This document shows positions 1 through 29,795 of a DNA stretch of 29,795 nt, one piece after another. The position numbers were made by a program, and so were the translations under genes. A model generated the notes under the pieces. That model worked only from the letters and a program-made list of their open reading frames with translations. It was not told where the DNA came from and ran no database searches. Positions within the stretch are counted from its first letter, which is position 1; the number at the start of each line of letters is the position of its first letter. This DNA comes from a virus. The stretch is taken from positions 1-29,795 of the IMG/VR virus record IMGVR_UViG_3300008110_000706. The stretch is one strand, 5' to 3'.

Positions 1-2
1 GA

Positions 3-356
3 GCAGGAGGTTCCACTGGTGGATCTGGAACGGCTGGCACAAGAGCTACCAATGCTGCTGGTAATGGTGGAGCAGGTGGTAATGGAAGTGGAAACGCAAG
101 CTCTCCAGGTGGAGGTGGCGGTGGAGGTGGCGGAACAAATACAAACAGTCGTGGTGGCGGTGGAGCAGGTGGAAATCCTGGAGGTGGTGGAGGTGGTTAT
201 GGAAACCAAGGAGATCCTAGTGCAGGAGTCCCTGGCTCAAACGCAAGCTCACCTGGAGCTGGTGGCGGTGGCGGTGGAGGAAGATGGGGAGGTGGAGGTG
301 CAACAGGGTATGCAGGTGGAAATGGATCAGCAGGAACAGTCACAATCACCTACTAA
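3..356 (+). CDS. Glycine-rich tail fibre protein, C-terminal part (5' end outside window)
   Basis: Reading from base 3 the window opens inside a gene that ends with TAA at 354-356. The visible 117 residues are dominated by Gly, with runs of up to nine Gly, mixed with Asn, Ser, Ala and Thr, and the protein ends in GTVTITY. Glycine-rich tracts capped by a short beta-type ending such as 'GTVTITY' are usual at the tips of phage tail fibres and adhesins, where polyglycine-II bundles form the receptor-binding end. It is followed by the same type of small gene that follows the two complete fibre cassettes downstream (11113 and 18074), so it is probably the distal fibre of a third cassette. Frame choice rests on composition and the downstream context; the other open frame here (base 19 onward) is a low-complexity shadow rich in Val and Glu. 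Confidence 0.8.
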   Translation, partial: AGGSTGGSGTAGTRATNAAGNGGAGGNGSGNASSPGGGGGGGGGTNTNSRGGGGAGGNPGGGGGGYGNQGDPSAGVPGSNASSPGAGGGGGGGRWGGGGATGYAGGNGSAGTVTITY

Positions 357-549
357 TATAAAACTATACGCAGTTATTGAAAATAACTTAGTAGTGGATG
401 GGTGGCTTGCACATAGTTTAGAAGAGGCCTGTAGAGATAATCCAGGAAAAGGCATTGTTCAGTTGAATGATAGCAATAGTCCACAATATATAAATAGTAG
501 GTATTCAGGAAATAAAAACGATATAGTTTACATCAAAAGCATTATCTGA
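322..549 (+). CDS. Small 'VID'-family protein (75 aa), fibre-cassette accessory
   Basis: A 75-residue protein starting at ATG 322, overlapping the end of the glycine-rich fibre gene by 35 nt. The core (IKLYAVIENNLVVDGW, then LEEACRDNPGKGIVQLND) lines up with the small proteins at 11113 (KIAFVIDNKVVDIL..NPIILDV) and 18074 (SIGFVIDDEIVDVL..NPIIIDL). All three have a short polar N-terminal extension, then a beta strand with V-I-(D/E)-(N/D), then a helix ending in N-P. This is the most diverged of the three. The start is chosen because its extension matches the length of the relatives and AGGTGG sits upstream, although that sequence is also Gly codons. Function unknown; in each case it directly follows the fibre or zinc-ribbon gene of a cassette. 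Confidence 0.65.
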   Translation: MDQQEQSQSPTNIKLYAVIENNLVVDGWLAHSLEEACRDNPGKGIVQLNDSNSPQYINSRYSGNKNDIVYIKSII

Positions 550-555
550 TACTAT
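547..555 (+). promoter_or_regulatory. Extended -10-like element (TGATACTAT)
   Basis: TG-A-TACTAT matches four of six -10 positions plus the extended TG. It overlaps the stop of the upstream gene and ends 7 nt before ATG 562, which lacks a Shine-Dalgarno. The same spacing is seen at 3808 and 17832, which supports a leaderless transcript. This is the weakest member of the set. Confidence 0.4.
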
Positions 556-561
556 ATATGT

Positions 562-1275
562 ATGTCAAATAACATAATAAGGTTTAAAGCAACTTCTCAA
601 CATGTATTGGAAGTTAGATCAAAACCAATTCCAGCAGCATCTTTTGTTCCAGAATGGTGGAAAAATATGCCTATTTATACAGAGAACAGAACATCCTTTG
701 CATTAGATCCATATCCATCAGTAACAACAAAAAGATGTTTTCCAATGTTAGACGCAATATCATCTGGTTATATGGTTACACTTTGGTCAGACGTATTAGT
801 TTCAGAAAATAAAAATATTAATGATAAAGCTAGAATACAGTGGACCACAAAAGAACCAGTTGCAGATGCTTGGTCAGAAATACATACTGAAGGATTTGAA
901 TACCCAGATGATTGTTCAAAAATTGTTTTTAAATATATGCATGGGTGGATTATTGAAACACCTCCAGGATGGTCCTGTTTGATTACTCACCCAATAGGAT
1001 ACAATAATTTACCTATAAGAACTTTAACTGGAGTGGTTGATACAGATGTGCTAAAAACTGCAGCAAATTCTCCTTTCATGATTAAATCTGGATTTGAGGG
1101 TATAATTGAAAAAGGAACTCCAATGTTTCAAATTATTCCATTTAAAAGGTCTGACTGGAAAGCTGAATATGAATTACAAAAAGAAAATGAAAATTTTTTA
1201 AATACAGAAAAGCTTAAAACTAAAATAGTATCATCATATGGAAGATATATAAGAAAGCCAAAAAAATATTTATGA
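562..1275 (+). CDS. DUF6065-like protein, copy 1
   Basis: A 237-residue soluble protein. It shares an ordered set of motifs with the proteins at 1272 and 19082: PEWWKNMP near the N-terminus, then KRCFPMLDAISSGY, ETPPGWSCLITHP, GVVDTD, and a C-terminal KGTPMFQIIPFKRSDW. These motifs are characteristic of a family seen in tailed phages of aquatic bacteria that I associate with DUF6065; the family name is from memory and function is unknown. No membrane segment or signal peptide is visible. The gene has no Shine-Dalgarno; ATG 562 lies 7 nt after a possible extended -10, so it may be leaderless. It overlaps the next copy by 4 nt (ATGA), implying coupled translation. The context (after fibres, and after a glycosyltransferase for copy 3) links it to the fibre cassettes. 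Confidence 0.75.
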   Translation: MSNNIIRFKATSQHVLEVRSKPIPAASFVPEWWKNMPIYTENRTSFALDPYPSVTTKRCFPMLDAISSGYMVTLWSDVLVSENKNINDKARIQWTTKEPVADAWSEIHTEGFEYPDDCSKIVFKYMHGWIIETPPGWSCLITHPIGYNNLPIRTLTGVVDTDVLKTAANSPFMIKSGFEGIIEKGTPMFQIIPFKRSDWKAEYELQKENENFLNTEKLKTKIVSSYGRYIRKPKKYL

Positions 1276-1985
1276 AAACTAACATTATCACATTTACAAA
1301 TGTTTTAGGCATAAATGATATTTATTCTCCAGAACCATCTAGTAGTTTAATTCCAGACTGGTATAAAGATATTAGCTCTTATAAAAATAATATTAAGGGG
1401 GTAGATGAAGATTCATTAACAACAGGAACAATAAAAAAATGTATGCCAGTTTTTGATTCGATCTCCATGGGGTATATTCTTAAATTGCCTGCAGATTTAT
1501 TTATAAGCAAGCAAATAGATAAAGACGGCACATCTAGAACCTTGTATCAGTGGCCATCTTTAGATCTTGTAAAATTTCATTCAGTTGATCAGGCATATAA
1601 TCACCCATTTAGGGATAATATAAAAGACTGGTATCCAAAAATTATGAATCCTTGGTCTATAAAAACAGAGGCTGGATATTCATGCCTGTTTATTTCTCCA
1701 ATGCATAGAAAATTAGACATATTGATATTTCCAGGAGTTGTCGATACAGATACTTATACGGCCCCAGTTAATTTTCCTTTTGTTTTAAACGATCCAAATT
1801 TCTCTGGATTAATTCCAGCTGGCACACCAATAGCTCAAGTTATTCCTTTTAAGCGTGAAACTCACATAATGAAAATAGGTTCCGATAAAGAAATATTAGA
1901 TCAAGAAAGAGTAACGTCTTTAAAAAATACTAGATTTTTTGACTCATATAAAACTTTTTTTAGATCAAAAAAAGAATATAAGTAA
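1272..1985 (+). CDS. DUF6065-like protein, copy 2
   Basis: A 237-residue paralogue of the preceding protein, overlapping it by ATGA. The family motifs are present but diverged: PDWYKDI, KKCMPVFDSISMGY, KTEAGYSCLFISP, GVVDTDTY and IPAGTPIAQVIPFKR. In the second motif Trp becomes Tyr and in the third the Pro is lost, while GVVDTD and the Q-V-I-P-F-K-R ending are kept, suggesting the latter form the functional or folding core. Two adjacent copies of equal length with low identity indicate an old tandem duplication. The C-terminus is Lys/Arg-rich. Function unknown. The extended -10 for the next gene begins right after its stop codon. Confidence 0.75.
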   Translation: MKTNIITFTNVLGINDIYSPEPSSSLIPDWYKDISSYKNNIKGVDEDSLTTGTIKKCMPVFDSISMGYILKLPADLFISKQIDKDGTSRTLYQWPSLDLVKFHSVDQAYNHPFRDNIKDWYPKIMNPWSIKTEAGYSCLFISPMHRKLDILIFPGVVDTDTYTAPVNFPFVLNDPNFSGLIPAGTPIAQVIPFKRETHIMKIGSDKEILDQERVTSLKNTRFFDSYKTFFRSKKEYK

Positions 1986-1994
1986 TGATATAAT
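1986..1994 (+). promoter_or_regulatory. Extended -10 promoter (TGATATAAT)
   Basis: A perfect TATAAT preceded by TG-A. A -35 hexamer is not evident. Transcription starting about 7 nt downstream would give a ~17 nt leader carrying AGGAGG (2007-2012), 5 nt before ATG 2018. The same nine bases recur at 3114, 12044, 24025 and 26558. Confidence 0.65.
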
Positions 1995-2017
1995 ATATAC
2001 AAGTCAAGGAGGCAAGT

Positions 2018-2410
2018 ATGGCACATTGGGCCGAAATAGATGACAATAATATTGTTGTAAGAGTTTTAGTTGGAGACAACAACGATCCAGCAGGTGACGA
2101 AGGATATCAATGGTTAGTTGATAATCTAGGCGGTACCTGGGTTAAGACTTCTTACAATGCAATTGGTGGAAAAAGAAGAAATCCAGAAACTGGAGAAATT
2201 ACAGATGAGCCAGGGTTTAGAAAAAACTTTGCAGGAATAGGATTTACTTGGGATGAACAAAAAAATGCATTTATTCCTCCAAAAACTTTAGAATCCTGGA
2301 TTCTTGATGAAGAAACATGTCTTTGGAAAGCCCCAATAGCGTATCCATCGTCTGGAACATATCTTTGGAATGAAAGCTTGCAAAATTGGGAAGAATTGAT
2401 TACTGAGTAG
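2018..2410 (+). CDS. Small W-rich virion-type protein (MAHWAEID family)
   Basis: A 130-residue protein beginning MAHWAEIDDNNIVVRVLVGDN, followed by DPAGDEGYQWLVDNLGG and then FAGIGFTWDEQKNAFIPP. This set of phrases is familiar from a small protein encoded near tail-fibre genes in cyanophages and pelagiphages; it is usually left unnamed and its role is not established. The C-terminal 50 residues contain repeated W-x-L-(D/N)-E type phrases (ESWILDEETCLWKAP, YLWNESLQNWEE), suggesting short beta repeats. It has a strong Shine-Dalgarno, its own extended -10 promoter and a terminator just after the stop, so it is likely a monocistronic unit. A structural or tail-accessory role is inferred from family context only. 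Confidence 0.75.
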   Translation: MAHWAEIDDNNIVVRVLVGDNNDPAGDEGYQWLVDNLGGTWVKTSYNAIGGKRRNPETGEITDEPGFRKNFAGIGFTWDEQKNAFIPPKTLESWILDEETCLWKAPIAYPSSGTYLWNESLQNWEELITE

Positions 2411-2420
2411 TTGTTTGCTT

Positions 2421-2463
2421 TAAAAAAAATAACCCCCAGATATTTTGTCTGGGGGTATTTTTA
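2421..2463. terminator. Bidirectional intrinsic terminator
   Basis: A perfect 9-bp stem (ACCCCCAGA 2432-2440 with TCTGGGGGT 2448-2456) and a 7-nt loop. It is flanked by an A-rich run on the left (2421-2430) and T-rich bases on the right (2457-2462), so it can end transcription in both directions. It sits between the convergent genes 2018-2410 (+) and 2474-3025 (-). Confidence 0.88.
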
Positions 2464-2473
2464 TGTCCTAATA

Positions 2474-3025
2474 TTATTCAGGAAATCTATTTAGCCATTT
2501 GTAATGAGCACCTTTGTTATAAGATGACCATGAACTCCAATCAATACCGCCTTTTGTCATGTGATAGACAATTTCAGCGTTCTTGACAGGGCTAAATAGC
2601 TCAGCATTAAGATCTAACTCAAACTTATCTCGTCTGTCTGGACCTAGTGTGCCAAGCATATTAATCTGAAAGATTCCAAATGAGGAGTCTCCAGTTTTGG
2701 TGTTTCCATTAAAAGCAAATGGACGACCATTGGATTCAGCCTTTGCAACTGCCCAAGCAGTCCTTAGACCTTTTCCTTTGAACCCTACCGCCTTAAGTAA
2801 TTCAACCAACTGGCTGTCAGTTAAACTTGTCGCATTTTCATACTTAGTAAGCATTTTGTTATTTTTCTCTTCAGAAAGCACAAAAGCCACCTCTAGGGTG
2901 GCAGGCGTAATCGCTTCCTGTTTTGATAAATTGTTTTTAGTAGCATGAGCAGGTACGGCCCCCAAAATAGAGACCAATACGAACGCAGTACTAAGCACCC
3001 CTACTAGCATTTTATCTTTTGTCAA
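2474..3025 (-). CDS. Secreted lysozyme/transglycosylase-like protein
   Basis: A 183-residue protein read from TTG 3025. The TTG start is chosen because AGGAGG (complement at 3032-3037) lies 6 nt upstream; the longer reading from 3067 has no ribosome site. Residues 6-28 form a signal peptide (hydrophobic MLVGVLSTAFVLVSILG, then AVPAHA cleavage motif). Residues ~68-180 resemble the lysozyme-like/SLT superfamily: AWAVAKAESNG with likely catalytic Glu97, then GDSSFGIFQINM, and a late SSYNKGAHYKW. It would cut peptidoglycan outside the membrane. It could be an exported endolysin, a superinfection-related cell-wall enzyme or a host-derived enzyme; no holin is visible nearby. It is the only minus-strand gene here, with its own promoter and terminator, i.e. 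moron-like. Confidence 0.82.
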   Translation of the reverse strand: MTKDKMLVGVLSTAFVLVSILGAVPAHATKNNLSKQEAITPATLEVAFVLSEEKNNKMLTKYENATSLTDSQLVELLKAVGFKGKGLRTAWAVAKAESNGRPFAFNGNTKTGDSSFGIFQINMLGTLGPDRRDKFELDLNAELFSPVKNAEIVYHMTKGGIDWSSWSSYNKGAHYKWLNRFPE

Positions 3026-3031
3026 GTTTTT

Positions 3032-3037
3032 CCTCCT
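3032..3037 (-). promoter_or_regulatory. Shine-Dalgarno deciding the TTG start of the lysozyme gene
   Basis: CCTCCT on the + strand is AGGAGG on the minus strand, 6 nt before TTG 3025. The next in-frame ATG (3010) would be 21 nt away and ATG 3067 lies upstream of the site, so TTG is the best start. Confidence 0.85.
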
Positions 3038-3046
3038 ATAAACAAA

Positions 3047-3067
3047 ATGACACCATAACGGTGTCAT
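3047..3067. promoter_or_regulatory. Operator- or leader-hairpin-like inverted repeat
   Basis: A perfect 8-bp inverted repeat: ATGACACC (3047-3054), loop ATAAC, GGTGTCAT (3060-3067). A second overlapping palindrome, GGTGT-CAT-ACACC, covers 3060-3072. It lies just downstream of the minus-strand -10 and straddles the predicted transcription start, where it could be a repressor operator or a 5' leader hairpin for the lysozyme mRNA. Confidence 0.5.
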
Positions 3068-3074
3068 ACACCTT

Positions 3075-3104
3075 AGTATAACACAAATCTACTCATTAGT
3101 ACAA
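3075..3104 (-). promoter_or_regulatory. Promoter of the lysozyme gene
   Basis: On the minus strand a -35-like TTGTAC (complement 3099-3104) and a -10 TATACT (complement 3075-3080) are separated by 18 nt. This is the only promoter in the window where a recognisable -35 is paired with the -10. It is back-to-back with the + promoter at 3114. Confidence 0.55.
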
Positions 3105-3113
3105 GTCATAAAG

Positions 3114-3122
3114 TGATATAAT
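3114..3122 (+). promoter_or_regulatory. Extended -10 promoter (TGATATAAT)
   Basis: TGATATAAT is identical to the element at 1986. It drives the + strand divergently from the lysozyme promoter and would give a leader of about 30 nt to ATG 3159, with AGGAGA at 3150-3155. Confidence 0.65.
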
Positions 3123-3158
3123 ATGAAGTGGATTATTATATTTTCATTTAGGAGAAAT

Positions 3159-3572
3159 ATGGCAACTTATAGAGGGCAAGGCTCAGATAACTATTCTATT
3201 GGAGCAACGCCTCCATATGTATCTTGGACAGTTGTTCGTGGTGATACCGCTTCATTTCGTGTTTATGTAACAGATGATGCCAAGGAGCCATTGACAATTG
3301 CTGACTGGACAATTCAGATGCAGGTTAAAAGACCTACACCTCCAGTTACAGCAGGAGCCATGACAGATAATGCAACATTAATTTTAAATCTTACTCCAGA
3401 GGCTGATGCAGATGATGGTCCAGGAGAATTTACGGTATCCTTAACAGCAGAACAATCAAACCTTCTTCAAACAAATGATATTTTTGATATTGAATTATCT
3501 CTTCCACAAAATGAGATTGTTTGGACAGTAGCGCAGGGTAAAATGATTATCCTTGAGGATGTAACAGCCTAA
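3159..3572 (+). CDS. Small beta-rich structural protein (possible BppU-like N-terminal fold)
   Basis: A 137-residue protein. ATG 3159 is preferred over ATG 3123 because TTAGGAGA precedes it and the sequence before it (MKWIIIFSFRR) reads like untranslated promoter/leader DNA. Residues ~20-90 (SWTVVRGDTASFRVYVTDD, then DWTIQMQVKR) and the ending (NDIFDIELSLPQNEIVWTVAQGKMIILEDVT) look like an Ig-type beta sandwich of the kind found at the start of lactococcal-phage BppU and related baseplate or fibre adaptors; this link is tentative. The stop overlaps the next start (TAATG). Position directly before fibre genes suggests a tail-tip role. Confidence 0.6.
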   Translation: MATYRGQGSDNYSIGATPPYVSWTVVRGDTASFRVYVTDDAKEPLTIADWTIQMQVKRPTPPVTAGAMTDNATLILNLTPEADADDGPGEFTVSLTAEQSNLLQTNDIFDIELSLPQNEIVWTVAQGKMIILEDVTA

Positions 3573-3799
3573 TGGTAGCAAGAGCAGTAATATCAGATAA
3601 GAAAAAGATAAATACTGTTCTGATTGAAAATGAAGGATTTTATAGATCTACCGTTTTGGAATCAAGGGGTACAGTATTAATAAATGAAGTACTTCCTTTT
3701 AGAGTTAGATTTACAGATATAAAAATTCCAGGGTATGGACCAAACAATGTTCCTGGTATTGGCTTACAAATTATTGAATATTCTAACTATATTCTGTAA
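3572..3799 (+). CDS. Unknown 75-aa protein coupled to the preceding gene
   Basis: A 75-residue protein whose ATG shares its A with the stop of the gene before (TAATG), so it is probably translated by coupling. It is beta-rich: MVARAVISDKKKINTVLIEN, then GTVLINEVLPFRVRFTDI, and a Gly/Pro stretch GYGPNNVPGIG. No cysteines, membrane segment or known motif. Its pairing with the 137-aa protein suggests the two act together in the tail tip, but no function can be assigned. Confidence 0.65.
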   Translation: MVARAVISDKKKINTVLIENEGFYRSTVLESRGTVLINEVLPFRVRFTDIKIPGYGPNNVPGIGLQIIEYSNYIL

Positions 3800-3807
3800 G
3801 AAAAATA

Positions 3808-3816
3808 TGTTATAAT
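3808..3816 (+). promoter_or_regulatory. Extended -10 promoter (TGTTATAAT), leaderless type
   Basis: TG-T-TATAAT ends 7 nt before ATG 3823, and the intervening bases (TTAGGC) contain no usable Shine-Dalgarno. The expected transcription start falls on or beside the A of the start codon. Confidence 0.65.
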
Positions 3817-3822
3817 TTAGGC

Positions 3823-4269
3823 ATGGCTAGAACTACTCTCCCCCTCGTCAAGACCAAATTTCAAACTGGTGATAGACCAACTCAAGAAGATTATGAAGAT
3901 CTAATTGATACCGTTGCAGCTCAATCAACAGACCTTGGAACTTTTGGCAACAATGAAAATACAATCAATGGCATTGAAAATGCAACAGTGGTTGATAATT
4001 TTGATGCAACTACATGGAGAATGGTTAAGTACATTATCTCAATTGCAAAAACAACAAATGGAGATAATAAGTTCTACGCAACAGAGTTAACTATATTAAT
4101 TGACGGTACAAATGTAAACGTCTCTGAATATGGAACAATAGACAATGATGGGAATATTGGCACCGTTAGCGTCTCTAAGGTGGGGTCTACAGTAAATCTA
4201 ACTGTAACTCCAGCAGTGGGTATTACGCCTATCACAGTTCGTTTTGCACGAATTGGATTAAAGGCTTAA
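3823..4269 (+). CDS. Short fibre-tip/structural protein with a cyanophage-type C-terminal domain
   Basis: A 148-residue protein. The N-terminus (MARTTLPLVKTKFQTGDRPTQ, then EDYEDLIDTV) looks like a short attachment segment. Residues ~53-148 (WRMVKYIISIAKTTNGDNKFY, ELTILIDGTNVNVSEYGTI, GTVSVSKVGSTVNLTVTP) form a beta domain also present at the C-terminus of the large fibre at 4286 (YRSAKFLVKAE, SEVLITLDASNNIAITEYAI, VSADIDASNARLRVTTV). Similar domains end many structural proteins in T4-like cyanophages. No Shine-Dalgarno; probably translated from a leaderless mRNA. Likely a virion surface or fibre-tip component. Confidence 0.7.
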   Translation: MARTTLPLVKTKFQTGDRPTQEDYEDLIDTVAAQSTDLGTFGNNENTINGIENATVVDNFDATTWRMVKYIISIAKTTNGDNKFYATELTILIDGTNVNVSEYGTIDNDGNIGTVSVSKVGSTVNLTVTPAVGITPITVRFARIGLKA

Positions 4270-4285
4270 CACAAGGAGATAAAAA

Positions 4286-6692
4286 ATGGCAACAGTCAAC
4301 AAAGACTTTAAAGTAAAAAATGGTCTCATCGTTGAAGGTACAACATGTATTGAGCAAGAAGCAGGATGACCAAGACTACATTGTTAGTCTTATTGGTGGA
4401 ACTGCAACATCTGCAAATACAGCAAACACAGTTGTAAAACGTGATGCAAATGGTAATTTTGCTGCTGGAACAATTACAGCAGATATCACAGGTACAGTTT
4501 CAAGCCTTTCAAATCATGACACTGATGATCTAGCTGAAGGTACTACTAACAAATACTTCTCAGACACTCTTGCTCGTGGTGCATTCACAGGCGGTACTGG
4601 AATTGATTATGATTCACTAACTGGTACATTTGATATTGATAGCACAGTGGTAACAGATTCTGGATCACAGGTACTAACAAATAAGTCAATTAGTGGAGCA
4701 AGCAACACTCTTACAAATATTCCAAATGCTGCTCTTGATAATGATTCAATTACAGTTAATGGATATTCAACAGCACTTGGCTCATCTGTAACACTTAATA
4801 CAGATGATGTTTCAGATGCTATCTCTACTAACAAGTACTTCTCAGACACCCTTGCTCGTGGAGCAGTTTCTGGTGGAGATGGTATTAACTATAACTCATC
4901 CACTGGTGAATTTTCAGCACACCTTGGAAGTGGTCTTGAGATTTCTGGCGGTGCGATAAGAATTGATGATTCTATAGTTGCAACAGAAACAAATCTTACA
5001 GACGCAATTTCTGCACACAACGCATCATCTGGTGTTCACGGAGTTACTGGCAATGTTGTTGGTACAACAGACACACAGACAATTTCCAACAAGACACTTG
5101 GTTCAAACCTAGACGCTGGAACATATAAGATTACAAACCTTGGAACACCAGAAAACTCTACAGATGCTGCTACAAAGGCATATGTTGATGCAGTTTCTGA
5201 AGGGCTTCACGTTCACGAAGCAGCACGAGTTGCAATAGAAGGAAATATCTCAATTGCAACAGGACTTGAAAACGGAGACAGTGCGGGTGGAGTAACACTT
5301 GCAACTGGTGACCGTGTTCTTGTTAAGGATCAAACAAATGCTGCAGAAAATGGTATTTATGTTGTTCAGGCTTCAGGTCAAGCACTTCGTGCAACAGATT
5401 TTGATACAGCAACAGAAGTAGACAGCGGAGACTTTATATTCGTAACTGCTGGTACTTATGCAAATACAGGCTGGGTACAAACACTCAAGCCAGCAACAAT
5501 TGGAACAGACCCACTATCTTTCACACAGTTCTCTGGTGCAGGTACATTTACTGCTGGCAACGGATTGCTTCTTGACGGAACAGTATTTGAAATTGATGAC
5601 ACAATTACAGCAACTAGAACATATGTTGACACAGAGCTAGACGCACACATTGATCTTACATCAGCAGTTCACGGTGTAACTGGTTCTGTAGTTGGAACAT
5701 CTGATGGTCAAACTCTTACAAACAAGACTCTTGGTTCTGGAACAGTATTAAGTGCAAACATTGATGCTGCTAACACATATACAATTGCAAATCTTGAAGA
5801 GCCAGTTAATAATCAAGATGCAGCTACAAAGTTCTATGTTGATGGAGAAGTTTCCAACGTTTCTGGAGACCTTACAACACACGAAACAGCAACAACTGGT
5901 ATACACGGAGTAACAGGAACAATCGTAGGAACATCTGATTCCCAAACACTTACAAATAAGACAATTGATGGAAATAGCAATACACTTTCTAATATTGCTA
6001 ATGGATCACTTGTTAATGATTCAATTACTATTAACGGTAATTCAACAGCTCTTGGTTCATCTGTAACTCTTGATACCGACGATATTTCTGAGGGTACAAC
6101 AAATAAGTACTTTACAGAAAATCGTGCTAAGGATGCAGCAGGATATATTCTTGAAAATGCAACCTTGTCAAACATTCAGATTACATATGATGAGAATGCA
6201 CACACTCTAGCAATTACTGCAGAAAATGGTGTAGCAGACTCTAACACTAATCAGCTTGCAGAAGGAACAGACAACACTGGCGTAGGTGGAGGAAACAATC
6301 TTTACTTTACAGCTGCTCGTGCAGTTGACGCTCTTGAAGCAGTAGTTCCCAACTTTACTGAAATTGATATTAATTCAGTTGCTACTCAGGTTGCTGCTAC
6401 AGTAGCGGTGCCAACAGCAAGTACAGTAACAGCGTATCAGTTTGCACATGCAGACTATCGTTCTGCTAAGTTCTTGGTAAAAGCTGAGACAGCATCTCAC
6501 ACAGAGATTTCTGAAGTTCTAATCACACTAGATGCTTCAAACAACATTGCTATCACAGAATATGCAATTGTTGGAACAAACGGAAATCTAGTAAATGTTT
6601 CAGCTGATATTGATGCATCTAATGCAAGACTTCGTGTAACAACTGTAAATAACTCTACAGATGTTACTGTAGTTGGAACACTAGTTAAGTAA
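4286..6692 (+). CDS. Large tail fibre protein, frameshifted near the N-terminus
   Basis: The expected start is ATG 4286 after AAGGAG: it encodes MATVNKDFKVKNGLIVEGTT, matching the start of the gene at 6709. That frame hits TGA at 4367-4369. The remaining ~780 residues are in the +1 frame, open from about 4317 to the stop at 6692, so the gene needs a +1 shift or has suffered an indel between ~4340 and 4369. The main body has repeats of the type GTxDxQTLTNKT, VNGxSTALGSSVTL and EGTTNKYF(S/T). A module at nt ~5165-5560 (AATKAYVD, then GDRVLV, NGIYVVQASG, GWVQT, FTQFSGAG) recurs in the fibre at 13424. The last ~100 residues are the beta domain shared with the 3823 protein. It is Thr/Ser/Asn-rich with no visible cysteine, typical of a trimeric fibre. 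Confidence 0.8.
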
Positions 6693-6708
6693 TAATTAAG
6701 GAGTAGAG

Positions 6709-7167
6709 ATGGCAACAGTTGACAAAGACTTTAAGGTAAAGAATGGCCTTGTTGTAACAAATGGCGGTACCTTTGGAGGAACTGTCGCTGTTGCCACCCC
6801 TACAGAAAATAATCACGCTGCTACAAAAGCATACGTTGATTCTGTAGTTGGTGGAGTTGAAGTTCCAGTTTCAGACACTCCACCAGCTAATCCTTCCAAT
6901 GGAAATTTGTGGTATGACACAGTAACTGAAAGACTTCATGTTTATTATGTTAGCCAGTGGTTTGCCATGGCTACTCTTGAAGATGCAGAAACTCTTCAGG
7001 ATCACATTCACGATACATCTATTGGCGGTACAGGAACAATTGTTACCACTTTTGTTAGCGGTGGATTTTATAATGATCCAGGCGAATTAGTAGATGCTGG
7101 ATATTACAATACAACAACCTGGGAAGAAACCTGGGTTGGTGGAATTGCAATAGATAATTTTAATTAA
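6709..7167 (+). CDS. Short tail fibre-like protein (152 aa)
   Basis: Starts at ATG 6709 after AAGGAG. The N-terminus MATVDKDFKVKNGLVV matches the start of the large fibre at 4286, so this is presumably the virion-binding segment shared by both. It is followed by ENNHAATKAYVDSVVGG, a coiled-coil/shaft phrase common in phage fibres, then SDTPPANPSNGNLWYDT, VTERLHVYYVSQWFAM (a small beta motif frequent in tail proteins) and a Gly/Thr/Trp-rich end. It may be a short side fibre, or the shrunken descendant of a longer one. An alternative is a collar or chaperone-type protein. The N-terminus is intact here, providing the reference that exposes the frameshift in its neighbour. Confidence 0.72.
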   Translation: MATVDKDFKVKNGLVVTNGGTFGGTVAVATPTENNHAATKAYVDSVVGGVEVPVSDTPPANPSNGNLWYDTVTERLHVYYVSQWFAMATLEDAETLQDHIHDTSIGGTGTIVTTFVSGGFYNDPGELVDAGYYNTTTWEETWVGGIAIDNFN

Positions 7168-7176
7168 TAGTATAAT
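7168..7176 (+). promoter_or_regulatory. -10 promoter (TAGTATAAT)
   Basis: A perfect TATAAT (7171-7176) just after the stop of the previous gene, lacking the TG of the other sites. Expected leader is ~16 nt with GAGGAGG (7188-7194) before ATG 7199. It opens the first complete fibre cassette. Confidence 0.5.
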
Positions 7177-7198
7177 TTAGGTTAGTTGAGGAGGAACG

Positions 7199-9019
7199 AT
7201 GGCAACAAGAATGCAGCAACGCAGAGGTACTGCTGCTCAATGGATTTCAACTAACAATGGTGATGGGCCAATCCTTGAGGTTGGCGAAATCGGTTTTGAA
7301 ACAGACACTGGCAAGTTTAAAATTGGTGACGGTGTAAATCCTTGGGTAGACCTAGATTATTTCTTAGATGAATCAGAAATAACAAGTATCACTGGAGATT
7401 ATGTTTTATCTTCAACATTGGCACAAAATAATGGCGTTGCCACATTAGATAATTCAGGTAAACTAACATCTTCTCAAATTCCTACAAGTTTAGCAAGCAC
7501 TACATATGTAGATAATGCTGTTTCTGGTCTTGTTGACTCTGCTCCAGGGCTATTGAACACATTAAACGAGCTTGCTGCAGCAGTTAATGACGATCCAACA
7601 TTTTTTACAACGGTATCAACTAATCTGTCTAACCATGAATCAGATACTACAAGCATTCATGGAATTGCAGACACTGCAGAACTTGCTACAAAAACATTTG
7701 CAGCAGAATTGTTAACAAATGCTACAAAGACAAATATTACAATTACTGGTGATAAGAATGGTCTTACAATTACCGCAGAAAACGGTGTAGGAGATTCTAC
7801 AACAGATAATTTAACAGAAGGCACAACAAATAAATATTTTACAAATCAAAGAGCTCTCGATGCAACAGCATCAGCATACGATGCATCTGGGGCAGCTTCA
7901 ACAGCACAAACAAATGCTCAAAATTATGCAGATACAGCAGTCTCTAATCACAGCTCAGATACTACAAATGTCCACGGTATAACAGATACATCAGCACTTG
8001 TAACAACATCTGGAGCGCAGACATTATCAGACAAGACTTTAACATCACCAATAATTAATGGTGCAACAATTGGTGGAAACCTTGTTCCATCTGCAAATGC
8101 AACATATGATTTAGGATCATCTACTAATAAATTTAAAGACCTATATCTATCAGGAACAACTCTTTATTTAGATGCAGCCACAATCGGTCTGCATTCTGGA
8201 AATATTCAATTTAGCCACAGTGGAAATACAACAATTGTTCCAATCGGTGGCGGAGAACACACGGTAGCTACTCAGTCATATGTAGATACAGCAGTATCAA
8301 ATCTAGTTGACACAGCCCCATCAACATTAAACACACTGAATGAGCTTGCTGCAGCAATAAATGATGATGCTTCATATGCATCTACAGTTACTACAGCACT
8401 TGGTTTAAAGGCACCACTAGAGTCGCCAACCTTTACTGGAACGGTAACGCTACCATCAGCAACATCTGGAGCAAACCTAGTAAATATTCCAAACTCTGCT
8501 TTAGATAATAGCTCTATAACAATCAATGGATCAGCAGTATCTCTTGGTGGTTCTACCACAATTGATGCCTTGCCATCTCAAACAAGCCAAAGTGGAAAGT
8601 ATTTAACCACTGATGGATCTATAGCTTCATGGGCAACTATTGATGCTTTGCCATCACAGACAAGCAACTCAGGAAAATATTTAACTACAAATGGAACATC
8701 TGCTTCATGGGCAACTATATCTTTCCCATATGTTCCAATTCCAGTAACATCAGTATCTTCTAATATTTCTCTAACTTCAAATAATAGATACTTTGTAGAT
8801 ACTTCTGCTGCTAGAACTTTAACCCTACCCGCTTCTCCAACGGCAGGGGATGAAATACAAATATTTGATACCACTGGATCTGCTGCTACAAATGTAATTA
8901 CAGTTGCTTCTAATAGCAATAAAATCAACGGTACAGTTCAAGATTTAGAAGTAGACATAGCCTATGATGTATTAGTTCTTGTATATACAGGGTCTGGATA
9001 TGGATGGGTAGTAATATGA
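7199..9019 (+). CDS. Mtd_N-type tail fibre, cassette A
   Basis: A 606-residue protein. Residues 1-55 (MATRMQQRRGTAAQWIS, then GEIGFETDTGKFKIGDG and WVDLDYFL) match the N-terminal domain of the major tropism determinant family (Mtd_N), which anchors fibres to the virion. The body is repetitive (TYVDNAVSGLVD; LNTLNELAAAVNDD; DLGSSTNKFKDLYLSGTTLYLDA; SQTSQSGKYLTTDGS), typical of a trimeric beta shaft. The last ~90 residues (NRYFVDTSAARTLTLPA, then INGTVQDLEVD, VLVYTGSGYGW) form a C-terminal module also present at the end of the 13424 fibre. No cysteines seen; Thr/Ser/Asn-rich. It has a strong Shine-Dalgarno. Likely a receptor-binding or side-fibre component; receptor unknown. Confidence 0.85.
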   Translation: MATRMQQRRGTAAQWISTNNGDGPILEVGEIGFETDTGKFKIGDGVNPWVDLDYFLDESEITSITGDYVLSSTLAQNNGVATLDNSGKLTSSQIPTSLASTTYVDNAVSGLVDSAPGLLNTLNELAAAVNDDPTFFTTVSTNLSNHESDTTSIHGIADTAELATKTFAAELLTNATKTNITITGDKNGLTITAENGVGDSTTDNLTEGTTNKYFTNQRALDATASAYDASGAASTAQTNAQNYADTAVSNHSSDTTNVHGITDTSALVTTSGAQTLSDKTLTSPIINGATIGGNLVPSANATYDLGSSTNKFKDLYLSGTTLYLDAATIGLHSGNIQFSHSGNTTIVPIGGGEHTVATQSYVDTAVSNLVDTAPSTLNTLNELAAAINDDASYASTVTTALGLKAPLESPTFTGTVTLPSATSGANLVNIPNSALDNSSITINGSAVSLGGSTTIDALPSQTSQSGKYLTTDGSIASWATIDALPSQTSNSGKYLTTNGTSASWATISFPYVPIPVTSVSSNISLTSNNRYFVDTSAARTLTLPASPTAGDEIQIFDTTGSAATNVITVASNSNKINGTVQDLEVDIAYDVLVLVYTGSGYGWVVI

Positions 9020-9034
9020 TATTTTTAAAAAATT

Positions 9035-9043
9035 TGGTACAAT
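9035..9043 (+). promoter_or_regulatory. Extended -10 promoter (TGGTACAAT)
   Basis: TG-G-TACAAT (five of six to TATAAT) in the 50-nt gap after the fibre gene. Expected leader ~20 nt to ATG 9070; the Shine-Dalgarno is poor (GGGACGGT at 9056-9063). Confidence 0.5.
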
Positions 9044-9069
9044 ATAAAAGAACAGGGACGGTACTATAA

Positions 9070-10851
9070 ATGGTTCTAAAAAGATCTACTCTATCTTCTT
9101 CATCTTCTTCAGGTGCAGCAAGTAGTGACTTTATTGTTAGCACAGGCACTTCTGGAAATACTACCGTTACATTATCAAAAGAATTCCCAGTTGGCTCATA
9201 CGTAGTTACATCTGCATTATCCGATACCGCATATGATATTTATTTAGTAGCTTCAGACGGCACATCTGCAGGATCTGTCAACTCAACAACTGCATCTACA
9301 ACAATTGATGCATCAAAAGCATTTAATACCGTAATTATTTACGGTGCACAAAATAATGATACTTTTACCTTTACATTTAAGTACGTATTTTCTCCTAGCG
9401 CAGACAACACATCTATTGTGGCTGCAGGTCCAAGAGTTACAAGCGTAGGAACCAATGTTCTTCCAAATGTTGATAGCTCAACAACAATTACAGGTAAAAA
9501 CTTTGCCTCTAATGCAACAGTAACATTCACTGGTACAGATAATGTTGTAAGAAATGCAAAATCTGTAACTAGAAATTCTTCTACATCTTTGACAGTAGTT
9601 AGACCAGATGATTTGCCTAATGCCTATCAACCATATACAATTACTGTTTTAAATCCAGGAATTTCTGCTCCAACATCTACAAACCTTCACAAGCTTGGAA
9701 GCCTATCCGCTGGATCTGTTCCAACATGGTCAACATCTGTTGGAGAGTTATCTACAATTATGACTAGGGGATCTGCGTATTCTCATTCATTAGCAGCATC
9801 AGATCCTGACACTAATGGATCGGTAACATACTCATTAGTATCTGGATCACTACCTTCTGGTTTATCGTTAAACTCATCAACAGGTGTAATATCAGGAACT
9901 TCTAGCGCTAACTTTGGAACATATAGTATTACTGTTCGTGCAACCGACGCTGGTGGAAACTATGTTGATAGAGCATTTACTCTTGCAAACTTGATAGTTT
10001 CTGATACAGATAATTTCAATCGCTCAACATCTGGAAATCTTGGAAGCACTAGCAATAATGCTTCTGTTTGGACAAACCAGCGTGGAACTTGGCAAGCAGA
10101 TGGCTCAAGAGCCTACAGCAATGATTCCGCTGGAACACATGCAGTAGCAACAATTGCAGGATCAACAACAAATGTTTCAAACCTTCAAGCAGATACTCAA
10201 AATGCAGGCGGTGTTGGAGTTGCATTTTGGGTATCTGATGCAAATAATTATTATGCTGCTACAACATATTATTCTACATCTTCAGGCTCTTCAACATCAT
10301 GTACTGGTGGAGGTAGTGGTTTAACAGAGGGTGGATATGCTAGTTCTTGTTGTGCTGGACAAAGTACTTCACAAAGATGGTTAGTGACTACATATTGTTG
10401 CGATGGAACACAGCTTGGACCATCTGCTAGAACAACCACTTCACCATCATCAGGAGCTATAAGCACTTGTAATAATAATTATGGAGGACATTGCGGTGAT
10501 AGTGCTGATGGCCCTTATACATATTATTCTTGCACAACTACCAACGTAACAACATCGTTTACTAATTATTTATCAAACTTTAGAATTATAAATAATGGAT
10601 CTGCTATTGTTAATACACAGTATAATTCAAACACTTCTGGATATCAGACTGCTGGATCAATAGCAGTATCTACATCTGGAAATACAATATCTTATTCTGT
10701 ATATTCTAGTGCTAACAAGAGTGGATTACTTCATTCAGGAAGCACAACTCCTTCAAACCCAGTAAAGGGGAGAAATATTGGAATCTATAAGGGCGATGGC
10801 GGAAGCAGTCAAGGCTCTTATGTTGACAACTTTGATGTAACTTTATCATAA
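9070..10851 (+). CDS. Multidomain fibre: IPT/TIG, Ig-like and lectin-like domain with Cys-rich insertion, cassette A
   Basis: A 593-residue protein. Residues ~1-115 are an N-terminal beta domain shared with the 15514 protein (KEFPVGSYVVTSALSDTAYDI). Residues ~118-205 are IPT/TIG-like (TITGKNFASNATVTFTGTDN). Residues ~215-312 are a putative Ig domain of He_PIG type (YSLVSGSLPSGLSLNSSTG, then VISGTSSANFGTY). Residues ~315-593 look like a concanavalin/laminin-G-type jelly roll (DTDNFNRSTSGNLG.. to YVDNFDVTLS) as in carbohydrate-binding modules. Within it, between YYAATTYYSTSS and YTYYSC, an insertion from C411 to C488 holds eight cysteines, the only cysteines noticed in the protein. The most plausible role is a host-surface adhesin. 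Ser, Thr and Asn are abundant, offering glycosylation sites for the glycosyltransferase encoded three genes later. Confidence 0.8.
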   Translation: MVLKRSTLSSSSSSGAASSDFIVSTGTSGNTTVTLSKEFPVGSYVVTSALSDTAYDIYLVASDGTSAGSVNSTTASTTIDASKAFNTVIIYGAQNNDTFTFTFKYVFSPSADNTSIVAAGPRVTSVGTNVLPNVDSSTTITGKNFASNATVTFTGTDNVVRNAKSVTRNSSTSLTVVRPDDLPNAYQPYTITVLNPGISAPTSTNLHKLGSLSAGSVPTWSTSVGELSTIMTRGSAYSHSLAASDPDTNGSVTYSLVSGSLPSGLSLNSSTGVISGTSSANFGTYSITVRATDAGGNYVDRAFTLANLIVSDTDNFNRSTSGNLGSTSNNASVWTNQRGTWQADGSRAYSNDSAGTHAVATIAGSTTNVSNLQADTQNAGGVGVAFWVSDANNYYAATTYYSTSSGSSTSCTGGGSGLTEGGYASSCCAGQSTSQRWLVTTYCCDGTQLGPSARTTTSPSSGAISTCNNNYGGHCGDSADGPYTYYSCTTTNVTTSFTNYLSNFRIINNGSAIVNTQYNSNTSGYQTAGSIAVSTSGNTISYSVYSSANKSGLLHSGSTTPSNPVKGRNIGIYKGDGGSSQGSYVDNFDVTLS

Positions 10852-10867
10852 TATTGAGGGGTATAAA

Positions 10868-11113
10868 ATGGGAGACATATATTCAAGACCAGCAAGACCT
10901 TGGGATTTGTTTAATAAAAATATAGAAAAAGTTGGAGAGCAAATAGCAGGGGAAAGACTTGATATTTGTAAAACCTGTCCAGAACTAATAAAAGCAACAA
11001 ATCAGTGCAAACAATGCGGGTGCATAATGACGCTAAAAACAAAATTACCAAACGCTTCTTGTCCGCTTGGTAAATGGGGTATAATTAGAGTAGGATTCCA
11101 AGAGGAGGAATAA
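10868..11113 (+). CDS. Small zinc-ribbon-like protein, cassette A
   Basis: An 81-residue protein. After RPARPWDLFN it contains CKTC (C34, C37), CKQCGC (C47, C50, C52) and a final C65 in KTKLPNASCPLGKWG. The pattern CxxC-x9-CxxCxC-x12-C with KTKLPNASCPxGKW is a recognisable small family of tailed phages and probably binds one zinc ion; it may fall under DUF6171, which I cannot verify. The paralogue at 17844 has the same layout. Role unknown: a metal-stabilised virion part or a regulator are both possible. GAGGGG sits 6 nt before the ATG, and the stop overlaps the next start (TAATG). It follows the cysteine-rich fibre in both cassettes. Confidence 0.75.
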   Translation: MGDIYSRPARPWDLFNKNIEKVGEQIAGERLDICKTCPELIKATNQCKQCGCIMTLKTKLPNASCPLGKWGIIRVGFQEEE

Positions 11114-11340
11114 TGACAGAAAATCAGCTACCACCAATGAAGATAGCCTTTGTTATTGATAACAAAGTTGTTGATATCTTGCACACAGATGAAAGGCTTG
11201 CAGCTATTATGCTAAGCAATCCAATCATTCTAGATGTAACTGGAGAAAATGGTCAACACCTAGCTCAGGTTAATTATACATATAACCCAGCGGATGGCTC
11301 GTTTACATCTACAACAATTGTCGCTGACGATAGCGAATAA
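11113..11340 (+). CDS. Small 'VID'-family protein, cassette A
   Basis: A 75-residue protein with a GAGGAGG Shine-Dalgarno and a TAATG overlap with the zinc-ribbon gene. The core KIAFVIDNKVVDILHTDERLA and SNPIILDVTGEN closely match the 18074 protein (GFVIDDEIVDVLYTDERMS, SNPIIIDLSN) and more weakly the 322 protein. The C-terminal third (VNYTYNPADGSFTS) is like the WTYNADQNAVIG of its relative. The predicted shape is a beta hairpin plus helix then beta strands; there are no cysteines. Function unknown; its position between the zinc-ribbon and glycosyltransferase genes is conserved in the second cassette. Confidence 0.72.
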   Translation: MTENQLPPMKIAFVIDNKVVDILHTDERLAAIMLSNPIILDVTGENGQHLAQVNYTYNPADGSFTSTTIVADDSE

Positions 11341-11348
11341 TTTTCTTT

Positions 11349-12032
11349 ATGCCAGTCTTGCATAATGAAAAAATTATTATAGGGTCTTGTGATAATGGAT
11401 TTGTAGACGGTTCATTTTTTTCCAGTATCACAAATATATTAACAGTTAAAGATTACCCATATATACTTAATGGCAATATAAGATCAGACGGACCACTTAT
11501 TCATAAAAATAGAGAAGCCGTTATAAGATATTGGCTATCAAGCACCGATGTAGATTGGCTATTATTTATAGATTCTGATATTGTTTTTACACCAGATGAT
11601 GTAAATTTTTTATGTCAGTCCGCAGATTCAAAAAACAAAAAGATAGTTTCTGGACTATATTTTACTATTCAAAAAATAGAGCCATGTTTCCCTTACCCTG
11701 TTGTTTTTATAAGAACTGAAAAAGGCGAATATCTTGCATTGTCTGAGATTGAAGAAAACTCGGTATCCATGATAGATGCTGCAGGATTAGGATTTGTTTT
11801 AATCCATAGATCAGTTGTTGAAAAAATGTTAAAAAGGTACAGCCTATCTGAGATTTTTGTGTCCACTATTTTTGGAGAAGATATATCCTTTTTTGACAAG
11901 GTGCATGAAATAGGCGAAGATGTATATCTAGATACTCGTGCATCTGTAAAACATATGAAGAGATACCCAATAGACTTAGATTTTCATAAAATGTATGAGT
12001 CTTATAATCTAGAAAAAATGAAAGATAATTAA
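11349..12032 (+). CDS. GT-A-fold glycosyltransferase, cassette A
   Basis: A 227-residue protein. The DxD motif is at D75-S76-D77 in WLLFIDSDIVFTPDDV, preceded by a helix with NREAVIRYWL. GLGFVLIHRSVVEKM follows, then G-E-D at 176-178 in FGEDISFFDKVHEIG, and a late His (H202, SVKHMK). DxD for metal and sugar nucleotide, ED as probable catalytic acid-base, and the terminal His are the usual layout of GT2-type inverting enzymes. It would transfer a sugar from a nucleotide donor; acceptor unknown, perhaps Ser/Thr/Asn of the adjacent fibres, phage virion proteins or host glycans. No membrane segment. No clear Shine-Dalgarno before ATG 11349, so reinitiation after the gene ending at 11340 is likely. 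Confidence 0.75.
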   Translation: MPVLHNEKIIIGSCDNGFVDGSFFSSITNILTVKDYPYILNGNIRSDGPLIHKNREAVIRYWLSSTDVDWLLFIDSDIVFTPDDVNFLCQSADSKNKKIVSGLYFTIQKIEPCFPYPVVFIRTEKGEYLALSEIEENSVSMIDAAGLGFVLIHRSVVEKMLKRYSLSEIFVSTIFGEDISFFDKVHEIGEDVYLDTRASVKHMKRYPIDLDFHKMYESYNLEKMKDN

Positions 12033-12042
12033 TAAGAAAAAT

Positions 12043-12060
12043 CTGATATAATACTATCAG
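12043..12060 (+). promoter_or_regulatory. Extended -10 promoter inside an inverted repeat
   Basis: TGATATAAT (12044-12052) lies inside CTGATA (12043-12048), a 6-nt spacer and TATCAG (12055-12060), a perfect 6-bp inverted repeat. The leader to GTG 12080 is about 20 nt with AGGAGG at 12068-12073. The repeat could be a protein-binding site or chance in AT-rich DNA. Confidence 0.6.
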
Positions 12061-12079
12061 TATCATTAGGAGGTCCCCA

Positions 12080-13408
12080 GTGGCAACAAGAATGCAACAG
12101 CGCAGAGGAACTGCAGCTCAGTGGATTTCAACCCACGACGGAGACGGTCCAATCCTCAACCCAGGTGAGTTGGGATTTGAAACCGATACAGGTAAATTTA
12201 AAATTGGTGATGGGGTAAATCACTGGGTAGACTTAGACTACTTCCTTGATGAATCTGAGATTAATAGTATTACAGGTGATTATGTTCTCACCTCTACCCT
12301 TGGACAAAACGGTGGCGTAGCTACCCTCGATGGTTCAGGAAAGCTAACATCTTCACAGATTCCTAATATCGATGAGATCTCTCAGGAAGCAGTAAATAAC
12401 GCATTAGTTGCGGGTATAGGTTTAGATAAAACTTATAACGATAATGCCAATACAATTACTCTTGACATTGATTCAACAGTAGTAACACTAGATGGATCAC
12501 AAACTTTAACAAATAAAACTATTACATCTCCTTCAGGATTAATAAAGGGTGATGTTGGTTTAGGAAATGTTGATAATACATCAGACGCAGATAAGCCAGT
12601 ATCAACTGCTACTCAGTCAGCACTTGATCTTAAGGCACCACTAGCCTCTCCAACGTTCACAGGAACGGTCTCTGGCGTTACAGCCTCAATGGTTGGCCTT
12701 GGCAACGTAGATAATACTTCAGATGCTAATAAGCCAGTGTCAACAGCAACACAAACAGCTCTTGATCTAAAAGCAAATCTTGCAGCACCAACTTTTACAG
12801 GAACAACTACGACTGATGATCTTGTTGTAGATGGAGACTTTACTACTGTAAATGGAACTAACTTTGCAGCAAGTGCAACAAGCATTGTTATTGAAGATAA
12901 TCTTGTTCAGATTGCTCATCAGAATCCTGCTAATACCGTTGACCTTGGACTTGTTGTTGGATACAACGACGGTACAGCAAAACATGCAGGTATTGTAAGA
13001 GATACATCGGCAAACAAGTGGAAAATTTTTAAGGGTGTAACAACAGAACCTGCTACAACAGTAGATTTTACAGAAGGCTCATTAGATGATCTAGAAGTTG
13101 CTGGTTTTACAGCATCTTCAATTACAGTAGGAGATGTTTCAAATACTGAGTTTGGTTATTTAAATGGAGTAACATCTGCTATTCAAACACAGATCGATGC
13201 AAAAGCACCACTTGCTTCCCCAACATTTACTGGCACTGTTATATTGCCAAATTCAACAGTTACAAATGATATGCTTGCAGGATCAATTGCTAACGATAAA
13301 CTTTCAAATTCATCAGTAACCATAAATGGTTCATCCGTATCTCTGGGCGGTAGTGTTACTATCCAAGCAGGACCAGATGAAATAATGGTTATTATGGGTG
13401 CGTTGTAG
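12080..13408 (+). CDS. Mtd_N-type tail fibre, shortened copy, cassette B
   Basis: A 442-residue protein that starts at GTG 12080 after AGGAGG. It opens with the Mtd_N-type domain (MATRMQQRRGTAAQWIS, ETDTGKFKIGDGVNHWVDL). The body has two GLGNVDNTSDA(D/N)KPVSTATQ repeats, a fibre phrase widespread in phages, each followed by LASPTFTGT or LAAPTFTGT. Around residues 265-330 is a module (NLVQIAHQNPANTVDLGLVVGYN, KHAGIVRDTSANKWKIFKG) also known from other fibre and adhesin proteins. Unlike its relatives at 7199 and 13424 it lacks the ~90-residue C-terminal module ending YGW, stopping abruptly as IQAGPDEIMVIMGAL. It may be a truncated or degenerating copy, or may work with the neighbouring fibre as a hetero-assembly. 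Confidence 0.82.
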   Translation: MATRMQQRRGTAAQWISTHDGDGPILNPGELGFETDTGKFKIGDGVNHWVDLDYFLDESEINSITGDYVLTSTLGQNGGVATLDGSGKLTSSQIPNIDEISQEAVNNALVAGIGLDKTYNDNANTITLDIDSTVVTLDGSQTLTNKTITSPSGLIKGDVGLGNVDNTSDADKPVSTATQSALDLKAPLASPTFTGTVSGVTASMVGLGNVDNTSDANKPVSTATQTALDLKANLAAPTFTGTTTTDDLVVDGDFTTVNGTNFAASATSIVIEDNLVQIAHQNPANTVDLGLVVGYNDGTAKHAGIVRDTSANKWKIFKGVTTEPATTVDFTEGSLDDLEVAGFTASSITVGDVSNTEFGYLNGVTSAIQTQIDAKAPLASPTFTGTVILPNSTVTNDMLAGSIANDKLSNSSVTINGSSVSLGGSVTIQAGPDEIMVIMGAL

Positions 13409-13423
13409 GATTAGGAGATAATA

Positions 13424-15514
13424 ATGGCTAAAAGAATGCAGCAGCGTAGAGGTACAGCAGCTCAATGGATTTCTCTTAATGATGGTGATGGCCCAATTCT
13501 TAATGTTGGTGAAATTGGCTTTGAAACAGATACAGGCAAGTTCAAGATTGGTGATGGACAAAATCCTTGGGTTGATCTAGATTACTTCCTTGACGAGTCA
13601 GAGATTCAAAACATTACAGGCGATTATGTTCTTACATCTACCCTTGGACAATTAAACGGAGTTGCTACGCTTGACGGATCTGGAAAACTTACATCTTCAC
13701 AAATTCCAAATATTGATGAGTTGTCACAAGAAGCTGTAAATAGCGCACTTGTGGCGGGTACAGGTTTAGACAAGACATACAATGATAATGCTAATACCAT
13801 AACAATTGATATTGATTCTACTGTTACAACAAACGATGGTTCACAAACACTTACTAATAAAACTATTAGTGGAACCAGCAACTCACTAAGCAATATTCCA
13901 AACAATGCTTTGGATTATGATTCTATTACTATTAATGGAGAAGTTGTAGCCCTTGGTGGTTCTACAACAATTGATGCACTTCCTTCTCAAACAGGACAAA
14001 ATGGAAAATATTTAACTACTGATGGAGCAGATGCTTCTTGGTCAACAATTGACCTTAGCTCAAAGCAAGATGTAGTTGCTGGAGTTTCAGATTCAGAAAT
14101 TGGATATCTTTCAAATGTAACATCAGATATTCAGTCACAGATTGATTCAAAGGCACCAATCGCCTCCCCAACGTTCACAGGAACAGTCTCTGGCGTTACA
14201 GCCTCAATGGTTGGCCTTGGCAACGTAGATAATACCTCAGATGCAAACAAGCCAGTATCAACTGCTACACAGTCAGCATTAGATGCAAGGTTAGCACTTT
14301 CTGGTGGAACCATGACAGGAGACATTACTCTTGCTGGTGCACCCACACAAGCTCTACATGCTGCAACCAAGGCATATGTCGATGGTATTGCAGAAGGCTT
14401 ACACATTCATGCATCATGCGTTGCTGCCACAACTGGAAACGTTGCAATTGCAACAGAGCTAGAACCTGGAGATCTTGTTGATGGAGTAACTCTTGCAGAA
14501 GGAGATCGTGTTCTTGTAAAGAGCCAAACAAACGCAGCGCAGAATGGTATTTACGTTGTTCAGGCTTCAGGAGCAGCACTTCGTGCAGCAGACTTTAATG
14601 AGCCAATAGAAGTAGACGGTGGAGACTTTGTATTCGTAACAGGTGGAACTACACACGACAACACTGGTTGGGTTCAGACCACAACTAACATAGTGACAAT
14701 TGGAACAGACCCAATTCAATTCACTCAGTTCTCAGGTGCTGGCACATACTTGGCGGGTACAGGATTACAGCTTGATGATAATGAATTTAGTATTGACACA
14801 ACTACAACTGTAGATATTTCAACTGCTCAAACACTTACAAATAAAACATTAACATCTCCAAATATTAATGGAGCAACTATTGGAGGAGATTTAATTCCTT
14901 CAGCAGACTCAACATATGATCTTGGATCATCTACTAATAAATTTAAAGATCTTTATTTATCTGGAACTACACTATATCTTGATGCAGCAACAATAGAGCT
15001 ACACTCTGGAAATATTGCTTTAGGTCATAGCGGAAATACTACAACTGTTCCAATTGGCGGTGGCAATCACACAGTCGCAACACTTGCTGGAGAACAGACA
15101 CTAACCAATAAAACAATAGATGCAGCAAGTAATACTATTTCTAATATTCCAAACGCTGCTTTAGATAACTCAGATGTTACTATTAATGGAGAGTCTGTTT
15201 CTCTTGGTGGAACAATAACAATTCCAACAGGAGCTACAGCACAGGCAGTATCATCAAATATATCATTACAACATAATTATAATTATTTTGTAGACACATC
15301 GGCTGCTAGAACACTGACCCTATCAGCAACCCCTTCTTTAGGAGATACTATTGCTATTATAGATGCCGCTGGATCAGCAGCCACGAATAATATTACAGTA
15401 TCTTCAAATGGTGGTAAAATAAACGGTACAGTACAAGATCTAGAAATAGACGTAAATAATGCTGCTGCAGTATTAGTCTATACAGGATCTAATTACGGAT
15501 GGAGAGTAGGATAA
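13424..15514 (+). CDS. Mtd_N-type tail fibre, long copy, cassette B
   Basis: A 696-residue protein with TTAGGAGA before ATG 13424. It has the Mtd_N-type N-terminus (MAKRMQQRRGTAAQW), then repeats including GLGNVDNTSDANKP. A module at nt ~14340-14740 (AATKAYVDGIAEGLHIH, GDRVLVKSQTNAAQNGIYVVQ, GWVQT, FTQFSGAG) is closely related to one in the fibre at 4286. Then come DLGSSTNKFKDLYLSGTTLYL and the C-terminal YFVDTSAARTLTL / INGTVQDLEIDV / VYTGSNYGWRVG module shared with 7199. So it is a mosaic of parts seen in two other fibres of this window. A 50-nt block is identical to part of the 12080 gene. The stop overlaps the next ATG (TAATG). Confidence 0.85.
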   Translation: MAKRMQQRRGTAAQWISLNDGDGPILNVGEIGFETDTGKFKIGDGQNPWVDLDYFLDESEIQNITGDYVLTSTLGQLNGVATLDGSGKLTSSQIPNIDELSQEAVNSALVAGTGLDKTYNDNANTITIDIDSTVTTNDGSQTLTNKTISGTSNSLSNIPNNALDYDSITINGEVVALGGSTTIDALPSQTGQNGKYLTTDGADASWSTIDLSSKQDVVAGVSDSEIGYLSNVTSDIQSQIDSKAPIASPTFTGTVSGVTASMVGLGNVDNTSDANKPVSTATQSALDARLALSGGTMTGDITLAGAPTQALHAATKAYVDGIAEGLHIHASCVAATTGNVAIATELEPGDLVDGVTLAEGDRVLVKSQTNAAQNGIYVVQASGAALRAADFNEPIEVDGGDFVFVTGGTTHDNTGWVQTTTNIVTIGTDPIQFTQFSGAGTYLAGTGLQLDDNEFSIDTTTTVDISTAQTLTNKTLTSPNINGATIGGDLIPSADSTYDLGSSTNKFKDLYLSGTTLYLDAATIELHSGNIALGHSGNTTTVPIGGGNHTVATLAGEQTLTNKTIDAASNTISNIPNAALDNSDVTINGESVSLGGTITIPTGATAQAVSSNISLQHNYNYFVDTSAARTLTLSATPSLGDTIAIIDAAGSAATNNITVSSNGGKINGTVQDLEIDVNNAAAVLVYTGSNYGWRVG
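14186..14235 (+). repeat. 50-bp perfect direct repeat (second copy; first at 12668-12717)
   Basis: Bases 12668-12717 and 14186-14235 are identical, within a ~70-bp stretch that differs at only one or two more positions. They encode SGVTASMVGLGNVDNT in both fibres, in frame. The surrounding paralogous sequence differs at many synonymous sites, so this block looks like a recent exchange or conversion tract. Confidence 0.8.
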
Positions 15515-17829
15515 TGACACTAAGTTTTAGCACATTAACTGGTGGTGGCGGAGCACAGGCTGATAATAATTTTACTATTATGACAGAGGGCAACGGCTAC
15601 ACCCTGGTAGACCTCACATCCACATACCCAGCTGGAAAATATACAGTTGCTTCAAGACTTTCAGACATTGTTTATGATATTTATTTAATTGCAGAAGATG
15701 GCTCAAATGCAGGGTATCTAGCAGCAAGTTCATATATCCAATTAAACATTACAGCAACAAAGGCATTCAATAAGGTTGTTGTATATGGTGCAACAAACAA
15801 CGATGTTATTAATTTTACATACTCAAATATTTATTCTGCAACAGGTCCATCAACTGGAGAATTTACTGGCGCAGCACCAAGATTAATTTCAATTTCAACA
15901 TCAGATCTTCCAAATCAAAACAATACAACCACAATAACTGGTCAAAACTTTGCTACTGATGTAGCCGTTACATTTACGGGTACAGATAACGTTGCAAGAA
16001 ATGCTAAATCAATTTCTAGAACAAACTCAACATCTATTGTTGTAACACGTCCAGATGATATGCCAACAACATATTCTCCATATACCCTTACAGCTACAAA
16101 TCCTGGAATTGTTGCTCCTGCATCAACAAATACTCATAAGCTTACAAATGCAATTACCGCTGGAAATGCTCCAGTTTGGGTAACTTCAGCAACTTTACCA
16201 GCATATAGAAAAGATGCAGCATACTCTCAAACAATTCAGGCAACAGATGCAGATGGCGGATCATCTATAATTTATTCTATAGTTTCTGGATCATTGCCAA
16301 CTGGAATTACTTTTAATACATCAACAGCAACATTTAGCGGAACACCTACAACTAATGCTGCAAGTCCATATACTTATACAATTCGTGCAACTGATGCTGG
16401 TGCCAACTATGTTGATAGAGCGTTTACAGTACAACAGTTAGCACCAGATGCAGTTACTATTGGTACAGCAACCGATGTTGGAACTAGCAGAGCATTTAAT
16501 GATGGAGCATCTGTAGTTACCTTTACCCCAGCAGCAACTGGCCCTGCAGCAACTTCATATACCGTTACATCCTCTCCAGGAGGGTATACTGCTACTGGCG
16601 CTTCTAGCCCAATTACTGTAACTGGATTACAGTCAAATACATCTTATACATTTACTGTTGTATCAAATAATGCATCTGGACCAAGCTTAACTTCATCTGC
16701 CACAGCGTCTATGACTGCAACTACTGTTCCACAAGCACCGACAATTGGAACAGCCACAGGATCTGGAACAACAGCATCAGTGCCATTTACAGCAAATGCA
16801 ACTGGTGGTAAAGCAATTACTAACTTTGATGTTACATCAAGTCCACTCGGATATAATTACACTGGTGCATCATCTCCAATTTCTGCTACTTCTTTAGCAT
16901 ATGGAAATACCTATACTTTCCAAGCTAGAGCATATAACGCAAATGGATGGTCTCAATATTCATCTTCTTCTAATGGAGTTGCTGTTGCTTATCCTTCATC
17001 AGATTCAGATAACTTTAATAGAACAACATCTGTTGCTCTTGGAAATACAACTGGTACTGGACAATCATGGACAAACCTTTCAGGAACATGGTTTGCAAAT
17101 GGGTCACAGGCACAAGCTAACGGTGATGCAAGAGCAATTATAAGAATGGTCGGAGCACACGGAACAGTACAAGCTGGAACAGTTTCTCCAGGTGTTGGAT
17201 TAGTTTATTGGGCTACCGATTCTAATAATTTAGTCGCTTCTTATCCATATTATACAACTTCAACTTCAAATCAGTGTACTGGTTTTGCACACTGTGCTGG
17301 AACTTCGTGTACCCCAGCAAACTGTTGTGGTGCAGTTGTTGGACCAAACTGTGAAAGAGCATGTGAATGTTCAAATGGATGTTGGGCATATGGATACTCT
17401 TCAACTTCAACCTGTCCAGCTTGCTCTACAACATGTTCAGAACAATGTGGTGCTTCATCATTAGGAACAAGAGGAACATATACATACATGTATTGTTCTG
17501 CATTTCAGTCAGTTACAACAAATAGAACTTATGTAAGAACCGTAAAAACTGTTAATGGAAGCACATCTGTAGTTGACGACTATGAATTAAACAATTCAAG
17601 TGGTGCACCAAATGCTATTAATTCAATGAGAGCGGTAGCATCTTCTAATGGACAGGTTAGTTTGTATACTTGGACTTCTGCAAATTATGGTGGAACACAA
17701 ATGACAACAAGAACCATTTCTCCAGGACCCAATGGTTACGGAACAGGGGTTGGCCTAATCAGAGCTGCCTACGGCAACTACTACTCTCAAGGCGCAACCG
17801 CTGATGATTTTTCATCTAGTGGATTTTAG
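15514..17829 (+). CDS. Multidomain fibre: IPT/TIG, Ig-like, two FN3 and lectin-like domain with Cys-rich insertion, cassette B
   Basis: A 771-residue paralogue of the 9070 protein. The ATG at 15514 overlaps the previous stop; the GGAGAGTAGGAT upstream serves as ribosome site. Residues ~1-210 match the N-terminal and IPT/TIG domains (TITGQNFATDVAVTFTGTDN), ~220-308 the He_PIG-type domain (YSIVSGSLPTGITFNTSTA). Residues ~310-493 are an insertion absent from the 9070 protein: two fibronectin type III-like domains (SYTVTSSPGGYTATGASSP, SYTFTVVSNNASGPS; NFDVTSSPLGYNYTGASSP, TYTFQARAYNANGWSQ). From ~495 (SDSDNFNRTTSVALGN) follows the lectin-like domain with an insertion from C588 to C661 containing 14 cysteines. 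These are the only cysteines noticed. Probable receptor-binding adhesin; the FN3 pair would lengthen the arm. Confidence 0.8.
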   Translation: MTLSFSTLTGGGGAQADNNFTIMTEGNGYTLVDLTSTYPAGKYTVASRLSDIVYDIYLIAEDGSNAGYLAASSYIQLNITATKAFNKVVVYGATNNDVINFTYSNIYSATGPSTGEFTGAAPRLISISTSDLPNQNNTTTITGQNFATDVAVTFTGTDNVARNAKSISRTNSTSIVVTRPDDMPTTYSPYTLTATNPGIVAPASTNTHKLTNAITAGNAPVWVTSATLPAYRKDAAYSQTIQATDADGGSSIIYSIVSGSLPTGITFNTSTATFSGTPTTNAASPYTYTIRATDAGANYVDRAFTVQQLAPDAVTIGTATDVGTSRAFNDGASVVTFTPAATGPAATSYTVTSSPGGYTATGASSPITVTGLQSNTSYTFTVVSNNASGPSLTSSATASMTATTVPQAPTIGTATGSGTTASVPFTANATGGKAITNFDVTSSPLGYNYTGASSPISATSLAYGNTYTFQARAYNANGWSQYSSSSNGVAVAYPSSDSDNFNRTTSVALGNTTGTGQSWTNLSGTWFANGSQAQANGDARAIIRMVGAHGTVQAGTVSPGVGLVYWATDSNNLVASYPYYTTSTSNQCTGFAHCAGTSCTPANCCGAVVGPNCERACECSNGCWAYGYSSTSTCPACSTTCSEQCGASSLGTRGTYTYMYCSAFQSVTTNRTYVRTVKTVNGSTSVVDDYELNNSSGAPNAINSMRAVASSNGQVSLYTWTSANYGGTQMTTRTISPGPNGYGTGVGLIRAAYGNYYSQGATADDFSSSGF

Positions 17830-17837
17830 TGTATAAT
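17829..17837 (+). promoter_or_regulatory. -10 promoter (GTGTATAAT), leaderless type
   Basis: A perfect TATAAT at 17832-17837, with TG immediately before it rather than one base further. It ends 7 nt before ATG 17844, with no Shine-Dalgarno in AGTTGT. Its cassette A equivalent (10868) instead uses a Shine-Dalgarno. Confidence 0.55.
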
Positions 17838-17843
17838 AGTTGT

Positions 17844-18071
17844 ATGGAAAATAACAGACCAGCAAGACCTTGGGATTTGTTCAATGCTGAAATAGGAAAA
17901 GTAAGTATTGAAGTTAAACAAAAAAGATTAGATATTTGTAAGTCATGTCCAGAATTTGTTAATTTAACATCTCAATGTAAAAAATGTGGGTGTATAATGA
18001 ATCTTAAGACAAAACTTCCAAATGCATCATGCCCTATTGGTAAATGGGGAACAGAAGAGAAAGTAGGATAA
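17844..18071 (+). CDS. Small zinc-ribbon-like protein, cassette B
   Basis: A 75-residue paralogue of the 10868 protein: RPARPWDLFN, CKSC (C32, C35), CKKCGC (C45, C48, C50) and C63 in KTKLPNASCPIGKWG. All six cysteines are conserved with identical spacing, supporting a metal-binding site. ATG 17844 is chosen over GTG 17829 because alignment to the relative starts here and the upstream codons are the promoter itself. Identity to the cassette A copy is much higher than that of the flanking fibres, so this protein is under stronger constraint. Role unknown. Confidence 0.75.
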   Translation: MENNRPARPWDLFNAEIGKVSIEVKQKRLDICKSCPEFVNLTSQCKKCGCIMNLKTKLPNASCPIGKWGTEEKVG

Positions 18072-18073
18072 AA

Positions 18074-18367
18074 ATGACACAGGAAATAGGCGAAGACACT
18101 TCAGCCCCATCAGTTGCACAAACACCTCCAAAATCAATTGGATTTGTTATCGATGATGAAATTGTGGATGTTCTTTATACAGATGAAAGAATGTCAGCAA
18201 TACTATTAAGCAATCCAATTATTATAGATTTATCAAATGTTATAACAAATGCGCCAGATACATCTACATACAGACCAACTATTGGTTGGACATACAATGC
18301 AGATCAAAATGCAGTTATAGGCATGGATGGCGAAAACAATCCAATTGTTTTAAATCTATCAAACTAA
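18074..18367 (+). CDS. Small 'VID'-family protein, cassette B
   Basis: A 97-residue protein starting at ATG 18074, two bases after the previous stop. It is close to the 11113 protein in the core (GFVIDDEIVDVLYTDERMS, LLSNPIIIDLSN) but has a longer, acidic and proline-containing N-terminal extension (TQEIGEDTSAPSVAQTPPKS) and a slightly longer middle. A longer reading in the same frame exists from 18044, but that overlaps the zinc-ribbon gene and lacks relatives. Function unknown. Confidence 0.7.
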   Translation: MTQEIGEDTSAPSVAQTPPKSIGFVIDDEIVDVLYTDERMSAILLSNPIIIDLSNVITNAPDTSTYRPTIGWTYNADQNAVIGMDGENNPIVLNLSN

Positions 18368-18380
18368 AGAGAGGTAAAAA

Positions 18381-19082
18381 ATGGGGGAAAAAACAAAAAT
18401 TGATTATGTATTTCTTTTTCCAGGAAAAAATTTTTCTATAAATTTTATCAACTCCTGGACAAATACAATGATATATTTATATGAAAACGGATATACCTTT
18501 GCTAGTGCTTTTAAGTATGCGCCAATAGTTCATGAAGTTAGAAACCAATTAGTAGCATCTAAAATACATTTTGAGGCAAAACAAACATCTAAAATATTTA
18601 ATGATAGGACTAATAGCCAGATACCATTCTCTGGAGGTATTGAGGCAAAAAAGGTTATATTTATAGATAGCGATATTGTTTGGAACATAGAAGATCTAGA
18701 AAAAATATTACACACTGATAAAGACATTATGTGTGGTGCATATTTTCTTGAAAGTGGTCAAGATATGTGTATTGTAGATAAAGATGGATTATTTATGGAT
18801 ATGAGCAAAATAAAAGATAGGTCAGATATATTTGAAATCCTATCTGGAGGAATGGGGTTTGTATCTGTAAATTATGAAGTATTAGAAAAAATAGGATTTC
18901 CTTGGTTTAATACATTGTATCTTAAAGATGAAGAAAATGGGGTTCAGTTTGTTGGGGAAGACACTTTTTTCTTTTATAGAGCACAAGAAGAAGGGTTTAA
19001 AGTTTTTTGCGATCCAAGTATTAGGATTGGACACGAAAAATCAAGAACACTTATGTTGTTAGACTATGATCAGGCACATTAA
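18381..19082 (+). CDS. GT-A-fold glycosyltransferase, cassette B
   Basis: A 233-residue protein with GAGAGG before the ATG. DxD is at D96-S97-D98 in KKVIFIDSDIVWNIEDLEKIL. GGMGFVSVNYEVLEK parallels GLGFVLIHRSVVEK of the 11349 enzyme. G-E-D at 192-194 (VGEDTFFFYRAQEEGFKVFCD) and H218 (IRIGHEKS) complete the layout. An early helix with HEVRNQLVASKI corresponds to the NREAVIRYWL helix. Same family as the cassette A enzyme but clearly diverged, so donor or acceptor may differ. The stop overlaps the start of the DUF6065-like gene (TAATG), suggesting joint expression. No membrane segment; it would act in the cytoplasm. Confidence 0.78.
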   Translation: MGEKTKIDYVFLFPGKNFSINFINSWTNTMIYLYENGYTFASAFKYAPIVHEVRNQLVASKIHFEAKQTSKIFNDRTNSQIPFSGGIEAKKVIFIDSDIVWNIEDLEKILHTDKDIMCGAYFLESGQDMCIVDKDGLFMDMSKIKDRSDIFEILSGGMGFVSVNYEVLEKIGFPWFNTLYLKDEENGVQFVGEDTFFFYRAQEEGFKVFCDPSIRIGHEKSRTLMLLDYDQAH

Positions 19083-19768
19083 TGTTTAAAAAAGAACAAA
19101 GAGTAATTCGCTACGACTCTAGAGAAAAAAATCTACCACATTTTGATAAAGCTATTAATCATATTCCAAAATGGTGGAAAGATGGAAATGCCTATATTCC
19201 AGATCACGGTCCTTTTGAAAATAGGGCTATGAAGCTATGTGTTCCATTTTTAGAGGCAATTACATTTGGATATGTAATACCAACACCATGTGATATTATG
19301 GTTCAGGTAGTAGATAACAAAATTAAACTTTTATGGCCAGATATGCCTTTTAAAATAGACAAGAGAGATTCGTCTTGGAATCCTACTTTACCCGTACCGT
19401 CTGGACATTATCCAGATCAATATACTTGGGGGGCAAACACAGTAATAGAGTTACCTAAAGGTTATAGTGCGCTATATACACATCCGTTAAATCGGCATGA
19501 CCTCCCTTTTACAACGCTGTCAGGGGTTGTTGACCTAGATATTACCCTTTCTTCTGGACAGTTACCGTTTTATTTAAAAAAGGGATTTGAAGGTTTGATT
19601 CCACAAGGAACTCCATTTGTTCAAATTCTACCTTTTAAAAGAGAAAATTGGATTTCAGAAACAGATAATACGCTGTATGATAAATCTATAGAGGCCAACA
19701 ATAACTCTTTGTCTGTTTTAAGTGGATGGTATAAAAAAAATAGATGGCATAGAAAAACTTTTGAATAA
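19082..19768 (+). CDS. DUF6065-like protein, copy 3
   Basis: A 228-residue member of the same family as the proteins at 562 and 1272. Motifs: PKWWKDGN, KLCVPFLEAITFGYVIP, ELPKGYSALYTHP, GVVDLD, and LIPQGTPFVQILPFKRENW. It is nearer to copy 1 than to copy 2. The TAATG overlap with the glycosyltransferase gene makes this the one place where the DUF6065-type protein is directly coupled to a predicted sugar-transfer enzyme. No catalytic residues can be named; conserved Trp, His-Pro and Asp residues would suit a small-molecule or sugar-binding protein, which is speculation. Confidence 0.75.
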   Translation: MFKKEQRVIRYDSREKNLPHFDKAINHIPKWWKDGNAYIPDHGPFENRAMKLCVPFLEAITFGYVIPTPCDIMVQVVDNKIKLLWPDMPFKIDKRDSSWNPTLPVPSGHYPDQYTWGANTVIELPKGYSALYTHPLNRHDLPFTTLSGVVDLDITLSSGQLPFYLKKGFEGLIPQGTPFVQILPFKRENWISETDNTLYDKSIEANNNSLSVLSGWYKKNRWHRKTFE

Positions 19769-19794
19769 GTTTTTTATTTACATAGTCTATAATC

Positions 19795-19820
19795 CTTAAG
19801 TTTATCTTGAGCTTTTTCTT
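19795..19820 (+). terminator. Intrinsic terminator after cassette B
   Basis: CTTAAG (19795-19800), loop TTTAT, CTTGAG (19806-19811; one G-U pair), followed by CTTTTTCTTT. The stem is short and AT-rich, so strength is uncertain, but the position after the last cassette gene and before a new promoter fits. Confidence 0.5.
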
Positions 19821-19847
19821 TATAAAAGTTCTAACCTTTAAAATTTA

Positions 19848-19856
19848 TGCTATACT
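19848..19856 (+). promoter_or_regulatory. Extended -10 promoter (TGCTATACT) of the reductase gene
   Basis: TG-C-TATACT, five of six to consensus plus TG. The expected start near 19863 gives a leader of about 55 nt to ATG 19919. Confidence 0.6.
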
Positions 19857-19864
19857 TGGGAGTA

Positions 19865-19881
19865 CTTTGCAAATCGCAAAG
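19865..19881 (+). promoter_or_regulatory. 5' leader hairpin of the reductase mRNA
   Basis: A perfect 6-bp stem, CTTTGC (19865-19870) with GCAAAG (19876-19881), loop AAATC. It can extend by GAG/CTC across a 2-nt bulge. It sits at the predicted 5' end, where it may stabilise the mRNA. The leader is far too short for a cobalamin riboswitch. GAAAGGTAG (19904-19912) is the ribosome site. Confidence 0.5.
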
Positions 19882-19918
19882 CTCTCATAATATTTTTACT
19901 TTGAAAGGTAGTTATTAA

Positions 19919-21949
19919 ATGTCAGATGTTTTTTCGTTTCGTCTTCTAGAAGATTTTGTTAATAAGTATAAGGATGTTGAGCCTCCTTTTGGCTTTACCG
20001 ACGCAGGTAGCAACTCTCTTGGAGAGATTACATTTATCCGTACTTATTCCCGTGTAAAAGAGGACGGTACAAAGGAACGCTGGTATGAAGTCTGTAAGCG
20101 TGTAATTGAAGGAATGTACTCAGTACAAAAGAACCATGCTAAGGAGAATAGACTACCTTGGAATGACAATAAGGCACAAAAGTCTGCACAAGAAGCTTTT
20201 CAAAGAATGTTTGAACTAAAGTGGACACCTCCAGGACGTGGTATGTGGGCATTTGGTACACCTATGACCATGGAGAAGCGTAACTCTGCTTCCCTTCAAA
20301 ATTGTGCAATGGTATCTACTCGTGACATTGACCGTAATGATCCAGGGGCCCTATTTGCCTGGGTTATGGATGCTCTAATGCTTGGTATTGGGGTTGGCTT
20401 TGATACTCTTGGTCAGGATAAGCAGATGCCTATCTTTGCTCCTACAGAGCCAGTATCTATTTATGAAATTCCAGATACTCGTGAAGGATGGGTTGAGTCA
20501 GTTCGTCTTTTAATTAACTCTTTCTTAAGACAAAATCAGCCAATTCAAGAATTCAACTATGACCTTATCCGTCCGCTAGGAGCACCCATTAAGGGCTTTG
20601 GTGGCGTTGCAAGCGGTCCACAGCCATTGATTGACCTACATAACCAAATAAGAAAAGTTATCGGCTCTAGAGCTGGAGAGGTTCTAGATAGTCGTGCTAT
20701 TGTAGACATTGTTAATCTTATTGGTACATGTGTTGTTTCTGGCAATGTTCGTCGTTCTGCAACACTTGCATTAGGAACACCTCAAGATGGATCATTTATT
20801 AATTTGAAGAATCCAGAAGTATTTCCAGAAAGAAATTCATATGATCCAAAAAATCCAGGTTGGGCGTGGATGAGTAACAACTCAATCGCTGCTGAGGTTG
20901 GAACAAAGTATGAAGACTATGTAGATTTAATTGCAGATAACGGAGAGCCAGGTTTTATTTGGCTAGATGTTGCTCGTAATTATGGCCGTCTTGCAGATGC
21001 TCCTGATTATAAGGATACTCGCATTATGGGCTTCAATCCTTGTGCGGAGCAGCCATTGGAATCATACGAACTTTGTACACTTGTAGAAGTGCACCTAAAT
21101 CGTCATGAATCTAGGGAGGACTTCCTCAAGACATTGAAGTTTGCATACTTGTATGGAAAAACTGTAACTCTTATGCCAACACATTGGCCAGTAACAAATG
21201 GAATTATGCAACGCAATCGTCGTATTGGAACATCTCTAACAGGTATTGCTGCATTTGCTGATCAGCATGGCCTGCCAACAACTCGTGAGTGGATGGACGA
21301 AGGATATTCAACTATTCGCAAGTATGACCATCAGTATTCTGAATGGTTGTGTGTTCGTGAATCAGTTCGTGTAACAACAGTAAAGCCATCAGGATCAGTA
21401 TCACTTCTTTCTGGAGCCACACCTGGAGTTCACTGGGGACCTGGTGGAGAGTTTTACCTTCGTGCTATTCGTTTTGGTAATCAAGATCCAATGCTACATC
21501 TTTTCAAAGCTGCAGGGTATAAGATTGAAGACGATCTAGTGTCAGCAAATACTTCAGTAGTCTATTTCCCAGTTGCATCAGGACATAAACGTTCTGAAAA
21601 GCAGGTAAGCCTATTTGAAAAGATTGGTCTGGCAGCAACTGCTCAGAAATATTGGTCAGATAATGGTGTTTCTGTAACTCTTTCATTTGATAAGGAAACA
21701 GAAAAGCAATTTGTTGCTCCAGCACTTAATCTTTATGAAGGTGAACTAAAGGCTGTTTCATTCCTTCCAATGGGTAATAAGACATACCCTCAACAGCCAT
21801 ATACAGAAATCTCACGAGAAGAGTATAATGCTTATGTTGGCACAATTGGCAAGATCGACTGGTCAGCCATTTATGACGGTAAGGATAATCTAGATGCAGA
21901 ATCTGAAAAATACTGTTCGACAGACGCATGTGAGATTAAGCTATATTAA
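19919..21949 (+). CDS. Adenosylcobalamin-dependent (class II, monomeric) ribonucleoside-triphosphate reductase
   Basis: A 676-residue enzyme that converts NTPs to dNTPs for phage DNA synthesis, using B12 to make the thiyl radical. Landmarks of the Lactobacillus-type RTPR are present in order: SLQNCAMVS (C129), GTCVVSGNVRRSA (R-R-S after the Cys271 strand), NPCAEQPLESYELCTL with C375 (thiyl radical position), E377 and C386 eleven residues on, KPSGSVSLLSGATPGVHW, and a C-terminal CSTDAC (C666, C671), the redox pair that re-reduces the active site. C375 to C386 has the same spacing as C408 to C419 of the L. leichmannii enzyme. It is somewhat shorter than that ~740-residue protein. The gene is isolated by a terminator, own promoter and leader hairpin. 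Placement between fibre and head genes is unusual for a nucleotide-metabolism gene. Confidence 0.93.
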   Translation: MSDVFSFRLLEDFVNKYKDVEPPFGFTDAGSNSLGEITFIRTYSRVKEDGTKERWYEVCKRVIEGMYSVQKNHAKENRLPWNDNKAQKSAQEAFQRMFELKWTPPGRGMWAFGTPMTMEKRNSASLQNCAMVSTRDIDRNDPGALFAWVMDALMLGIGVGFDTLGQDKQMPIFAPTEPVSIYEIPDTREGWVESVRLLINSFLRQNQPIQEFNYDLIRPLGAPIKGFGGVASGPQPLIDLHNQIRKVIGSRAGEVLDSRAIVDIVNLIGTCVVSGNVRRSATLALGTPQDGSFINLKNPEVFPERNSYDPKNPGWAWMSNNSIAAEVGTKYEDYVDLIADNGEPGFIWLDVARNYGRLADAPDYKDTRIMGFNPCAEQPLESYELCTLVEVHLNRHESREDFLKTLKFAYLYGKTVTLMPTHWPVTNGIMQRNRRIGTSLTGIAAFADQHGLPTTREWMDEGYSTIRKYDHQYSEWLCVRESVRVTTVKPSGSVSLLSGATPGVHWGPGGEFYLRAIRFGNQDPMLHLFKAAGYKIEDDLVSANTSVVYFPVASGHKRSEKQVSLFEKIGLAATAQKYWSDNGVSVTLSFDKETEKQFVAPALNLYEGELKAVSFLPMGNKTYPQQPYTEISREEYNAYVGTIGKIDWSAIYDGKDNLDAESEKYCSTDACEIKLY

Positions 21950-21980
21950 TGGTTTAACAGTGTCCATTTTTAGAGCAATA

Positions 21981-21989
21981 TGGTATACT
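21981..21989 (+). promoter_or_regulatory. Extended -10 promoter (TGGTATACT), leaderless type
   Basis: TG-G-TATACT ends 8 nt before ATG 21997 and only 2 nt before ATG 21991. No Shine-Dalgarno is present. A start at 21997 would fit a leaderless mRNA; ATG 21991 would lie too close to the -10 to be transcribed. Confidence 0.6.
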
Positions 21990-21996
21990 TATGGTT

Positions 21997-22407
21997 ATGA
22001 ATAATGGTATAAATCCTTTTGTAAACCCAAAAACTGGCGAACCAATTGTCAAAAATGTTCGTCGTCAGGTAATTGAAAAGAAATACAATTGGGGGCTTTA
22101 TGTTTATAAAAAGTCCAATGGTAAGTGGTTTACAGACGGAGAAGGAAATGTTTTAAATATTCCCGCATCTCGTGGAGATATTTCTAAGATTGCAGAACTA
22201 AAACAAGCAGCTCAGTATTATGGTGACGATGGTCAAGGTGATGCAGTCTTTGTTCCAGGTCTTACAAGAATTACAGAAGAAGAGCACACAGAGCAAATGG
22301 ATAGATTTAAGCAAGGACTTATTCCTTCCATGAATGACCTTGGCGCTATTCACGCTGCACAGCAAACATTAAAAACCCACGGAAGGGATGCTTACGAAAG
22401 TGAGTGA
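21997..22407 (+). CDS. Unknown 136-aa protein preceding the portal gene
   Basis: Starts at ATG 21997 (see promoter; the ATG 6 nt earlier is likely upstream of the transcript). The N-terminus MNNGINPFVNPKTGEPIVKN is followed by KYNWGLYVYKKSNGKWFTDGE, a two-stranded W-rich motif, and a charged C-terminal half that looks helical (ISKIAELKQAAQYY, EEEHTEQMDRFKQGL). No cysteines and no membrane segment. It overlaps the portal start by 20 nt, so the two are probably co-translated. Location suggests a head or packaging-related protein, but I do not recognise the family. Confidence 0.72.
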   Translation: MNNGINPFVNPKTGEPIVKNVRRQVIEKKYNWGLYVYKKSNGKWFTDGEGNVLNIPASRGDISKIAELKQAAQYYGDDGQGDAVFVPGLTRITEEEHTEQMDRFKQGLIPSMNDLGAIHAAQQTLKTHGRDAYESE

Positions 22408-24001
22408 ATTTGAATTTATTCAAGCTAGTTTAAATACACAACCAGAAAGAGAAAACTCCTTTGCATCGCATGATCCATTTAGCAAATCTTGGGATGATTT
22501 AAAATCTTTATCTGGAATCGATAATAATTTTAAGAGAAGAGCAGCAAGAAATTTAAATAAGAATGTTGCAACAGAAGATCCAAGATATTTAGATGCTGCT
22601 AATGCAACTCCATATGGACAAGACTCTGGATCAAAAGCTATTAATCCTGGAACGGTATATAGAAATGGATATGGTTTATTTGATGTTATAACTCCCCCTT
22701 ATAACATGTATGAACTAGCAAACTTCTACGATACAAATTTTGCTAACCATGCTGCTATTGATGCAAAGGTAGAAAATGTTGTTGGTCTTGGATACCGCTT
22801 TGATATTACAGATAGAACAATGCTTAGCTTTGAGCTTGCAGATGATCAAGAAAAAGTTGGTCGTGCAAGAAACAGAATTGAAAGAGCAAAGATTGAATTG
22901 CGTGATTGGCTTGAATCATTAAACGATGATGACTCATTCACAACAATTATGGAAAAGGTCTACACAGACCTACAGGCGACTGGTAATGGGTTTATTGAGG
23001 TAGGACGTACAGTGTCTGGTGAAATAGGCTATATCGGTCATATACCAGCTACAACAGTGCGTGTGCGAAGACTGCGTGATGGATACCTTCAAATTATTGG
23101 ACAAAAGATTGTTTACTTCAGAAACTTTGGCGGTAAGAATCCAAATCCAGTAACAGCAGATCCACGCCCTAATGAGATTATTCATTTAAAGCAATACTCT
23201 CCACTAAACACATTCTATGGAATTCCAGATATTCTTGCAGCAATGCCTTCTCTAATTGGAGATCAGCTTGCCTCTCAATACAATATTGACTACTTTGAGA
23301 ATAAAGCAGTTCCAAGATATGTTATTACAGTAAAGGGTGCAAAGCTTTCCGCAGATGCAGAAGACAAGATGTTTAGATTCTTGCAGACAGGACTAAAGTC
23401 TCAGTCACACAGAACCCTATACATCCCACTTCCTGGCGATACTGATAATAATAAAGTTGAGTTTAAGATGGAGCCAATTGAAAACGGTATTCAAGATGGC
23501 TCATTTAAAGAGTATCGTAAGCAAAACCGTGATGATATTTTAATTGCTCATCAGGTTCCAATTTCTAAGTTAGGTGGAGCAGACTCTGCTGCCATTGCTG
23601 CTGCGCTAGCACAAGATCGTACATTTAAAGAGCAGGTATCTCGCCCAGCACAAAAATACTTAGAGAAGATTGTAAACAAGATTATTAAAGAAAAGACTGA
23701 TATTTTAGAGCTTAAGTTTAATGAGCTTACTCTCACAGATGAAATTGCTCAGTCTCAGATTATTGAAAGATATGTTAAGACTCAGGTAATTACTCCTAAT
23801 GAGGCCCGTGAAATGCTAGATATGCCACAAAGATCAGACGGAGATGAGCCATTTATAATGTCTCCAAGACAGGCAACTGATGCTAGGGCAAACTTGGCGG
23901 GTAACCGTGAAAGAGATGCTCAGAGAACAAATAACAACTCAGATTCTTCATCCACAGTTTCTGGCCGTAATCCACAGGGAGAGGGCCGTTCATCCACATA
24001 A
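22388..24001 (+). CDS. Portal protein
   Basis: A 537-residue protein (from ATG 22388; GTG 22400 is an alternative giving MSEFEFIQ, since neither has an ideal Shine-Dalgarno). The core resembles PBSX/HK97-type portals: ANFYDTNFANHAAIDAKVENVVG, a conserved early helix; YTDLQATGNGFIEVGR; HLKQYSPLNTFYGIPDILAA; QYNIDYFENKAVPRYVITVKG; and a late QVPISKLGGADS with TFKEQVSRPAQKYLEKIVNKI. The C-terminal ~50 residues are Asn/Ser/Arg-rich and disordered. The dodecamer forms the capsid vertex through which DNA is packaged. It is followed by protease and capsid genes in the standard order. The terminase that would dock to it is not in this window. Confidence 0.9.
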   Translation: MLTKVSEFEFIQASLNTQPERENSFASHDPFSKSWDDLKSLSGIDNNFKRRAARNLNKNVATEDPRYLDAANATPYGQDSGSKAINPGTVYRNGYGLFDVITPPYNMYELANFYDTNFANHAAIDAKVENVVGLGYRFDITDRTMLSFELADDQEKVGRARNRIERAKIELRDWLESLNDDDSFTTIMEKVYTDLQATGNGFIEVGRTVSGEIGYIGHIPATTVRVRRLRDGYLQIIGQKIVYFRNFGGKNPNPVTADPRPNEIIHLKQYSPLNTFYGIPDILAAMPSLIGDQLASQYNIDYFENKAVPRYVITVKGAKLSADAEDKMFRFLQTGLKSQSHRTLYIPLPGDTDNNKVEFKMEPIENGIQDGSFKEYRKQNRDDILIAHQVPISKLGGADSAAIAAALAQDRTFKEQVSRPAQKYLEKIVNKIIKEKTDILELKFNELTLTDEIAQSQIIERYVKTQVITPNEAREMLDMPQRSDGDEPFIMSPRQATDARANLAGNRERDAQRTNNNSDSSSTVSGRNPQGEGRSST

Positions 24002-24024
24002 TATCCACAAGTATTATAAAGGAA

Positions 24025-24033
24025 TGATATAAT
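24025..24033 (+). promoter_or_regulatory. Extended -10 promoter (TGATATAAT)
   Basis: Identical to the sites at 1986, 3114, 12044 and 26558. It ends 10 nt before ATG 24043 without a Shine-Dalgarno, so the transcript would have a leader of 0-3 nt. Confidence 0.65.
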
Positions 24034-24042
24034 TAATCTGCC

Positions 24043-25332
24043 ATGATTATAAATAAAGCACATTGGACTACAGATGGTGACAACCTTCGCTTCTCTATGC
24101 CTATTGGAAAGGTTGATCAGGAGCGCAGAATCGTTTCTGGTTTTGCTACCCTAGACAACGTTGATAAGCAAAATGATATTGTTACAACAGAAGCAAGCAT
24201 AGAAGCCTTCAAAAAGTTCCGTGGTAATTTAAGAGAAATGCATCAGCCAACAGCAGTTGGTAAAGTAGTTTCATTTAAAGAAGATAGATACTTCGATCCA
24301 AACACAAAGAAATTTTATTCTGGAGTATATGTATCTGCATATATCTCAAAGGGTGCACAAGACACTTGGGAAAAGGTTTTGGACGGAACGCTAACAGGTT
24401 TTTCTATTGGCGGTAACGTAAAGAAGTTTGATGATGAATATGATGAATCACTTGATAAAGCAATTCGTGTAATTAAAGAATATGATCTATTTGAGTTATC
24501 CCTAGTAGATAATCCTGCAAATCAATTTGCAAATGTTATCTCAATTGAAAAGGGAGAGCTTGGTGGATTGCTTGCAAAAGCAGTAGTAGATAATGTTTAT
24601 TGGTGCAATACAGATGATATCGTAAGACTTTCAAAAGATTCTGATGAAAGCTGTCCATCATGTAGTTCCCAAATGAAGAATATTGGATTTGTTGAAGAAG
24701 GCGATGACAATATTGAAACAGTTAAGTTCTTAGTTGATAGTGCAAAAGGCATTAGGACAATTAAGATTACAAAGGAGGAAAATCCTATGACAGAAGAAAC
24801 AACAGTTGTTGTTGATGCACCAGTTGCAGATGCAGCAGAAGTAGTTGAAAATGTTGAGGTTGCTCCAGAGGCTCCAGCAGAAGCTGCGGTAGATGCTCCA
24901 GCAGAGGAAGCAACTGCAGAAGAGCCAGCAGCGGAAGTAGCTCCAGAAGCTACTGAAGATGTTGCAGAAAAGTCAGTAGATGCAGCAGTTGATGCAACAG
25001 AAGGAATTGCAAAAGCAGTTTCAGATATCAACGATGCAGTTACTAATGCCTTGAGCAATCTAGCAGAAACAGTTAAGTCACTTCAGGCTAACGTTGATGC
25101 AATCACAAAGTCCCTTGAAACAGTTACAGGTGAAGTAAAGTCTGTAGCAAATGAGGTAAGCCAAGTAAAGGGTTCTTTTAATGAGTTTGGAAAGAGAGTG
25201 GATGCAGTAGAGCAAGACACAGCTTTCCGCAAGTCTGGCGATCTAGGCGAGATCGTGCAGGAGCCTGTTCAGCAGGTTCAAAAATCCCTATGGGGCGGAC
25301 GTTTCCTCAAAACAGCCGACCTATTCAACTAA
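24043..25332 (+). CDS. Capsid maturation protease fused to scaffold (XkdF-like)
   Basis: A 429-residue protein. Residues 1-175 resemble phage prohead serine proteases of the XkdF type: VDQERRIVSGFATLDNVDKQND, REMHQ with likely catalytic H67, and LTGFSIGG with likely nucleophile S121, then LFELSLVDNPAN. Residues ~185-216 look like a reduced zinc ribbon (YWC188; C204-P-S-C207; NIGF), with only three cysteines. From residue 249 the sequence is acidic and Ala/Val/Glu/Pro-rich, then a probable coiled coil (LSNLAETVKSLQANVDAITKS, VKSVANEVSQVKG), typical of scaffold. The final FLKTADLF may be the capsid-binding end. Translation of the full form probably starts on a leaderless mRNA. It would assemble in the procapsid and cleave scaffold and capsid precursor. 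Confidence 0.87.
   Translation: MIINKAHWTTDGDNLRFSMPIGKVDQERRIVSGFATLDNVDKQNDIVTTEASIEAFKKFRGNLREMHQPTAVGKVVSFKEDRYFDPNTKKFYSGVYVSAYISKGAQDTWEKVLDGTLTGFSIGGNVKKFDDEYDESLDKAIRVIKEYDLFELSLVDNPANQFANVISIEKGELGGLLAKAVVDNVYWCNTDDIVRLSKDSDESCPSCSSQMKNIGFVEEGDDNIETVKFLVDSAKGIRTIKITKEENPMTEETTVVVDAPVADAAEVVENVEVAPEAPAEAAVDAPAEEATAEEPAAEVAPEATEDVAEKSVDAAVDATEGIAKAVSDINDAVTNALSNLAETVKSLQANVDAITKSLETVTGEVKSVANEVSQVKGSFNEFGKRVDAVEQDTAFRKSGDLGEIVQEPVQQVQKSLWGGRFLKTADLFN
24772..24778 (+). promoter_or_regulatory. Internal Shine-Dalgarno (AAGGAGG) for the nested scaffold start
   Basis: AAGGAGG inside the protease gene, 8 nt before the in-frame ATG 24787. It is one of the strongest ribosome sites in the window, whereas the parent gene itself has none. 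Confidence 0.75.
24787..25332 (+). CDS. Nested in-frame scaffold protein (internal start)
   Basis: Starting at ATG 24787, in frame with the protease, this 181-residue product would consist only of the acidic Ala/Glu/Val-rich segment (TEETTVVVDAPVADAAEVV...) and the coiled coil. It is the scaffold half of the fusion. The arrangement matches the lambda C/Nu3 logic, where a separate scaffold is made in excess from a start inside the protease gene. Supporting signs are the AAGGAGG at 24772-24778 and the abrupt change in composition at this point. Shares the stop at 25332 with the full-length protein. Not proven to be produced. Confidence 0.7.
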   Translation: MTEETTVVVDAPVADAAEVVENVEVAPEAPAEAAVDAPAEEATAEEPAAEVAPEATEDVAEKSVDAAVDATEGIAKAVSDINDAVTNALSNLAETVKSLQANVDAITKSLETVTGEVKSVANEVSQVKGSFNEFGKRVDAVEQDTAFRKSGDLGEIVQEPVQQVQKSLWGGRFLKTADLFN

Positions 25333-25358
25333 CATAAAATCACTAGGAGGTGAACAAT

Positions 25359-26495
25359 ATGTCGGAACAAGAAATCGTAAAGAATTATCCAGGAACAACT
25401 GAGGCTCACAATCACGACGGACAGGGTGCATTTGCATCTGGCGCTGTTGGATCTGCGACTACAACAGGTCCTGATGGTAATCTTTCTCCAGCGGCTTCAC
25501 TCGGTAACATTGCTACAGCAAACTTTGGTGTAACAACTGGTGCAAATGCAGTGAACCCAACTGGTACACCTGGTGGAATTCTAGCACCAGAGCAAGCTCG
25601 CCGCTTCATCGACTACGTGTGGGATGCAACAGTTCTCGCCAAAGATGGTCGTAGAGTTACAATGCGAGCAAACACCATGGAAATCGAAAAGGTTAACGTT
25701 GGTGAGCGTGTAATCCGTGCAGCAGCACAAGCTGATGCAACTTACACAAATGCAGGCGCAACATTTACAAAGGTAGAACTTACAACCAAGAAGATTCGTC
25801 TTGATTGGGAAGTTTCAACTGAGTCTCTAGAAGACAATATTGAAGGAGGTGCTCTTGAAGACCATCTAGTTCGTTTGATGACAAATGCATTCGCAAATGA
25901 CATTGAAGATCTAGCCATTAATGGTGATGGTTCAACAGGTAGCTTCCTTTCAATCATGGAAGGTTTCGTACACAAGGTCACAGACGGTTCAGATGCTCAC
26001 GAAGCAATCGTAACCGTAGCTGATGATGCGTGGACACCAGCCGTAATGCAGGATATCATCCTTGCAATGCCACGTAAGTACCGTGCAATTAAGAGCAATC
26101 TTAAGTTCTACGCAGGTACAGACGCATTCCAGGGTATCGTTACAAACAACGGTACACTTGCTGACGCAGTAGCAGAAGCAATTGCTGGAATGACTCCTGG
26201 CAGCACACAGGCTAACCGTCAGAACTATCTAGACGGTGTTGGTCAGACACTTGGTGGAGCACGTACAACACGTGTTCTCGGTGTCGATGTTATGGAAGTA
26301 CCTTACTACCCAGCAGATTATGTCGACTTGACATTCCCTGCAAACCGTGTATGGGGCTTCCAGCGTGATATCACAGTAAATCGTGAATACAAGCCAAAGA
26401 AGGATACAATTGAGTACACAGTATTCGTCCGCTTTGGTCTACAATGGGAAGAGCTTGATGCAGTTGCTTACGCAGATGCAGCAGCAGAGTCCTAA
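25359..26495 (+). CDS. Major capsid protein (HK97 fold)
   Basis: A 378-residue protein starting at ATG 25359, 8 nt after AGGAGG (25345-25350); GTG 25350 overlaps that site and is rejected. Features fit HK97-type capsids: a Gly/Ala/Asn-rich N-terminal ~75 residues, then GTPGGILAPEQARRFIDYVWD, RVTMRANTMEIEKVNVGERV (E-loop region), KKIRLDWEVSTESLEDN, HLVRLMTNAFANDIEDLAINGD, MPRKYRAIKSNLKFYAG and a terminal domain VLGVDVMEVPYYP. The N-terminal region may be the part removed by the protease encoded upstream. GC content and use of C-ending codons appear higher than in neighbouring genes, as expected for a highly expressed capsid gene. A terminator hairpin follows. Confidence 0.92.
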   Translation: MSEQEIVKNYPGTTEAHNHDGQGAFASGAVGSATTTGPDGNLSPAASLGNIATANFGVTTGANAVNPTGTPGGILAPEQARRFIDYVWDATVLAKDGRRVTMRANTMEIEKVNVGERVIRAAAQADATYTNAGATFTKVELTTKKIRLDWEVSTESLEDNIEGGALEDHLVRLMTNAFANDIEDLAINGDGSTGSFLSIMEGFVHKVTDGSDAHEAIVTVADDAWTPAVMQDIILAMPRKYRAIKSNLKFYAGTDAFQGIVTNNGTLADAVAEAIAGMTPGSTQANRQNYLDGVGQTLGGARTTRVLGVDVMEVPYYPADYVDLTFPANRVWGFQRDITVNREYKPKKDTIEYTVFVRFGLQWEELDAVAYADAAAES

Positions 26496-26517
26496 AAATT
26501 AAATAAGCAGGACCGAA

Positions 26518-26550
26518 AAGGAGGGTAGCGTAAAAACTACCCTCCTTATT
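26518..26550 (+). terminator. Hairpin terminator after the major capsid gene
   Basis: A perfect 11-bp stem, AAGGAGGGTAG (26518-26528) with CTACCCTCCTT (26537-26547), loop of 8 nt, then ATTCAC. The stem is strong but the U-tract is short, so it may act as a partial terminator or as a 3' stabiliser for the capsid mRNA. Confidence 0.75.
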
Positions 26551-26557
26551 CACATTC

Positions 26558-26566
26558 TGATATAAT
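26558..26566 (+). promoter_or_regulatory. Extended -10 promoter (TGATATAAT) restarting after the capsid terminator
   Basis: TGATATAAT just 10 nt after the hairpin. Expected leader is ~10 nt, containing GGAGG (26573-26577), 5 nt before ATG 26583. It provides independent expression of the neck genes. Confidence 0.65.
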
Positions 26567-26582
26567 AGCAGTGGAGGAAACA

Positions 26583-26939
26583 ATGTCAGTAGAATTAGTA
26601 GAAGATTTAAAAAAGAAGACAGTGCCACAATTAAAGGCATACGCAAAGAAAAATAATATAGATTTATTTGGAGTAAATACAAAAGTAGAAATATTAGAAG
26701 TAATATTTTCATTTATTCCAAGACCAGAACAGATTGAAGCAATGAAGAAAAAGGATCAGCCAGTAGAGAAGGTTGCTCTTTATTCAGCAAAAAATCTTCA
26801 TTGGAATGGTGTGGGGGATCTCGAAAGAGGCTATAACATAGTGTCTAAGGAGGATTCCGAAAAATGGTTAGTTCGTCAAGATGTTAGAATAGCATCTCCT
26901 GACGAAGTATCAAAATTTTACGGTAAAAAGAAGAAATGA
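26583..26939 (+). CDS. SAP-domain-like head protein
   Basis: A 118-residue protein. ATG 26583 is chosen over GTG 26571, which overlaps the Shine-Dalgarno. Residues ~5-45 (DLKKKTVPQLKAYAKKNNID, then FGVNTKVEILEVI) are a SAP/Rho-N-like helix-extended-helix, a fold that binds nucleic acid. Residues ~70-115 (HWNGVGDLERGYNIVSKEDSE, KWLVRQDVRIASPDEVSKFYG) form a second small domain common in actinophage proteins encoded just after the capsid gene. Its likely place is the head interior or head-neck junction. Ends with a Lys-rich tail (GKKKK). The stop overlaps the next ATG (ATGA). Confidence 0.78.
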   Translation: MSVELVEDLKKKTVPQLKAYAKKNNIDLFGVNTKVEILEVIFSFIPRPEQIEAMKKKDQPVEKVALYSAKNLHWNGVGDLERGYNIVSKEDSEKWLVRQDVRIASPDEVSKFYGKKKK

Positions 26940-27922
26940 ACATACTAAGACTTCCACCCTATCCGTTATCAGTAACATACTCTGTGCCAGCAGCGTCTAC
27001 AGACTATGTTATTCTTATTAAAGACTCAGATAGAGATATTACTCGTGTTGAAGAAGTAGTTGAATCTTCAAACGCTTCTAAGGTAGTTTTTGAGCTACCT
27101 GCGTATTTTTCCAAGTATGATGAGTCATACCAGATAGAAATTTATGAAGCAGTCTACACTTCTGGAGTAACAGATCCAGAGTTAGGCGATATTGTTGTTG
27201 AAGATAATCTTAATATTGAACGACCATATGTTGATCCAAAAACGCTTGGAACAACTGCAACAGAAATAGCAGAATATGAAGGCTATGAGTCTCTTGCACG
27301 AGCAATAATTGATTCTGTGGTCGGTGGATTTTATTATGAAACATCATACATTGAAACTGTTGGACAAGGAACAGACTACATTCCTTTATGGGAAAAGCCA
27401 TACAAGATTTTAAAGGCATACGAAAATGCAGAGCTTGTATACGATGTAGACAATGCAGATGGTCCAGCTCTAGGTGACTGGAATTATATTATTACAAAAG
27501 ATAAAACTGCAATAACAAAAGATCCTGTTGCAGCAGTAGATGCAATGAATAGGTCAGAGAGAAAGCCAGCACAAATGTCTTTGGCTGCCTCAGATTCTGT
27601 TTTTATGTTTGACACTGAGGACAGTGGAAATACGCTTACTGTTCAGCCAGGAGTAGTATTCCCTCAAGGCGTAGATTATATTTTCTTGCTAGAAACAGGG
27701 TACAAGGTAGTTCCAATTGATATTCAAGATGCAACCATGATGCTAATTAATGACATTAAGTGTGGAAAGCTTGACTATTACAAGAGATATGTAACAAGTT
27801 ATTCAACAGACCAATATCGTATTCAGTTTGAAAAGGGTATGTTTGAAGGAACTGGAAATCTTTTAGTAGATAAGATTCTAGATAGGTATACAACAAATAT
27901 TGGTAAGCCAGGAGTTCTATAA
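26936..27922 (+). CDS. Head-tail connector/adaptor protein (putative)
   Basis: A 328-residue protein in the position where phages encode the adaptor below the portal. The N-terminal ~95 residues are beta-rich (DYVILIKDSDRDITRVEEVVE). The middle contains LARAIIDSVVGGFYYETSYIE, resembling the helical region of gp6/gp15-type adaptors, and later IPLWEKPYKILKAYENAELVYD. The C-terminal 80 residues (VVPIDIQDATMMLINDIKCGK, LDYYKRYVTSYSTDQYRIQF) look like the alpha-helical adaptor tail. Assignment rests on order and general shape; no signature motif proves it. Overlaps both neighbours (ATGA upstream, TAATG downstream), so it is part of a tightly coupled four-gene run. Confidence 0.65.
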   Translation: MNILRLPPYPLSVTYSVPAASTDYVILIKDSDRDITRVEEVVESSNASKVVFELPAYFSKYDESYQIEIYEAVYTSGVTDPELGDIVVEDNLNIERPYVDPKTLGTTATEIAEYEGYESLARAIIDSVVGGFYYETSYIETVGQGTDYIPLWEKPYKILKAYENAELVYDVDNADGPALGDWNYIITKDKTAITKDPVAAVDAMNRSERKPAQMSLAASDSVFMFDTEDSGNTLTVQPGVVFPQGVDYIFLLETGYKVVPIDIQDATMMLINDIKCGKLDYYKRYVTSYSTDQYRIQFEKGMFEGTGNLLVDKILDRYTTNIGKPGVL

Positions 27923-28374
27923 TGGAACTCGTCTGCTCAACTACAGATTTCTTATATCCTTTAAAAGCGGATGTTTACTATCCAATTGTTGAGCAGGGCG
28001 CATATGGAAATCTTTCAAAGAAGTGGGTTCTTGATAGAACTATAGAGTGTAGCTTCGCACCCGCTGGCTCGGCATCTGCTGAAGAAGTAAAGCCAAATGC
28101 AAAAATTAATATTGATGTAAGCCTTCTCGGCAGAACACGAAATGACCTTAGAGTTACATCTAGGGAATCAAGAGAGTCTATTACTAATGTTATTATAACT
28201 AATATAAGAACTCACGGAGAAGTTCCAGTGTATCTAGAGACTGCTGGCCCAAGATCTGGAAGATCTACAATTTTTGAAATAGCATCAAATGAGCCAATAG
28301 TTGGTCCGTTTGGCGATATTGAATTTTATAAGCTAGTGGTCCGTAGATCAGAAAATCAGGCATCAGACCTATGA
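27922..28374 (+). CDS. Head-closure/neck protein (putative)
   Basis: A 150-residue beta-rich protein. MELVCSTTDFLYPLKADVYYP is followed by LSKKWVLDRTIECSFAP, then LGRTRNDLRVTSRES and a C-terminal GPFGDIEFYKLVVRRSENQ. A small beta-barrel protein encoded second after the capsid region usually closes the head channel (stopper). The name is inferred from gene order and size only. It has no cysteine cluster or membrane segment. Start overlaps the preceding stop by one base, and its stop overlaps the next start (ATGA). Confidence 0.6.
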   Translation: MELVCSTTDFLYPLKADVYYPIVEQGAYGNLSKKWVLDRTIECSFAPAGSASAEEVKPNAKINIDVSLLGRTRNDLRVTSRESRESITNVIITNIRTHGEVPVYLETAGPRSGRSTIFEIASNEPIVGPFGDIEFYKLVVRRSENQASDL

Positions 28375-29048
28375 TAACAGTTAGAATGAATCAAACAAGC
28401 CTGATAAAAGATTTAAACAATATTGTTGAATATTCAATGGGCTTTTTGGATGGAGTTCAAAAAGGTAAAAGACTTTTTTTAAATGCTCTTGGTTCTAGTG
28501 TAAGAGAAATGCTTGAGATTTTTATTGATTCAAACGCTAGGTCAAATCCACAAGCTTTGCACCACGTATATGAGTGGTACAAGGTTGGTAGCCCAGATGC
28601 AAGATTGTTTGATATTAAATACACAGTAAGCAATGTTGGACTATCTTTTTATTCATCTTTTAGACAATCAAACACAATCAAAGATGGATCTTCTTCACCA
28701 TTTTATAATAAAGCCAAAATAATGGAAGATGGAGTGCCAGTCGTAATACGACCAAAAATTGCTAACGTTCTTGTTTTTGAAGATGATGGAGAAACTGTTT
28801 TTACCAAAGGTCCTGTGGAAGTATTAAACCCAGGAGGAACTCAAGTACAAGGGTCATTTGAAAATATTGTTAATACATTTTTTACTAGATATTTTACACA
28901 AGCATTTTTAAAATCAAGCGGTGTAGATAGATATCTTAGTAATCCAGAAGTATATAAAAAGAATCTGTCAAAGGGAAAGTACGCTGGCAGATCTGTAGGG
29001 GTATCAACAGGATACTCATGGATAGCAAATGCAGGAGTTAAAATATAA
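28371..29048 (+). CDS. Neck/tail-completion protein (putative)
   Basis: A 225-residue protein. The N-terminal half is helical (LIKDLNNIVEYSMGFLDGVQK, RLFLNALGSSVREMLEIFI), the middle is beta-rich (YTVSNVGLSFYSSFRQS, DGVPVVIRPKIANVLVFEDD) and the C-terminal part contains VNTFFTRYFTQAFLKSSGVDR. This helix-then-sheet plan is similar to HK97 gp10-type tail-completion proteins, which join neck and tail, but is longer. Position third after the capsid block agrees. No better match is recognised. Overlaps both neighbouring genes. Confidence 0.58.
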   Translation: MITVRMNQTSLIKDLNNIVEYSMGFLDGVQKGKRLFLNALGSSVREMLEIFIDSNARSNPQALHHVYEWYKVGSPDARLFDIKYTVSNVGLSFYSSFRQSNTIKDGSSSPFYNKAKIMEDGVPVVIRPKIANVLVFEDDGETVFTKGPVEVLNPGGTQVQGSFENIVNTFFTRYFTQAFLKSSGVDRYLSNPEVYKKNLSKGKYAGRSVGVSTGYSWIANAGVKI

Positions 29049-29707
29049 TGGCAAACAATACAACACTAAATACACCAGTCCTATGGATAAACAAATATTT
29101 ACAAAGTAAGCTTGGTCAAAAGGTTGGAATTATCAGAGAAGATGGAAGTATTGAGCCAATAGGAATTCCATTTTTCCCAACCATGCCATCAACCATTGAC
29201 TCTTTAACGGAACAATGGATAACTGTTACTTCAGAAAGCAACCCCCTAACATTAGAAAGATATCCATACGCTGGGGTTATGGCGACTTGGGATCGTATGT
29301 TTAAAATGAATAGATCAAGCTTTCCTCATATAAAATGTGAGCAAATTCTTTATTATTTTTATGCAACACAAGAAAATGCGATGTTGACAATGATAAAAAC
29401 TCAAGAGGAGATTTTTAGACTTTTAGATCGTGGAGACGAATCTGCAGAAGAGATTAATAATTGGTGCTCAAATCGTAGGATAGATTTGGGCGGTACAGAG
29501 GGACCAGTAGACAATATGTTCTTTTTCCATGATTTTAAGGTATATCAGCTAGAAGAAACAAGAGATATTATTGACTTTGGAACAGCTAGGACGTATGCTG
29601 GAAATAAGATTATTATTGATTTCGACTACCATCAAATGCCTGAGTTAACAAATGCTGACTGGGCCCCAGAGCCAAGGCTAACTGGCAACGATAAAATTAC
29701 TATATAA
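29048..29707 (+). CDS. Tail terminator-like/neck protein (putative)
   Basis: A 219-residue protein that begins MANNTTLNTPVLWINKYLQSK and includes LERYPYAGVMATWDRMFKMNR, then QILYYFYATQENAMLTMIKTQ, EEIFRLLDRGDESAEEINNW and a beta-rich end (FFFHDFKVYQLEETRDIIDFG, KIIIDFDYHQMP). A helix between beta strands and last place before the tail gene suggest the tail terminator, which caps the tail tube; again inference from order. ATG overlaps the preceding stop (TAATG). The next promoter begins right after its stop codon. Confidence 0.6.
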   Translation: MANNTTLNTPVLWINKYLQSKLGQKVGIIREDGSIEPIGIPFFPTMPSTIDSLTEQWITVTSESNPLTLERYPYAGVMATWDRMFKMNRSSFPHIKCEQILYYFYATQENAMLTMIKTQEEIFRLLDRGDESAEEINNWCSNRRIDLGGTEGPVDNMFFFHDFKVYQLEETRDIIDFGTARTYAGNKIIIDFDYHQMPELTNADWAPEPRLTGNDKITI

Positions 29708-29712
29708 AAATC

Positions 29713-29721
29713 TGTTATACT
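29713..29721 (+). promoter_or_regulatory. Extended -10 promoter (TGTTATACT) for the tail operon
   Basis: TG-T-TATACT. The expected start near 29728 leaves a leader of about 53 nt to ATG 29781. That leader can form a weak hairpin, ACTT-AATAA paired with TTATT-GA-AAGT (about 29745-29768), just upstream of AGAGGTG. Confidence 0.6.
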
Positions 29722-29780
29722 TATGGTGAGGAAACCCGCCAAAAACTTAATAAACACTTATTGAAAGTAGAGGTGAAAAT

Positions 29781-29795
29781 ATGGCATATAGTCGT
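29781..29795 (+). CDS. Start of a tail gene (only 5 codons visible)
   Basis: ATG 29781 follows AGAGGTG (29769-29775) with 5 nt spacing and encodes MAYSR before the window ends. Given its own promoter, leader and position after the neck genes, it is probably the major tail tube or tail sheath protein. Which of these cannot be decided, so the tail type (contractile or not) stays open. Confidence 0.6.

Follow-up and report, generated by a model that had tools for sequence, protein, structure and literature searches.

The window analysed here, a 29,795-nucleotide stretch of viral DNA, belongs to a phage from an aquatic setting whose capsid protein is nearest to those of Streptomyces phages; its host is probably actinobacterial. 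All open reading frames that an earlier note, made from the sequence alone, had named in two successive blocks (A and B) are present where it placed them (Table 1), and the paired genes of the two blocks are homologous beyond chance (BLASTP E-values from 1e-85 to 8e-9). Promoter-like sites occur in the window at chance level. The same note took positions 1-1985 for the end of a third block. That stretch does encode the end of a Gly-rich fibre and a pair of DUF6065-like proteins, but it closes a separate variable site, and the VID gene placed in it is not supported: the putative frame at about 350-549 lacks an ATG, GTG or TTG start just ahead, and the VID profile fails to match it at any E-value up to 10.

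Table 1. Features of the window, with positions, strand and supporting evidence.
Feature	Position	Strand	Evidence
End of second variable site	1-2410	+	Relatives carry fibre, s2018, DUF6065, zinc-ribbon and VID genes there, upstream of antisense lysin
Gly-rich fibre end	3-356	+	Within second variable site
Two DUF6065-like genes	562-1275, 1272-1985	+	Within second variable site
s2018 companion gene (candidate)	2018-2410	+	Within second variable site
s6709, conserved small tail-fibre-type protein, left anchor in relatives	6709-7167	+	Many relatives keep s6709 directly before Mtd_N fibre
Mtd_N fibre A, 606 aa; fibre at same place in locus-spanning relatives	7199-9019	+	PF18454 E 2e-11; synteny
Putative receptor-binding fibre A, 593 aa: N-terminal region, Ig-like He_PIG, C-terminal CBM-like beta-sandwich (predicted)	9070-10851	+	PF05345 E 1e-17; model
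Cys-rich hairpin insert of fibre A, hypervariable, 8 Cys	10294-10548	+	pLDDT <50; identity to L244
Zinc-ribbon protein A (DUF6171)	10868-11113	+	PF19668 E 2e-7, phrog_13558; invariant Cys in alignment
VID protein A, candidate fibre companion	11113-11340	+	VID alignment; fibre-like gene upstream in homologues
Glycosyltransferase A, FIDSD motif	11349-12032	+	phrog_34859 E 1e-39
Mtd_N fibre B1, 442 aa	12080-13408	+	PF18454 E 1e-11
Mtd_N fibre B2, 696 aa	13424-15514	+	PF18454 E 5e-11
Putative receptor-binding fibre B, 776 aa: He_PIG, two FN3, CBM-like C-terminus	15499-17829	+	PF05345, PF00041; C-terminal homology to fibre A
Cys-rich insert of fibre B, about 81 aa, 14 Cys, ends approximate	17266-17508	+	C-terminal domain alignment
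Zinc-ribbon protein B (DUF6171)	17829-18071	+	PF19668 E 6e-7
VID protein B	18044-18367	+	VID alignment
Glycosyltransferase B, subfamily other than A	18381-19082	+	phrog_1574 E 7e-36
DUF6065-like protein, predicted dUTPase-like fold	19082-19768	+	phrog_7084; model; profile match
Right junction, 150-nt gap before RNR	19769-19918		Homology to relatives from 19822-19877
B12-dependent ribonucleotide reductase (RNR), right anchor	19919-21949	+	PF17975, PF21995; synteny

Both blocks lie inside a variable slot that runs from the conserved Mtd_N fibre gene to the ribonucleotide reductase gene. Among the 28 slot-spanning contigs, which are fragments, mutually non-independent and in some cases near-identical, 23 have an empty slot of 134-167 nt, a size that the gap at the right junction here matches. 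The remaining fillings differ (genes called as greedy open reading frames): a sister contig with a 97.8% identical backbone (L063) carries a Gly-rich fibre where the cassettes sit here, L244 a fibre and a VID gene and nothing else, and L064 two fibres followed by s2018 in place of VID. L244 and L064 represent intermediate grades of filling. Other fillings consist of an FN3 fibre, 2OG oxygenases, two DUF6065 genes and an SDR gene, or of a sulfotransferase, two glycosyltransferases and a DUF6065 gene. As judged by comparison of relatives, the slot exists and its content varies. Conserved syntenic flanks enclose non-homologous content in close relatives, and this content is enriched in fibre or lectin-like and glycan-related genes, both of which are features of a host-recognition (metaviromic) island.

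The earlier note had read A and B as a duplicated block in which five gene types function as one unit. A five-gene cassette duplicated in tandem as a functional unit, and then diverged in place, would fit the identical gene order of A and B in the window, the detectable homology of all pairs, and the Mtd_N heads, which are 85-92% identical in amino acids and closest to one another and to L064. These heads are, however, the only genes nearest to their counterparts, the other block A genes being generally nearer to other phages. Identity between A and B is 50% for the fibre N-terminus (lecN; 64% to L014 and 68% to L244 for A), 50% for VID (59% from A to L057), 33% for the glycosyltransferases (40% and 38% to contig G016) and 69% for the zinc-ribbon protein (74% from A to L009, its tree having too few columns for resolution), so that, with the heads at 88%, divergence between the blocks is uneven. 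Per-gene nearest neighbours argue against block duplication as such, although some genes may have been replaced after a local duplication. The conserved order likewise holds inside the window and fails elsewhere: the same genes in the same order were not found in other phages, the small genes run VID to zinc-ribbon in 12 cases and zinc-ribbon to VID in 5, and membership changes along with order in relatives, where a fibre may be accompanied by VID alone (L244) or by s2018 (L064) and where most close relatives carry none of these genes. A search for small genes away from fibres, set beforehand as a refuting test of the unit, found the zinc-ribbon gene so placed: eight relatives have an antisense copy away from their tail-fibre sites, and in Stenotrophomonas phage Moby its surroundings are unrelated. 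Duplication of a functional cassette in place is therefore, in our estimation, very unlikely.

The small genes differ in how closely they follow fibres. A fibre-like gene, assigned by a composition rule, lies directly upstream of 14 of 17 s2018 genes (P 4e-11), 17 of 28 VID homologues (P 8e-10) and 12 of 43 zinc-ribbon genes (P 0.002), as against 68 of 645 other short genes. Four tandem pairs of fibre and s2018 occur at the second variable site of contig G019. From this gene context, we infer that s2018 (phrog_7759) and VID are fibre companions. That the small genes and enzymes are instead accreted passengers, functionally unlinked to the fibres, would agree with the many contexts of the zinc-ribbon gene, but appears improbable given how much more frequently s2018 and VID stand behind fibres than the remaining short genes. 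The DUF6171 zinc-ribbon gene often adjoins VID. Profile searches gave no convincing match to a solved structure for VID or the zinc-ribbon protein, a search for VID B relatives among isolated phages found none, and neither DUF6171 nor DUF6065 is mentioned in the literature searched.

Because the block A genes are nearest to other phages, the order of the small genes varies, and the zinc-ribbon gene occurs away from tails, these data point to a host-recognition island assembled from a shared gene pool. Since the slot is empty or differently filled in close relatives, we consider it likely, from comparative sequence evidence, that region 7199-19768 is such an exchangeable island and not a duplicated five-gene machine.

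The host-recognition role that the earlier note proposed, with several receptor-binding fibres, gains support from the three fibres that share the Mtd_N docking head and from the predicted fold of the fibre C-terminus, which resembles actinophage receptor-binding domains. Residues 314-593 of fibre A were modelled with a core pLDDT of about 90, and comparison with solved structures (VIA) matched CBM66 (Z 14.9), the Douge baseplate (8zdo, Z 13.3) and TM4 gp23 (9n6a, Z 13.0), while Foldseek alone gave an E-value of 0.09. The model has the sandwich fold of CBM66/BppU-type domains, and the C-terminus is thus predicted to be a CBM-like, concanavalin-type beta-sandwich that may bind glycans. For Douge BppU-CBM, binding to mycobacterial glycans has been shown with the recombinant protein (PMC13033339). 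Relative to these domains, with which identity is only 10-15% at Z-scores of 13.0-14.9, the fibres here carry a large hypervariable Cys-rich hairpin.

In fibre A, this insert is flanked by a long strand on either side (80-99 and 177-195 of the model) and is modelled, from an alignment of 17 sequences, at low confidence (pLDDT <50). It is 46% identical to that of L244 compared with 72% for the core, and in two close pairs 75% compared with 99% and 74% compared with 98%. For L004 and L006, dS and dN are 0.028 and 0.004 in the core but 0.234 and 0.202 in the insert; because dS rises alongside dN, recombination is indicated and positive selection alone is not favoured. The Cys-rich hairpin thus seems, from sequence divergence, to evolve by segment exchange and not through a diversity-generating retroelement (DGR). 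The likeness to the DGR system and Mtd of phage BPP-1 extends to the Mtd_N virion-side head domain only. A DGR origin was rejected: the variable part here is the Cys-rich insert, reverse transcriptase PF00078 is absent from 18 related, possibly incomplete, contigs, and no adenine-specific pattern was found in the variable region, where C-T, A-C, A-T and C-G differences are all common. A limited literature search found no other phage fibre with a hypervariable Cys-rich tip. A tentative, speculative extension is an antibody-like "stalk and knob", in which the long two-strand ribbon of the sandwich would bear a hypervariable disulfide-rich mini-domain, diversified as phages swap short Cys-bearing segments, with no retroelement, and setting receptor specificity, with VID or the zinc-ribbon protein aiding its folding.

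The DUF6065 protein is predicted to adopt a dUTPase-like fold. Its model (pLDDT 84) has the fold of the dUTPase superfamily, with dUTPases as top Foldseek and VIA matches, dUTPase or dCTP deaminase throughout the top 50 Foldseek hits, and VIA Z-scores of 8.5-9.7. HHalign of the full DUF6065 alignment against dUTPases scored 30.9, controls reaching at most 18.0, and the main subfamily only gave a weak score of 21.8. Motif III of dUTPases (G-x-I-D-x-x-Y, with catalytic Asp and Tyr) was not found in DUF6065; the main subfamily keeps the Asp (GVVDTD and variants) and not the Tyr, and the second has mostly lost the Asp. No window protein has a Pfam dUTPase match, and across 14 contigs PF00692 matched no DUF6065 gene, its sole match being a separate gene.

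Viral-contig searches with glycosyltransferases A and B returned no relatives, which stems from searching with short patterns, as both are matched by PHROG profiles. The enzymes allow readings in which fibres play no direct part. The glycosyltransferases, the DUF6065 protein and the 2OG oxygenases of relatives could form a DNA or nucleotide hypermodification module beside RNR, their adjacency to fibres being chance; the dUTPase-like fold, the weak Tet_JBP match of one oxygenase and the adjoining RNR favour this. We nevertheless give it very little credence, as most relatives with the same RNR have a slot without these enzymes, the enzymes co-vary with fibres and recur at the second fibre site distant from RNR, and several divergent DUF6065 paralogues per genome ill suit a housekeeping dUTPase. 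Somewhat less doubtful, yet still not probable, is that the glycosyltransferases alter host surface glycans and so block superinfection, common selection by the host receptor having co-located fibres and enzymes. Pelagimyophage host recognition clusters show the same association and prompted the same proposal (PMC7029224), but the glycosyltransferases here have no visible neighbouring genes for membrane or lipid-linked sugar pathways; they come after the fibres and their companions, in brief series of overlapping genes.

For the exchangeable island, we propose that a conserved backbone (s6709 plus the first Mtd_N fibre at the left end, RNR at the right end) brackets a slot in which differing sets of fibre genes, small companions and tailoring enzymes would be placed by recombination. 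The fibres would dock by their N-termini, whether the shared Mtd_N head or a similar one, and bind cell-surface glycans through their distal CBM-like sandwiches, the hypervariable hairpin being the likely specificity tip. In this scheme, s2018, VID and perhaps the zinc-ribbon protein may act as fibre-specific assembly or capping factors, and the glycosyltransferases (in relatives also 2OG oxygenases, a sulfotransferase, SDR and DUF6065) may act on the fibres or, with lower probability, on the surface of the host. Two adjacent fibre sets would offer the phage several receptor-binding options.

The claim that no described system has such a composition was too strong, given the parallel in host recognition clusters of pelagimyophages and cyanomyophages, which combine tail fibres with glycosyltransferases and have Mtd and concanavalin-type domains in structural proteins (PMC7029224). 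In both cases, a hypervariable island that carries several glycosyltransferases as well as tail fibres is set among structural genes that are conserved. Those clusters, however, belong to T4-like phages of SAR11 and cyanobacteria, whereas the capsid protein here is of a different affinity, the slot, often empty, lies between an Mtd_N fibre and RNR, and DUF6171, VID and DUF6065 genes and Cys-rich CBM-like fibres are present. Marine metaviromic islands (PMC3909814) and the tail-fibre island of Nanopelagicales phages (PMC10202952) are similarly variable regions between near-identical backbones and abound in genes for tail fibres, lectin-like and carbohydrate-binding proteins and Fe(II) oxygenases, but were defined by read under-recruitment, whereas the present island is known from contig comparison. 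The branched complex of Ackermannviridae (CBA120, S117; PMC8825819, PMC11414711) also has adjacent, recombination-capable receptor-binding proteins with shared N-terminal parts; here, known from genes, no branching or depolymerase domains were seen. What appears new within the island is the predicted CBM-like C-terminus with its hypervariable Cys-rich hairpin, the predicted dUTPase-like fold of DUF6065, and the putative s2018 and VID companions after fibres.

The analysis assigns the gene set to a specific slot with exchangeable content in a phage group that is widespread and uncultured. It also offers leads on four gene families that are widespread in phages but uncharacterised (DUF6065, s2018/phrog_7759, VID and DUF6171). 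A hypervariable Cys-rich hairpin on a receptor-binding sandwich suggests that these phages may vary their receptor tips without a diversity-generating retroelement.

The window is a 29.8-kb piece of a tailed-phage genome, in which the ORFs named in the earlier note were all recovered where it had placed them. The major capsid proteins nearest to its own come from Streptomyces phages with 120-134 kb genomes (~44% identity), and its portal shares 89% identity with that of a contig from an Actinomycetota MAG bin, so that, judged from these matches, an actinobacterial host is likely. Most related contigs (e.g. G007, G011, G013, G002, G003 and G017) carry a gene of 1154-1218 aa between ribonucleotide reductase (RNR) and portal, which is missing from the window, L064, L070, L140 and L244.

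Features of the window
Feature	Coordinates	Characteristics
DUF6065-like genes	562-1275; 1272-1985; 19082-19768	phrog_7084
Small gene s2018	2018-2410	phrog_7759
Strong bidirectional terminator-like hairpin	2432-2456	11 and 9 pairs, T-runs on both strands; s2018 on one side, antisense lysin gene on the other
Small tail-fibre-type gene s6709	6709-7167	
Block A; block B	7199-12032; 12080-19082	
Mtd_N fibre A	7199-9019	Mtd_N head (PF18454), on three fibres in all
Lectin-like fibre A	9070-10851	He_PIG Ig-like domain
Lectin-like fibre B	15499-17829	He_PIG Ig-like domain, two FN3
Hypervariable inserts	10294-10548; about 17266-17508	also in L003, L004, L006, L007-L020, L244
VID genes	11113-11340; 18044-18367	
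Zinc-ribbon proteins		DUF6171
Glycosyltransferases (GTs)		different PHROG families: A phrog_34859, B phrog_1574
B12-dependent RNR	19919-21949	right of island, followed by portal and capsid genes

The earlier note had proposed that blocks A and B arose by duplication of five genes as a unit. Their paired genes are indeed homologous, but against this reading divergence is very uneven, with amino-acid identities of 86-89% for the Mtd_N heads, 69% for the zinc-ribbon proteins, 50% for both the fibre N-termini and VID, and 33% for the GTs. Moreover, block A genes are closer to homologues in other phages than to block B, including the fibre N-terminus (L014, 64%; L244, 68%), VID (L057, 59%), GT (G016, 40%) and zinc-ribbon protein (L009, 74%). 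Block B likewise has its nearest relatives elsewhere for fibre (56%, L014), VID (61%, L057) and GT (38%, G016). The zinc-ribbon protein of block B is by a small margin nearest that of block A (69% vs 66% to other phages); with 63 columns, the zinc-ribbon tree does not settle the branching of this family. Only the Mtd_N heads are nearest one another, together with the head from L064.

A portal search yielded 80 close relatives (portal 79-100% identical), of which 14 were extended, and all were annotated with iterated profiles. Twenty-eight contigs, including the window, contain both RNR and an s6709-adjacent Mtd_N fibre, and the slot between these is empty in 23 (gap 134-167 nt), a few of them near-identical and the independent cases therefore fewer. 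The window has a 150-nt gap before RNR, and DNA homology to relatives restarts at 19822-19877, which places the island to the left of an RNR leader that is conserved. From 19822 onward L063 shares 97.8% identity with the window, yet immediately left of that position it carries the last part of a Gly-rich fibre. A second assembly, L002, matches the window at 99.4% over 6015-11361 and so confirms that block A is real. Other fillings comprise a CBM-like fibre with VID only, immediately before RNR (L244); an FN3-type fibre, a fibre sharing the N-terminal type of fibres A and B, and s2018 (L064); large fibres, a sulfotransferase, two GTs and DUF6065 (G016); and an FN3-type fibre, 2OG-Fe(II) oxygenases, two DUF6065 and an SDR (G004, G009, G010). 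In these last three, several different oxygenase genes stand in a run with the SDR gene behind the fibre.

Another variable site, whose end is formed by the window genes at 1-2410, lies to the left of the antisense lysin gene; here relatives carry fibres with s2018, VID, zinc-ribbon or DUF6065. Upstream of its lysin gene, G019 (L150/L142) has four tandem pairs of FN3/Gly-rich fibre and s2018.

In a set of homologues non-redundant at 90%, the first gene upstream, with other small companions passed over, was fibre-like by a composition rule for 14/17 s2018, 17/28 VID and 12/43 zinc-ribbon genes, against 68/645 other short genes (Fisher P = 4e-11, 8e-10 and 0.002, indicative values since the phages compared are related). 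VID adjoins 17 of 42 non-redundant zinc-ribbon genes (VID first in 12, zinc-ribbon first in five), and shares an IGxxYDxxxxxF motif with s2018 (HHalign P 3e-4, 17 columns). Eight relatives have an antisense zinc-ribbon gene outside fibre sites, and in Stenotrophomonas phage Moby the gene lies amid unrelated genes. From these counts and locations, VID and s2018 appear to be companions of fibres, and the zinc-ribbon protein, though often a neighbour, is less tightly tied to them. Contigs with an antisense DUF6171 copy outside tail-fibre sites are G002, G003, G007, G009, G011, G017, G018, G019, L003, L005, L006 and L014; in several it is close to s3123-type genes.

For DUF6065, the motifs GYS, GVVDTD and GTPxxQ had raised suspicion of a dUTPase-like barrel ahead of any search. 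With an AlphaFold model (35 sequences, pLDDT 84), all 50 Foldseek matches listed were dUTPase or dCTP-deaminase chains (best E 3e-4), and VIA gave Z 8.5-9.7 against dUTPases. Profile-profile comparison with 79 phage dUTPases aligned these motifs in the same order (score 30.9, P 7.5e-4; controls ≤16.6 in 15 unrelated families and ≤18.0 in 60 column shuffles). The main subfamily keeps the motif III Asp and not the Tyr, and a second has mostly lost the Asp; we therefore class DUF6065 by its predicted dUTPase-like fold, not as a dUTPase. The presence of several diverged copies in one genome (up to three per contig) speaks for a new role.

The C-terminal domain of fibre A, predicted from a 17-sequence alignment, has a confident sandwich core, with insert residues 96-180 unmodelled between strands 80-99 and 177-195. 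Its best Foldseek match was CBM66 (E 0.09; VIA-align Z 14.9, 2.5 Å over 146 residues), and VIA-align also matched the Douge baseplate protein 8zdo_a (Z 13.3) and the TM4 gp23 receptor-binding domain 9n6a (Z 13.0). Douge BppU-CBM binds mycobacterial cell-wall glycans (PMC13033339). The Cys-rich insert (8-21 Cys) is the least conserved part of the domain, with core/insert identities of 72/46 (A-L244), 99/75 (L004-L006) and 98/74 (L015-L017). dS and dN rise together there, which indicates that the insert probably varies by segment exchange rather than point mutation. A DGR was rejected as the source, since 18 contigs, some perhaps incomplete, yielded no reverse transcriptase and insert changes lacked adenine bias. 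The insert would set receptor specificity. In some phages it consists of SPSYPC-like repeats, and a CYYSAFFxTCFSS segment is common to L003 and L057, whose domains otherwise differ.

Directly observed are the slot, which is empty in some contigs and filled differently in others, and the companion-fibre association; the best supported reading of the region is an exchangeable host-recognition island. Several fibres would dock through common Mtd_N heads, their CBM-like tips would bind surface glycans, companions may help the fibres to assemble, and enzymes, the GTs among them, may tailor the fibres; mycobacteriophage capsid and tail-tube proteins are glycosylated, according to work cited by PMC12619734. 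Alternatively, these enzymes may target the host surface, as proposed for pelagimyophages (PMC7029224). An exchangeable island of this composition is of the same general kind as the host recognition clusters of pelagi- and cyanomyophages, which combine tail fibres and GTs and whose structural proteins include Mtd and concanavalin domains (PMC7029224), metaviromic islands with fibres, carbohydrate-binding proteins and Fe(II) oxygenases (PMC3909814), and the tail-fibre island of Nanopelagicales phages, which also have GTs (PMC10202952). The kind of island is already known, and the findings on its components are new.

Follow-up and report, generated by a model that had tools for sequence, protein, structure and literature searches.

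Even-numbered, hypervariable cysteine-rich inserts at one site in a lectin-like domain of phage fibres: a candidate disulphide-stapled finger

Results

Two related fibre cassettes in a virus record

The window, by which we mean the whole stretch of DNA analysed (29,795 nucleotides), makes up a 29.8-kb virus record, the genes of which include those for portal, head maturation protease and capsid. Two paralogous fibres, A and B, are members of two related cassettes, the features of which are collected in Table 1. Both lie in a tail-fibre cluster, as would be expected of receptor-binding proteins: fibre genes matching Mtd_N and a phage tail-fibre PHROG stand directly upstream, and tail-fibre and glycosyltransferase-like genes are found on either side of the insert-bearing fibre.

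Several other features of the window deserve mention. The whole host-recognition cassette is duplicated between 7199 and 19082, with copies that are about 29-88% identical and that comprise Mtd_N fibres, an Ig/lectin fibre, a DUF6171 gene, a small ORF and a glycosyltransferase-like gene. Three fibres (7199-9019, 12080-13408 and 13424-15514) share near-identical N-terminal 95 residues, the first being 87-88% identical to each of the other two, and then diverge, which suggests from sequence that they are mosaic ends on one attachment module. Three paralogues of phrog_7084, a family of unknown function, flank the fibre region at both ends (562-1275, 1272-1985 and 19082-19768; about 31-33% identical). 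A gene for a B12-dependent (class II) ribonucleotide reductase (19919-21949) stands in the interval from the fibre cassettes to the portal gene. Among the plus-strand structural genes is one ORF on the minus strand (2474-3067; 197 aa), which has a secretion-signal-like start; on visual inspection it looks like a lysozyme-type transglycosylase, and it has no PHROG match.

Table 1. Positions in the window of the two fibres, their domains and inserts, and the genes that follow them
Feature	Position	Strand	Remarks
Fibre A, 593-aa paralogue of fibre B	9070..10851	+	
Concanavalin-A-like jelly roll (predicted), fibre A C-terminus	10009..10848	+	AF2, VIA
Cys-rich insert A	10300..10533	+	78 aa, 8 Cys (C411-C488)
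DUF6171 zinc-ribbon gene behind fibre A	10868..11113	+	PF19668 above cut-off; 70% identical to copy B
Small ORF, cassette A	11113..11340	+	
Glycosyltransferase-like gene, cassette A	11349..12032	+	phrog_34859 E 1.2e-39
Fibre B, 776 aa; He_PIG and FN3 Ig-like domains, C-terminal lectin-like domain	15499..17829	+	Pfam; 48% identity to fibre A in N-terminal part
Concanavalin-A-like jelly roll (predicted), fibre B C-terminus	16990..17826	+	AF2, VIA
Cys-rich insert B	17275..17496	+	74 aa, 14 Cys (C593-C666), beta-ribbon tip
DUF6171 zinc-ribbon gene behind fibre B	17829..18071	+	PF19668 above cut-off; conserved neighbour
Small ORF, cassette B	18044..18367	+	45% identity over 60 aa to 11113-11340 ORF
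Glycosyltransferase-like gene, cassette B	18381..19082	+	phrog_1574, phrog_34859; 29% to copy A

The cysteine-rich inserts lie in a lectin-like domain

The initial annotation had placed a 14-cysteine stretch, CTGFAHC...YTYMYC, in fibre B. Its nucleotide coordinates and cysteine count are exact on translation, in which the stretch spans residues 593-666; the residue numbers that it gave (C588-C661) were off by five. It had also located an eight-cysteine stretch at the same place in the paralogue, and insert A (residues 411-488) does occupy the homologous position. Neither fibre contains a cysteine outside its insert. Identity between the two fibres is 48-49% in the N-terminal parts and about 30-31% in the flanking lectin domains. 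The statement that the inserts have almost no alignable sequence holds for A versus B but not when the inserts of other phages are compared, since the first unit of insert B, CTGFAHCAGTSCTPANCCGAV, is similar to insert units in the relatives L028, L030, L039 and L047.

No Pfam family matches the insert-bearing C-terminal domain. For fibre B, an AF2 model (50 sequences) has a pLDDT above 90 over a jelly roll and places insert B at the end of a long ribbon made of two strands (81-102 and 166-188), with a pLDDT below 50 in the insert core. The fibre A domain was modelled as a whole (mean pLDDT 90.1), its insert adding further strands and a single helix to the ribbon. VIA comparison of the fibre B domain gave Z scores of 16.9 to the C-terminal domain (CTD) of gp20, the central fibre protein of mycobacteriophage Douge, and 15.8 to CBM66, and that of the fibre A domain gave 15.5 to CBM66 and 15.2 to the Douge gp20 CTD; these resemblances came from VIA, as Foldseek against the PDB alone returned nothing below 0.001. 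The fold lies near those of the Douge central fibre CTD and the TM4 gp23 RBD. With a two-sheet jelly roll whose core is modelled at pLDDT above 90 and which scores Z 15-17, the C-terminal domain is predicted to be of the concanavalin-A-like lectin/CBM type, with putative carbohydrate binding. A sequence profile compared with the PDB gave only weak matches, to alphavirus E1 (best E 0.16), which we judged to be chance arising from Ser/Thr/Cys composition.

Homologues carry their inserts at a single site

Four scans of viral contigs, together with profile extraction, yielded 88 distinct domains from uncultured phage contigs. The insert had been proposed to occupy a single structural loop with conserved edges, and this holds across the homologues: a cysteine-rich insert is present at one common site, rather than at independent ones, in 86 of the 88. 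These 86 inserts range from 46 to 431 residues and from 4 to 64 cysteines, and form 55 clusters at 60% insert identity. Cysteine makes up 13.2% of insert residues versus 0.1% of flank residues (61 inserts), an enrichment far above chance. The other two domains (those of the L087, L089, L090 type) have a closed hairpin (WWAAVPRYSLSDGVYL), and cysteine-rich segments joined by poly-proline are placed after the domain instead. One such fibre, L087:3845-5938, has the empty hairpin and ends in cysteine-rich segments linked by long proline runs.

The domain had no tblastn match in 50,697 records of named phages, and 21 pattern matches in cellular genomes included no relative. Ten diverse relatives gave no Pfam domain, and the only PHROG matches were to unnamed families, in the N-terminal leaders of three relatives. 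Our literature search found no description of hypervariable cysteine-rich phage fibres like these.

Inserts diverge faster than their flanks

Of 25 independent pairs, 24 have an insert that is less similar than its flanks (p 8e-7); the exception is L031/L034, in which the insert is the more conserved. Flanks that are 98% identical enclose inserts that are 78% (L036/L037) or 83% (L093/L094) identical, and in several pairs inserts of 58-86% identity stand beside flanks of 94-100%. The core thus varies between conserved edges as had been described, and low variation among homologues, which would have spoken against that description, was not what we found. Positive selection of the classical kind, which the initial annotation had suggested looking for, is not a general signal: most insert dN/dS values lie at 0.1-0.7, and only in a few pairs do they rise above 1. 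Insert dS is frequently elevated as well, which points to recombination. In L031/L034, dS is 0.56 in the flanks and 0.16 in the insert, and in L036/L037 it is 0.10 and 0.24, respectively; within this group of four, the nearest relative differs between flank and insert. Insert recombination is the simplest reading of these sequences, with the caveat that metagenome assemblies may be chimeric in variable regions.

Cysteine numbers are even and change in steps of even size

Insert limits were set by a mechanical rule. The number of cysteines is even in all 86 inserts and likewise in nine more divergent relatives. Counted over the whole ORF, it is odd in 25 of 84 cases, owing to single cysteines elsewhere, and other ORFs of the same loci that have at least five cysteines divide into 30 even and 40 odd. 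The cysteine number is unequal in 13 of the 25 independent pairs, and the difference is even in each of the 13. In L087/L089, the segments separated by poly-proline contain 2, 18, 12, 6 and 6 cysteines, each an even number. Cysteine is also the residue best conserved between related inserts (96%; next best, 82%). The even counts and paired changes in number give strong indirect support to disulphide pairing, and we infer that all insert cysteines probably pair in this way.

Several long inserts have two arms of matched repeats

Several long inserts can be read as repeats that ascend one arm and different repeats that descend the other; the motifs were picked once the sequences had been read, and regex counts are inexact for L047, L092 and L127. 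Two CGTQCSG units ascend and two CxxNCxT units descend in L064, L065 and L074, whereas L071 has three up and three down in place of the two and two of L064. Six and six are enclosed within two and two in L069, the outer unit types of which are on opposite arms relative to L085. Arm repeats number three and three in L024 and one and one in L172, and inserts with one cysteine per repeat divide at their longest gap into 5 and 5 (L086 group) or 9 and 9 (L140). A lone CTG up-unit and a lone QPT down-unit stand on an equal rung from the base in five inserts, this rung being the third in L084, L085 and L092 and the fourth in L127 and L138. A sequence-blind measure supports this reading: the mirror symmetry of cysteine spacing gave a combined z of 3.2 over 51 non-redundant inserts, and insert B is itself mirror-symmetric (shuffle p 0.022). 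As in a disulphide-stapled antiparallel hairpin, which these long inserts resemble by their patterns, the repeats appear to be matched between arms.

The likeness to knottins that had been proposed for the inserts did not survive this comparison. Knottins have six cysteines in fixed order with knot connectivity; the inserts, with 4 to 64 cysteines, have no fixed framework, and the long ones look like two-armed disulphide ladders.

Two further loci, L128:664-3162 and L135:2382-4343, contain 11 and 5 tandem self-contained four-cysteine units, CTGxTVSCTDxxNTCxPxxxCG, which are apparently a one-armed alternative to the ladder.

A DUF6171 gene is a conserved neighbour

Among 86 distinct copies with enough sequence downstream to show it, 64 have a DUF6171 gene within 400 nt, on the same strand (117 of 182 before duplicate removal), and another 14 have it at 0.4-2.6 kb. 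Overlap of a few bases with the fibre gene is frequent. It was also present in 11 of 13 further records examined over their full length, the two that lack it being 7- and 12-kb fragments. The hint that a following zinc-ribbon gene gives of metal or thiol chemistry in maturation is therefore upheld as to the conserved neighbour. DUF6171 also occurs, however, in cyanophages, Stenotrophomonas phages and others, near fibres or genes without cysteine-rich inserts; as the fibres beside it in cultured phages are low in cysteine, the neighbourhood does not establish a thiol/metal maturation role. A putative role of DUF6171 as a fibre chaperone or in thiol chemistry is possible. Our literature search found no paper that mentions DUF6171.

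Discussion

The binding of phages to their receptors is quick to evolve, and among dedicated means of diversifying it retroelements are the best known. We consider it probable that the inserts described here form a disulphide-stapled hypervariable finger in a lectin beta hairpin, within the C-terminal domain of a phage tail-fibre or receptor-binding protein. The insert cysteines would all pair as disulphides once the virion has left the cytoplasm, which is reducing. Antiparallel zipping would join the two arms; in insert B, the expected cross-arm pairs would be C610-C666 and 618/622/624/628 with 650/646/642/639. Loops rich in Tyr, Ser, Gly and Asn, set between the staples, would touch the host surface beside or beyond the lectin face. 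We infer that the finger may bind the receptor, as a putative, swappable host-recognition loop. Diversity would arise through insert recombination between related phages and not through a retroelement, with paired repeat units gained or lost together adding to it. We suggest, more tentatively and with the balance slightly against it, that this modular antiparallel "disulphide zipper" is a previously undescribed, retroelement-free way of diversifying, in which matched up and down units are gained, lost or swapped in twos on an unchanging lectin scaffold. We place the insert-bearing fibres among putative phage receptor-binding lectins, and there is a serious chance that the zipper is a new diversification system.

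How else might the inserts be read? One possibility, which we think unlikely though worth serious thought, is that they are purely structural stalks, that is, rigid, protease-proof spacers or stabilisers that vary by drift in a permissive loop while the lectin face alone binds the host. Insert dN/dS values mostly below 1, the spacer-like variability of repeat number and the absence of the hairpin insert from L087, L089 and L090 are all consistent with such a stalk. However, the L087 relatives retain a cysteine-rich stretch elsewhere, and both the divergence of inserts beside nearly identical flanks in several pairs and the incongruent flank and insert divergence in L031/L034/L036/L037 suggest exchange over slow drift. 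It is far less probable that the cysteines bind Zn or Fe, with the DUF6171 protein as a metal or thiol helper. Phage assembly is cytoplasmic and the DUF6171 gene adjoins most copies, as this would lead one to expect, but cultured phages without such inserts carry the gene too. Four-cysteine metal sites are, moreover, a poor explanation, because a count of 2 mod 4 is frequent (23 of 61 inserts) and CxxC is not enriched: in a shuffle test, CC, CxC and CxxC were all rarer than expected (for CxxC, 98 versus 137).

That the disulphides serve as a redox switch, locking the fibre until cleavage or exchange at the surface of the host triggers infection, strikes us as very unlikely. There is a precedent in phage Milano, whose disulphide network has to open for tail contraction (PMC10811340), but the locking bonds of Milano link different tail proteins, and the even count per chain found here suggests intrachain staples. 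Rewriting of the insert from a template repeat by the reverse transcriptase of a diversity-generating retroelement is the least credible of these readings, and we hardly expect it to be true. Mtd_N fibres stand in the same cassette and the fibre region is hypervariable; against this, RVT_1 was found neither in the window nor in any of 35 related records of up to 109 kb, some of which may be fragments, and this failure to find a reverse transcriptase makes such an element unlikely. Nor is variation confined to adenines, as variable codons extend beyond them and include multi-base replacements (L093/L094/L095 and L031/L034/L036/L037), and insert lengths are very unequal.

If the disulphide-stapled finger is real, it would offer a natural scaffold for evolvable binding with a readable rule (even cysteine number, matched arms), a supply of disulphide-stapled repeat hairpins to protein designers and, for viral metagenomes, a sequence marker of host-recognition genes. 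It would also raise the puzzle of how proteins of phages made in a reducing cytoplasm come to have up to 32 disulphides.

Parts of this arrangement have counterparts in known systems. The Douge gp20 CTD (PDB 8zdp, 8zdq) is likewise a fibre C-terminal jelly roll (rmsd 2.6 over 164 residues), but it spans only residues 689-878, against 279 residues for the domain in the window; the latter has the cysteine-rich insert, and the two do not match at the sequence level. The Douge tip-CTD is reported to bind both M. smegmatis and glycans of mycobacteria, in a study that regards the central fibre as a probable receptor-binding protein (PMC13033339). CBM66 of Bacillus subtilis (PDB 4b1m, 4azz) shares the jelly-roll fold; unlike the window domain, it is a bacterial enzyme module of 161-165 residues without a long excursion, at 16% identity. 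Agrobacterium phage Milano also has extensive tail disulphides, but those described cross-link tail proteins and lock contraction, and cysteine makes up 2.1% of its structural proteins (PMC10811340) versus 13% in the inserts, which vary. Mtd-type tropism determinants of diversity-generating retroelements similarly set a hypervariable recognition surface in a conserved phage-fibre scaffold; here, in contrast, we found no reverse transcriptase and no adenine-only variation, and changes in length and repeat number are large. Finally, knottins, conotoxins and similar disulphide-rich hypervariable peptides combine conserved cysteines with freely varying loops. The phage inserts do so as well, but without a fixed framework, with two-armed repeats and housed within a lectin domain.
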